A stretch of DNA of 64,000 nucleotides from Boswellia sacra (taxonomy: Eukaryota > Streptophyta > Magnoliopsida > Sapindales > Burseraceae): contig SNVD02016032.1 in the NCBI GenBank assembly GCA_013180625.2, positions 60,274 to 124,273 on the forward strand. Direction: 5' to 3'. The translations under genes and the position numbers were made by a program. This document shows, one piece after another, positions 1 through 64,000 of this stretch (the stretch's first letter is position 1; every line of letters starts with the position of its first letter). Under the pieces are notes generated by a model, which saw only the letters and a list, made by a program, of their open reading frames with translations, had not been told where the DNA came from and searched no databases.

Positions 1-600
1 AGATCAAAACTCGACTTAAGGACGATAGGCAGGGGGATGGTGATGTTACCAACTATTACAATCGCATGAAGGGTCTATGGCAGGAAATAGACCAATATTG
101 TGAGGTTGAATGGGAGTGTCCCGGAGACAGCGCTCGTTATGAAAATTGTTAGAGAAGGAGCGTGTTTACGAGTTCCTTGTTGGACTCAATTCTGAATTTG
201 AGGAAGCCAGGGGGAGAGTGCTTAGAAAAGAACCACTTCCATCATTAAGAGAAGTGTTTTCTTATATCCGGAGGGAAGAAATAAGGAAGAATGTGATGAT
301 AGGTGGATCTTGTATGAATAATACGTTGAATACCTCAACCTTGTTGACTGAAGCACCTACGAAAGCCATGATTGGAGGAACACAACAGCGTACAAATAGC
401 AAAGGAGACGATCATAGCACTCGAATATGGTGTAACCATTGTAATAAGCGATGACACACTCGAGAAACATGTTGGAAACTTCATGGGAAACCTGCTAATC
501 ACAACTCCAGAAATTTTAGAGGTGTTGTTTAAGGTTCCAATTCCAATAAAGCCTTCCAAGTTGAACAAAACAATGGTGAAAACCTGCTGAATCCAGTGGC
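1..600 (+). pseudogene. copia A gag remnant (UBN2-type, zinc knuckle)
   Basis: Readable gag in shifted frames; the best piece is 146-454. It contains the copia gag signature YEFLVGLNSEFEEARGRVL and PLPSLREVFSYIRREE. The CCHC zinc knuckle follows at about 430-475 (CNHCNKR then HTRETC) but a TGA interrupts it between the second cysteine and the histidine. Gag would form the virus-like particle that packages element RNA in the cytoplasm. The true start is outside the window. Confidence 0.82.
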
Positions 601-739
601 ATAAACCCTCAAATATTTACCAAGGAACAACTTGAGGTGCTCAACAGGTTTCTTACTCAATCTGCAAAAAATTCAACTCTTTCTTCTTCCTGTGCCATAG
701 CCCAGCAACGTAATTTCATCATTGCCCTAAATTCTAAAG

Positions 740-2534
740 TCAGTAAAACTCCTTGGATAATTTGATTTAGGAGCGTTGGATCATATGACTAGTGACTCAA
801 GATTATTTTCCTCATATATTCCTAATTTTGGTATTCAAAAAGTTCGTATTGCAGATGGATCACTATCTTCCATTGCAGGAACATGTTCAATTCCTTTTTC
901 CAAAGAATTAACCTTAACATTTGTTCTTCATGTCCCCAATTTGTCTTGCAATTTGTTTTCTATAAGTCAATTTACTAAAAGTCATCATTGTATAGCTAAA
1001 TTCTTTCCAACTTATTATGAATTCCAGGATATGGATTTGGGGAGGAAGATTGGCAGTGCTAGAGAAGTGAATGGACTGTATTACTTTGGAGATGATGTGC
1101 TTCTAGAGGGACAAGCCAAATTGGTGAATAAAGCTCCTTCTATGTTAGATGAAATTATGTTATGGCATTTCCGTTTAGAACATCCTAGTGTTCCTTATTT
1201 GCAAAAGTTGTTTCCCTCACTGTTTAAGAATAATAATCCCATTCAATTTCAGTGTGAAGTTTGTGAACTATCTAAACATCAAAGATCTCCTTTCCATATT
1301 CAGCCCTACAAAAAATCTGCACCTTTTACTTGTCTTCATAGCAATATTTGGGGGCCAACCTGTGTCTCTAATCTTTGAAATACACGTTGGTTTATTACTT
1401 TTATTGATGACCACGCCAGATTATGTTGGGTTTATCTTTTAAAAGAAAAATTTGAAGCCACTTCCATTTTTCAACAATTTTATTTCATGGTTAAAACACA
1501 ATTTGGGGTCAATATCAATATTTTAAGAACTGATAATGGGAGAGAGTATTTTTCATCAATATTGGGAAAATTTCTTTTACAAAATGGGATAATCCATCAA
1601 TCCTTGTGTGTTGATATCCCACAACAAAATGGGATTGCGGAGAGAAAAAACCGACACTTACTTGAGGTAGCTGGGGCACTTATGTTCACAAACCATGTTC
1701 TTAAGCATTATTAGGGAGAAGCTATTCTCACTGCCTCCTTCTTAATTAACCGAATGCCTACAAGAATACTTGGCTTCTACACCTCTCCATACATTTACTA
1801 AAATTTATCCTTATTCAAAATTATTTTCGTCTATCCCTCTTAGGGTTTTTGGATGTATAGCCTTTGTTCATGTTCATTCTCACCTAAAGGGCAAGTTAGA
1901 TCCTAGGGCAATCAAGTGTATTTTTCTAGGTTATTCCCCTACTCAAAAAAGATTTAAGTGTTATGATCCTATCACTAAGCAAATTTATGTGAGTTTTGAT
2001 GTTACTTTCTTTGAAAGACAATCTTTTTATCCCAAAACTTCACTTCAGGGGCAGAGTTTAGGAGAAGATCAGTTTTGGCAACAAACTTTTCCAATAGCAT
2101 TTAAGCCTAATTTAATCACAAAACCAGGAACAACACACATGCCATTGACAAAAATCTATCTAGTAACTGAGACACATGAACAACCCAGGCTCCATGTCTA
2201 CTCTAAAAGGCAACAACATCAAAAAGGGACAGGACAGGTCCAAGAACAAGCACCAACAACAGAACCTACCCCGAGTCCACAATATCCAATATCTCAAGGT
2301 AATTCTAACCCTTCATCTCAAAATGATCTTGACTTATCAATAGCTCTTCGAAAAGGGACTCGTTCTTGTACACTTCATCCACTTTCTAAGTTTGTATACT
2401 ACCATAATGTCTCAAAATCCTATAAGGCATTTCTCTCTAATATTTCTAGTATAGAAATACCTAAATCTGTGCAGGAAGCATTGACTATACCTGTTTGGAA
2501 GGCTACTATTTTGGAAGAAATGAGGGCACTGTAG
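740..2534 (+). pseudogene. copia A protease, GAG-pre-integrase and integrase remnant
   Basis: The copia protease site appears as DLGALDHMT at about 767-790, with a frameshift and stop just before it. The 776-1378 frame then runs through LHVPNLSCNLFSISQ and the GAG-pre-integrase zinc region (LWHFRLEHPS, CEVCELSKHQR). Integrase core pieces follow in two more frames: LRTDNGREYFSS (about 1530) and GIAERKNRHLLE (about 1632), then a C-terminal stretch at 1770-2534 with VFGCIAFVHVHSHLKGKLDPRA and FLGYSPTQKRFKCYDP. At least three stops or frameshifts break it. Confidence 0.85.
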
Positions 2535-3235
2535 AAAAACAAAACCTGGAATTTGATAGAGTTGCCAAAGGGAAAAGTACCAATTGGTTGTAAATGGGTT
2601 TTTTAGGGTTAAACATAGAGCTGATGGCACTGTTGAAAGATACAAGGCAAAGTTGGTTGCGAATGGGTACACCCAAACATACGGGATTGATTACCTGGAG
2701 ACTTTTGCTCCGGTTGCGAAAATGAATACAGTTAGAATTATTCTCTCACTTGCAGCAAACAAAAACTAGTCACTCCACGAATTGGATGTAAAAAATGCCT
2801 TCATTAATGGAGAACTAGAAGAAGAGGTGTCTATGCAAATACCACCTGGTTTTGAAGAAGCTTTCGGAAAGGAAAAGGTGTGAAAACTGCAGAGATCATT
2901 ATATGGGCTAAAATAGTCACCACGAGCATGGTTTGACAGATTTTCTAAGTCAATTTGCTGTGCAGGCTATTCTCAAAGTCAGGCTGACCATACTATGTTC
3001 TTTAAACACTGCAGGGGGAGTTACCATATTGATTGTGTACGTAGATGACATAATTTTAACTGAAGATGATGAACCTGATATTTGAAGACTTAAAGATGTA
3101 TTAGCAAAAGATTTTGAAATAAAAGGCCTTGGACCTTTACGGTACTTTCTAGGCATGGAAGTAGCTCGATCTAGCAAAGGGATAGTGGTTTCACAAAGGA
3201 AGTATACAATTGATTTGCTGAAGGAAGTTGGAATG
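2535..3235 (+). pseudogene. copia A reverse transcriptase, N-terminal and palm part
   Basis: Several frames together give a copia [28 protein letters not shown] is recognisable at about 2640-2720, [17 protein letters not shown] at 2778, and the catalytic YVDD at about 3037-3048. Stops occur at about 2532, 2767, 2881 and 2911. The frame ends at the insertion site of copia B: DLLKEVGM lies at the left edge and LGCKPADVPIDF continues at 8390. Confidence 0.87.
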
Positions 3236-3511
3236 TGTCAAATTAAGTAGCCTTATTTGGAAAGATTGTGTAGAAAATCTTGTATAATTACCTGATTTTT
3301 AGGAATTAGAGTTAGGTGCAGATTTTACCTAATTTATAGGAATTAGATTACCTGATTTCTAGGAATTAGATTTAGGTACAGATTTTTTTGGGAAGTTTAA
3401 TATTTTTAGGAATTTGTTACTATATTTAAGCTAGACAATTGTGTATATAAACCAAGGCTGTAACCTAATTTTTAATAAGACAAAAATTTATTTCTCTATT
3501 ACGATTTGTCA
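3236..3511 (+). repeat. copia B 5' LTR
   Basis: 276 bp, pairs with 8130-8384. It is longer than the 3' copy because a short internal segment around the repeated word AGGAATTAGA is present one extra time (about 3340-3362). Preceded by TSD GAATG. Confidence 0.93.
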
Positions 3512-3656
3512 TGGCTCTTTCCTGATAAACTCTGAATTTTTCTGTTCTTTTCTCTGGCCATATCCAACCAAGTTCCATCTTCTCTGTTCCTCTCAATCGT
3601 CTTAGCCTTCTCTCTCATATTTCCCTATTTGTATCTATTTTTCCATTCAATCAATC

Positions 3657-4536
3657 ATGTCGGAATCACCCAAAAGTTTTGCCGAAATCACCAGCCCTGT
3701 CACGAGTGCCCCTGCATTCGAGAATACTGCCGCTGCTACAATCGGAGACTTGCAAAACATTCAAGCCGCATATCGATTGAATAGGAAGAATTACTTGAAG
3801 TGGTCACAATTGGTCCGCACTTTCCTAAAGGGCAGAGGGAAATTGAGCCATTTAATGGGCACAGGTCCTTCGCAGGACGATCCCAAATTTGCGGCGTGGG
3901 ACGAACAAGACTCCATGGTGATGTCATGGTTATGGAACTTGATGCTGCTAGAAATTAGTGATACATGTATGTTTCTCGGAACTGCCAAGGAGATTTGGGA
4001 AGCTATTCGGCAGGCATATTCCAAGGTTAATGATGCTGCACAAATCTACGAAATTAAGATGAAAATTTCAGCAACCAAACAAGGGACTCAAACTGTCATT
4101 GAATATTCGAGTCTCTTACAAGGCTTGTGGCAAGAGATAGACCATTATCAATGCATCCAAATGCGCTGCAGTGAAGATGCAGCAATTCTGAAGCGTTTTG
4201 TGGAGAAAAATCATATTTATGATTTTCTTGCAGGATTAAACGTTGAATTTCATGCTGTAAGAGTGTAGATTTTAGGAAAAATGGACCTGCCATCTCTGAA
4301 TGAGACCATCTCTGAATGAGACAATCTTTATTATACGCGATGAAGAGGGACGTCAAAGTGTTATGCTTAAACCTCAAGGGGGAGATGGTTTTGCACTTGT
4401 TACCAAAGCCACGGAATTGAAAGAGGTAAACACTCCTTCATTAGTTACTCGAGGGGACTCAACCAAACCATTCAACCGAGACTCTCTATTCTACACATAC
4501 TGCAAGAAGCATCGTCACACCAAGGAGAGATGCTAG
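3657..4536 (+). pseudogene. copia B gag (UBN2) with damaged zinc knuckle
   Basis: The start ATG at 3657 opens a 203-residue frame with the copia gag N-terminus (YRLNRKNYLKWSQLVRTFLKG, here only partly quoted as YLKWSQLVRTFLKG) and the UBN2 motif YDFLAGLNVEF near its end. A TAG stops it at 4266-4268; the rest of gag continues in the 4300-4536 frame. The CCHC knuckle near 4490-4533 reads YTYCKKHRHTKERC, so the first cysteine is tyrosine. A short direct duplication (CATCTCTGAATGAGAC twice, 4291-4325) sits at the break. Confidence 0.88.
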
Positions 4537-4768
4537 AAACTTCATGGCAGGTCCAATGAGAAACCCAATCGAAGTGTGAATGATCGAAGTCAGGCACATA
4601 TGGTGAGTACTTCGTCAACCATTAAAGAAAATTCCAAGAAATCTGCGCCTGAATTTAACATCGAAGAAATTGAGAAACTAAAAACCTTTTTGGGATCTTT
4701 TAAGAAGCCAACCTCGACAGGTACTTGTTCTTTGGTGTTTTCAGGTATTTCTTCTTCTTCTTGTACTA

Positions 4769-6128
4769 ATGTTTCATAAAGAAATTCTCCTTCACATGTG
4801 GGTGATTGATTTCAGAGCCACTGACCATATGACCTGTTCCTCCAAATATTTTATCTCTTATACTTCTAGCTGTAGCTATAGAAAGATCACAATAGCCGAC
4901 GGGTCCATCACCATTGTAGCTGGCCAAGGGGATATTTACATAAACAAGGACCTTACACTAACAAATGTTCTTCATGTTCCAAAGCTATTTGCAAGCCTTA
5001 TTTCCATTCAAAAATTAACTAGAGATTTAAATTACCGTGTAACCTTTTTCCCTTCATATTGTATTTTTCAGGTACTAGACACGAAGAGGATGATTGGACG
5101 TGCTAGTCAGAGAGACGGTCTCTATTTCTTGGAAAAACAAAACAGTATAACAGAAGTTGAAAATCCCATATCTACGTCATTTTTTTCTGAGTCTGTCATG
5201 TCAAACCAAAATAAAATTTGGCTTCATCATCGTCGTTTAGGTCATCCATATTGTAGAATGCTCAAGTTGATGTTTCCTTCTTTATTTAAAGGTCTTGCTT
5301 TTGAAACCTTTCATTGTAATGATTGTGAACTTGCCAAACACGAACGTGCTTCTTTTTCAATAAGCAATATAAAAAACCTTTGTTCCTTTTTCTCTCATTA
5401 ATAGCGATATTTGGGGGCCTTCTACCATTCCAAATATTTCTGGTGCTAGGTGGCTTGTTTCATTTATTGATGATTGTACCCGAGTCACATGGCTTTACCT
5501 CTTGAAAAATAAATATGATGTTAGCACTATTTTTACTAATTTTTACAACATGATCAATACTCAGTTTGATATAAAAATTAAGAGATTTCGATCAGACAAT
5601 GTCAAGGATTATTTCAATTACTCCATTCTTTCATAAAACAACGATTATTCATGAATCCTCATGTGTTACCACCCCACAACAAAACAAAGTGGCTGAGCGA
5701 AAGAATGGCCATCTCCTAGAGATCACTAAAGCATTGCTATTTCACAAGAAAGTTCCCAAACAATACTGGGGTGAAGTTGTATTAACCGCTGCCCATCTTA
5801 TTAACAAACAAGCTCTCGACATGTGTCCTTGGGTTCAAAAGTCCAATTGATACTCTCACAAAATTTTTCCCAAACTTCTTTGCTTCAAACAATCTTATTC
5901 CGCGAATCTTTGGGTGTGTTGCATTTGTTCATGTTCATTCTCACAATAGAAGCAAATTGGATCTACGTGGTCTTCGATGCATCTTTATTGGATATTTTCC
6001 TATGCAAAAAGGTTATAAATGTTTTCATCCACCTACTAAAAATTTTTTTGTCTCAGTTGATGTTACTTTTGTCGAAGAAGAATCTTTTTTTTTCAGCAAG
6101 CTTATCTTCAGAGGGAGACCTTGAATGA
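4769..6128 (+). pseudogene. copia B protease and integrase remnant
   Basis: The 4769-5401 frame begins at the protease active-site region, but the usual D-S-G-A-T-D-H-M-T motif reads DFRATDHMT, so the catalytic triad context is lost. LHVPKLFASLISIQKL and the GAG-pre-integrase motifs LHHRRLGHP and CNDCELAKHERASF follow. Integrase continues in other frames: WGPSTIPNISGARW after 5410, FRSDN near 5586, QQNKVAERKNGHLLE at about 5683-5727, then a frame change into 5823-6128. Multiple frameshifts; not functional. Confidence 0.87.
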
Positions 6129-7437
6129 AGATAAAGCAAAGGATATGTTTCTTCTTGATCCTAATTTTTTTGAGTTTACTTCTCCTACTTCTCCGTCAGT
6201 TGAGTCAACCAAATCAGATGAAATGATAAAAGATGACGGAAATCAAGATAGCATTCAGCCATTGCAGGTTTATTCCAAGAGGAAAATACCAGTCTCTCAA
6301 TCAGTACAGGTACAATCTCCCATTCGTGCTGCTGCCCAAATTCCCAAAATCACTCAATCTCCTATTCGTGCTGTTGCCCAAATTTTCGAAACCATTTTCA
6401 AACCAGCCGACAGTGTCACACAAAGTGTTGAGCCAATTGAACCAACAGACGAACATAAAAAACTGAGTACTGAAGACTTACCGATTGCACTTAGGAAAAG
6501 AACAAGAACTTGCATGAAACATCCACTGTATCTTTTCATGTCCTATCAAAATCTATCACAGGACCATAGAGCCTTCCTAACTGATCTCCATACAATTCCT
6601 ACACCAAGAAATCTAACTGAGACATTAGGAGACAAGAAATGGGAGGATGCTATGAAGACTGAGATGGAAGCTCTTGAGAGGAACAAGACATGGGAGTTAG
6701 TTGAATTGCCGAGAGGGAAGAAACTGGTCAGATGTAGGTGGGTTTTCACTATAAAATACAGCTTAATAGAAAGATACAAGGCGAGATTGGTGGTCAAAGG
6801 ATACACTCAAACCTATGGCATTGATTATCTTGAGACATTTGCCCCTGTTGCAAAAATGAACACAATACGGATACTTTTGTCATTAGCTGCTAATTTCGAG
6901 TGGAATCTACAACAATTTGATGTTAAGAATGCATTCCTCCACGGTGATCGAAGAGGAAATTTACATGGAAGTTCCCTCTGGTTTAAATCTAAAGAGGGAA
7001 TGGTGTGCAAGCTGAAGAAAGCTCTTTATGGGATCAAACAATCACCAAGAGCTTGGTTTGGGAGGTTTGCTAAGGTGATTATATCATTGGGATGCAAGCA
7101 AAGTCAAGGAGACCATACTTTGTTCGTGAGACACTCGGAGTACGGGAAAGTCACAGCATTGTTAGTTTATGTAGATGATATCATCGTAACGGGTAATGAT
7201 GTAGAAGAGATGAACAATTTGAAGCAATGTCTCTTGAAGGAGTTTGACATCCAAGAGCTAGGAAAATTAAAATACTTCCTAGGCGTTGAAGTAGTGCATT
7301 CAAAGCAAGGAATTTTCATCTCCCAACAAAAGTACGTACTCGACTTGTTGAAAGCAATAGGGAAGATGGGTTGTAAACCGGTTGAGACACCGAATTCAAT
7401 CATGGATTATGTGATGCTCCAGAAGATCCCGTGGTAG
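6121..7437 (+). pseudogene. copia B reverse transcriptase (mostly open)
   Basis: A 438-residue open frame. The first 170 residues are the variable integrase-RT linker, with a tandem pair of PIRA(A/V)AQI repeats. RT proper starts at KKWEDAMKTEMEALERNKTWELV, quoted in part as MKTEMEALERNKTWEL, and includes [32 protein letters not shown] and the catalytic YVDD (7168-7179) with LGKLKYFLGVEV after it. The last codons run off frame at 7437 just before the RNase H connection. Catalytic residues are retained, unlike the protease. Confidence 0.9.
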
Positions 7438-8118
7438 ATAGAGGATCCTATCAGCGGCTTGTTGGGAGGTTGATATATCTAGCACACACAAGACCAGATA
7501 TAGCATTTGTAGGAGTGTGGTTAGTCAATTTATGCACAATCCTAAAGAATCACACCTCAAAGCAGTAAATAGGATATTACAATACTTGAAAGGCAGCGCG
7601 GGAAGAGGAATTTTGTTTAAGCGAACAGGCACAGGCATGACGTTAGAAACTTATACTGATGCCGACTACGCAGGATCTTTGGTTGACAGGAGATCAACTT
7701 CTGGTTACTGTACTCTCCTAGGTGGGAATCTTGTAACATGGAGAAGTAAGAAGCAGAACGTGGTAGCAAGGTCTAGCGCAGAGTCAGAGTTTAGATCAAT
7801 GGCTTTGGGAATATGTGAGTTACTCTGGGCGAAGATAATCTTAGATGACTTAAGAATAAAATGCGAAGGACCCATGAGGCTGTACTGTGATAATAAATCA
7901 ACCATCAGTATTGCTCATAACCCTGTCCAACATGATCGAACAAAGCATATTGAAGTTGATAGACATTTTATCAAGGAGAAACTAGACAGTGGTTTGATGT
8001 GAACTCCATTTGTTTCAACCAAGGATCAGTTGGCAGACGTACTCACAAAGGGACTGATAAGCACTGTGTTTCAAGAAATTATTAGCAAGCTTGGGATGGA
8101 AGATATCCATTCACCAGC
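7438..8118 (+). pseudogene. copia B RNase H domain
   Basis: The 7517-8002 frame carries the copia RNase H: TYTDADYAGS, STSGYC, GGNLVTWRSKKQ, ARSSAESE, LYCDNKS and the terminal DVDRHFIKEKL-like stretch. The acidic residues of the DEDD set are visible. A TGA at 8000-8002 stops it; the conserved tail (DQLADVLTKGL) is still readable to about 8060, followed by the PPT. Confidence 0.9.
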
Positions 8119-8384
8119 TTGAGGGGGAGTGTCGAATTAAGTAGCCTTATTTGGAAAGATTGTGTAGAAAATCTTGTATAATTACTTGATTTTTAGGAAT
8201 TAGAGTTAGGTGCAGATTTTACCTGATTTTTAGGAATTAGATTTAGGTACAGAATTTTTTGGGAAGTTTAATATTTTTAGGAATTTGTTACTATTTTTAA
8301 GCTAGACAATTGTGAATATAAACCAAGGCTGTAACCTAATTTTTAATAAGACAGAAATTCATTTCTCTATTACGATTTTTGTCA
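8119..8384 (+). repeat. copia B polypurine tract and 3' LTR
   Basis: PPT TTGAGGGGGAG at 8119-8129, then the 255-bp 3' LTR 8130-8384, ending TTTTTGTCA and followed by TSD GAATG (8385-8389). It differs from the 5' LTR by a few substitutions and lacks the extra internal repeat. Confidence 0.93.
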
Positions 8385-8389
8385 GAATG

Positions 8390-9145
8390 CTTGGATGTAA
8401 ACCTGCTGATGTTCCCATTGATTTTAACCATAAAATTGGACTATTAGAGGCAAGAAAATCTGTGGACATGGAGAGATATCAGAAACTAGTGGGAAAGCTC
8501 ATCTATTTGTCTCACACAAGACTTGATATAGCTTTCTCAGTAAGTGTAGTGAGCCGATTTATGCACTCACCAAAAGAAGAGCATTTGGAAGTTGTATATA
8601 GAATTTTGAGATACTTAAAACAAACTCTAGGGAAAGGATTACTGTTTAAGAAAAATGAAGCAATAGAATTTGAGGCATTCACAGATGCTGATTAGGCAGG
8701 TTCGGTTAGTGATAGAAGGTCAACCTCAGGCATGTGTACATTTGTTGGAGGAAACTTGGTAACATGGCGAAGTAAAAAGCAACCAATGGTGGCTCGAAGT
8801 AGTGCTGAAGCAGAGTATCGAGCAATTGTTCAAGGGATGTGTGAACTCTTATGGTTGAAACGATTACTGGAGGAATTGAGGGTAACAACTAAAGGTCCAA
8901 TGAAGTTGTTTTGTAATAGTAAGGTAGCAATAAGCATAGCAAATAATCTTGTGCAACATGATAGGACAAAACGTATTGAGATTGATAGGCATTTCATTAA
9001 GGAGAAGTTAGAGAGCAAGGTTATTTGTATGCCATATATTCAGTCAAGAGACTAGTTAGCTGATATCTTCACGAAGGGTCTACCTAGACAAAGTTTCGAA
9101 TCTATAGTTAGCAAGATGGGATTATTAGATATCTTTAGGCTAGCT
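8390..9145 (+). pseudogene. copia A RT end and RNase H (continuation right of copia B)
   Basis: Resumes the host copia: LGCKPADVPIDFNHK and YQKLVGKLIYLSHTRLDIAF at 8388-8530, then RNase H with FEAFTDAD followed by a TAG (8693-8695), GGNLVTWRSKKQPMVARSSAEAEY (quoted as two parts: GGNLVTWRSKKQ, ARSSAEAEY), and IDRHFIKEKLES. A second TAG lies at about 9053. Sequence is closely related to, but distinct from, copia B RNase H. Confidence 0.9.
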
Positions 9146-9155
9146 TGAGAGGGAG

Positions 9156-9370
9156 TGTTGGAAGATTCAAAAATATTTGAATCATTAGGATAAGCATGCT
9201 TTGTTTATTGTAAATATTATCTGTTAGTGTATTTAAGCTTATCTATCTTTTAAATTTATATTTTATCATATTAGGTTTAGAGATTATCGTATTAGAATAT
9301 GATGCCTGTATATTGTACTGGCCTATGCCTAAAATGTACTGAAAAATACAGAAATACTTATATGTTTGTG
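9156..9370 (+). repeat. copia A 3' LTR (right boundary approximate)
   Basis: Begins TGTTGGAAGATTC directly after the purine run GAGAGGGAG. The right edge is placed where sequence homologous to duplication copy B starts (about 9371). No second LTR is in the window, so length and TSD cannot be verified. Confidence 0.6.
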
Positions 9371-9825
9371 TTTAATTTGTTATGTTGAACATGCTTAAAC
9401 AACATAACGCAATGATAGTCATCTTTTAACACAGGTTATAGTTCAATGTTTCAAGTTTTTTTTACTAAACATTACGAATGGAAGAATGTGAATATGAGCA
9501 GATGGATAGAATATCTATACATGCATGGAGATACCTTTCATTTCTTGCTGTTAGGGTTTGATGTTATTCATCTGCGTTTTGATTTCTGTGACTTCGTTTC
9601 TTGCAGTTAGGTGGGTACAATCATTTTTCTGTAGCTTGACTCTCTTCCAATCCCTTTCACAGATCCATATATGCAGATCCAGCTCCAGATCCAGAAAGTT
9701 GACTGGTTAGTTTAGGTGAATTTTATGTGTTTCTGTAGAGGCTACTTTTGGATCTTTATCTCAAATTGATCTTTACAGCTTTTCTTATTAGTCTCCATTT
9801 TATTTATTTTTCCTCTTAGAAAGCT

Positions 9826-9863
<38 letters not shown>

Positions 9864-10829
9864 GAAACCACACATGCCTTGAAGTGAATATGTATGTATG
9901 CTATTTTTGTTATTGTTTTTAGTTATAACCTTTCATTTGCATTATTTTTCTGCTCGTTTGCTGAAAAAATTCAGAAGGTTTGGCAATGGAGATTTTTTTT
10001 TTCTTTTCACTTACGTTTATTTGTTCTGTTTTGGAGCTTTTATGATTTTTGTTTTACTGTATAAGAAAAATATATATAGAAAGGTTCCCATAATTATTAT
10101 TTGCTGGAGCTGTTTGGTAGATTTGCTCAATGCCTAGCACAAGGGCACAAAAGACAGGTTATTTGAAATTACCAAAGTATCTTTTTCTATTTAATTTAAC
10201 TTTTTTTAGGGGTAAATGGTCTTTGGCCCTTTTGGTTGCGCATGATCATGCATGCAGTGAGATTCGAGCTGACCCTTACAGTTAATTTGTCTTAGTCTTT
10301 TGTGCTTTTCCAATCCTGCTATTGTATATTTTAATTTATCATCGACTAAAATTTGTCTCAATCTCACATTGGTAATTGTTGAGTCAAGTGTATTTTGCAT
10401 AGTTAGTTTTGAACAGTTTCTAAATTGAACCAATTATTAGTGTTATAACTGGACCGGGTCAAGTGATTCTAAGTTTATATGTTTCCATCTTTTTATTTTT
10501 ACTTTTGTACTTCTAGCCTATCATTTAGTTTGTAAGCATGGTGCATTTTTTTAGTTTAGAATCTACACCAGCGATGTTTAATAGCACACTCACTGAAGAT
10601 GCATTTTTATGTTCAGTTGATGGGACACTATTATGATTAGTTGTACTGTATTAAATGTTTTTGCTGTCCCACCCTTTAATCTTAAGAATACACATGCCTG
10701 AAGTCCTGCCATAAGGCTCCTTGGATGATTATTCAAGTAAACTAGGCATGCTATCCTGTTTTAATATATACTTTACTTAATGAACGTTTTTAACCTTACG
10801 AGCAGCTAGTCATCTGCCTTACAATATAG
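9371..10829. repeat. Segmental duplication, copy A
   Basis: Unique-looking host sequence that matches 15376-16160 and 22896-23830 once later insertions in copy B are removed. Shared landmarks in order: TAATTTGTT.TGTTGAAC, CCTTTCACAGATCCAT, TTAGTTTAGGTGAATTTTAT, CCTTGAAGTGAATAT, GATCATGCATGCA, CACCAGCGATGTTTAATAG and GAGCAGCTAGTCATCTGCC. No convincing gene is visible in it. It may be intron or intergenic sequence of the helicase locus downstream, but that is only inferred from order. Confidence 0.85.
9830..9860. repeat. (TA)n microsatellite
   Basis: About 15 perfect TA dinucleotides. Copy B of the duplication lacks this tract and has about 250 bp of different sequence at the same place (16145-16402). 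Confidence 0.97.
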
Positions 10830-10945
10830 GAAATGGGTTCAAAATTTTAATTAATGCTAGAGGGCTTGGGAAAGATGATAGCAAATACATCCTGGAGCGT
10901 GCTGATGTATACAAAAATTTTACTGGTGAAAGCTTAATAAATTGA
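10830..10945 (+). other. Exon-like open segment, unidentified
   Basis: After an acceptor-like ACAATATAG, a frame of about 37 codons reads on from NGFKILINARGLGKDDSKYI (first 20 residues) through ERADVYKNFTG to a TGA at 10943-10945. The composition is protein-like rather than random AT-rich sequence. In duplication copy B a chromovirus LTR begins only about 5 bp after the equivalent ATAG. I do not recognise the protein; it could be an exon remnant of the local host gene. Confidence 0.3.
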
Positions 10946-13900
10946 GAAAAGAAGGCTTCCACATCTATTAAAAAAAAGTTTATAACATGATTGCTTGTGC
11001 ATCTGATCTTGTAAAGGCTGTTTGCAAAGTTGCAGGAGATATAGGTAATAACTAACAGCTTTTTGAATGGAGTTTTAATCCAGAATCGGATTGTGGCACT
11101 TTGGAGATAATTTCTAGCTTTCCTGGATTAACACAATTTTTAACATAAAGGCTTCATCTAACAAACAGCTTTTTGAATGGTGTTATACTCAAGAATCGGA
11201 TTGTGACACTTTGCTAAATGAAGCTTTTATCTAAAAAATGGTGTTAATCAAAGGAGCTAGCAATTATCTCCAAAGAAGTGGAGAGTGCCAAATTTTATCC
11301 TACTTGAGATTCCTCTATATCATTTTGGATAGCTGATCCTCAGGTATGCCCTTTTCGGACTACATATTGGCTTCAGCTAATTGTACTACGACTCCGATTT
11401 ACCCTCAGTGTACCATTATGTCATTGCTTATATTTAATGATTCCAACCTGTTATGAGAATTGTCAAGTTTTCTTTACTCCTGTAAGTTCTCATCACTGCA
11501 CGTTCACTTTAAATGAGTGAAAGGCAAGATTGTATGATTGATGCTTTGTATGATATTGTCTATAATGGTATAAGCACTTGTTTTTGCAGCTTGCAAATAA
11601 TAGCTAACATGCAGAATCTATCAATTGGTTAGTTGCACTTGGTTAGATATCAATTGGTTTGTTGCACTCGGTTAGTTGCACTTTGATACAGGTCCATTGT
11701 TTTAAGTCAGAGTCTTTTACTTTATCTGGACGGTGGAATCACAAATAAAAATGGATTTCGAGGTGAGCTTTGATAGATTTTAACTGTTTAAAAGGGTAGT
11801 TCAGTTATGGTTTTGAGAGTTTTCGTTTTATTTTATTCTTGCAAGTATTGTTTGTTATTATTGAACATGTAGATTTATCATAATAAGCTACTAATTCCAA
11901 AGCACATGTAGTCTAGCGCAGATAACACTTTTGGTTTTTCAGTTTCATTGTGTTTAATTCTAAGAGCCCTTTCTCCACTAAAAGAGATAAGACCAACTAC
12001 GCTAATTTTTTCTTTTCCTCTCTCTTTCTTTTGTTGATTGCTGATTTTTTTTCTTTTTTTATTCATAGTTACATTCTCTTTTTCCTTCTAATAATATTTT
12101 CCAGAAAATTATGCATCAATTATTCTTTTATCTTAATTTTTTCCTTCTACAGTGAGTTATTATGAATTCATAATGAATTGGTGGACAAGAGTAATCATAA
12201 TGGTTTAGGTGTAGCACTTATTGGTAATTGAAGGGTGGAGCTCGAATTGGCAGACAGAGAATAATGAATTTAGGTTATCATAATTGCTTATTTGGTTAAT
12301 TAATTATTTCATATAATGTCGATTAGTGTTATCCTCTACAGTTAGTTATGAAGGTGACACACTGATACTAGTCAATTATTAACAATGAAAGGATGCAAGC
12401 AACTAAGAAAGTGTTCAGTTGATAACTAATGTTCAGATTTATACAGCCAATAATTTACGTGTATCCAGTTTTGTCCGTGTATTATTATATTTTATTTGCC
12501 TTGTTTCATCTCAAAATTATCAACGAAAACTGTTGCTAAGTTTACAAACAAATATTGGAATGAATTTTCTACCATAGAGGTTGAAGATAATTAGTGAAAA
12601 GTCAGTAAAAGGTGCACATTCATAGTTGATAAGCTGACTTCTGTGATTTGTATCTTGGTCGGTGTTTTATGTTGTTCATGGGGTGGTCATTTTCTTTCTT
12701 TTATTTATTTTTCCCAATAGCTTGAGAAGAGCAGTACTAATTACAGAGAATGCGAAAAGAAATGCATTGATGGGGTCAAACTTGGTCCATGGAGAAAGAG
12801 GAAGAGTGAGCAACGGAAATGAGTTGAGTGATAATTGATATTTTTTTACTGCAATCTGAAATGGAGAAAAGGTTAAAACATGGCTCCAAATAAACTATTG
12901 AGCACCATGGGCTTGATCATAGTGATTTTTTTTAATGCTCTGCTATTTGGTACCTTTATTTAACTATTATGTTTTCTATCAGAGATTAACTTTCTTGTTT
13001 ATTTGATAGGAAAATTTTTAGTAACTATAGAAAGATAAAGCGTTTTGCAATGATAGAATATACAAAAGTCAATACCTCTGTGAACTCCTTTTGCAATTCA
13101 TTACAATTTTGCTATTTGCTGGGTCTCTTGGAGCCTGATGAAATTAATAAAATGTTCATTGTACCCTGAATGGCTTTTATGATTTGTCCAAGAAGCGGTG
13201 CGCCTAAATAGTTGATAGGGATGAGAAACTCTATTCTTGACATAACGTATTTTCCTTTATGACTCTTTCAACCTTCCTCGAGGGAAGAAGAAGAAAGGAG
13301 GACAAATGAAACAGTTAGCCTAACTTCTAGATAGCTAGGGGTTTATGTTATTCTCATATGTTTATTTAAGCTCGTCAATCTCAGTTCAACAGCCAGAGTT
13401 GAGTAAATTACTTGAGTCATAAAATTACCAACTTGTTTAAGAATTAAAAATCTGTAGCTTTTGAAAACCTTCTTGCATGGAGCTTGGCTTTTCTATCTAC
13501 AAAGTGTGGTGGTTGTGGCTTTCCTCTTTTCCATTGCTGGACAGCTAGTTTTAGTCAATATAATAACCTTGGCTTAATTTCCTTCTTCCTTTCAAGTTTT
13601 TGGGGTTGGAGAAGGATGGCATCACATCTAGTCAACCATTTGAGGTGTTTCCTTTTTTTTTTTTTAATTTTATTTTGCAAATTTTTTGTTGTATTATTCA
13701 TATAGATATATTAGCTTATTGTTTTATCTTTTTAATTTTTGGCTTCAATTTTCTTTGGGTAATTAAAATGTTGGGATGCATTTATGACTCTACCATATCT
13801 TCCTGTGATTTGAATGTTATTGATTTTAAGAGTTGAGGACCACAGAGTTTTGGTGCTAAGTTAGCACATTATATAAGAATACCAAAAAGGGCATTATAAA

Positions 13901-15375
13901 CTAATTGTGTATTTTATAAAAAATCAAAAGAAAACAAATGAAGTTGTATCCTGATGTGTTTTAGTTTAAGTGTCAATTCAGCAATGTACCATGCAACAAC
14001 CAATGAGCCTAATGCTATAATATCTGTGATAGTGATTGCGTACTAGCTTAAAAAATGTCAGACACTTGAACAAGTATTATACCTCAAATTTCTGAATCTT
14101 AAATTTAATTTAAATGGCATTAGTTCAAGGTTACTAGTATCAGAGTTTTGCTCATAGATGAAGTGATAGCTCCTAATTTTTATTTCTGTTTAGAGTTTGC
14201 TTTTAGAATTGGTGTCTCTATTGCACTATTCTTTTTGGCATACTGGTAAATTCAAGATGTTTTTCTCAGCAATCTACAATTTTTGTTTTATATTACTATT
14301 GTTAATAAAATATCATATTTATCTTGATACATGGTTTTTATTTTAGGCACTGAGGACGTCGTTGCACTATAAATTTTATAATATCTATTTCAGGATGTAT
14401 CATGAGACAATTTCCTGTTACAAAATAAAAGCCAAGCTTGAGCACTCATGCAGGTCTTGCTTACACAAATACCTTTCGGAGGTATCATGTTTCTCATTTC
14501 TCTTTCTCATACTATTCGCTCACCCTTTTAAGTTTTGTACAGAGGAATGTAGCTCACTTTTGCTTATGTGGAACATCTTAAGAATTTTACATTTTGATGA
14601 GTAGTCAGCAATTCAATGTTAGTAGCAATATAGGTTGTGTTGTGATCAAAACTTTACAAAAAGTCATTTTAAATGTTATGATGAGACATCATATTGTATG
14701 TTGTGATCTTGTGTGTGATTATAGTGGCAGCTGAAAACAAATTCTAGTTCCTCGGACAATCACATTGTGTTTATTTAAAGCATATTGTGCCTGAATCCAG
14801 AATGTAGTATGCCCTTCTGGTTAACTGAAGGAGAGCTTCTGGATGATCAATTGGTGTTCTATGGCAGGAGAGTTTATTGTCATTCAGTTGTTTTACTTCT
14901 TAAGATTTGGTCTCATTATTCTTCCAATATTGAAAGACTAATTTGAATTCTTTACAGTCTATTATCATTCAGTTGTTTTACTTTGGTTTCATTATTATTT
15001 TTTTCGAAATCAGGGTTTCTGGCCCCCTGCCTACAAGCAATGGAACAGCATGTGAGAGAAGCTCTGCGGGGTTGAACTGTTCTCATAAACCTGATTGTTT
15101 TTTTAAGGGTACAGACTTTGAAAATATGTTTGTATGTGCCTATCTATGTGTATTTTAATTTGTCCGTGTGTGCACGACTACATATATATTGCTCTTAAGT
15201 TATGGATGTATACCAAGTAAAGGGGTAGGCCTGGGCCAATTTTTGACCGACGTCTGAATGGCATATGTTAATGCCTAACTGAGATGCTTATGATTGATGA
15301 TACCGGTTGATAAAGATTTTCCACTTTTCTACTCTCTAGAATTATGTTTCCTGCGTTGCTTTGGAATTCATACAT
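10946..15375. other. AT-rich stretch with no recognisable gene
   Basis: About 4.4 kb with only short open frames and no transposon protein motif that I can see. It holds homopolymer runs, a short direct repeat pair (11050-11215) and a small cluster of TTGGTTAGTTGCACTTGG-like repeats (11627-11690). It is probably host intergenic or intron DNA lying between the two copies of the duplication. Confidence 0.6.
11050..11215. repeat. Short direct repeat pair
   Basis: The block CAGCTTTTTGAATGG..GTT....AGAATCGGATTGTG.CACTTTG occurs at about 11053-11105 and again at about 11164-11215, offset by about 111 bp with a few differences. Confidence 0.8.
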
Positions 15376-16402
15376 AATTTGTTTTGTTGAACTTGCTTAA
15401 ACAACATAACACAATAATAGTTTAATTAACGGGGAACCCATAACAAGAACAAACCAAAATTTAAACACACACTCAACAATTATTCACTCAAACAATTAGT
15501 CCACACTCTTCTTTGAATAATAACTCAATTAATCAAAATAATCAATGTCTAAATAATGTCTATATAAAATCTAACGAAATAATAATGAAAACTTATATTT
15601 ATACTAACGAAGACATATTAGAATTTAAATCAAATTAGGATTAGTGAAGATCCCTCTTTGAGTCAAAAGTCCTAAACTAATAATTTCTCTAATTAAATGA
15701 AACCCTAATTAAATAAAGACTAAAAGACTATAATAACCCTGAAAAAAAAATAAACCATGCTACATTATTAATGTTTCAAGTCTTTTGACCTGACATTATT
15801 GATTGAAGAAAGTGAACATGAGCAGATGGACAGGGTATCTGTACTTGGAGATACATTCATTTCTTGCGGTTAGGGTTTGATCTTCGTCTTGTGTGATTTC
15901 ATTATTGCAGTTAGGTGCATACATTCATTTTTCTATAGCTGTGGCTCCTCTTCCAATCCCTTTCACAGATCCATCTATGCCGATCCAGGTCCAGATCCAG
16001 AAAGTTAACTGGTTAGTTTAGGTGAATTTTATGTGTTTCTTAGATGCTACTTTTGGATCTTTACCTCAAATTGATCTTTACATTGCATTGAATTAAGATC
16101 TTTTATGATTCGTCTCCATTTTATTTATTTTTCCTCTTAGAAAGCAAGTCTCTGTTTGGTGCTGACTCTATGGAAATTTATTATGTACGTGGAATGTGGT
16201 CAGAAATCCATAATAGAGTCTGACCATAACCACCGAATTGATTATCTTCATGCATAAGGATAGTAGAATACCTAGTATAAAAGATTAAAAAAATATCACG
16301 AACCTCCCCTTTTTCTTTTCTATTTCAATATCTTAATTATTATATGATGATTTTTTTCACTTTCCATATATAAAAATAGAAATAAAGAGACTAGAAACAA
16401 CA
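15376..16402. repeat. Segmental duplication copy B, left part
   Basis: Matches copy A (9371 onward) after removal of the solo LTR 15427-15767. The match is clear through TTTAGGTGAATTTTATGTG and TTTTATTTATTTTTCCTCTTAGAAAGC near 16145. The last 250 bp (about 16150-16402) has no counterpart in copy A. The copy is then interrupted by the chromovirus at 16403 and resumes at 22896. Confidence 0.85.
15427..15767 (-). repeat. Solo LTR, diverged relative of the neighbouring chromovirus
   Basis: 341 bp similar over its length to the LTRs at 16403 and 22504 (GGGGAACCCATAACAAG.., AATAAAGACTAAAAGACTATAATAACCCT, CATGCTACAT). Flanked by 5-bp TSD TTAAT at 15422-15426 and 15768-15772, with no internal region. 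Its ends are TA..TA rather than TG..CA, so both have mutated. It is older than the full-length element and is the product of LTR-LTR recombination. Confidence 0.9.
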
Positions 16403-16776
16403 TGACGAAGAACCCATAACAAGACAAACCAAAATCAAACACTCACTCAACAATCACTCACACTCACACACAATCAACCAACAATCTGTCTGAATACTCT
16501 TTTAATATATCAATGAATAAAGTCTGAATAATGTCTACAAAGAATAATGAAACCCTATATTTATACTAATCAAGACATATTAGAATTTGAGTCAAATTAG
16601 GAAAGTCAAAATCCCTATTTAAGTCAAAATCCCTAGACTAACAATTTAGATTTGAATCAAATTAGGAAAAGTCAAGATCCCTAAATTGACAATTTTCCAA
16701 ATTAAATAAAACCTTAATTAAATAAATACTAAAAGACTATATTAACTCTAATAATAAAATTATCCATGCTACATCA
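16403..16776 (-). repeat. Chromovirus 3' LTR (plus its PPT at 16777-16789)
   Basis: 374 bp, plus-strand TGACG...ACATCA. It lacks an 18-bp piece (with AGTCAAAATCCCTA) present in the partner LTR. The adjoining plus-strand ATTCCCCCCGAC is the reverse complement of the PPT. Confidence 0.94.
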
Positions 16777-16788
16777 ATTCCCCCCGAC

Positions 16789-18267
16789 TTAGAAAGACTC
16801 GTCTCCGGACGAGTGGGATTGCAAATAAAAATCCAAAGCACGGGAGTTGATGCGACGGAGCTCATCCTCAGGAAGCCAAGTATCATCATCGGCTGGTCGT
16901 CCCTTCCAACGAACAAGGAAACGACGAAAACCACCAGTTGTAGAAGTAACAAAGTGGTCATCCAAAATGCGATCAACTTCATCATTCGGTGGAGGATCGA
17001 ACGGAGGCAATTGAGGTACGACAACAGTAGGAGAACTTGCAATAACATCAAAAACAGCTGGAGGCTCGAAATGTCCTTGGTAAGGAAACAAGTCTGCCAC
17101 ATTAAAAATTGGATTGATACTCCAATCAGAAGGTAAATCAAGTAAATAAGCATTAGAACTAAGCCTACGATTAACTTTAAATGGGCCATGGGCACGGGCT
17201 TGTAATTTCTTGTTAGGTTGTTTAGGAAAGCGAGAAGGATCAAGGCGAACCATGACATAATCATCTTCCTTAAAAACCTTATCTCTACGATGCAGATTAG
17301 TAGCAGACCTATATTTTTCATTGCTCAAGGAAATCATTTGTCTAACCTCAGCATGCAAATCACGCATATGGGTGGCAAAATCAGTAGCAAAATTTGATGA
17401 AGGGTAGTGAGAGGGTAAGCGAACAAGGTCAATGGGTCGGCGGGGTTCAATACCATAAACAATCATGAATGGACTCTTACCAGTTGACCTATGAACAACA
17501 TTATTATAAGCAAACTCAGCCATGGGTAACACTAAATCTGAATTACCTAACTTCTCACCTACCACACAACGAAGCAAGTTCCCCAAGCTACGATTAACCA
17601 CTTCAGTTTGACCATCGATTTGAGGATGATAAGCTGAAGAGAACTTAAGAGATGTACCAAACAGTTTCCAAAGTGTCTTCCAAAAGTAGCTAACAAACTT
17701 AACATCTCTATCAGACACAATTGACATAGGCGGTCCATGGAGACGAACAATCTCCCTAAAGAATAGTTGAGTTATATGTGAAGCATCACTAGTCCTGGAA
17801 CAAGGGATAAAATGGGCCATTTTAGAAAACCTATCAACCATAACAAAAATAGAATCATGTTTCCTAGCGGTTTTAGGTAATCCTAAAAGGAAATCCATAC
17901 TAACATCTCTTCAAGGAAGGTAAGAAACAGGAAGGGGAGTGTATAAATTCCTAGCGGTTTTAGGTAATCCTAAAAGGAAATCCATACTAACATCTCTTCA
18001 AGGAAGGTAAGAAACAGGAAGGGGAGTGTATAACCCTTGATTGAGTTTTCTAGCCTTAGCTTGTTGACACGTACGACATTGAGATACAATCCTAGCAACA
18101 TCCCTCTTTAATGATGGCCAATAAAACCTATCCTCAACTAAGGCAATGTTTTTATCCCTCCCTAAGTGACCAACTAATCCTCCAACATGCATTTCCCAAA
18201 CTAGAAAATCTCTCATAGAAGTATTGAGGAATGCATAAACGAGAACCCTTAAAAAGGTAACCATCAC
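16789..18267 (-). pseudogene. Chromovirus integrase with C-terminal chromodomain
   Basis: Frame 17998-18267 holds the HHCC zinc region (HVGGLVGHLGRDKN.., CRTCQQAKARKLNQG). The main frame 16789-17898 (369 residues) starts inside the core at MDFLLGLPKTARKHDSIFVM and shows the catalytic set: D in VMVDRFSK, D in IVSDRDVKF and E in GQTEVVNRSLGNLLR. The GPF-type module (HGPFKVNRRLSSNAYLLDLP) follows. Residues about 310-360 are a chromodomain (VDRILDDHF, FLVRWKGRPADDDTWLPEDEL), which targets integration to particular histone marks. A frame break with an 87-bp tandem duplication lies between the two frames. Confidence 0.9.
17861..18034. repeat. 87-bp tandem duplication inside integrase
   Basis: TTCCTAGCGGTTTTAGG begins at 17861 and again at 17948; the following sequence to AGGGGAGTGTATAA is the same in both copies. 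The length is 29 codons, but the duplication joins frames that carry a stop, so the integrase is not continuous. Confidence 0.95.
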
Positions 18268-19486
18268 GAATGATAAAATCTACATGATTCCTACAGTTAT
18301 TATCTAAAAGTTCCTTATAAATGATGCCAAAATCAAGACAAGAGGGATACTTAGACTTCATCCTATCAAATTCTACAATTTCAACTTGCATGGTTTGAAG
18401 GGTGTACATGACTCTACTAAGGGCATCAGCTACCTTATTATCCTCTCGAGGCTTGTGCCTTAGGACAAAGGTGAACATTTGAAGGAACTCAGACCACTTG
18501 ACATGTCTCTTATTTAATCGCTTTTGAAATTGAAGATATTTTAACGCTTGATGGTCAGAGTAAAGGACAAATTCATTAGGCAAAAGGTAATACTGCCAAT
18601 GTTGTAGAGATCTAACAATAGCATAGAACTCTTTATCATAGGTAGAATACCTTTGTTTAGCCTCATTGAGTTTCTCACTAAAGAAAGCAAGAGTGTGACC
18701 CTCTTGACTCAAGACTCCTCCTATACCTACTCCTGAAGCATCACAAGCTACTTCAAAGACTTTAGAAAAATCTGGATGCCTAAGAACAGGGGCTTGAGTC
18801 ATATGTTGCTTAACAAGCTCAAATGCTCTAGTGATTGTAAGGGTCCATTGAAATTCACCCTTTCGCATGCAATCAGTGATGGGTGCCATGATGGTGCTAA
18901 ACTCTCTAATGAATCTCCTATAGAAAGAAGCTAATCCATGAAAACTACGAATTTCAAACAAAGTCCTAGGTGTAGGCCACAATGTAATAGCTTTTATCTT
19001 ACCAGTATCAGCTTTTATACCCTTTGAAGAAACTATGAATCCTAAGGAAAGGACTTGAGACTATATAAAAGAACATTTCTTAAGATTGATGTACATCTTC
19101 TCATTCCTAAGGGTACTGAAAATTTTCTTAAGATGGTCCAAATGATCTTCCTCACTCTTACTATATATGAGAATATCATCAAAATAAACTACAAGAAACT
19201 TCCCTGTAAAGGGTCGTAACATATGTGTCATGACTCTTATAAAAGTACTAGGAGCATTAGACAACCCAAAAGGCATAACTAACCACTCTTACAATCCATC
19301 AGGGGATTTAAAAGCGGTTTTCCACTCATCACCTGGTCTAATCCTAATCTGGTGATAACTACTCCTTAAGTCTATCTTGAAAAACCAACTAGAACTAGCT
19401 AACTCATCTAACATATCCTCAAGTCTAGGCATGGGAAACCTATACTTAATCGTTATTTTGTTGATGCCCCTACTATCAACACACAT
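18152..19486 (-). pseudogene. Chromovirus reverse transcriptase and RNase H
   Basis: Three frames. 19289-19486: [20 protein letters not shown] and [20 protein letters not shown]. 19061-19276: [12 protein letters not shown] and the catalytic [17 protein letters not shown] (FDD at about 19176-19187 on the plus strand). 18152-18982: connection and RNase H with FEVACDASGVGIGGVLSQ, FFSEKLNEAKQRYSTYDKEF, LYSDHQALKYL and KVADALSR. Breaks occur at about 19288 and 19050-18990. Catalytic aspartates are kept. Confidence 0.92.
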
Positions 19487-19489
19487 TCT

Positions 19490-21610
19490 TCAAGATCCAT
19501 CTTTCTTAGGGGTGAGTAACACTGGAACTGTACAGGGACTAAGACTATGACGAATGAGACCTCTCTCTAACAAACCATCTATTTGTCTATTTAACTCAGC
19601 TCTCTCGGTGGGATTCATCTTATAATGTGGAAGGTTAGGAAGTTGTGAACCTGGAACTAAGTCAATGGCATGTTGAATATCCCTCATAGGTGGTAGCTCA
19701 TTTGGTAAGTCCTTAGGGTCTACATCACTAAACGCTTCTAAAAGTTCGCCTATCTTAGGGGAGAAGTCTAAACTAGACTCCGGTGATTGCTCTTTTAGAA
19801 CCAAAGTGTACATAGCACCAGTCTCTTGGCTTTCTTTCATAAAATGAGTTGAACCCAAAATATTCAAGTTGTGTTTCTTAGGCTCTAAGGTATTGGATCT
19901 AGATTTTGGAGTTGGCTTATCCTTTTGAACCCTAGTTGAAACCCTACAATTGTCATTAGGTTTGGCTGGTTTCAAGGTAATAGGTTTACCACAATGATTA
20001 AAGACATAGGTATTCTCTTTCCCATAGTTTATAACATCATAGTCATAAAGCCATGGTCTACCTAGGAGGATATGAGCTACATCCATGGGTAACACGTCAC
20101 AATAGATGTTTTCTTTGTAAGAACACAACTTAAGAGGAACAAGACATCTATGGGTGATAGGTAGGGTTGTTTTATTAACCCAAGCTACTTCAAAAGGATT
20201 AGGGTGAGGCTCTAGAGTGAGGTTAAACCTATTAATTGCAGCCTTAGAGATGACATTTAAGGTACTACCTCTATCTATAACTAGTTTGCATAACTGATTC
20301 TTAAGAGAAACTAAGGTATGAAAAATACTAGTTCTCTTCCACGAATCAGAAACTACTGGAGTAGACAAGATACAACGCATAACTGACAATTGCTCATTAA
20401 ACTTCTCTTCTTGAATGTCTCCTAATCCTAAATCTTTACTCTCCTCTAATGGTTCTAAGACCTCTCCTTTAGGATCCTCATGTATTGATTCACTAGGGTC
20501 ATATCCTATGGTCATAATACGACTAAGACAACGAGCAGCAACATGGCCTCTACCTTGACAATTGTGGCACACAATTGGGGAACTAAAGGATTGGTTTGAG
20601 GCATTCATTGATCTTTCCCTATTCGAGTTGAAACGAGGATTTACATTAGGATGGGAGGCACTAGATGTGGAGTAACTAGGAGTTGACGAGCTAGAAGCTC
20701 TAGGAGTGGAGGATTGTTGATTAAAGTTGCTCCTATTAAAAGCCTTAATTTGAGGAGATGGAGTATGCACTGAAGAAGTTTGCCTAGCATTATAAGTTTT
20801 CGCATGGAGTTCAGCTTCTAGGGCTTTAGTATAGGCATCTTCTACAGTTTTAGGAGAGGTCAACTCAACAACACGCTGGATGTCAAACCTAAGTCCATTA
20901 ATAAATCTCGAGACGGTGGCATCGATAGACTCTTTAATATTACACCTAATGTGAAGACTATCAAACTTAGATTGGTACTCAAAGACACTTGAAGAACCTT
21001 GCCTAAGATTAAGCAATTGCCTATAAAGTTGCTTCCTGTAGGACTGAGGGATATATTTTTGTGTAAGGTCCATTTTTAATTCTGCCCAAGTAGGAGAACG
21101 ACGATGCTGTTGGCAAAATCTACATTCTATAGACTAACAAAAAATCTTAGCAGTACCAACTAATTTAAGTTGAGCAAAATGAACATGATAGGAGTCTACC
21201 ATGTCATTCCAATCAAAGTAATCCTCTATGGCATCTATCCAATCTAAAAAAGTAGTGGGTTCTAACCTACCATCAAACTCAGGAACATTGTGTTTGACAT
21301 CCAAAGGGCTGTCAGATGACGCATACCTAGAATGACTTCTGGTGCTTCTATGACTGCCTTTATCATCACTATCATCTTCAAACAAAGGATTATGAGTATA
21401 TTCATGCTCAAGATGTCTTTTAGATGTAGATCCTATGACTTCCTTATCCTTATCAAATCTATTAGATGACTCAAGATTGTTATCCCTACGATTAACTTGC
21501 TCTCTAATATCATGTACTATTTATTCAATTTGAGTGAACCTAAATTCCAATCCATTCAACCTATTGTTTATGGTATTTAAATCAGGTTGTTCAGGCGGGG
21601 GATTTGGGCA
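19490..21610 (-). pseudogene. Chromovirus gag and protease
   Basis: The N-terminal coiled segment (TINNRLNGLEFRFTQIE) is at about 21521-21606 and the gag core at 21134-21385 (VPEFDGRLEPTTFLDWIDAIEDYF, quoted to 20 as EFDGRLEPTTFLDWIDAIED). The 527-residue frame 19490-21073 continues gag (YRQLLNLRQGSSSVFEYQSKF), a serine-rich linker, an intact CCHC knuckle CHNCQGRGHVAARC (plus strand about 20529-20570), the protease (LVIDRGSTLNVIS then HILLGRPWLYD) and the RT entry (YKMNPTERAELNRQI, VPVLLTPKKDGS). The protease has DRGS where D-S-G or D-N-G is usual. Confidence 0.9.
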
Positions 21611-22488
21611 ACCATTTTTTTTTTTAGGTAGTAATGCTAAGTCTAGACTAAAATTTTCTATAAGCGATAAAATAAATCTGATGTTGCTGCAATGCAAATA
21701 AGGCAAGAAAAGTAACTATGCGATGGTTTTTTTTTTTTTAAGCTGAAAGTGTATGGGCTAAAGTGAAATTTAATCAAACTATATAGGCTAACAGTGAATA
21801 TTGAGAATGCAGGGGTTAATCTGTAAAAGGGGTAAATTACAAATTTTAAAATTCGGACAATGGTGTAATTATGCAAAGTGGGTGGGTTTCCAGGAAATTA
21901 GGCTTGATTCAATGCAAATAACCTGAAAGCCCCTTCTAAAAAATATCCACCAATTTTAAAAAGTGACAAAGAAGTCCCTAACCTTAAACATCCAAACACT
22001 CTTCGGTGGCGGCTTCTAGCGATTGGACAGTGATGGCCAAACCTTCAGGCGTTGGATCGGCAACGGCAGAAGCTTTTTCTACCGGTGGTGTAAGCGGCGG
22101 TAGTTTGTGTAGTGGCTTTCAAACTGAATTTTGACTTTTGGAGACTTTTCGGTGAGAATTAGTGATCGGCCAAGAAGGGAAAGTTGATGGGGAGGGGTCG
22201 ATCTATCACTTGGTGGTGGAGGTGAGACATCACTCGCCGGTCGGCGGTGATGAACAGTAACAGCGGCGCACTATTTTTGGGCGTTTTGAAGGGTTTCTGG
22301 TGGGATTCTGGTGACGGTGATGAAGAAAAGAATGATGGGGATGACCCAATCTACAAGTTGATGTATTTGGTAATGGGCGGTGCGTTGGTTGCCGGTCATG
22401 AACAATAACTCCGGCGATAAACAATACTGAACAGTGACTGTGTTTGGGGTTTATGGAATTTAGGATGAATTTTGTGGAACGATGTTAG
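21611..22488. other. Chromovirus 5' leader
   Basis: Between gag and the PBS on the minus strand. No coding motif. A GC-richer stretch (about 22000-22440) with repeated CGGTGATG/CGGCGG words and AACAGTGACTG-like text is typical untranslated leader; the short open frames there are not believed. Confidence 0.6.
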
Positions 22489-22500
22489 GCTCTGATACCA
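22489..22500 (-). other. Primer binding site, initiator tRNA-Met type
   Basis: Minus strand reads TGGTATCAGAGC three bases inside the 5' LTR, complementary to the 3' end of plant initiator tRNA-Met, the usual primer of chromoviruses. Confidence 0.95.
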
Positions 22501-22503
22501 AAT

Positions 22504-22895
22504 TGACGGGGAACCCGTAACAAGACAAACCAAAATCAAATACTCACTCAACAATCACTCACACTCACACACAATCAACCAACAATCTATCTGAATACTC
22601 TCTTAATATATCAATGAATAAAGTCTGAAGAATGTCTACAAAGAATAATGAAATCCTATATTTATACTAATCAAGACATTTTAGAATTTGAGTCAAATTA
22701 GGAAAGTCAAAATCCCTATTTAAGTCAAAATCCCTAGACTAACAATTTAGGTTTGAATCAAATTAGGAAAAGTCAAGATCCCTAATTGAGTCAAAATCCC
22801 TAAATTGACAATTTCTCAAATTAAATAAAACCCTAATTAAATAAATACTAAAAGACTATATTAACCCTAATAATAAAATTAGCCATGCTACATCA
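22504..22895 (-). repeat. Chromovirus 5' LTR
   Basis: 392 bp, plus-strand TGACGGGGAACCC...GCTACATCA, followed by TSD CAACA. About a dozen substitutions and one 18-bp indel against the partner LTR by eye, so the insertion is not very recent. Confidence 0.95.
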
Positions 22896-23830
22896 CAACA
22901 TCTCCACATAAGCCTTGAAGTGAATATTTATGCTACTTTTATTATTGTTTTTATTTATAACCTTTCATTTGCATTATTTTTCTGCTTGCTTGCTTAAAAA
23001 ACTCTAAATTTTTGTTAACCTTTTTTTTTTGGTCTTCGAGCTTTTATGAATTTTGTTTTACTGTATAAGAAAAATATATACAAAGCTTCCCATAATTATT
23101 ACTTGCTAGAGCTTTTTGTTAGTTTTGCTCAATGCCTAGCAAAAGGGCACAAAAGACAAGTTATTTGAATTACCAAAGTATCTTTTTGTATTTAATTTAA
23201 TTTTTTTTAATGGTAAATGGCCTTTGTCTATTTCGGTTGCACATGATCATGCATGCATTAAGATTCTAGCTGACCCTTACAGTTAATTTGTCTTAATCTT
23301 TTGTGCTTTTCCAGTTCTGCTATTTTATATTTTAGTCTATTATTGACTAGAATTGGGCTTAATCTGATATTGGTAAATGTTGAGTCCACTGTATTTTACA
23401 TAGTTAGTTTTGAACAGTTTCTAGATTGGACCAATTAATAGTGTTATAATTGGACAAGGTCAAGTGATTCTGAGTTGATATGTTTTCCCTCTTTTTATTT
23501 TTAATTTTGTATTTCTAGACTATCATTTAGTTTGTAAGAATGGTGCATTTTTGTAGTTTAGCTTCTACACCAGCGATGTTTAATAGCACAGTCACTAAAG
23601 ATGCATTTTTATGTCCGGTTGATGGGGCTATTATGATTACAGGTACTATATTAAATTTTTTTGCTCTTATTTTATCACCCTTAATCTTAAGATTACACAT
23701 GCCTCAAGCCCTATGTCTTCTTGGATGATTATTCAAGTGAACTAGGCTTGCTATCCTGTTTTAATATCTACTTGATGAATGTTTTTAACCTTATGAGCAG
23801 CTAGTCATCTGCCTGACAATATAGTAACGG
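22896..23830. repeat. Segmental duplication copy B, right part
   Basis: Resumes at CCTTGAAGTGAATATT and follows copy A (9868-10829) to GCAGCTAGTCATCTGCCTGACAATATAG. Differences are scattered substitutions and short indels, an old duplication. The chromovirus LTR at 23831 ends it. Confidence 0.88.
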
Positions 23831-24254
23831 TGATAGGATCAGGATACACTCAACACACACTTTCACAGAAGCTTTAGCAAAATTTAGGAATTAAATGGAA
23901 TTAAAGGTAGTAAGCAGAGAAGGCTGAAGGATAATTAGGTGTTTATTTAGTAATTTGGTAGGAAATTCGAGAGTCCTGCCAGCTCTCCCAAGATAAACAA
24001 TTCTCACAAAATTCTCAAAAAAATGATCCCCTTGTGTCTGCTCTCTCTCCTCTTATATTTCCTAACTAACTCTGCACACTTCCCTAGGCTAGGATAACTA
24101 ATCCCTCACAGCTCATCCATCACATAGCAAAACAAAAAATAAAAAGTAAACAATGGAAAATAGCTCTCTTGATCCATTAATTCACATTTCTGCCCTTCCT
24201 TTGTTATCACGTTGGTGTTGCCTAGCATAATTAAATTTAATTGGAGGTCTATCA
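23831..24254 (-). repeat. 3' LTR of the truncated chromovirus
   Basis: 424 bp, plus-strand TGATAG...CTATCA, a perfect 6-bp inverted terminal pair. Next to it TTACCCCCCGCCC (24255-24267) is the PPT in reverse complement. The 5 bp before it (AACGG) are a possible TSD but the other side is lost. Confidence 0.88.
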
Positions 24255-24267
24255 TTACCCCCCGCCC

Positions 24268-24720
24268 AAACATCACCTTGTCCTCAAGGTGAAAATGGGG
24301 AAACTGAGCTTGAATCAAATCAATTTGCTCCCAAGTGGCCTCAAACTCTGGGAGCCCTTTCTATTTAATTAGAACTTCTGTAGTAACTCTACACCCCTCT
24401 TGTTTCTGGCATATAGAAAGTACCTCTTTAGGTTCAACTACTAGCTCCATGGCATCATTGAGTTGAGAGGGAATGGAAGATGAGACATGGGCAGTGCCTA
24501 CAGCACGACACAACTGGAAAACATGAAAGACTGGGTGTACCAATGAGTTTGCTGGTAATTTTAGTTGATAAGCAACTTGTCCTACTCTTGCTTCCATTGG
24601 ATAAGACCCATAATAGCGAGGACTGAGCTTTTCATCTCTGCGTCTAGCCAATGTTTGCTGTTTATATGGTTGCAATTTGAGGTCGACCAAGTCGCTGGCT
24701 TGTATGTTTGGTCTAAAAAC
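24268..24720 (-). pseudogene. Integrase C-terminus and chromodomain (truncated chromovirus)
   Basis: Minus-strand reading: DLVDLKLQPYKQQTLARRR, KLSPRYYGSYPMEARVGQVA, HPVFHVFQL, then the chromodomain EVLIK-stop-KGLPEFEATWEQ and FPHFHLEDKV. The stop replaces the invariant chromodomain tryptophan. FHLEDKV at the end is typical of Tekay-type elements. Confidence 0.88.
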
Positions 24721-24745
24721 CTGATATGCTATACTTATTCTGCAG

Positions 24746-24934
24746 GTGGTTGTTGTCTCTAGAGAAACTGGTTGTGGTAAAACCACACAGCTTCCTCAAT
24801 ACATTTTAGAATCTGAGATTGAAGCTATTCATGGGGCATCCTGCAGCATCATATGTACTCAGCCTCGAAGAATATCAGCAATAGTTGTTTCTAAAAGAGT
24901 AGCTGCAGAGCGTGGGGAGAAACTTGGAGAATCT
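24746..24934 (+). pseudogene. DEAH-box ATP-dependent RNA helicase, single exon
   Basis: A 63-codon exon between acceptor ATTCTGCAG (ends 24745) and donor GTTAGT (24935). It contains the Walker A/motif I region [19 protein letters not shown] and motif Ia region [13 protein letters not shown] followed by [13 protein letters not shown]. These match the plant DExH subfamily (DHX36/DHX9-like helicases), where the exon would be followed by GY(K/Q)(I/V)RLE. Motif I normally begins G-E-T-G-C-G-K-T; here the first glycine is arginine. Neither a preceding nor a following exon is visible: upstream is a chromovirus fragment, downstream is a low-complexity tract. It is therefore most likely a gene fragment, although distant exons outside recognisable range cannot be excluded. 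Confidence 0.85.
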
Positions 24935-25379
24935 GTTAGTTTCTTTTTCTGATTCAATTACTTGGAAAAAAAATTACGTTGCTTATTTTATAGATTATTG
25001 GGGCATGGCTGCTGAGGATGACCTCTAATTATTAAGTTTTTTTTCTTCTTTTCGAAGGTTGGTTCTTTCCTTATAAGTTGCCAACTATTACCGTGGTTGA
25101 GTGCTTGTTACCGGTTCTGTTCAAAAATTCTTTAAGCGTCTTAGGATCGATGAAGAATCCTTCCTTTTCTTCCTTTTCTCTTTTTCTTCTTTTTCTCTTT
25201 TTCTTTCTTTCTTCCTTCTCTTTTTTCTTTTTATCTCTCTCTTTGACCTTTTACTTTTTACCCTTCGAACTATCTAACTATGAATCTTCTTCTTTCTTCA
25301 ACTCCTTCAAGGTGAACATCAAATTTCTTATTCAAAATTCCTTTTGTAGGGTAGACTTCAAATTCCTTCTTCATGGTGA
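24935..25379 (+). other. Sequence after the helicase exon, with polypyrimidine tract
   Basis: Starts as an intron (GTTAGT) and runs into a C/T-rich stretch at about 25155-25250 (TTCCTTTTCTTCCTTTTCTC and similar). No further helicase motif is seen. The open frame through it is an artefact of low complexity. Confidence 0.6.
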
Positions 25380-25790
25380 AACAAAAGAGATGCCTTTTCA
25401 AGGTGGACGTCGTCTTCATGGTAGATGCCTTCTTCGAGGGAGATTCCTTCTTCAAGATGGATATCTTCTTTTAGGAAGATGCCTTCTTTGAGATGGATGC
25501 CTTCTTTGACGGAGATTCCTTCTTCGAGATGAATGTCTTCTTCGAGGGAGATTCCTTCTTCAAGGTGGATAACTTTTTTTAGGATGATGCCTCCTTTAAG
25601 GTGGATTCCTTCTTCAATGTGGATGCCTTCTTCGAAGGAGATTCTTTCTTCAAAGTGAACATCCTTCTCCGAGGGAAATTCCTTCTTCAAGGCAGATGCC
25701 TCATTTAAGAGAAACATCTTTTTTCAAGAGAGATTCTTTCTTTAAGATGGATATCTTCTTCAAGGATGATGCCTTCTTACAAACTATTGT
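25380..25790 (-). repeat. Degenerate 21-bp tandem repeat encoding heptads on the minus strand
   Basis: About 19 imperfect copies of a unit like GAGATGGATGCCTTCTTTGA on the plus strand. The minus strand stays open over 25358-25717 (119 residues) and reads as seven-residue repeats such as EEGIHLE, EEGISLE and KEGIFLK. No ATG context, splice signal or homolog supports a real gene. Confidence 0.85.
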
Positions 25791-26439
25791 GTTTCATCTA
25801 GACCATGTGAGCTCCTTTGAGGAAGTTTGACTTGTTTTAGGCAATTTGCAAATCTTATAAACTGAGTGTTTTCTGTACTATACTCGCACTTCTTACATGG
25901 TTGGCCATCTCAAATCTTTTTTCTCAAATGTCACTTTTTTTTATTAATCTTTAACTATAACAATCCTTATTATTATGGTAACCTCATCTATAAGGTTTTC
26001 CTTCTTCTGAAATGTTGTACTGCTTAAAAACTTCATCCAGGTGTTTAGCATATCATGTTGCTTCAAGCGATCATTATATCTCATCGAGACTAAGCTGCTT
26101 GTCCAAGTAACTTGTACATTGTGCTGCTTCTATTCCCAGTTCTTTTGCAATTACACCTAGTATTTCATACTGCATTGTGATTCTACAAAACTTAGTCACT
26201 TTTAGGCCGTATACCATTTTGGTAAGTCTTCTGACTATGCATTTTTCATGTTGCCTGTCATTCTTTAGTTAATTGTTAGTCATAAAATGTAATACTATGC
26301 AATACAATATGGGTACCACGAGTCTTTCGTATTCAGGATGCTTCTCATGGGTATGTTATAAATGTCTCATAAGTACTAGGTAAAATGCTACTTTATGTAT
26401 GCATGACTCCTATCCTAATAGTTTTTCTAACTATATGAT
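25791..26439. other. No recognisable feature
   Basis: AT-rich sequence without a motif that I can assign; it probably belongs to the decayed Tat element or to flanking host DNA. Confidence 0.5.
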
Positions 26440-27647
26440 GCTTTTGCTTGGAATGGACGAGTCTTCAAGAGGTTGCTCGTCTAGGTTAGGAGGTTGAACA
26501 TCTTTAGGTTCAGGTTATTGCTTCTTAAGTTGATGCTGATGATAAGTAAAGATTATCACCATCGGCCTTCCTTTTCCCTTCTACTTTTCTTCACCCCTTT
26601 CAATGCCTTTTCTCACAGTTCAACATGTCTAAGTTTCTTCCAAGACTTTCTAGTCCCTTTTAAAGTCTTTAAAATGCAGACTGGAAATAACTTAGATCTG
26701 TCGGTCTTTATCATTTTAAGTTCCTTCGTCATGTCAAGCTCGATGTCCCTTTTCTTAAGGATTATACAACCTTCTAGGATTCTCACGATCATGTCTTCCA
26801 TTTCAATGGGCAAGAGCTTTGGCCTCTGTATGAGGAATTCTCTACCATACTCAGTCACCACTCATCTAGTTCTGAGAGCCTCACTCTTCCTACTATCAGG
26901 ACACCATCAGCATCTGATCTCGCCCACTTCTTTGACTGCCCGATTTCCACTATGGGCATTCATACTAGGGGTGGTAGAGTGACATTATCTTCCGTCATGC
27001 CTTTGCTCAAAATGATGGACAGGACTTCCTCTGGTTAGCTTCGTTTCTTTCAGTTCTGCCTTCTGACATAATTTCTACTGGTCTCCTCAGACGGTCTCGA
27101 AGATCCATATCTTGTGACCATCATTCCTCGTATGGGACCTGGTTTCACAACTGTTCCCCTGATTTTGGTCGAGATATTGATCAGACTAGACAGAGTCAAG
27201 GTTGAGCCAAGTCAACAGTTTAGTGGTAGTATTCTACTTCTTCAGGTTATTTTTTCATCCTTTTTTTTGAATTCTCTAATTTTTGCCTAAGTCACCCTTT
27301 TTAGGTTTTTGACATAGCAAGCTTGCCCTAACTTTTGCCTGAGCCACCTTTTCTAGGTTTTCAACTCAGCGGGCTTTTTCTTCTTTTCTTTCATGCCCGA
27401 ACTTTTTCCTAAGCTGCCCTTTCAGGTTTTCAACTTAGCAGGCTTTTTCTTCTTTTCTTTCATGCCCTGACTTTTGCCTAAGCTACCCTTTTGGGTTTTC
27501 AGCTTAACGGGCTTGCTTTAATTTTTGCCTAAGCCACCTTTTCAGGTTTTCGACTTAGCAGGCTTTTTCTTCACATTTGGCTATAAAAGAGGTTGTCCAT
27601 TCTAACACCATTTCTTGTACTTTCTTCAAGATGATTGAGATAATTCT
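26440..27647 (-). mobile_element. Tat element fragment: 3' non-coding/antisense region (minus orientation)
   Basis: Aligns, in reverse complement, with about 59190-60370 of the plus-strand Tat element. Shared landmarks are GGTTGCTCGT..AGGAGGTTGA (26472, versus 60340 reversed), the CAATGGGCAAGAGCTTTG word (about 26803), CATACTAGGGGTGGTAGAGTGA (26960) and the CTAAGCC/TTTTCAGGTTTTC minisatellite. Since the region lies downstream of pol in the plus copy, this piece belongs to a minus-oriented Tat element and probably to the one whose LTR and gag are at 35100-40197. CACTA-1 interrupts its left continuation at 27648. Confidence 0.75.
27286..27580 (-). repeat. Minisatellite of 50-68-bp units (Tat 3' region)
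   Basis: Five units, each with CCTAAGCCACCTTTTCAGGTTTTCGACTTAGC..GGCTT (consensus written in two parts), some with an added TTTTCTTCTTTTCTTTCATGCCC spacer. The same repeat in reverse complement is at 59190-59460. Confidence 0.85.
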
Positions 27648-27755
27648 CACTACAAGAATCAGGGGCGTATACTGCGCCCATCTGCGGCAGTTTTTAAAAA
27701 CCGCCGCAGAAGGTCGACATACAACGGACTCTGTGGCGGTTTCGAAACCGCCGTT
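27648..27755 (+). repeat. CACTA-1 left terminus with subterminal palindromes
   Basis: CACTACAAGAATCAGGGGCG, then the palindromes CTGCGGCAGTTTTT/AAAAACCGCCGCAG (27680-27708) and GGCGGTTTCGAAACCGCC (about 27735-27752). In CACTA elements such repeats bind the TNPA protein; the same role here is inferred. Confidence 0.9.
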
Positions 27756-28058
27756 TAACTGGGCCAAAAATCCCCAAAATTATTTTGCCCTAAGAGTGGA
27801 AATTGCTTGAAATTATTTCGATCTCCCTCTCATCTCTCTCCCGTTTTTGCCCTCTCATCAAATTCTTGTATTCCCTCTCATTTCTCATCAAATTATTTTC
27901 TAAATAATTGCGGGAATTGCGGGAATTGGTCGTGCCAAGCTTCCCTGTTTCGGATTTCCATTTTCTCCGCCAAGCGAATTCTAACTCCATACATCTTCCG
28001 CTTTCTTCCGCTGCTGAGTTTGCCAAACCCATAAGGGATCGTCGAGGCACTTTCTTCT

Positions 28059-28268
28059 GCTTTCTTCCGCTTTGCTACTGGTGAGCTACTTCAACCGAGT
28101 CGACGAAGATTGTGGCGAGGGAAATGTGCTGACGCAGTTTGCCTGCTTTCTTCCGCTTTGCTACTGGTGAGCTACGTTTGCTATTGCGTTTGTTATTGCG
28201 TTTGCTATCTTATGTCTGCGTTTGCTATTGCGTTTGCTATCTTATGTCTGCGTTTGCTATTGCGTTTC
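28059..28268. repeat. Short tandem repeats in CACTA-1
   Basis: CTTTCTTCCGCTTTGCTACT..GTGAGCTAC occurs at about 28060-28090 and 28144-28174. It is followed by a 32-bp tandem unit (TTTGCTATTGCGTTTGCTAT plus CTTATGTCTGCG) at about 28177-28268, slightly under three copies. Confidence 0.85.
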
Positions 28269-28301
28269 CATGATGATTTTTTTGTGATCGACTTCCATTA
28301 A

Positions 28302-30142
28302 TTTTCTTTGGGAAATCATAGATTTGCAATAGACATTGTGGATTGCTGTGTGATTTTATATTTCTAGTTGAACTTTGTAATTCATCATTCTTTTATCATC
28401 ATACATCGACATTTTTGTGCAACTATTTAATAGATATCAAGACATGGTGAAATTTTTGGAGGCAGTATTGGGTTACTACTCGTGATTTTGGGTGCCTCTG
28501 CCTAGTTCTTGGTTAACTAACTTTATATGGCTTATTAATGTATCATTTTGTAAAGTTCTGCGCCCTCTCAGGCTAGTCCTTCTTTAGTGGAATGCTTGTT
28601 ATACCTTGTATAGCTATTTTATTCTGATACAATTTGAAAAGTTTCTTATCAAAAATAAATGGGAAAGAGTGACTGCTTTCTAGAAAAGCTCTAAGGTTAG
28701 CTCATAACAAGCATCCTACAATAGCCAAGGCACCGATAAAGCTAGCTGATGGCTGGGCTGCCAGCCCAAATTTAAAAAATAAAAAGATTATATTTAAGTA
28801 TTTCTAAATACTGTCATTTATATTTCCTTCCTATCAAAAAATATATAATCTCATATATTTCCCAACTGTACCCCTTTTGAAAGTGATATGATAGACAAGC
28901 AAATAAATTATAAACTACAGGCTATTATTAGTACCACTATATATATAACACAAGTTATGGCCACAATCAAAGCCCATCAGATTTTGTCACAAAAGATCAA
29001 AGTTAGAAAAGATTTGCTCAGATCCTAATAAATAATTGTTAAAAACTTATGGAGATCAAACAAGAGTTTGTTTTATAGCATAAATATAAGGAGCATGTAA
29101 TTAATTAAATATTCAAAGTCTCTATCTCAAATCCTGTATGTTGAGATAAGATCAAATCTTGTATGTTGAACTTATGTTGCACTTTATTATAAATTTCAGT
29201 CACAAAGAAACTTACCAGTAATATTGAGCCACTTTTTTGCGAACTGTCATTGATTCATTTCATATGCACTGCTCGTTCATTTCATTTCATATGCATTGCT
29301 TGTTCATTTCATTTCATATAAATTTATTTACCAATTATTATAAATGGATGTTTCATATGCTAAGAATGTGGCTATTTTTGCGAACGAAGAATTGATTCAT
29401 TTCATATAAATTTTAGCTTTTCTTGAACAGATTGTATATGTAGTAAGTGTACATGAAATGCTCTTTAAATGATCAATCAAGTGTATAAAGTAATAACTCT
29501 ATGGTCCTTGTAAATAGGAAGTGTTGACGGAAAATAAGCAGAACTTGGGCTAGAATTAGTTTTTCTGTGTTGAAAAACTGCTGTAACATTCATATGATCG
29601 AAATTTGTAACATTTGATCGAGAACTAGAGTATTTTCTAGCAGCCATGTAATAGTAGCTTGGAGACTGATTTGCAGTGACCAAGACGTCCATTGATGAGG
29701 TGAATGATGCATCAAAAACTGCATGTGAAGCTAGTTAAACGTGTTTCCATCCCTCTGTATGGCTGCCTGCCCTATTTCTCCCTTGAAAAACTGCATAAAG
29801 CTAAACACATGCCATGATCACCACTGCCTGTTAACATGATTTTCGCTTGGCTTCGCTCGATTATGCGGCGAATCACACCTAAACAATGGCAATCACCCAG
29901 TTTCTAATGTTAAATACTGTCTAAAATAAATTGTAACATATGGTTAGGGAATTTTTTTTTGTTTTAAGTGTCGTAGAACCACTTTGTAAAGAATTGTGTT
30001 GATCGCTTTCCCCTTGGATTAGATTCCTTTGCAGTTCATGGACTGTGCTTTCAAATTCTTCCCTGTACATACTGTTTTGAAGATAAATTGCGAATTTAAT
30101 CACAATGTAGTTATCTTATATGTTATATCTTCCTGTCAACAG
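28302..30142. other. CACTA-1 internal non-coding region
   Basis: AT-rich; no transposase motif. Contains a small direct repeat at about 29257-29330 built on TTCATTTCATTTCATATG. Confidence 0.6.
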
Positions 30143-30277
30143 GTACAACTTTTTAGACAAATCCATACTCACGTGCCATTGCATGTTCCTGGGATTGAAG
30201 GTTTGGTCATTCCTAGTAAAACTGGAGGATGTATTTTGAAAGTATTTGGTGGCAATACTACACTTGTACGTTGGGAG
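30143..30277 (+). other. Isolated exon of unknown origin inside CACTA-1
   Basis: A 45-codon frame bounded by acceptor CCTGTCAACAG (ends 30142) and donor GTAAATG (30278), in phase 0 at both ends. It reads VQLFRQIHTHVPLHVPGIEG (first 20) and later SKTGGCILKVFGGNTTLVRW. It does not look like TNPA, TNPD or any retroelement domain that I know. It may be a captured host exon or an unusual 5' exon of the transposon gene. Confidence 0.5.
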
Positions 30278-30734
30278 GTAAATGTTCAACAGTTTCTAGA
30301 CCTTTTAAGTTGTTGAATCTTTCTTTACTTTCAAAAATGTTAGCCAAATTTTGTTGGACTCTACGAGTCTAGGGCAGTTTTAAATAAAATAGTTATACTA
30401 CATTTGTCAAGGAATTGAATCATAGAAGTCACTTTTCAGTTTTTTCATAAAATAAAATAATTGAATCATAAAATAAAATAGTTATGCTAAGCTTAATATG
30501 ATACCTGCAATGGCAATACAACATTTTTCAGTTTTTTCTCTTTTATCATGAGTCGCCTCCGTTGCAATTGAAGTCTATAAAACCTTGTGCGGGAGAATTT
30601 ATGCTAAACTGTATTCTTATTGGAGGAGTTCATGTTCTCTTTTATCATGTTTTTTATATGCATATGTTTCATATTGTGATATATACAAAATGATGTTAAC
30701 ATGGTTATCTATTTTTGTTTTTTTGTAGGTAACT

Positions 30735-32420
30735 ATGCCACCAAAGAGACATCGAGACATTTCAATGGAGAGTATAATACAACGGGAAGCAGAATCTCGA
30801 CGACAATCGACATCTTCCCAAACTCAGACAAATAATAGAGAGCAAGGTATCTACATAAATAACATTTCTTTACTAATTAATATGTAAAGTTGTTTTCTCA
30901 TTTGTTTATTTGTTTTTCAGATGATGGTGGTACGTCAAAGGTTGTAAAAGGTCGTGGATCAGCTCGCACTATTCGGGAGTGGGGAACAGGGCAAAGGTTG
31001 CATGTAGAGTTTAACTCTCAGTGGCAACCAATAAATGCAAACAAAGATAAATTTACCTCCCAACTTGGAATCATAGCAAAGAATGGCAACATGGCTCCAC
31101 TGACTTGTCCGCGATGGCAAAACATGCCACAACATCTTTTAGATGACATTTGGAAAGAAGTAAAGGTGAGTAATTTATATGAAATTCTTGGGTTATAACA
31201 TATTTTTTGGTATCTATATTAATCTATTATGATTTGTGGTTGTAGGATAATACAGATGTTCCTGACGAGTATAGAGTTCATTGTCTAAAAGCAGTTGGGA
31301 ATCTTTGGAGGGATTGGAATGCTCGTGTTAAGAGAGAGTATTACAAGAAATTTGATACAGAAGAGGATCGGTTAGCTTTCACTCCTCCTAGAGTTAACCC
31401 GGACTAGTGGCCTATTCTTGTAGCTTATTGGGGGACGGGAGAAGCCAAAGTATATGTCTAACTCAACACATGATATATATACCCAAATAGTTATATACTT
31501 TTGAAATTGTTTGTATTATAGGAAGTTGTAGAGAAGAATAAGATAAACCGTGCACAACAAGTTGCACTTCATCGCACAGGTCGTACATCGTTTGCCCAGA
31601 AGCGGGAAGAGGTAAGTTTTGCATAACTATGAATACGTCTTTATCTACATGCTATTTTTTATTAGTTATGAAAATGCTACTTCTATTGAGATATGAAGGA
31701 AGTAGTTGTCTTTCTATTATGTTACCATATATTGCTTAGAAATGGGATGTTTTTATTTTTTATGATATTTTTGATAAGTAACTTCATTTTGTAAGTACTT
31801 GTACATCGTGATACAGCTTTATATTTGTGTTTTTTTTTTTTTGGTTAGATGATAAGAAAGGGCGAACAAACTGATCGTCTTAGTGTCTTCATCAAAACTA
31901 GAACAAAAAGTAATGGAGAAATAGATGATAGTGAAAGTGCAGAAATAATAGTAAGTTCTACATTTCTTTGAACATATATTCGTCTAGTATGTACGAATTT
32001 ACTTTGCTTATTGTTTTATCTTCTTTAACTTGTTATTTGTTTTCATAATTTTGTAGAGTCAATTTAATGAGGGTTTGTCTCAATTTACACAAGAGCAACA
32101 AACTCAAGAAGTGAGAGAAGAGGTATTTGGAAACGTAATGGGACCTGATCATCGTGGCTATGCTCGGACATACGGTTATGGTCCATCTCCCATTGACATT
32201 CACGGATGCAGCAGCTCATCTGATAATCAATTGAGGGAGCAGTTTAGTGCCTTACAGTAAGCACACAACAATTTGAATACTGCTCACAACAACTTGCAGG
32301 AAGAATACAACAACTTGAAGATGACGCATGCTGAAGCCCTTTCCTTTCTACAGGAGACGTTTCCAGAATTTGCACAGCGGCATGCAAACAGATCGTTATT
32401 CACATATTTCCATAAAAGTT
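30735..32420 (+). pseudogene. TNPA-like protein (Transposase_24, Ptta/En/Spm plant family)
   Basis: Six exons fit GT-AG rules and stay in one frame: 30735-30846, 30921-31165, 31246-31449, 31522-31611, 31849-31950, 32057-32260 (frame readable to about 32420). Family motifs in order are WGTGQRLHVEFN, PRWQNMPQHLLDDIWKEVK, LWRDWNARVKREYYKKF, ILVAYWGTGEAK, NKINRAQQVALHRTGRTSFA, RKGEQTDRLSVF and EVFGNVMGPDHRGYARTYG, then a coiled tail. An in-frame TAG at 31405-31407 and a TAA at 32258-32260 break it; homologous residues continue after both. TNPA-type proteins bind subterminal repeats and help excision. Confidence 0.88.
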
Positions 32421-33004
32421 GAAAGTTTTGAATGATTCATATTTTAACTTGCGTTTGGTATTCTTTTTTCTGAATAGGTTCCAGATGCTTCAAGTGGACA
32501 TCAAAGTCGTTTTCACCTTGATAGTCATGGAACAAATAATATCACACGTGACCCATCAGATGAGGAACATGAGTACGTATAAACAATCATATTTGTTCAA
32601 AATTAAATAATCATATTAAATGAATATTATCTAAGTTACAAATTTATTCTTGCAGGTAAGTTCAAGTTTTTTGGTTTGCACTTATGTGGAGGTTGATGGA
32701 CTCTTAGTTTTGTGGTTTGCACTTATGTGGAGTTTGATGAACTCTTAGAGATGTTTAACCATTTGCTTATTATTAGATGTGTTAAACTATGTAAATTATG
32801 ATACAGTTACATTTGATTTGTTTATTATAATATGTTTAAAACCACTTATATAAGATGCTTTTATATTCTGAATTACCTTTATATTAATATTGAATGCACA
32901 TAATTATTGAAATGTTATGGAATACTATTTTTTGAGGCAGCTGAACTGAATTTGTGAAAAGCAGGTGTGGATTAAATAAAAACACACTGTTGTCGCAAAT
33001 AAAA

Positions 33005-33506
33005 AGGCTTTTTACGGCGGTTTCATGACCGTCGCAAATAAAAATCGTAGCAAACATATGCGGCGGTTTAAAGTTCGACGTAAAAAAATTTTTACGGCGG
33101 TTTGAATGTTCGACGTAAAAAATTTTTATACGGCGGTTCTATGTTCGACGAAAAAAACTTGTTTACGGCGGTCAAGCTGTTCGACGTAAAAACTTTTTAT
33201 GCGGCGGTTCTAATATTCGACGAAAAAAACTTTTTACGGCGGTTAAAATGTTCGACGCAAGAAATTTATCTACAGCGGTTTAAAACCGCCGTAAAAGGGT
33301 GTGACAAATACAAACGCAATTTCGTTGTGTTTTTTTACGTCGAACATGGAAACCGCAGTATAAATTTTTTTTACGGCAGACAAAAACCGCCGTAAATCCT
33401 TTTACTGTGGTTGCTTTTACGGCAGACGGAAATCGCCGTATAACCGCCGTAAAAGATTATTTACGACGGTTTTTGTCCGCCGTAAATAGTGTATTCTATT
33501 GTAGTG
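33005..33506 (+). repeat. CACTA-1 right subterminal repeat array and terminus
   Basis: At least six units of about 36 bp, (T)ACGGCGGTT....GTTCGACGTAAAAA, in the same orientation between about 33057 and 33260. Inverted CGGCGGTTT/AAACCGCCG words follow to 33490, then ATTCTATTGTAGTG. The array is denser than on the left end. Confidence 0.92.
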
Positions 33507-34730
33507 TCTATTTGACTTGATTTTCAAGATGGTTAGGGCAATTCTTTACCCTCTTGCTTCCTTTCTTTCCCAAGATGAATGGGCAACTCTTTGTCCTTTA
33601 CTTCTTTTTGCTTCTCAAGATGAATGGGTAATTCTTTACCCCTTGTATAAAAAGTTTAGTATCGTCTTGGGGAATTTCTTCATCCAACTTCAAAGGGATT
33701 ATTCCTCCTTATTTGTAGACATCCATGCTAGACAAAATGGCTAACTCCATATATCGTACTTTTTTACTGTTGGTGACAAAGTTGCTTCTTTGATACCCTT
33801 AATTGAAACTATTGATAGATTTTCTTCTTTCTAACACGTTTTCAAAGACCCAACATCCTTCGATAACAAGTTGAAATACTGAATGTAAGTTGTGTATCAA
33901 TTTAATTCACATTGAAGTTCCTCAAAGATTTCTCAAATTCAATAGCTCAATGGTAATGCATTGACATCGTGATTGTTCATAATTTCGACTTTAAGCCAGA
34001 ATTGCTTCATTCAAGATTCTTCTCGTGTGTGTGTATAGCCAATCATACTTCAATTGTTGAAACTCAGATAGCTTTATGCAAATAGAAACTAGTGATCAAT
34101 CTCTAAAGATAGAAAGACTACCATAAGCTCGTTTTTCACACCATTTTTCACTAATGTAGGCTCATCACAACATTAAGGATCATTAGGGCTTTATCAAGCT
34201 TGTACTGATAGGCTAGGGTCCAGGTATGATAAAGGAAACTATATGGTTATTTTACCCATAGTCATACAACTATTCTAGGTTTTAAGTGAGAGCATCAACT
34301 TCTTCCCTTTGTCCCTCCAAACTTTGAGTTTTCACCCACTATGTTTGCTTTGCTTTTGATTTTGAGTGCCTACACCCCTACACTTTACGCGTAATAAGAT
34401 TAGCACTCTTCTTTTGTTTTTCTTTGTTTTTCTTTTTTTTTTTCTTCGAGCTAAAAATTGTACAAAAACTTGTCAACTTCCTTTCATTCTCCCATAAGCT
34501 GTGGCTTTCAATGCTCTTTTTTAGAATTTTCATATGCTACAAGTGAAGGGTGCTATGTAATGAAAATTTTTCTAGTGTTAGGATAAATTTTATGGTTTGA
34601 TTAGAAAAAAAAAGCTTGATTAGGCTCAGTGAGGTATCCTAGTGACACTGTAATAAGCGTAGGTTTGCTTGAAAGGCTCAATCAATCCAAAGAAGGCCTA
34701 AATCACTTTCGTTATGTTGTAACATCCAGG
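33507..34730. other. Right flank of CACTA-1: about 50-bp repeats, then nothing recognisable
   Basis: Three imperfect units with CAAGATG.ATGGG.AATTCTTTACC (33520-33650) continue a unit also present left of CACTA-1 (27620-27647), confirming that one locus was split. Beyond 33650 I see no gene or domain. Confidence 0.6.
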
Positions 34731-35099
34731 ATTTCGCCTCGAGTGGTGATTGAATAGGTTCTAGAGTCTTGTAAGATCTCAACATCAAGCTTTATTCATA
34801 TAAAGTTTCTCTAAGTGGTACTAAGTTCCATATTCATGACTACTGTGCTGAAATGATTGAAGAATCAAGAATAAAACTCATCTAACAAAAAGAGTCAATA
34901 ATGCAAACAACAAAATCTCATGTATTACCAAAAGTTTATTTCCAATAAGTATCATGATTTTATCAATGATCATCAAAAGAATATAAAACTCTTGTATCAT
35001 TCTTAAGACAAAGCATTTCAAAACATCATTATTCTCTCTCTAAATTAGGAATTCTTCCATTATCAATCAAGTCTTTTATCGAGCATGCACTTATGCATC

Positions 35100-35430
35100 A
35101 TCATTGCTCGATCTGTTGGATTAGTCATACTGCTTTTGATTTTCATTGTTGCTTCTCCTCTGTCTGGCCTTCAAATCTTCTATTTGGATGCCCGAATCAT
35201 ACAAATCTTCAAAAGTTTTTGATTGGGAAGCCCTCCAGTCTATCACTGAAAAGGTATAGGCTCCATTAATCACCATGTGGACCTACTCCTCTTCTACAAG
35301 CCTGGTGGTCATCTTGGCAACTTTGGCTCTCCAACAGACTAGATACTCTCAAAAGGTCTTGTTGGGCTTTTAACAAGTTATCTCCAAATCCCTCAAGTTT
35401 ACTGCCATTACGAATTATTCGGATAATTCC
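35100..35430 (-). pseudogene. Tat gag middle segment, out of order
   Basis: On the minus strand, LRDLEIT..KPNKTF, CWRAKVAKMTTRLVEEE and KTFEDLYDSGIQIEDLKARQ are in the style of the Tat capsid region (FREY..RWRELAA.. and F.DL...G.RIE). It lies downstream of the protease segment, whereas a normal Tat element has capsid upstream of the zinc region and protease. The junction is near 35420. Confidence 0.65.
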
Positions 35431-36740
35431 TCCCATGTAAGGTATTTCTCCCATTTTCACGCTTAGAGCAGCTGGTACAATAGTTAAGGCTGCATGAATA
35501 CTTATAATCTCTCAATCCATGTTGAATCAAATCTTCAGATGTAAAGTGAAAGGGACTTCACTTAGCAGATAGAGCCATGCTCATCCCAATGTGATAGCAA
35601 ATATGATTGGAATGTCGACGACTGTCATGACTTTGATTAGCCCAGTCTTCACTAGGCTTTGAAAATTCCTATGGCACTTTTCTTCGAATAATCATAAGCT
35701 CTGTTCACCATCTCACAAGGATCAAGTTCGTCTTCATTAACCCCATACTTGTGCAATATCTTCATAGGCACAACATCCATGGCGGACCCGCCATCTACCA
35801 TAATGCAAGGATATGTTTTCCCACTAATTTTCACAGTGATAAACAATGGTCTGTTATGATTCTTTCCTTTGAAAGGTAGATATTTACCGATAAAGGTGAT
35901 TATACCCTTTTTTTTAACCCCCTTGGGTTCTCCTCTAGTTAAGGCAGTCAACATTTCACTAGTAGTAGCAGCCATTGATATCTCTACCTCTGCCAAAGCC
36001 TTCACCATGGCTTATCTATGCTTTTGGGATGATATAAGCAAATCCCAAATGCTAGCATTTGCTTAAGTCTTCTTCAGTTACTTGATCACTTGATCCTCTT
36101 CTTCCTTGGCAACTTCTTTGCCCTTCTCAATTGTCTTTTTAGTTGGTTTCTCCTTTCTTTCTCATGGTACAATCTACCACTCTTTGTCACTCCTTGGACA
36201 TTCTTTTTCTCACCCCTAAGTGTTTACCCCTCATGTATTTCTTCCTCAACTCTCAACTCTTTTCTTCGTTACTACTAAAGTCAGCCCAAAAGTTTGGAAG
36301 GGTCTTGACTTTAAGGATGTCATCCCAAATCCCTATAACTCTTACCTCCTTACACCATCTAGGCAAGCTCTTTCTCCTCACAAAACTCTCAACTCGCTTC
36401 CCTTTCCTAGCTTCGCTACCCTTCTTCACCTTGAGTCTTCGAGGTCGTGAGCCCTTTCTAACCCCTTTTCTAGCTATCCACTTCTAACTAAAGGCACTTT
36501 AACTTTTTCTTTTTCTTCTTTTTGTGGCTTCTCCTCCTTTTAATCATTGAGGCACAAAAATTCAGGTTCTAGGCTTCGCTTGACTCTCTTCACTGTAATA
36601 TTAGTCCATCCACCCTTCTTGGTATGAATCTTGGCTTCTAAAGGAATGGGCTTATCTTCCATCCTCTCTATGATCTCTTTAGGCTCTTCTTCTTTGGGTT
36701 CTTTGACCTTGGGCTCCTTAGGCTTGGGTTTTTTCTTCAA
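35431..36740 (-). pseudogene. Tat gag-protease linker and aspartic protease
   Basis: Frame 35652-36008 contains ITFIGKYLPFKGKNHNRPLF, then IMVDGGSAMDVVPMKILHKY, with D-G-G-S at the protease active site, and NEDELDPCEMVNRAYD. Upstream (36540-36740) is an acidic/basic linker PKEEEPKEIIERMED and KRVKRSLEPEFLCLND also found at 40300-40500. A GVTKSGRLYHEK motif of the Tat linker lies antisense under 36143-36200. REIPYMG-like residues follow at 35430-35460. Several stops separate the parts. Confidence 0.82.
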
Positions 36741-36959
36741 GACCCCTTTCTAATGGATTGTTCAAGCTTGGATTTCTCCCTTCTTTTGGCCCTCTTGGCC
36801 CTGCTCAATCCACTTTCTTCTAAAGAGCTCATGACTTACTCCAGACCCAATCATGTTGGTCATTGGAGGAGGTATCCAGCTATGATTGGATAATGGGTTT
36901 CTTCTTGTGTTGGGTTCTTGCAATTTTGGGTTGGGAATCTAGCCTTTATCAATCAAGTC

Positions 36960-37450
36960 TTAGATCTCATGGTGGAGGCGATGACATTTGTCGATAACAT
37001 GGCCAGTTAATTGGTGAAAAGCATAATATTCATGATGCTTATGATTGGCTGGACGAGGATTATGAAAAGGTTTTGATGCTAGAGGGAGTAACACTGATTG
37101 GGCAGGAATTTCATCGAAAACTTTGGACAAAGGTCGTCCCAATTGACTAAGCTTCCTTGGATGATTTGTTAACCCATTGGGTTGATTCAGGCTTCCTTGA
37201 ATAGCCAAAGTTTGTGATGATCAAAGTGGCATTGAAGTTGAAGCAAGTCTTTGGGCAAACAACTCCTTCAACTGGGCCACTTGGTGCTTTAGAGCTTCCA
37301 TGCTCGTACTCATCTTACTGATCCTCTTGTATTGGTTGACTATTGCAGTTGTAGTTAGCTTAGCTACTTCTTTCAAAATCTCAATGATTTGAGTCCCTCA
37401 TTATCCTATTTCTTCATTTTGGTTGGCCATCTCATCTATTTCAAGCTATG
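36960..37450 (-). pseudogene. Tat gag C-terminus with altered zinc motif
   Basis: Frame 36960-37208 ends YYAFHQLTGHVIDKCHRLHH. Tat gag normally has Y-C-x-(F/Y)-H-x4-G-H-x4-C at this place; the first cysteine is tyrosine here. The residues before it (VFDEIPAQSVLLPLASKPFH) are a proline-rich linker. The N-terminal capsid is not readable beyond about 37450. Confidence 0.75.
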
Positions 37451-38189
37451 ATGGCTACAAAATAAAGGTGTTAATGTCATGCATGCATGCATGATATGAT
37501 GCATGCTCATATAAGGGCATAGACACACTTTCAGCCTTCCAACCTTTGTCCTCCTACACACGTGAGGTCAAGCCTCTTTTCCTAGGATCTTAGGCTTCAT
37601 TCCCAAGACATCATCATGGGATGTGGGAATGCAAGATTCTCTCTCCTAATTCTAACATTCATGTTGATGTTGGATTCTTCATGATTATCATAACATGGTT
37701 TTTCAAAACGTCATGATAATCTTAACTCATGGCACATGTTCCCATTTTATTCTTATGGGTGACTTCACATGTGGCATTTGTTCATGATTCCATGAGGTTT
37801 GAGTTGATGTTATTCTAATCACGGGGAATTTACATCCATAGACATGCTATTCAACATGGGTTCTGGATATTCATCATATTGGAAATTTCTAGAGTCGTCT
37901 ATATAAGCTTGAGTCTCAAGGGTCCAATGATCTGGGCTCCTTCGAACGAGAGATGCCCCCTTGAGCCGATCTCTTTTTATACCAATTCAACAGTATGTCC
38001 TCAAAGGTGGTGACACCAACATGAGTTGTTTAGGGGTCAAATCGAGACAAAGACTTCTCATGCCAATGCCACACGACTAGTTTTAGGCAATTGCTGCTTA
38101 TTATGTGTAAAAGTGTAGTGATGCAAGGACTCATTATACCAACACAAGATATTAGAATTCGGTATTCCCATCGGAATCAACTTCTCTTA
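37451..38189. other. Tat leader, no gene seen
   Basis: Untranslated region between PBS and gag of the minus-strand Tat element. Contains a short (GCAT)n run near 37480. Confidence 0.55.
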
Positions 38190-38207
38190 TCCTCAGTGGA
38201 GTCGCCA
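38190..38207 (-). other. Primer binding site, Tat type
   Basis: Minus strand TGGCGACTCCACTGAGGA, the form seen in Tat/Ogre elements (tRNA-Arg type by established family knowledge), directly adjoining the LTR. Confidence 0.85.
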
Positions 38208-38208
38208 C

Positions 38209-40197
38209 TGTGAATGGGGCTTTCATCCCGCCAGAGCGTTTGCGACCAAAACACTGTGTCAAAGCCTCTTTTGAGACTTAAGGGAACACGAACGAGCCAT
38301 GAGCACGTCTCAAGAAAAGAGTCGCCACCCAATTATTCAATTGGGAATGAATGAGGGCAATATGCTCCCTCGCTTTGGGACCTAAACTACCCTCATCCCA
38401 TTATAGATGGGTTCGAAAAGTTAGGTACGAGCCTTTCGACTCACCCAGATATAAATTCGGCCTCCACTTGGGAAATACCAAATAGGAATAGCTCTTGTTG
38501 TTACTTAGTCCACTTAAGTAGTTCATTTTATGTACACATTCTCATTTTTATCTTCATTAAATTTATAAGGCGATTATTCAATCAAAACAGTAATATATTC
38601 ATACAAAAAAAGAGGGAGAAGAATATATTACATTTCCATCATATATGGGGGAAGGGGAAAGGATTACAACAATTGTTATTCAATAATAAAAATATTCCAA
38701 ACATTCATATACATTCGAAACTCAATAAATGATGAATTCCTTACCAACATATGTGAGTCTATTCAACATCTATTAAGCTTCTTACATGTCCATTCAAACA
38801 AAGTTTCCTAAGGCATTTGTTCTTAGTGATGGTCCCTCACCATCAATGTGAGTCTCTCACCACTAATGTGATTCCACCAACACTTCAGGGCATCATACAA
38901 ATACACCTCTTAATATTTAAGCGCCATACATTCATAAATCATGCGAAGCCATAATCTAATATCATGACATTCTAGCCTAGATTTTGATAAATTCTATTAT
39001 GGCAATTCTACCTATTGCTTATTGTAGCATAATTCACATCAATTATCATGGCATTTTCTAGCCTAACATAGCATTCATGGCAGATTCTAGCCTAATCATA
39101 GCATTTCTAGCCTAATTCAAACAATTGAAATCAATCATAGCTATTTTATCTTAAACAAGACATTCAAGGGCAAAATGGTGCTATTTTCTAGCATTCATCA
39201 AAGCAAGTAAATTTTCCTAGCATGATTCTAATCATATGCTCTTAAGCATGATTCTAAACATGTTCTCCTAGTCATGATTCTAAGCATTTGCAAAGGAAGT
39301 AAATTCTTAAACATGATTCAAAAAAATGAAGGATTGCAAACTTTCCTCAACACGCTTATGCATCTTGCAAAACAAATTGGGCTAGTACAATTCATAAGAA
39401 CCCTAGACATTCTCCTAAGCATAAAATTAGACTCTAAACATGCTTTTTCTGGGCAAGAAAAATAAAAGAGAAAATGGGAGGGAGGAGAGAATTATGCTCT
39501 CAAGACGTACTCTTTCCAGGTTTAGAGCAATAAAACGCCTAAAAAAATATTTATACTGGAAAAAACTTCTCGAATTCTCGAGTGTGTTTTCAAGAGGAAG
39601 AAAGATGATTGTATTCGATAATTGGTGTGTCTTACAAATTGAGACGAGGGGGGGTTTATATAGGAGAGGGGTGAAATGAAAAAGGAAGAAATAAAACAGA
39701 AAAGGAAGGTTCTTAATGCTAATTTCTGTAAATAAACCAAGAAGGGCCGGCCGGCCATCTTCAAATAGTTGGGCAGCTATCTGATAGTTGGTCGGCCATC
39801 ACCCAACAATCGAGCAACTGTCAGATGGTCTGGCAGCTCTTTGATGGCCGATCGGCCAATATCTCTTCGACCTTTTTCCATTTTTATCATCCTTCGATGC
39901 AATCCCTTCAGACCTTTGTTCCTTCAATTGCATATAACTTCTTAGATTCAACTCCATTTGAGATTCGTAAATTTTTATGAAAACTAGACGTCCGTAGCTT
40001 CGCAACAGTATATGACTCATTATCATATTCCTCTTGGATTAATTTATGTGAATTTTCAAAATCACATGTCAGTTTTCGAGGCTCTTCACCAGCTCCTTCT
40101 CATCCTTCTCTTCTTGACTCTCAAGGGCATTTTCATCATTTTTTTGCTTGATATTCATATTCTTTCATCATTGAGCCTAAAAAATTCAGTGTCTACA
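38209..40197 (-). repeat. 5' LTR of the minus-strand Tat element
   Basis: About 2 kb. On the minus strand it begins TGTAGACACTGAATTTTTTA and ends CCCCATTCACA next to the PBS. The outer end abuts plus-strand Tat gag sequence at 40198. No partner LTR was found in the window. Confidence 0.82.
39655..39662 (-). promoter_or_regulatory. TATA box in the Tat LTR
   Basis: Minus strand TATATAAA in CTCCTATATAAACCC, about 540 bp from the LTR start. It is the likely U3 promoter. Confidence 0.65.
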
Positions 40198-40896
40198 ACT
40201 CCTTTAAAGAAAGTAGATTGAGCAGGGCCAAGAGATCCAAAAGAAGAGAGAAGTCCAAGCTTGAACAACAAGAAGGATCCACTAGTAAGGTGGCCACGAA
40301 GAAAAAGCCTAAGATTGAAAAAACCTAAGGTTGAAGAGCCCAATGAAGAAGGGCCCAGAGAGATCATTGAAAGGATGAAAGACGAGTCCATTCTTTTGGC
40401 AACCAAGATCTACACTGAGAAAGGTGTATGGATCAATATTGCAGTAAAGGGAGTCAAGCGAAGCTTAGAATCTGAATTTGTGTGCCTCAATGACCATGAG
40501 GAAGAAGAACAACAAAAAACATATGAAGAGGAAGTTGAGGTGGAGAATGAAGAAGCATCTGCCAAGGAAAAGTCCACATCATGAGTGCCTTTGCCAATAA
40601 ATGGATGGCTAGAAAATGGGTTAGAAGAGGGCCAGCACCTAGAAGACTCAAAGTAAAGAAGGGTAGCAAAGCTAGGAAAGGGAAGCGAATTGAGAACCTT
40701 GTAAGAAGAGAGAGCTTACCTAGAAGGTGCAAAGAAGTGAGAGTTATAGGTATTTGGGATGACATTCTTAAAGTTAAGACGCTTCCAAAATTTTGGGCTG
40801 ACTTTAGTAGTGATGAAGAAGACAGAGTGAGAGTCAAGGGAGAAACACTTAAGGGCGAGAGTGAGAACGTTCAAGGAGTGACAAGGAGTGGGAGAT
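40198..40896 (+). pseudogene. Tat gag-protease linker (plus copy)
   Basis: Frames 40261-40584 and 40581-40910 resemble the minus-strand copy (EEGPREIIERMKDE, KGVKRSLESEFVCLND). The second frame ends in FWADFSSDEE and GVTRSGR, the Tat motif preceding protease. The reading breaks at 40896, where Athila inserted, and its partner resumes at 52120. Confidence 0.8.
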
Positions 40897-42257
40897 TGAT
40901 GAACACTTAAATATGCATGTTTAATAAGAGTTTAGTTCATCATATTGCATTAATAGTGTCATTAAATTCCTCAACTTAAGCATATTTGTAGCATTTGCAT
41001 CTTTGGAATTAATTTCTCTTAATTTTGGTTTTGTTACAGGTTCGGTAAAATGGGCATAACTCCCTATTTATAGATCAGAATGGTGCAATTCTTAATGTTT
41101 TGGAAAGCTGATTCAATTGTCTACAAGATTGCATTTCACAAGCATCATCAAATTTGGGCTCTTAGTGGACCAAAATTGGGCTTGAAATGAACCCATCTAT
41201 AGTCTCGGCCCAGTCTGACCAGGCCTCAGTATTTGGACCGTATCTCTCAAAATACGTATCCAAATTGTGCAAATCAATATATTCTAGAAAGATGAGAGAA
41301 ATATCTACAACTTTCATGAAGACATGTGATTAAAATTCACAACATTTCGATGTCAAAATTGATGGTCAAAGTCGATGCCTAATGATCCCAATTGTCAAAG
41401 ATATTTACAACTAACATTTGACAATTATGCCCTTGTAATTTGACAAGTTTGCCCCTGGATGTATCTATAAATAGAGGTGCCTTGTGATCCATTAGGGCAT
41501 CTTGGCCTTGGCTGGAACATTTTGGCTTTGGCTAGGATCTTGTATTGTGTTTTGTGTGTTTATGTTATTAATGAATTTCCTTTTTCTTACATTGTATTTT
41601 CTTTCTATTATAATGTTCTTCTAATTTCTCTTTTGCTAAGGTGAAAGGGTGAAAACCTTGATATGAGAATAAGAATTCTCTAACCCTTAATATGTGCTTA
41701 ATAATCTTAATCTTATAATGTTTATTCAATATGATTTATATTTAATTTCTTAATCAATCTTGACACCACTCGTAAAGTGGTGGTCTTGATCCATTGTCGA
41801 CAATCCTGGCACATCAAATGCTTGGATCCTTTCTAGATGTCGTATGGTTCTTCCTTACCGACATGAATCTAGTTAGGAACCTTGATTTGTTGTAGACATA
41901 TGGATTGGCACATTGGATGCTTGAACCCATTTACAAGTAGTGGTATAAATATTGGTAATGAAACAAATATAATTCATATAACTAAAATGGGTTTTTATCC
42001 TTATTCGAAATATCAAAGGCGGATCCCCTAACCTTAGCTCATTATTATGTGTTAATTCTCTTCTTTATTATATTTTTTTTGATTCTCTTATCTATTGTTG
42101 ATATTATCTTGCTCCTTTGAATCATCCATATCATATTTGCTTAGCTTATAATTTGTAGCGCTAAAATCCCCCTTCCTCGTGGATCGACCCCGGTCTCACC
42201 GGGTTTTATTACTTCGACACTCCTATACTTGGAGACAATCCTTTTTCGGATGTGTCA
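40897..42257 (+). repeat. Athila 5' LTR
   Basis: 1361 bp. TATA-like CTATAAATAG lies at 41465-41474. Aligns with 50728-52119 over its length with roughly 20-30 substitutions by eye and a few indels, mostly near its 3' end. Confidence 0.95.
41465..41474 (+). promoter_or_regulatory. TATA box of the Athila LTR
   Basis: CTATAAATAG, about 570 bp into the LTR, conserved in the 3' LTR at about 51295-51304. It would start the genomic transcript. Confidence 0.7.
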
Positions 42258-42263
42258 AGTTTT

Positions 42264-42280
42264 TGGCGCCGTTGCCGGGG
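42264..42280 (+). other. Athila primer binding site
   Basis: TGGCGCCGTTGCCGGGG six bases inside the 5' LTR, complementary to plant tRNA-Asp 3' end; the usual Athila PBS. Confidence 0.95.
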
Positions 42281-42413
42281 AAGGTAAAAATTGGCGTGCA
42301 AAATTGTAAGTGTTCTCTTTTCTCATCTTAGATCTTTTTTATTTTTTTGTGTGTTCACTTTTCTTCTCTTTCTTCTCTCTTTCCTTGCATGAAAATTTGG
42401 TCACGAACATCTA

Positions 42414-43800
42414 GTGGTAGACTTGTTAGAAAAATCATCACTCCTTAGAAAACATGGCCGACAATCATGTGAAATATTCACGGATGAAGGGGACAACCGT
42501 TCGCAACAAAATGATCAAAACCAACGAAGAACCCTCAGAGACTACATGAATCCGGTAAGGACTAGTGCACCATCTTGTGTAGTTTCTCCTCCAGATTCAA
42601 TCCATTTCAATTTCAAACCAAGTTTTTTTCGACTTCTACCCACTTTTCATGGCCTTGACATGGAGAACCCATATTCGCACTTGAAACTCTTTGAAGAGGT
42701 ATGTAGCTCCTACACTGACCCAAATTGTAGCATAAACACCATTAGATTAAAGCTTTTTCCTTTTCTTTAAAAGATAAAGCTAGAACATGGCTACAAAATT
42801 TGAGGTCGAATTCCATCAGTTCATGGGATGAGATGAAACAACAATTTTTGAAAAAATTTTTTCCTACCCATAGAACAAATTCTCTTAAAAGACAAATTTC
42901 TGATTTCTCTCAAAACAAGGGGAAACCCTTTTACCAATGTTGGGATAGGTATAAGGAACTACTTAATACCTGTCCTCACCATGGTTTGAAACTTGGAGAA
43001 TAGTTGCACACTTCTATGAAGGGTTAACACCTCAAGATAGGCAACTAGTAGAATTAATGTGTAATGGAGAATTTAAAGAAAAAGACCCTGAGGAAGCACT
43101 TGACTTCCTAGATTCCTTGGCAGAAAAGGCACAAAATTGGGACACTGCTGGCACCTATGAGGTACCAAGCAAGACCCCAACCTCGACATCCAATAGAGGT
43201 ATTTACAACCTTAGGGAAGACCATGACCTTCAAGCCAAATATGCATCCCTAGCTAGAAAAGTCGAGGCTTTAGAAATGAAAAAGAGGGTCAATTAAATCT
43301 ATTCAAGAAAATGTCTGTAACATTTGTGATGACAATGACCATTCTACTGATGATTGCCCAACTTTGCCTGCCTTTAGGAATGTCCTCCATGAGCAAGCCA
43401 ATGCCTTGAACACTTTCAAAAGGCCAAATCACAATCCATACTCACAAACCTACAATCCTGGTTGGAGAAATCATCCAAATTTTAGTTGGAAAAAAATGAA
43501 ATCATGCACAATCTTCACAAGTCCCTTTTCAAACACGACAAAATTTTCAAAATTCTCATGATCATGCATATGCTCCTCCTCCTAGGAATGACTTTGAAGA
43601 AACATTGCATTCATTCATTACAAAGCAAGAGACTTTCAATAGTCAAACTGCTCAAACATTAGCAAATTTGTCAGAAACTCTTGCAAAATTTGCATCTACA
43701 TTTAGCATCCAAGAGAAGGGAAAATTTCCTTCTCAAACATTGCAAAACCCCAAAGATCAATCTAACTCAAATGCAGGGAGTTTCAAGTAACCATATTTTG
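42414..43800 (+). pseudogene. Athila gag
   Basis: Three main frames. 42414-42770: RRTLRDYMNPVRTSAPSCVV, FHGLDMENPYSHL and INTIRLKLFPF. 42800-43003: SSWDEMKQQFLKKFFPTHRT and CWDRYKELLNTCPHHG. 43057-43296: MCNGEFKEKDPEEALDFLDS and AENAQNWDT-like residues. An intact CCHC knuckle CNICDDNDHSTDDC is at 43316-43357, just past a TAA. 43364-43790 is the variable C-terminus. Two frameshifts and at least one stop disrupt it. Confidence 0.9.
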
Positions 43801-43951
43801 ACCAAGCCAAGTCAGTCATGACCCTTCGCAATGGTAAGGTTGTTGAAAACACATTCCTAACCCTTGTGAGAAAGAAGAAGAATCGATCTCTAAAGGGCAG
43901 GAAGAGGTTGCCAAACCAACACCTAGCGAAGAGGAAACCATATCCTCATCT

Positions 43952-44530
43952 GTGCCTCCATTTCCTCAAGCATTAGCCACACAAAAGAAGCCAACTCACA
44001 ATTCTGAAATCTTTGAAATTTTCAAACAGGTAAAGGTCAACATTCCCTTGCTTGATGTGATCAAACAGGTACCTTCTTATGCAAAATTTTTGAAAGACTT
44101 GTGCACTGTGAAAAGAAAACTGAATGTGAAAAAGAAGGCCTTTCTAGCCGAGCAAGTAAGTGCTATTCTTCAAAATAATAATACAGTGAAATATAAGGAT
44201 CCAGGTTGTCCTACAATTTCATGTGTTATTGGAGACCATAAAATTGAACAAGCTTTACTTGATCTTGGTGCTAGTGTGAATTTGCTTCCATACTCAGTTT
44301 TCAAAAACTCAATCTAGGTGAGTTAAAACCGACTTCTGTGACTCTTTTTGCTTGCTGATAGATCAATTAAAGTACCAAGAGGAGTAGTAGAAGATGTATT
44401 AGTTCAAGTCATAAATTCATTTACCCAGTGGATTTTATCGTCTTGGACACACAACCAGTGGAAGTAAGCAATTCAATTCCTGTTATTTTAGGGCGTCCAT
44501 TTCTAGCTACTTCTAATGCTTGATTAATTG
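43952..44530 (+). pseudogene. Athila aspartic protease
   Basis: Frame 43952-44317 includes IPLLDVIKQVPSYAKFLKDL, then the active site ALLDLGASVNLLPYSVF; DLGA is the normal Athila form. The frame is lost at about 44320; [17 protein letters not shown] and [13 protein letters not shown] residues are readable to about 44515. Confidence 0.88.
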
Positions 44531-44715
44531 CAGGAATGGAGTCATGAAGCTATCATTTGGGAACATGACATTGGAACTTAATGTTTTTAATATGTGCAAA
44601 CAACCAAATGAAGAAGAAGATGAAATTGATAAGGCCAATGTATTGAATCTATTGTGGAAGATCACATCCAAAAAGGGAGTTCTTCTGACCCTTTGGAAAT
44701 TCATTAGAATCAAGT

Positions 44716-45705
44716 ATGGAACTCGATTATGATCTTTCTGATATATGTTCTTTATTGGATTGTGCACATGTGATGGAAAAAGGCTCAAAATCAAGATTTG
44801 AAGAATTGGGGCAAATGAATGAAAGCAAGGAAGAGGAAGATCCCAAGTTAGAATTGAAGCCCTTACCTGAAGGACTGAAATATGCATATCTTGGGGAGAA
44901 TCAGACATATCCGGTGGTAATGTCTTCATCCCTCACATGCGAGCAACAAGGTAAGTTGATAGAAGTGCTTAAAAGGCATAAAAATGCAATTGGGTGGACT
45001 TTAAAAGATATAAAAGGCATTAACCCTTTAATTTGCACACATAGAATACATTTATAGGAAAATGCCAAAACATCTCAACAACCTCAAAGGAGATTAAATC
45101 CACACATGAAAGAGGTCATTAGGGCTGAAGTTCTCAAACTATTTGATGTGGGAATTATCTATCCTATTTCTGATAGTAAGTGGGTAAGCCCTACACAAGT
45201 AGTACCTAAAAAATCTGGCCTTACAGTAGTTAAAAATGAAAAGGGTGAATTATTGCCAACTCGTGTCTCATCTAGTTGGAGGATGTGCAATGGTTATAGA
45301 AAATTAAATGCTGTCACTAGAAAAGACCATTTTCCCTTACCCTTTCTTGACCAAATTCTTGAAAGAGTAGCAGGAAACCCTTACTACTGCTTTCTTGATG
45401 GATACTCAGGCTACTATCAAATCCCCATTGCACTTGAAGACCAAGAAAAGACCACATTCACGTGCCCCTTTGGCACTTTTGCTTTTAGGAGAATGCCTTT
45501 TGGACTTTGTAATGCCCCAGCCACTTTTCAAAGATGCATGTTAAGCATTTTCAGTGACATGGTTGAGCATTGTTTAGAAGTTTTCATGGACAATTTAACT
45601 GTCTTTGAAAATTCTTTTGATAATTGTCTTAAAAACTTAGAAAAAGTCTTAAAAACATGTGAAGAAAAAGGTCTTATTTTAATTGGGAAAAATATCATTA
45701 TATAG
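44716..45705 (+). pseudogene. Athila reverse transcriptase, catalytic motif mutated
   Basis: Frame 44716-45057 is the protease-RT linker (LELKPLPEGLKYAYLGEN, TCEQQGKLIEVLKRHKNAIG). RT in 45106-45705: WVSPTQVVPKKSGLTVVKNE, SWRMCNGYRKLNAVTRKDHF, LDGYSGYYQIPIALEDQEKT, FAFRRMPFGLCNAPATFQRC. The catalytic box, normally F-M-D-D, reads FMDN (45583-45594), with AAT in place of the second aspartate codon. This would abolish polymerisation even without the stops. Confidence 0.92.
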
Positions 45706-46440
45706 TTACCTCAAGAGTTGTCTTAAGTCATGTGGTGTCTTCTGAGGGAATTGAAGTTGATAAAGCAAAAATGGAATTGATTTCCATTTGCCTACACCAA
45801 AAACAGTCAAGGAGGTCTGTTCATTCTTAGGCATGCTGGATTTTTATAGGAGGTTCATAAGAAATTTAGTGCTATTCCAAACATCTTTGTAACCCTCTTA
45901 ATAAAAGATACTTCCTTTGAATGGACATCAAGAATTTCAAAATGCCTTTGATACACTAATTGGACCTTTTAACAACTGCTACCATTATGCAATTCTCCGA
46001 TTGGTCCTTGCCTTTTGATTGATTGTGTGATTGCAAGTGAACTATGCCGTTGGTGCTGTCTTATGACAAAGAAAAGAAGGTAAGCCTTATGTAATATACT
46101 ATGCAAGTAGGACTTTAAATGATGCACAAATGAATTACACAACAACTGAGAAAGAACTACTTGCAGGAGTATTTGCATTGGATAAATTTCGATCTTATTT
46201 AATTGGCTCTCCAACAATTGTTTACACTGCCATGCAGCTGTGAGATATTTAATATCTAAATAGGATGCAAAACCTAGATTGATACGGTGGATCTTATTGC
46301 TCCAAGAATTCAACATCACAATAAATGATAAGAAAGGAGCCGAAAATGTCGTTGCTGATCATCTTTCAAGACTAACGACAGAGACATTAATTGAAACTTC
46401 ACCTATCAATGATTCTTTTCTTGATGAATTTTTATTTTCT
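45706..46440 (+). pseudogene. Athila RNase H region
   Basis: FLGMLDFYRRFI-type connection near 45825, then KPYVIYYASRTLNDAQMNYT and TTEKELLAGVFALDKFRSYL at about 46080-46200, and FNITINDKKGAENVVADHLS at 46310-46370. The first RNase H motif is frameshifted. Typical for Ty3/gypsy. Confidence 0.87.
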
Positions 46441-47690
46441 GTTGCTACTGTACCTTGGTTTGCTAACATTGTAAATTTTTTTGCGACAGGGAAAATGCCA
46501 CCTCATTGGAATGCTCAAGACAAAAGAAAATTTTTAACCGAGGTGAAAATTTTTACTGGGATGACCCATATCTGTTCAAATATTGTCCAGACCAAATAAT
46601 GAGAAGATGCATACCCGACAATGAGGTAAGTAGTGTCATTAACTTTTGTCATTCCGAAGCATGTGGCAGATATTTTTCATCTAGAAAACAGCTGCTAAGA
46701 TCTTACAATGTGGATTGTATTGGCCCTCCTTATTGAAAGATGCACATGCATTTTGCAAAACGTGTGAAAATTGTCAAAAATTGGGATCTATTTCAAAAAG
46801 AAACATGATGCCGTTGAATCCCATTCTTGTCGTTGAAATCTTTGACTGTTGGGTATTGATTTTATGGGACCCTTTCCACCGTCATTTGGTTTTGTGTACA
46901 TCCTTGTTGCAGTAGACTATGTTTCAAAATGGGTCGGGGCAATTCCATGTCGAAACAATGATCACAAAACAGTTGTCAAATTCTTGAAGGAGAATATCTT
47001 AAGTAGATTTGGAATTCCTCGAGCCATTATTAGTGATGGGGGTACACATTTTTGTAACAAACCATTTGAAACTTTAATGAAGAAATATGGAATAACCCAT
47101 AAAATTTTTACACCTTATCACCCACAAACAAGTGGACAAGTTGAATTAGTTAATAGGGAGATAAAACAGATCTTAGAAAAAACGGTTAACCCAAATCGTA
47201 AAGATTGGTCTTTAAGACTTAATGATGCACTCTGGGCTTACCGAACTGCTTTCAAAACATCATTGGGAATGTCTCCTTATAAATTAGTTTATGGAAAACC
47301 TTGTCACTTGCCAGTGGAAATTGAACATAAAGCTTTTTGGGCCATTAAAACATTTAACACAAACTTGAATGATGCTTGCAAGTTATGAAAACTCCAACTG
47401 AGTGAACTTGAAGAAATCAGGAATGAGGCTTATGAAAATTCTAAAATCTACAAAGAAAAAATGAAGGTTTTTCATGACAAATTTGTTGTTAGAAAATCTT
47501 TTGAACCTTCACAAAAAGTTCTTTTGTATGATTCAAGGTTGCATTTATTTCCTGGTAAACTTCGGTCACGTTGGACTGGGCCTTTCATTGTTAAAAATGT
47601 TTTCCCTCATGAGCAGTTGAAATTGAGAACCCAAAGAATGGTCATGTGTTTAAAGTTAATGGACAACGGTTAAAACATTCTTTGAAAATT
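46441..47690 (+). pseudogene. Athila integrase
   Basis: The HHCC part is fragmented (CPDQIMRRCIPDNE, HSEACGRYFSSRK, CKTCENCQKLGSISKRN). The core frame 46849-47388 is open and keeps the triad: D in [10 protein letters not shown] in IISDGGTHF and E in [32 protein letters not shown] follows. The C-terminal part 47461-47673 has [15 protein letters not shown]. Frames are separated by a TGA at about 47386 and by short gaps. Confidence 0.9.
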
Positions 47691-47865
47691 TTGACCAAAA
47701 TGAAGGAGTCCATTGCTTTTAGTCGAGTCCTTTTTAAGGATTGATTTTTCCCGGTCAAGTGGGCGGATACGGTACTCCGTGACATTTTAAGTCGGTTTTT
47801 CAGTTCCCTAAAAACTGTTGCTCACCTTGCATCCATTTTCTTTTCTTCTCTCTCATTTTCTTCAC

Positions 47866-48431
47866 ATGGATACCATTCTCTCAAAATTGCACAAACATTT
47901 TCCCTCTCTTCCTGAAAATGATTTGCTTAAAATTTATAAAGCTCGTGAAGAAAGACTAAGGTTGTTGATGCGTAAGGGTATTCCTGCTGATTTAAGATGG
48001 TTAATTGAAGCCAAGGTTCGATTCTCTTGTGAGTTTTCAGATAATCTTGTTTCCCATATGCAAGGTTTGGGAAAAAGCTCTTATGCCAAAAAGCGAAGAG
48101 CGAAAAGGTTACAAGTTGTGTCCAGATGTTTCCAAGATGGACTTGTAACCAGCCGTTGCAGCTCTTGGATATTTGGTCTAACAATCGCGAGGCTACAACT
48201 AATAGTTTCCATCAAGATGGACGGGAGTAAGGAGTCTTTGGATGATATCCGAACGCTCTTGATACCATTCTTGTGGACGTTGTGCAGCGTGAAATTTTTA
48301 ATTTGTGGACACAATTCCGAGATGAGCAGGAACGCTATAAGTCTTGGAATCTGACATCAAAACGACCCTGTTTGCCATTTTATAAGAAAACTGGATGGGA
48401 AACATATCCCCAACTCATAGAAGGTGTTTAA
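47866..48431 (+). pseudogene. Unidentified ORF between integrase and the LOG-like gene
   Basis: ATG at 47866 opens MDTILSKLHKHFPSLPENDL; the reading is basic and helix-rich (KAREERLRLLMRKGIP, KKRRAKRLQ). At about 48110 the plausible reading switches frame: LLDIWSNNREATTNSF, FNLWTQFRDEQERYKSWNLT and CLPFYKKTGWETYPQLIEGV ending at TAA 48429-48431. Two stops lie in the middle. I do not recognise it. It occupies the place where some Athila elements carry an env-like ORF, but no signal peptide or transmembrane helix is apparent. A second captured gene is also possible. Confidence 0.45.
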
Positions 48432-48677
48432 GCCGTTTCTGGACGTAAAACCAGAGGAAGATGTGAGCCACAGTCACAACTACCTGTACATATGCATGCG
48501 TGCCATCATTTTTGAATTTTAATACCTCATGGCTGTCATTTTTTAATTTGTATCTTTTGTTTGACTTATGGTGTCTTATTTCATCATCTTTTGACCTTTT
48601 TTTGCATTATTGTCAACTTTTTCAACAAACAATTGAGCTACCTAGATAGATATCATCATTAACATACCTTTTTGCAC

Positions 48678-48736
48678 TCCATAAATACCACATGTCTTGT
48701 TCTCTTCTTCACACATAGTTAGAGAGTCACATCGAC
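48678..48736 (+). promoter_or_regulatory. Possible core promoter and 5' UTR of the LOG-like gene
   Basis: TCCATAAATACC at 48678-48689 is TATA-like and is followed by a C/T-rich leader (GTCTTGTTCTCTTCTTCACAC) ending at the ATG at 48737. The layout resembles a plant core promoter; function is inferred only. Confidence 0.35.
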
Positions 48737-49488
48737 ATGGAGGGAACTTCAAAACGTCGAATCCAAAGGATATGTGTATTCTGTGGATCTCGACCAGGTA
48801 AAAGTGAAGAGTTCGTAAAAGTAGCGAATTATCTTGGTAGGCTACTGGCTGAAAGAAAGATTCATGTGGTTTATGGGGGAGGTAGCCTCGGGTTAATGGG
48901 TTGTGTGTCAACAGCTGCACATGTAGGGGGTACTCAGTTTTAGGAGTTATTCCTAAAGCTTTGGCTGTAGAAAGTATTGTTGGAAAAACGGTTGGGAAGG
49001 AGTTACAGGTCTCCTCTATGCATGAACGCATGGCACATATGCTCATCAATTCAGATGCCTTTATTGCTTTACCAGGTGGCTTTGGCACTCTTGAAGAAAT
49101 TTTTCAAATTGCCTCTTGGGCCCAACTGAATCTCCATCAAAAACCCATAGGTTTGTTGAATGTCAAAAATTTCTTTGATCCTTTGATAAGTTTTGTTGAT
49201 GCAGCTGTGGAACAGAATTTTATCCCTCATTCAGCGAGAAAGATCCTTATTTTTGCCACTTCTGCTGGTGAGCTACTTGACAAATTACAAGAAGTTGAGT
49301 ATGAACCTGACCCAGCTAGTACTCAAATTAATTGGGCAGGAGGGCAAAACAAAAAGTGCAAATTGGATTTGAATCTCCGTTGTAATTTTTTTTTTCTTCT
49401 TGTCCTTTATTTTATTTTTTTTATTTTTAGCATGTTATTTTATGAGTCTTTCAGGTCATCTCTCTTGAATAACAGAAGCTTCAGGTAA
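48737..49488 (+). pseudogene. LONELY GUY-like cytokinin riboside 5'-monophosphate phosphoribohydrolase captured by Athila
   Basis: LOG enzymes release free cytokinin base from its riboside monophosphate. ATG 48737 gives 68 residues with ICVFCGSRPGKSEEFVKVA (12-30) and VVYGGGSLGLMG (44-55). At 48935-48943 a one-base loss shifts the frame; the second frame continues LGVIPKALAVESIVGKTVGK, VSSMHERMAHMLINSDAF, the signature PGGFGTLEE (49072-49098), SWAQLNLHQKPIGLLNV and INWAGGQNKKCKLDLNL. Joined length, about 250 residues, includes roughly 35 hydrophobic residues past the expected LOG end. No introns are present, whereas plant LOG genes have several, so a spliced RNA was probably the source. Sense orientation, between integrase and the 3' LTR. 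Assignment to the LOG family is secure; activity is unlikely with the frameshift. Confidence 0.9.
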
Positions 49489-50127
49489 TGTCTCCTATAC
49501 TTTATCTCTCTACATTTAAACATTGAGGACAATGTTTTATTTGGTTGGGGGGAAGGATAGTAGACATAAGTGTGTCTTGAAATTTTATTTTTTCTTGCAA
49601 AAAAAAAAAAACGAGTTAGTAATTAGATTCAGAGTGCGGTGTAAGGAGTTCAAATCCTCTTGAGACGCATTCTGGGTCAGGAATGGCAGAGTAGGGAGGA
49701 CCAGTTTGAACTCTTGAAACCCATTCTAACCAATTTGTCATTTTATTTTGCATTTTTGAAGACTATTTGATATTATTTAGTCTTGATTTTTGAATTTTAT
49801 AACAAGGAGGTCTTATTCATTTCACTTTGAATCATTCAAATCTATGAACTCTCACAACCTTATCATTTAATAAATTGTGTGCTTATGTGCTCATTAAGCG
49901 AGTATCTATGAATCTTTCTTCACACACACACATACCTTGATGTATGATTGTGGGTGGCAAAATGAAATATTGCAATATTTGAGTTCTTTTGTTTTGTTTA
50001 GGAAAACAACAAAAGGAAGGGGAAAGTTTTAAAAAAAAATGAAAAAAAATGAAAAAAATGAAAAATGAAAGAAAAAAAAAAAGAAAAAAGAGAGAAAGCA
50101 ATGGTGGATAAGTTTGGTCTTGTAGCC
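49489..50127 (+). other. Athila 3' untranslated region with conserved block
   Basis: Contains ACATTGAGGACAATGTTTTA..TTGGTTGGGGGGAAGG-type text (about 49518-49556), a block conserved downstream of the last ORF in Athila-like elements and probably an internal PPT. It is followed by A-runs (49599-49611, 50030-50095). No coding sequence seen. Confidence 0.7.
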
Positions 50128-50400
50128 TCCTTAATTCGAGCAATTAAGCCCGAGGGGTGCCTCAACACCTAATACCCTAAGACCAACTGGTTTGGGAGCT
50201 ATTGGCCCAAAGCTCGCTACATGGATTAAGGAGAAAGCTTAATGGGATTGAACATTGCACTATCCACAAGTTTTCTAAGCAAAAATAAAGCATCGGCAAC
50301 CCGAGTCGTTAAGCTCGTAAGGGGTGTCTTAACACCTAATGCCCTAAGGCCAACTGGTCTGGGAGTCATTAGCCTAAGGCTCGCTACATGGGTTAAAGAT
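50128..50400 (+). repeat. Diverged tandem pair (about 165-bp period) in the Athila 3' region
   Basis: GGGGTGCCTCAACACCTAAT.CCCTAAG.CCAACTGG..TGGGAG and GCTCGCTACATGG occur at about 50135-50230 and again at 50297-50396, roughly 80 percent alike by eye. Confidence 0.85.
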
Positions 50401-50716
50401 GCATTCTTTCAAAAAAAAAAAAAAAAGTATAAAATGAATGAATATCCCCTACCTAAGGTTGTTAGCCTTAACAAATACTAGAACCGATATGGCTTATTTC
50501 TAATAAGCCCCATAGTCATGTGTCAACTGAGCACAAAAGAAGGTTTGTGGATATCTTGACTGAAGGGTACATGAGTCATTTAAAAAAAAATCAGTTGAGA
50601 GTTTGTTTATTTGGATAAAATCAAGGAGAGTGCAATAATAACCACCTTGGATGTAAAATTCTATAAATCACTTCTAAATAATAACGCTTTAATTGCTAGG
50701 GACTAGCAATAAGCTA

Positions 50717-52119
50717 GTTGGGGGGTGTGATGAACACTTAAATATGCATGTTTAATAAGAGTTTAGTTCATCATATTGCATTAATAGTGTCATTAAATTC
50801 CTCAACTTAAGCATATTTGTAGCATTTGCATCTTTGGAATTAATTTCTCTTAATTTTGGTTTTGTTACAGGTTCGGTAAAATGGGCATAACTCTCTATTT
50901 ATAGATCAGAATGGTGCAATTCTTAATGTTTTGGAAAGCTGATTTAATTGTCTACAAGATTGCATTTCACAAGCATCATCAAATTTGGGCTCTTAGTGGA
51001 CCAAAATTGGGCTTGAAGTGAACCCATCTACAGTCTCGGCCCAGTCTGACCAGGCCTCAGTATTTGGACCGTATCTCTCAAAATACGTATCCAAATTGTG
51101 CAAATCAATATGTTCTAGAAATATGAGAGAAATATCTACAACTTTCATGAAGACATGTGATTAAAATTCACAACATTTCGATGTCAAAATTGATGGTCAA
51201 AGTCGGTGCCTAATGATCCCAATTGTCAAAGATATTTACAACTAATATTTGACAATTATGCCCTTGTAATTTGACAAGTTTGCCCCTGGATGTATCTATA
51301 AATAGAGGTGCCTTGTGACCCATTAGGGCATCTTGGCCTTGGCTGGAACATTTTGGCTTTGGCTAGGATCTTGTATTGTGTTTTGTGTGTTTATGTTATT
51401 AATGAATTTCCTTTTTCTTACATTTTATTTTCTTTCTATTATAATGTTCTTCTAATTTCTCTTTTGCTAAGGTGAAAGGGTGAAACCCTTGATATGAGAA
51501 TAAGGATTCTCTAACCCTTAATATGTGCTTAATAATCTTAATCTTATAATGTTTATTCAATATGATTTATATTTAATTTCTTAATCAATCTTGACACCAC
51601 TCGTAAAGTGGAGGTCTTGATCCATTGTCGACAATCCTTGGCACATCAAATGCTTGGATCCTTTCTAGATGATGTATGGTTCTTCCTTACCGACACGAAT
51701 CTAGTTAGGAACCTTGATTTGTTGTAGACATATGGTGATTGGCACATTGGATGCTTGAACCCATTTACAAGAAGTGGTATAAATATTGGTAATGAAACAA
51801 ATATAATTCATATAACTAAAATGGGTTAATTATCCTTATTTGAAATATCAAGAGCGGATCCCCTAACCTTAGCCTTCATTGTTAGTGTGTTAATTTCTCT
51901 TGTATTCTAATTATTCTTATTTATTGTTTACGAACTTCTTCTTTACTCATAATTGTTGATATTATCTTTCCATCTCTTTGAATCATCCATATCACGTTTG
52001 CTTAGCTTATAATTTGTAACGCTTAAATTCCCTTCCTCGTGGATCGACCCTGGTCTCACCGGGTTTTATTACTTCGACACTCCTATACTTGGGAGACAAT
52101 CCTATTTTCGGATGTGTCA
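50717..52119 (+). repeat. Athila PPT and 3' LTR
   Basis: PPT AGTTGGGGGGTG next to the LTR at 50728-52119 (1392 bp, TGATGAAC...GTGTCA), followed by TSD GAGAT (52120-52124). Confidence 0.95.
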
Positions 52120-53518
52120 GAGATTTTACAATGAGAAGAAGGAGAGAACAACCAAGAAGACTGTCAAGAAGGGCAAAGAAGTTGCCAAAGAAGAAACCAA
52201 GGAATAAGAAGATGACCAAGTCATCAAGCAATTAAAGAAGACCCAAGCGAATGCTAGCATTTGGCATTTGTTGATATCATCCCAAAAGCATAGAGAAGCC
52301 ATGGCGAGGGAGTTGGCAAAAGTGGAAATATCAATGGCTGCTACTACAAATGAAATGTTGGTCGCCATGATCGAAGGAACACCCAAGGGGGTAATCACCT
52401 TCATTGATGAAGATCTACCTCTCGAGGGAAGGAATCATAACAAGCCGTTGTTTATCACCGCAGAGATTAGTGGGAAGACATCCTTTTGCATCATGGTGGA
52501 TGATGGATTTGCCATTAACATTTTGCCAAAGAAGATTCTACACAATTACGGGGTCAACGAAGATGAGTTTGAGCCTTGTGAGATGGTGATAAGGGCCTAT
52601 GCTAACTCGAAGAGGAGTGCCATTGGGATCTTCAAGGTGTTAGTAAAGACTGAGCCAATTGAAGTAATGACAAAATTTATAGTTCTTGACATTCCAATCA
52701 CCTTTGCTACTTTGTTAGGATGAGCATGGTCCCTTCCATACTACATCAAAAGATACGATTCAACATGGATGGGGAGATTGTGACCATTCATACGGCTCCA
52801 ACTATTACACTAGTTGCCTTAAGGGTGAAGGTTAGAGAGATACCCTACATGGGAGACTTTTATGTAGCCATGATTAACGAAGTTAGCCCAATTATCGCTG
52901 TGATAATGAAGAAACAAAGATATTTATTAGGAATTGGGCTTGGGAGGAATGGACGTGGTTTACCATCCCTTCCAGATTTCAAAGGCCAAACTTTTAAAAA
53001 AGGTTTGGGTTATGAGTTCGATGAGAAAGAAGAAGACTCTGAGCCCAATAAAGGGAGATTCATCAAGTTCGTTAAAGCCTAAAATGCAAACTATGTGGGA
53101 GCTGTTGAACCATGAGTTTTCAAGGGAATATTAAAGCCCAAATTCAAGATTTTCAAGGATATCATCAAGCAGGAATCTCCAAGATCAAGCACCACCAATG
53201 GACCCGTCCATCGACCTTGCCACATTCATCGAGGAAGGAATTAAAGATGTATTTTATGAGGATGTATTTGTGCCCAGCCTCTTTAAAGAAGAGGACATTG
53301 TTTATGTTTCTAAATTTGATGCAATAAAGAATCAGTTTGCTTACTTGTGTCATGCCTTTCCTAATGGCATTGTGCATCATAAATTGTATTTCACTAGCAT
53401 TTTTGACATTCATACCATTCAAACTCATGACATTAATCTTGGTACAAAGCCCAAGAACATATGTATTGTACTTGATACAACTCTTGAAGAGAGAGAAAGA
53501 GATTTGAAAAATTACTAA
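52120..53518 (+). pseudogene. Tat aspartic protease and protease-RT linker (plus copy)
   Basis: Continues the frame cut at 40896. QLKKTQANASIWHLLISSQK (about 52230) and 52268-52723 with KGVITFIDEDLPLEGRNHNK, ITAEISGKTSFCIMVDDGFA. The active site reads V-D-D-G-F where D-G/N-G-S is expected. 52720-53082 carries VREIPYMGDFYVAMINEVSP and GRGLPSLPDFKGQTFKKGLG (G-patch-like linker). 53198-53518 is a variable spacer. Frames change at about 52725, 53080 and 53200. Confidence 0.87.
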
Positions 53519-54330
53519 AGAGACATGAATAAGTACTTGTTCCTATTTTGACTTGCCTAGAATCAAGAAAAGTGTCCTTGAGCATACGATTCCAATATAT
53601 CAGCACATGAAGCTGGTCAAGTGGAAGTTGAGAAGGTTAAGAGCAAAATGGGCTCAGAAAATCAAGGAAGAAGTTTTTAAGCAGATTGAAGCCAAGTTTT
53701 TAGAAGTGGTGAAATATCCAGAATGATTAACCAATATCATGCCAGTGCCGAAGAAGGATGGAAGGGTTCGAATGTGTGTGGATTATCGAGACTTGAATAA
53801 GGCCTCCCCAAATGATGATTTTCTTTTGCCTCACATTGATGTGTTAATGGATAGCGCTACCCCTGTGTGATGTTTTCCTTTGTAGATGGGTTTTCGGGAT
53901 ACAACCAAATAATGATGGCCAATGAAGACAAGATGAAAACAGTCTTCATTACAGAATAAGGAACCTACTGTTATAAGGTGATACCCTTCAGGTTAAAGAA
54001 TGTAGGGGCAACTTACCAACGAATTCATGACATGATGAACAAGGAGATAGGAGTATATATGGATGACATGATGGTGAAATCAGAGACTTGAAAAGGTCAC
54101 TTTGAAGCTTTAGACAGATTCTTAGAAAAGGGTGAAGAAATATAAGCTGCAACTAAATCTGAAGAAGTTTGTCTTTGGAGTCATCACAGGGAAATTGTTA
54201 GAGTTTGTAGTTGGCAAGAAAGGATAGAAGTAGATCCAAACAAGGTTAAGGCGATTACAGAGATGCCATTGCCCAAGACCGAAAAAAAAGTTTGTAGATT
54301 TCTTGGGAAGATCTAATATTTCGGTTCATT
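53519..54330 (+). pseudogene. Tat reverse transcriptase
   Basis: MPVPKKDGRVRMCVDYRDLN (about 53737) and KASPNDDFLLPHID, FVDGFSGYNQIMMANEDKMK, KVIPFRLKNVGATYQRIHDM and the catalytic VYMDDMMVKSE (about 54053-54080) are all readable. Stops at about 53725, 53868, 53957, 54088. YMDD keeps both aspartates. Confidence 0.88.
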
Positions 54331-54870
54331 GCCAAGTTGACGAAAGTTTGTGCATCAATCTTCAGGCTTCTAAAGAAGGATCAGTCGATAGAGTGGAACG
54401 ATCAATGCCAAGAAGCTTTTGAGAAGATTAAGAAATACTTGTAGAATCCGCCAGTTTTGAGACTGCCAAAACTTGGTAAGAATTTGATTCTCTACTTGGC
54501 TCTTGAGGAGGCGGCCATCGATGCTATGCTGGCACAAGAAGATTAGAATAGCATAAAACATGCCATTTACTATCTTAGCAAGAATTTGCTACCATACGAG
54601 ATGAAGTATAGCTACGTGGAGAAAACATGCTTAGCTATGGTCTAGCTCTCAAAGAAGTTGAGGCATTATTTTCGGTCTTAGTAAATTAAGGCTGTCTCAA
54701 AGAAGGATCTGATGAAGTACCTTTATGAAGCACCATCATTGGTGGGGAAGCTAGCAAGATGGCTAATCTTATTGTCAGAATTTGACATTGAGTATGTCAC
54801 CAATAAGCTGGTGAAAGGAAGAGTAGTAGCAGAGTTTTTGGCCATGAATCTTGTCGATGACGATGAATCA
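54331..54870 (+). pseudogene. Tat RNase H (retroviral type)
   Basis: FEKIKKYL, NLILYLALEEAAIDAMLAQE, HAIYYLSKNLLPYEMKYSYV and KLRHYF are readable, ending with a tether LLSEFDIEYVTNKLVKGRVV at 54770-54830. Several in-frame TAGs. Confidence 0.85.
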
Positions 54871-54899
54871 TAGGAGTTAGAATTCCCAAACGAACATCT

Positions 54900-55190
54900 A
54901 AGTATAATCTCAGTAGTGGGATGGAGGATGTTCTTTGATGAAGTTGTCAATCGGACTAGTGCTGGAATAGAAGTTATTCTAGTATCACCAACTGAAGAAG
55001 TCATTCTATTTGCTAAGAAGTTAGAGTTTAGAGTTACCAACAACATGGCTGAATACGAAGCTTGTGCATTTGGTTTTGAAGTTGTGATTACAATGTGTAT
55101 TAATGAAATAGAAGTGTTGGGAGATTCAAAACTAGTCATTCTCAAGCCAACGAAGATTGGGATCTATAGGAAGGAAGATTAAAACCATAC
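54900..55190 (+). pseudogene. Second, archaeal-type RNase H of the Tat lineage
   Basis: Frame 54916-55182: WRMFFDEVVNRTSAGIEVIL, SPTEEVILFAKKLEFRVTNN, MAEYEACAFGFEV, EIEVLGDSKLVI. The FFD, AEYEA and GDS(K/Q)LV motifs are those of the additional RNase H found only in Tat-type plant elements; the usual F-D-G reads FDE. Confidence 0.88.
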
Positions 55191-55810
55191 CTTTAGCAAA
55201 TCAGAAGGTTGGTTAGGAGGTTCAAGTAGTATACCTTCACCCATCTCCCCAGAAGTGAGAATCAAATGGCTAATATGTTAGCCTCTTTGGCATCAATTTG
55301 GGTGAGTACCCAAAAGTTGTTGGTGAGACCGATAATGATATCACAAGCATGGGGTCCGTGTTATATGGAAACCTATGTAATGGAGGCCGAAATGGATGAG
55401 AAGCCATGGTTTTATGACTTGAAAAGATACCTAGAATAGAGGATTTTGCTAGATGAGACCAGCAAGAGAGATAGGGTTGTACTACAAAGATTGTGTTGAC
55501 CCAGGTATGGCAACCCAAGAGGGGGGGTGAATTGGGTTTTTATTTATAAAAACGGATTTAGAAAACTTTTTTTGAAAGATCAAAATTATTTAAATCTTTC
55601 TTTAAGAACAAAGGTGAAGAAGATGAAAATAGAATGCAATCAAGAGAATGGCAATAAAGAACAATCACAAGTGCAAGTAAATGTAAAGAGGATAGGGATA
55701 GAGAGAGTGCAAACTCGATGTACGTGGTTCGGCAAACCTTGCCTACGTCCACGGGCTCCTAGCTCCACAAGCTAGGCTTTCCACTAAGTTGTAGAAATCT
55801 TTACAACTTG

Positions 55811-56040
55811 CTTGATGAACAACCTCATCAAGACTTTTTCCTTCAACTCTTGATAACACCACACCAAGAGTTCTTCTTGATGAACAACCTCACCAAGGCA
55901 ACTTCCTTCAACTCTTGATAACACCACACCAAGAGTTCTTCTTGATGAACAACCTCACCAAGGCAACTTCCTTCAACTCTTGATAACACCACACCAAGAG
56001 TTCTTCTTGATGAACAAACTCACCAAGGAAAAATTTCTCT
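55811..56040 (+). repeat. 65-bp tandem repeat in the solo LTR
   Basis: CTTGATGAACAACCTCACCA starts at 55811, 55876, 55941 and 56006: three full units and a partial fourth, nearly identical. Confidence 0.95.
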
Positions 56041-56339
56041 CAAGGATAACTTATATCCTTTACAAGAAGATCTCACTCTCACCACAATACAAGAACAAAG
56101 TAAATTTTTACAATAAAAGTACAACTCTCTTCAAAGAGTAGATAAAGAATATAAAAGCTCTCTAGACTTGATATTTCTCTTGTTTTTTTACTTGATAAAA
56201 TGATTCTCTTCACTTCTTGTTATTCTGAATGCATGGGAGAAGGGCTCCTTTTATAGGCAAATGGGATGAACTTAATCAAGTGAAGACACCAACTCCAAAT
56301 TTTCTGCCCACCATAAAAACCGTAATTTTGCCTGCCATT

Positions 56340-57060
56340 TTTGTCAATGTTCTATTTGAAATTTGAAAATATGCAAAACACAAAAGATATGCAAAATTGA
56401 ATAAGCTTTCCAATGCATTAAGCATCAAGTCATTTGGATATATTTAGCTTAAGATATGGCCAAAACACCATTCGGTGCTCATGTGACTTGATTTTTCTTC
56501 CATGTGTCAGTCCACCGAATTGCATGTGTATTATGTCAGCCTTCTGTTTGAAATTTGAATTTCTTCAAAGAATATGAAATCTGATCCATTGAATCATCTT
56601 TCCAATACCATAATAATCAAGTCATTTGAATATCTATAACTCAAGATATGGATAAAACATCATTCGGTGCTCAAATGAGTTGATTTTTCTTCTCTGTGTC
56701 AGTCCACTGAATTGTATGTCAATTATGTCGGCCTTCCGTTTGAAATTTGAATTTCTTCAAAATATATGAAATGTGGTTCATTAAGTCCTCTTTCCAATTC
56801 CATAAGAATCAAGTCATTTTGATTTTTCTAGCTCAATATATGTCTAAAAGAGTATTCAGTGCTCATGTCAGCTGCTTCTATTTGTCTTTCAAATTGCATG
56901 ATGATTTGGACAACCTTACACTTGAAATTTGAATTTCTTTAAAGCATATGAAATGTTATAAATTGAGTAATATTTCCAAAGGCTCAAGAATCATATCATT
57001 TGGACATCTATAGAGATATATATGACCAATTGATTGAACATTGCTTATGTGTCACATTCC
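56340..57060 (+). repeat. About 192-bp tandem repeat in the solo LTR
   Basis: Four diverged units, each with TTTGAAATTTGAATTTCTTC, ATCAAGTCATTTG and CGGTGCTCATGTGA-like words. Anchors at about 56354, 56547, 56739 and 56931. Confidence 0.85.
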
Positions 57061-57271
57061 TTGAGTCAATCCTTGTTCTTAAACTTTGGTGCCTTTAACA
57101 TGTAGTCTTCTCCTTAGCTTCAACACTTCATTTTAATAAGCCTCTTCTTGATTTTAAAATTATTTCAATGATATTACTCTTGCACATAAATAAACATGTT
57201 AGTAAATCTCAATTAATCAATGTGTATTGTTATCATCAAAATTATCATGTAGCCTTAGGGCTAACAGATTG

Positions 57272-58413
57272 GCGCAACATTTTACTTGTTATAAAGGAGT
57301 GTTGTACAAGAGAATGCCAAAAGGGATGTAATTGAGATGTGTCAATGAAAAATAAGCTAGAAGGCTCATGGAGGAAATCTATAGTGGTGCATATGGACCA
57401 CATGTGAATGGGTTAATGCTTGCAAAAAAGATAATGAGGCAAGGCATTTATTGGCTAACCATGGAGACAGATTGTGTCCAGTTTGTGAAGAGGTGTCATC
57501 AAATGCCAAAACAATGGAAATTTGATTCACCAACCACCCTTAGAGTTACAAGGGATGACTACACTGTGGCCCTTTACTGTATAGGGCATTGACATTATAG
57601 GCGAGATAAGGCCCTCAGCCTCTAATAAGCATTGATATAGGGTGGTGACAATTGACTATTTTACCAAGTGGATAGAAGCTGAGTCCTATAGTAAACTGGG
57701 GGCAAACCAAATGGCAAAGTTCATTGAAAAGAATATCATATACAGATTCGAATACCATATCATATCGTGACTGATAATGGGGTTCATTTCTAGGTTGAGA
57801 CTAAAATCTTACTTGAGAAGTATGGGATTAAACATCATACGTCGTCTACATATCAGCCACAAGCGAATGAAGCAGTAGAAGTAGCCAATAAAAACATCAA
57901 GAAGATGTTGTCCGAGATGGTGCAGACATATAAAGATTGGGTGGAGAAGCTGCTATTTGTGTTATAGGTTCACAGATCAACACCTAGAAGTTTGATAGGC
58001 ATGACGCCCTTCTAATCAGTATATGGTTCAGAAGCAGTCCTACCAATTGAGATAGAAATATGATAGAAGCAAAAATTCCTAAAGAGGAGTAGATTGATAA
58101 TAAACATGAACAATTGGCCTTGATTGATGAGAAAAGAATGAAGGCCAAATATCATATGTAGCTATACCAGAAACAGGTTGCTGGAGCCTTTAATAAGAGA
58201 ATAAAGGCAACAAAATTCATAGAAGGGGAGTTGGTCCTTAAACAAACAAGGCTAGTTGTGTTTGATCCGAGAGGGAAGTTCAAGCCCAATTGGGAAGGCC
58301 CATTCATTGTAACAAAGGTCATGTCTAGCAGAGTCGTTATCCTATCAAACATGGAAGGGAATGAATTCACTGAGCCCATCAACATGGATAGGCTGAAGAA
58401 ATTTTATGTATAA
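57272..58413 (+). pseudogene. Tat integrase
   Basis: The zinc region in 57368-57592 reads GPHVNGLMLAKKIMRQGIYW and CVQFVKRCHQMPKQW; the last cysteine of the C-x2-C is methionine. The core has DYFTKWIEAES (57650), VTDNGVHF (about 57763) and QPQANEAVEVANKNIKKM (57860). The C-terminal module 58231-58413 reads FKPNWEGPFIVTKVMSSRVV and ends GNEFTEPINMDRLKKFYV at a TAA. Multiple stops in the core. Confidence 0.88.
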
Positions 58414-58649
58414 AAAAAAGGAGTATGAGAGAAAAAATAATTAATCAGAGAACCAGAAATGGCTGATTAATGACAGGAGTTGTTCATGGTACACAGGTTG
58501 TTCGAAAAACAAACGATTTTATTTTTATCAATGAAATGAAATTGTTTGAAAACAAATATGTTTTTAAAATGTCATCATTATTTTGCATAATAACAAAAGG
58601 AAAGCATCTAACACCTAAGCTAACAATAGAACTAACAATGTCGTCTTTG

Positions 58650-59110
58650 TCTCTTCAGTAGACTATGAATAGGCTACCATAACGCTCATGATACCATCTA
58701 GCTCGAATAGCAGGACCAGAAATGGAATTCTAAAAAGACACATAATCCTTGTACTCGTCGTCAGTCTTAAAATCAGGATCACGGAATAGATTCCTCTCGA
58801 TGGTTCGATGTGGCCGCGAATCCTTCACATGCTCTAGATAACGAGCGAACAATCTACCATGACCGAATGTAGTTGGTGAATCCACGATCCTTTGCTTAAA
58901 TCCATACTACTGATACAGTCTAGTTGGATCACAGAATGAACTATGGGCGAAACTTGCTAAAGGCACGCATGTGATATAGGTCTCAAATTTCATATGCTCC
59001 AGCCTCCACCATGGATAGTTCCAGCGTATCTAAGTCAAAAATGACTCGAAGTTAGTTGATCCAAGAAGAACGTCTCTCAAGTCTCCTTCTTATATGAAGT
59101 CGAGGGCTAT
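58650..59110 (-). pseudogene. Antisense ORF downstream of Tat pol, unidentified
   Basis: On the minus strand one frame reads WWRLEHMKFETYITCVPLAS, then FKQRIVDSPTTFGHGRLFAR, YLEHVKDSRPHRTIERNLFR, DPDFKTDDEYKDYVSF and IRARWYHERYGSLFIVY, broken by only about three stops over 150 codons. This is well above chance for such AT-rich DNA. Domain unknown. It lies downstream, on the same strand, of the PMD gene and could be its last exon or a second protein. Confidence 0.5.
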
Positions 59111-59189
59111 AATGATAAATATTCCCGTCAGACAGTGCTAGAATGGACAGCCTCTCTTGTAACCAAATCTGAAGAGAGAGAAACAAAAG

Positions 59190-59460
59190 AAAAGAAACGT
59201 AAGAAAAAGCCCGCTAAGTTGAAAACTCGAAGGGGTAGCTTAGCAAAAGTTAGGGCATGAAAGAAAAAATAAAAAGCCCGCTGAGTCGAAAACTTAGAAA
59301 GGGTGGCTTAGACAAAAGTTAGGACAAGCTCGCTAAGTCGAAGACCCAAAAGTGTGGTTTAGGCAAAAATTAGAGTGTTAAAAAAAAAAAAGAAATGATG
59401 ATGAATGAACCGTCTAAGTCGAGAACCTGAAAAGACAGCTTAGGCAAAATTTAAGGTTAA
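59190..59460 (+). repeat. Minisatellite of 55-70-bp units (Tat 3' region, plus copy)
   Basis: Four units of AAGCCCGCTAAGTCGAAAAC followed by (T/C)..AAAAGGGTGGCTTAGGCAAA-like text. Reverse complement of the array at 27286-27580. Confidence 0.87.
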
Positions 59461-60289
59461 AATAAAGATACTTGGAGAAGTAGAAGGCTACCACTGAACC
59501 TTTGACTCGAATCAATCCTGACTTGATCTAGTCCGATCAATGTCTCAGCTAGAATCAATGGAACTGCTGTAAAACTAGGGCCCAATTGAGGAATGATGGT
59601 CCCAAGATGTGGATCACCGAGACCGTTTGGTGAAACCAATAGAAACTACGCAAGAAGGCAAAACTAAAGAAGGAGAAGCCAACTGGATGAGGTCCTATCC
59701 ATTATTTCAAGCAAAGGCATGATAGAAGATAATATCACTCTACCGCCTCTAGTGTGAATGCACATGGTAGAAATCAAAAAATTGAAGAAATAGGCAAGAT
59801 TAAACATCGATGGTGTCTAGACAGTAGGCAGAATGATACTCTCAAAATTGGATGAATGACCACCGAGTATGATGGAGAATTCCTCATATAGAGGGCAAAG
59901 CTCTTGCCCATTGAAGCAAAAGACGTGACCATGAAGTTTAACAGCCGCTCGATATTTATAAAGGCAAAATAGCCCACCAACCCCCTTTTCGCATGTTTTT
60001 CGACCTCCGGGATGCGAATCGACGAGCAATTTGGAGGCATGATTTCCAAATTTTGTAGTTTTATTCAGAATTGAATAAATGATGATGTAGAAACAAATTT
60101 GAACAAATTTGGATGTAAATTTATCGAATTAAGAAGTAATGTACGAAGCTAAAAATAGAAATTTTCACTAACTGATTGCCTTGATTATACATCATGAAAA
60201 ATTGAAACACAGAAGTTCATACATAAAAGTAAAATGAACAAAAAAAATCATGAAAGAATTCGGTGGTGACAGTCCTCACTCATTGCCAT
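59461..60289. other. Tat 3' region between the antisense genes
   Basis: Matches 26530-27280 in reverse complement. Both strands have open stretches (minus: SMGKSFALYMRNSPSYSV), conserved in the other copy as SMGKSFGLCMRNSLPYSV, but I cannot assign a protein. Confidence 0.55.
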
Positions 60290-61900
60290 CATTGTCAATA
60301 TCAAAGGAGAAAGCAACAACCTGAGCCTTAAGACGCTCAACCTCCTACTCCAAACGAGCAACCTCCTAACGACTCGTCTAACCAAGCAAAAGAATCACAT
60401 AGTTAGAAAAAAATATTAAGATAGAAATCATGCATACATGAAGTGTAGAGTGGTACTTTACCTGATACTGATGTGACATCTATAAAACATATCCATGAGA
60501 AGTAGCCTGCAAGCGAAAGACTCGCTCCATGGAAGATCATGGTACCTACATTGCATTGTATTTTATGATTAATAATTGATTGAAGAATGATAGGAAACTT
60601 GGAAAATATATAGTTAGAAGACTTACCAGAGTGGTATCCTATGAAACAAAGGGAACAAGCATGGTCGGATCCTCAGTGATCACATGACTATTAATCTGTC
60701 CAATAGCATCCCATGACACCTCTGGCTCCATAGCCAAGTCAGCCAAATTTATCATTACGATCAGTGGAGGAGGAGGAATCAAATGAAGCAATGGGCTTTC
60801 GAACCAATCCCAAACGCAATCACCCAAATACCATATCATACTTTTCACACACGACAGAAGAATCCGGTAGCAATTGAATGGAGAGGCGACCCTCATGGTT
60901 GCCAACCAGTTCTCCTTGGGCCCTCACCACTCAGAGTAAATCCGTGAAGAACAAAGAAACATGGTAAGATTATGATATAAATTAAAAAAACTGAATATAA
61001 TATCTTTTACCTTGTCCCAGGTCATCGTGTGAAGGTAATCATGAAAGAAGTCCAGCTTATGAGACCTCTCAAGCTCTGCACGACGTGTAGCCTACCTCCT
61101 CATCTATAGGAAAGAAAGGTCCTCACAATCGGAGAGTGAGGAAGATAGAACTCCTAACTCATATACCCACATCTACCATGAATGAGATAGAATCAGAAAT
61201 GAAATTCATGCAAGACAAAACACAAAGGTGTAGAAAAGGAAAGAAGTTACCTCAAGAAGCATAGCAAATTTGGTAATCATGAAAATACCTCGACAAGCAT
61301 GATCCAAACTGAAATATGGCTGGCCGAGAGCAGCACGACCCCAATCAAAATCCCTCACTCGGTCGAGATCCTAGAGGGTAGGAAGTAGAGTCAAGAAGGT
61401 GGTGTTCGATGCATTGAGAAAGAGTGTCGAACCGAGTAAATACACAATGAAGCTATGTGCATACTAATCCACCTCGACTGGAGTCAGATTGGATCTCCTC
61501 CTCTAATACTCATACAAGGGAGCACATCAAATTGCGACCTTATCCTTGATCTTTACCTCACATCCAAGAAGCTGTTGGATCAAATTCTGCTGATCCTTTG
61601 AGTCTGCAATAAAGGCATTAATAGGAATGACTTTACCATCATATGGAATGCTGATCAGAGCAACAATGTCAAGAGGCATGATAGTCATCTCACCAACTGG
61701 AAGATGGAATGTATGGGTCATGTCCACCCACCTCTCACATAAAGTAGCTAACGCTTGACAATCAGTGTATTGAGAAGCATGTGAAAGACAAGTGATAAAC
61801 TCGTAGAAGTCGATAACAGAGTCTATCCCTAAAAACCAACTGTGGGCTCCAGAAAATGACCCATACACCTTGTTCTCATGGTAGTCCTAGGGCAAGAAAT
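60290..61900 (-). pseudogene. Plant mobile domain (PMD) gene, antisense in the Tat element
   Basis: Minus strand. First exon, about 61880 down to 61254: residues CERWVDMTHTFHLPVGEMTI and DIVALISIPYDGKVIPINAF (61527-61868), then LLGSTLF and RVRDFDWGRAALGQPYFSLD up to LLE followed by donor GTAAC. Second exon, about 61175-61011: YELGVLSSSLSDCEDLSF, HKLDFFHDYLHTMTWDK then donor GTAAAAG. Third, about 60950-60640: WLATMRVASPFNCYRILLSC and IWYLGDCVWDWFESPLLH. A coiled C-terminus EVERLKAQVVAFSFDIDNDG ends at a TGA near 60290. W..THTFHLP.GE and DF.WG.AAL are PMD signatures (MAIN/MAIL family and transposon relatives). Two or three stops break it. PMDs are known in plant transposons; the molecular role is unclear. 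Confidence 0.78.
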
Positions 61901-62254
61901 TGAAGTCTCTACATGAATACATGTCTAGAAAATTCCTAGAAAATGGAAAACCGAAGAATGAACACTACAAGAAAATTTCTCATATATGTCAGTTTTCCAC
62001 CCTCATGTATATGTATACTTGCCGGTTTCAATATGACATTTATGGACACGACGTGTATGCTATATGAGTCGGTTGGTCAAACAGACACAAATTTGTGTTG
62101 ATGCCTTTTTGTCAGTTCCTTGTCTGGCCTTGTCTGGTAAAAACCGACATGTATCTTGGCTATGTGCCTACCTAAGATGAGGGTTGATAAGTGACATGTT
62201 GTCTAAATATTATGTGAGTGTTAAGAACCGACATGTATTTATTATTTAAAAATA

Positions 62255-62325
62255 TATAATACTGGGCTGATACTGGCCCTTTGCTGATACCGGCCCTTTG
62301 TATCAGCCCAGTATTATATAAATAT
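62255..62325. repeat. Perfect-stem hairpin near the CACTA-2 end
   Basis: TATATAATACTGGGCTGATAC (first arm, 21 bp with flanks) and GTATCAGCCCAGTATTATATA form the arms; the loop has a tandem pair CTGATAC(T/C)GGCCCTTTG. The arms are about 20 bp without mismatch. Confidence 0.85.
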
Positions 62326-63163
62326 TTTTTTGAAATTGATTTTTTGTCAATTTAATTCTATAAAAGTAAATAAAAAAAAAGAAAGTCAACAAATCAAACA
62401 GTACAATGCAAGGAAAGTAGCAAATCAAACAATGTAACAACCCTACACTGACACTGTCATATCAAATCTTTCCTAGCAACACCTCTATATCACTTTGCAC
62501 AGTCAGGCCAAAAATGGTTTAGAATGACTACAAGAGCAGCTCACATAATCAAACCATGAAAGTTAGCTCTCTTAGGAAAAACCTTTACAGTTTACACAAT
62601 TACCAGAATCATTTACAAAAGAAAAAATTTCACTTTCCCAAACCCGTAAAAGATTCAAAGATATATGACGACTAAAGATCACTTCTCCAAATTGTTGTAA
62701 ACCAACAGTTTGTTCAAAGCTGCTAAAGTTCTTTCGCCAATTTATTCCATTCTTATACCTCCAGAAAGTTATCCCTTTAATAGTAATAAAATCTCATATG
62801 CTTAAATAGAGATATTTATTGGTTTAGCATTTACCTTAACATTTTTAATATATATCATCAAGTAGCAATCAGCTAAGTATTTCTTCTAATTTATTTAATA
62901 GAACCTGATAAACAATTTCTTCAACAGATATACAAATCTCCAATGAGATGAGCTTTATCCAACTTAAGATTATACATGCATACGAAAGCTGTAGCTTCAC
63001 TATAGAATGTAATATGAGTTATCAATTCGCGTACTCTTCAAAACAATTTAGTTTCTGACTTCTTAAGTTAGAAGAGTCTATCCAGCACAAAAGAATATTG
63101 GAGCCTTGGGAAAATGGATGAGGAAGAAAGAAAGAAAAACCGCAAAGCTATATGATCACATAC

Positions 63164-63222
63164 CAAAAATCTCTCCGTAGCCATATCTGTTGATGTATTC
63201 CCTCCATCAACTGCACGGTTAC
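63164..63222 (-). other. Exon-like segment, unidentified gene (minus strand)
   Basis: 59 bp between acceptor TTTACTCAG and donor GTATGT. Joined in phase 0 to the exon at 63459 it reads VTVQLMEGIHQQIWLRRDF. It could belong to a gene carried by, or lying next to, CACTA-2. Confidence 0.4.
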
Positions 63223-63458
63223 CTGAGTAAATGGAAAGAGAAGATAAGATCATCTTATACCCCCCCAAAAAAAAGGGAGCAAATCTAGGCAGAATTGATT
63301 GTGTATACATGGAGAGTCTCCGACAGACACTTGCTTCATTAGGCTTAGAATACTCTCCTGTTCAAACATGGGAAAAAAAAAAAAAGAATGAGAAAACTTC
63401 AGTCAGAACAGGAATACAATTCAATTAAAAAGAAGTAAATGATAAACAGCTAACTCAC

Positions 63459-63581
63459 CCTTTGAATAATATTTGTCTGCAGAACTGAATTCAACATCGG
63501 AAAAAGAGAACCGCCAGAAAGACTTGATTGTGTAGCATCACATGGTACTGATAAAGTAATTGTGGGATGTTGGGTAAGCAC
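63459..63581 (-). other. Exon-like segment, unidentified gene (minus strand)
   Basis: 123 bp (41 open codons) between acceptor GTTTTCTAG and donor GTGAG on the minus strand; reads VLTQHPTITLSVPCDATQSS, then LSGGSLFPMLNSVLQTNIIQ. Well-formed splice sites and open phase suggest a real exon. Protein not recognised. Confidence 0.42.
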
Positions 63582-64000
63582 CTAGAAAACCCAAAAGTTC
63601 TGTCAGACAATCAACAAAACAAAGATACAAATACACTAACGTGCCCTAGCCTCAATTCTTACAAACAATTAGTCTCACAGTTTGAATTCAAATTCTAAAA
63701 CAACAAAATATTCCCTAGATGATAAAACATTACAACATAGAAGTTGTGGTATTTGATATGAGACGTGCTCCAAAACCTTAACATCCAATTAAAAAATTGT
63801 TGGTCAAAATTTGGCTGCTATAAAATCATTAATTCGATGCAAATGGACCAAAAGTGAAAAGTTAATTAAAAATAACTCCAACAAAGAAGGAATGCGATGG
63901 ATTGTGCCTGCATTAGAATGGCATAAGCACTAAATAAAATTGTACTAGAACACAACACAATACAGACACAATAGTCTCATGCCATGTCAGACATAGAATT

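Follow-up and report, generated by a model that had tools for sequence, protein, structure and literature searches.

Plant LTR retrotransposons are usually taken to need gag and pol only. A LOG-family domain in such elements has a precedent: the available part of PMC9289625, citing Steinbauerova 2011, reports that Gypsy-type consensuses from Populus trichocarpa and two Citrus species contain a YgdH/LOG domain. The first-pass annotation of the locus described here knew of no described Athila element with LOG cargo, which in view of this report was too strong; whether the Citrus and Populus elements are Athila is left unstated in that part of the paper. Elements of the Athila/Calypso lineage have a tRNA-Asp primer binding site (PBS) near the LTR end (PMC1142308, in extract). 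For the LOG enzyme CgLOG, the extract of PMC4979012 gives Arg99 and Glu122 as the proposed catalytic residues, places Lys100 and Glu125 in the adenine and prenyl pocket, and reports that the alanine mutant of Lys100 is inactive. LxLxL is the EAR co-repressor motif (abstracts of PMC6283911 and PMC9956375).

The window, a stretch of 64,000 nucleotides of Boswellia sacra DNA, contains an Athila-type LTR element of 11,223 bp at 40897-52119 (+ strand, as are all of its parts), with the 5-bp target-site duplication (TSD) GAGAT on both sides (40892..40896 and 52120..52124). The 5' LTR (40897..42257, 1361 bp) and 3' LTR (50728..52119, 1392 bp) have TG..CA ends and align with one another at 98% identity over 1146 columns and 92% over 169 columns (95.5% over the whole 1393-column alignment). 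The PBS at 42264..42281 (TGGCGCCGTTGCCGGGGA) is of the Athila/Calypso type and adjoins the LTR; we take it to be the tRNA-Asp complement. It is followed by a gag region with broken frames (42414..43972), which aligns with the gag pieces of the pol-less copies described below. A reverse transcriptase part (45106..45705; RVT_1, PF00078, 79.8 bits) and an integrase core (46849..47388; rve, PF00665, 59.3 bits) are found in the expected order, and a polypurine tract at 50718..50727 was identified by eye. The Athila-type assignment rests on the LTR ends, TSD and PBS type, the reverse transcriptase and integrase being known from Pfam. The host DNA around the element (40300-40896 and 52125-52724) is gypsy-like, and its flanks, when joined, form an open frame through the empty site. 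Downstream are an RVT_3 reverse-transcriptase-like domain (54916-55179) and tandem repeats at 55811-56031 and 56326-57012 (65-base and 192-base spacing). Elsewhere in the window are a copia-type RVT_2 region (776-8002, +) and gypsy remains with a chromo domain (16737-21073, -).

Two accessory ORFs lie between the integrase and the 3' LTR: one that is carlavirus NABP-like (47818..48354) and a LOG-like gene (48738..49376). The presence of a LOG-like gene at this place in a TSD-bounded Athila-type element, as first annotated, is borne out by the LTRs and the GAGAT repeats, and by matches of the stretch 48934-49377 to PF03641 (E-value: 3.8e-36) and to Arabidopsis LOG3 (2a33; E-value: 8.4e-39) that are far beyond chance. 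The PF03641 domain is found in the window LOG itself and the LOG fold in the model of a relative. The gene is intronless and reads on the sense strand, as had been described, but it is not the single open frame that was proposed: a frameshift mid-gene places YGGGSLGLMG and PGGFGTLEE in different frames, and the stop has been lost directly after KLDLNLR, the end of the tail KKCKLDLNLR. Because of the lost stop, the interval first assigned to the gene (48737..49488), although it does hold LOG, extends too far; the gene-equivalent part runs from 48738 to about 49376. This copy is a pseudogene. We regard it, with high confidence, as a decayed copy of an accessory gene that a highly amplified Athila-type family carries in the env position, beside the NABP-like ORF.

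The window LOG DNA was used to search the host genome (638.6 Mb in 7431 contigs) for further copies of the insert, as the first annotation had recommended. There were 2691 first-look candidates, 40 of which were scored (98-100% match, window copy included). All 40 have LOG in the same surroundings, with a match to the window that covers 48457-50356 or more without interruption, small gaps aside. In the stretches fetched, pol lies upstream in 24 copies, is undecided in 3 and is absent from 13. The LOG frame is full-length and open in 22 of the 40 (8/13 pol-less, 12/24 with pol). A second sample was picked by integrase (2160 candidates, 40 scored); the window and two copies already read were skipped and the next 12 by rank were taken. 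LOG is in place in 12/12. It is fully open in 2/12 (4/14 when the two skipped copies, both open, are included), and relative to the window these 12 copies have 0.030 substitutions per site in LOG and 0.021 in the 3' non-coding DNA. The window sub-lineage therefore appears to be decaying like any old insertion. LOG had seemed to be the best-conserved part of the element (0.0093 against 0.021-0.038 elsewhere), but this low divergence arose because the copies had been chosen by LOG match, as the integrase-picked value shows, and the idea was rejected.

In the 13 pol-less copies, gag adjoins the accessory segment. The upstream piece was fetched for nine of them, and LTR, leader and gag are in order in 9/9. 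The gag pieces of two pol-less copies, which are open frames, match Retrotrans_gag. Most of the NABP-like ORF is missing in 4/13. The LTR pairs are 97.9-99.2% identical in six copies (more than 1100 bases compared); over shorter lengths, two further pairs reached 95.7 and 96.9%. One of the nine with a fetched upstream piece immediately follows the 3' end of a second LOG-bearing copy, with an LTR common to both. Compared with the window, gag of the pol-less copies is about 70-75% identical, and LOG and LTR about 94-97%; this disparity hints that the pol-less derivatives involved recombination between lineages. Their LOG may be kept by plain hitchhiking between the LTRs.

The second accessory ORF scores 24.7 bits against Carla_C4 (cut-off 20.9) and 20 bits, below the cut-off of 23, against Viral_NABP. 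Two open copies exceed both cut-offs (Viral_NABP: 28.5 and 30.9 bits; Carla_C4: 23.6 and 28.7 bits). The ORF has 317 relatives at an E-value of 10 or less, and the named ones among the 120 listed, the best of the 317, are all from plants (Populus, Xanthoceras, Rhamnella, Acer and Orobanche). Two Rhamnella gene models join such parts: P0311 joins an integrase end (29/39 residues identical to the window's) to the second ORF, and P0337 is a second-ORF part (63% identical) fused to a LOG part. The table entry for P0337 gives PF01623 and PF03641; our own Pfam scan of it returned PF03641, with PF01623 absent. One NABP-like and one LOG record come from contigs of equal size (8723) and a second such pair from contigs of 2128, so the two genes are probably neighbours in these pairs as well. 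In a fold comparison based on a poor model (pLDDT 56), ranks 1-3 were plant-virus RNA silencing suppressors, at non-significant E-values of 0.56-1.2. The NABP-like alignment gave no match among IMG/VR viral contigs. The LOG alignment led to four IMG/VR contigs that encode remote relatives, with 35-42% identity in their best segments.

The window LOG has 7981 relatives, the best 120 of which are 56-71% identical. Those named among the 120 include Reevesia (33), Diplodiscus (15), Pterospermum (11), Rehmannia (4), Populus (4) and single proteins of Melia, Rhamnella and Paulownia, all of them genera of the rosids and asterids; these proteins are not independent, many coming from three Malvaceae genomes. 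Apart from the Rhamnella gene models, the relatives in other species would also reside in elements. Since related elements in several plants keep LOG, it probably has a function in the element instead of being carried along by chance. In a 52-protein tree, whose outgroup is one bacterial sequence on a long branch flagged by the tree program, 28 element-type LOGs form one clade (support 98/99) and 21 plant LOGs with two host LOGs form the other (98/86). A quick tree of 92 rows agrees (support 98 and 94). All plant LOGs in the set are closely related to LOG3 or LOG8, with LOG5- and LOG7-type proteins left out. The phylogeny proposed at first annotation sets the element-type LOGs apart and places the two host LOGs among those of plants.

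The plant-LOG motif MHxRKAEM occurs at 15 host-genome sites, six of which were fetched. The coding blocks of these loci end near LOG3 residues 68, 78, 112 and 136, and in some also near 35; the fetches were short, and individual loci do not show all of these breaks. This agrees with the earlier statement that plant LOG genes contain introns. The element LOG is continuous where the host blocks end, so capture of a spliced plant LOG RNA fits its origin. The capture first proposed is in keeping with a gene that is intronless and travels with the element; that it was peculiar to the window element is not supported, as the element-type LOGs form a single deep clade apart from the host LOGs.

Element-type LOGs differ from plant LOGs in the substrate pocket and at the C-terminus. 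When 120 element-type LOGs are aligned with 120 from plants (LOG3/LOG8-like), the element-type proteins keep Arg99 in 113/120, Glu122 in 119/120 and Thr119, the threonine of PGGxGTxxE, in 120/120; among the open copies of the window family, Arg99 is found in 21/22 and Glu122 in 22/22. Lys100, present in 120/120 plant LOGs, occurs in none of the element-type proteins (all have Met, Ile or Leu). Glu125, likewise present in 120/120 plant LOGs, is found in only one (Gln or His in 114, another residue in 5). The description of the gene as cytokinin-activating is therefore doubtful, since two pocket residues are replaced and the window copy is a pseudogene. LxLxL is located within the last 14 residues of 109/120 element-type proteins (about 11 lack it there) and of 0/120 plant LOGs. 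Shuffling would give 1.7 of 120. The motif is short and also arises by chance. At least two of the six residues before it are basic in 106/109. In the window family, all 22 full-length open copies have the motif, as the selection script demanded it, and the window copy has KLDLNLR. The modelled relative P0002 folds as a LOG (TM 0.93 to 2a33, by target length), with a low-confidence, disordered tail.

The main rival to a gene-regulatory role is that the element LOG has remained chiefly an enzyme, of changed specificity and with the tail secondary, and cleaves another nucleoside monophosphate or cytokinin nucleotide. In its favour is the nearly constant retention of Arg99, Glu122 and the PGGxGTxxE threonine. 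Set against it are the replacement by Met, Ile or Leu, in every element-type protein, of the lysine whose change to alanine inactivates CgLOG in the extract of PMC4979012, the replacement of Glu125 in 119/120, and a tail as widespread as the active site. We consider this less likely than not. An enzyme of this kind would shift hormone or nucleotide pools where the element is active.

A neutral passenger, that is, a LOG mRNA captured once and amplified with the element while functionless, is less likely still, and we rate it as improbable. It does fit the integrase-picked sample, in which few copies are open and LOG is no better conserved than non-coding DNA, and it fits the broken window copy. 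It accords poorly with the tail and pocket features common to rosid and asterid proteins, and with the substitution patterns of two LOG families. A protein search of the host genome with Arabidopsis LOG3 gave 13107 candidates; the 150 scored are one continuous stretch each, 53-58% identical, and 143 are without stops, although ranking by score favours intact copies. A second LOG-bearing family, whose frame is about 227 codons long, accounts for all of these best 150. The ten matches fetched belong to this family, which is classed as element-type from the LOG sequence, its members having been read as LOG stretches; seven have the LxLxL tail, the other three being truncated. Between the window-family LOG (8 of the 22 open copies) and the second family (6 complete copies), dN/dS is 0.18 at a dS of 1.31. 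Within the second family, a set chosen by protein score, pN/pS is 0.19, and for the window family (22 open copies) it is 0.37. At the codon level, these comparisons show purifying selection on LOG between the two families of the host genome.

Least credible, to the point of being dismissed, is that host LOG retrocopies or functioning host genes were inserted in the element independently, for although the gene lacks introns and some annotations call it a LOG enzyme, its surroundings are common to 40/40 copies, it is present in 12/12 integrase-picked ones, and its clade is separate from the host's intron-bearing LOGs. The independent landing named at first annotation as a refuting case is rejected because of those common surroundings, which also rule out a separate processed pseudogene; no poly(A) or private TSD was seen at the edges of the window LOG.

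The preferred reading, which as a whole falls a little short of an even chance, is that LOG is an ancient, selected accessory gene that probably acts on host gene control. It is supported by the presence of LOG in all LOG-picked and integrase-picked copies, the separate clade, the dN/dS value, the tail, the pocket and the pol-less copies that keep gag and LOG; against it stand the few open frames of the integrase-picked sample (2/12, or 4/14) and its LOG divergence of 0.030 against 0.021 in 3' non-coding DNA. The proposed mechanism is as follows. The element LOG would have ceased to be a normal cytokinin-activating enzyme, with the catalytic Arg and Glu and the pocket for phosphate and ribose retained and the prenylated-adenine pocket rebuilt. 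The LOG domain could then serve as a dimeric scaffold that binds or cleaves nucleotides. In the flexible C-terminus, the basic patch is a possible nuclear signal and is followed by the LxLxL EAR motif. The host nucleus would be the most likely site of action, where the element LOG may bind TOPLESS-type co-repressors. The outcome would be host gene control or silencing altered to the element's benefit, perhaps together with the NABP-like protein. Nuclear action through such putative co-repressor binding, read from the protein sequences, is offered tentatively. Extended to an Athila lineage found in both rosids and asterids, it would mean an enzyme turned into a nuclear co-repressor adaptor that forms, with the NABP-like protein, a two-gene cassette in the env position managing host silencing or transcription, the LOG being kept even without pol; this wider proposal is more speculative.

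If the tail does bind TOPLESS, the element would be tapping, through a protein of its own, into the machinery by which its plant host represses genes. In this one genome, first-look candidates number in the thousands (2691 by DNA and 13107 by protein, of which 40 and 150 were scored); the gene in question is an accessory one that combines a remodelled active site with a tail of co-repressor type and a neighbour of virus type. There is also a warning for annotation: proteins from several plants that are named cytokinin riboside 5'-monophosphate phosphoribohydrolase belong to the element-type clade and are without the plant-LOG substrate pocket. The separate clade, loss of pocket residues, basic and LxLxL tail, selection, pol-less copies and NABP-like neighbour look new. 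Among the literature matches listed, the titles and abstract beginnings include none on the tail, pocket change, NABP-like neighbour or pol-less derivatives, and the terms lysine decarboxylase, lonely and cytokinin are absent from the text of PMC6317226.

The locus resembles several known systems and departs from each. Like the carlavirus NABPs (Carla_C4, Viral_NABP), the second ORF has the core GKSSYAKKRRAKRL..C..C, above the Pfam cut-offs in open copies, but it is about 182 aa long and is found in a retrotransposon. The element LOG shares a C-terminal LxLxL after a basic patch with EAR-motif repressors; here the motif is carried by a LOG-fold retrotransposon protein, and co-repressor binding is putative. 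The fold, PGGxGTxxE and the catalytic Arg and Glu are those of plant type I LOGs (At2g37210, LOG3; At5g11950, LOG8), from which the element LOG differs in the replacement of Lys100 and Glu125, the basic and LxLxL tail, the absence of introns and its separate clade. The Citrus and Populus elements likewise have a LOG-family domain inside a plant Gypsy-type LTR element, and their account, in the part of PMC9289625 available, is silent on pocket changes, a tail, a neighbouring ORF, selection, pol-less derivatives and the lineage. With the Athila/Calypso lineage the window element has in common the PBS type, the reverse transcriptase and integrase, and accessory ORFs between the integrase and the 3' LTR; it shows no evident env-like gene and, in the position of the env-like ORF of that lineage, carries the NABP-like and LOG-like ORFs.
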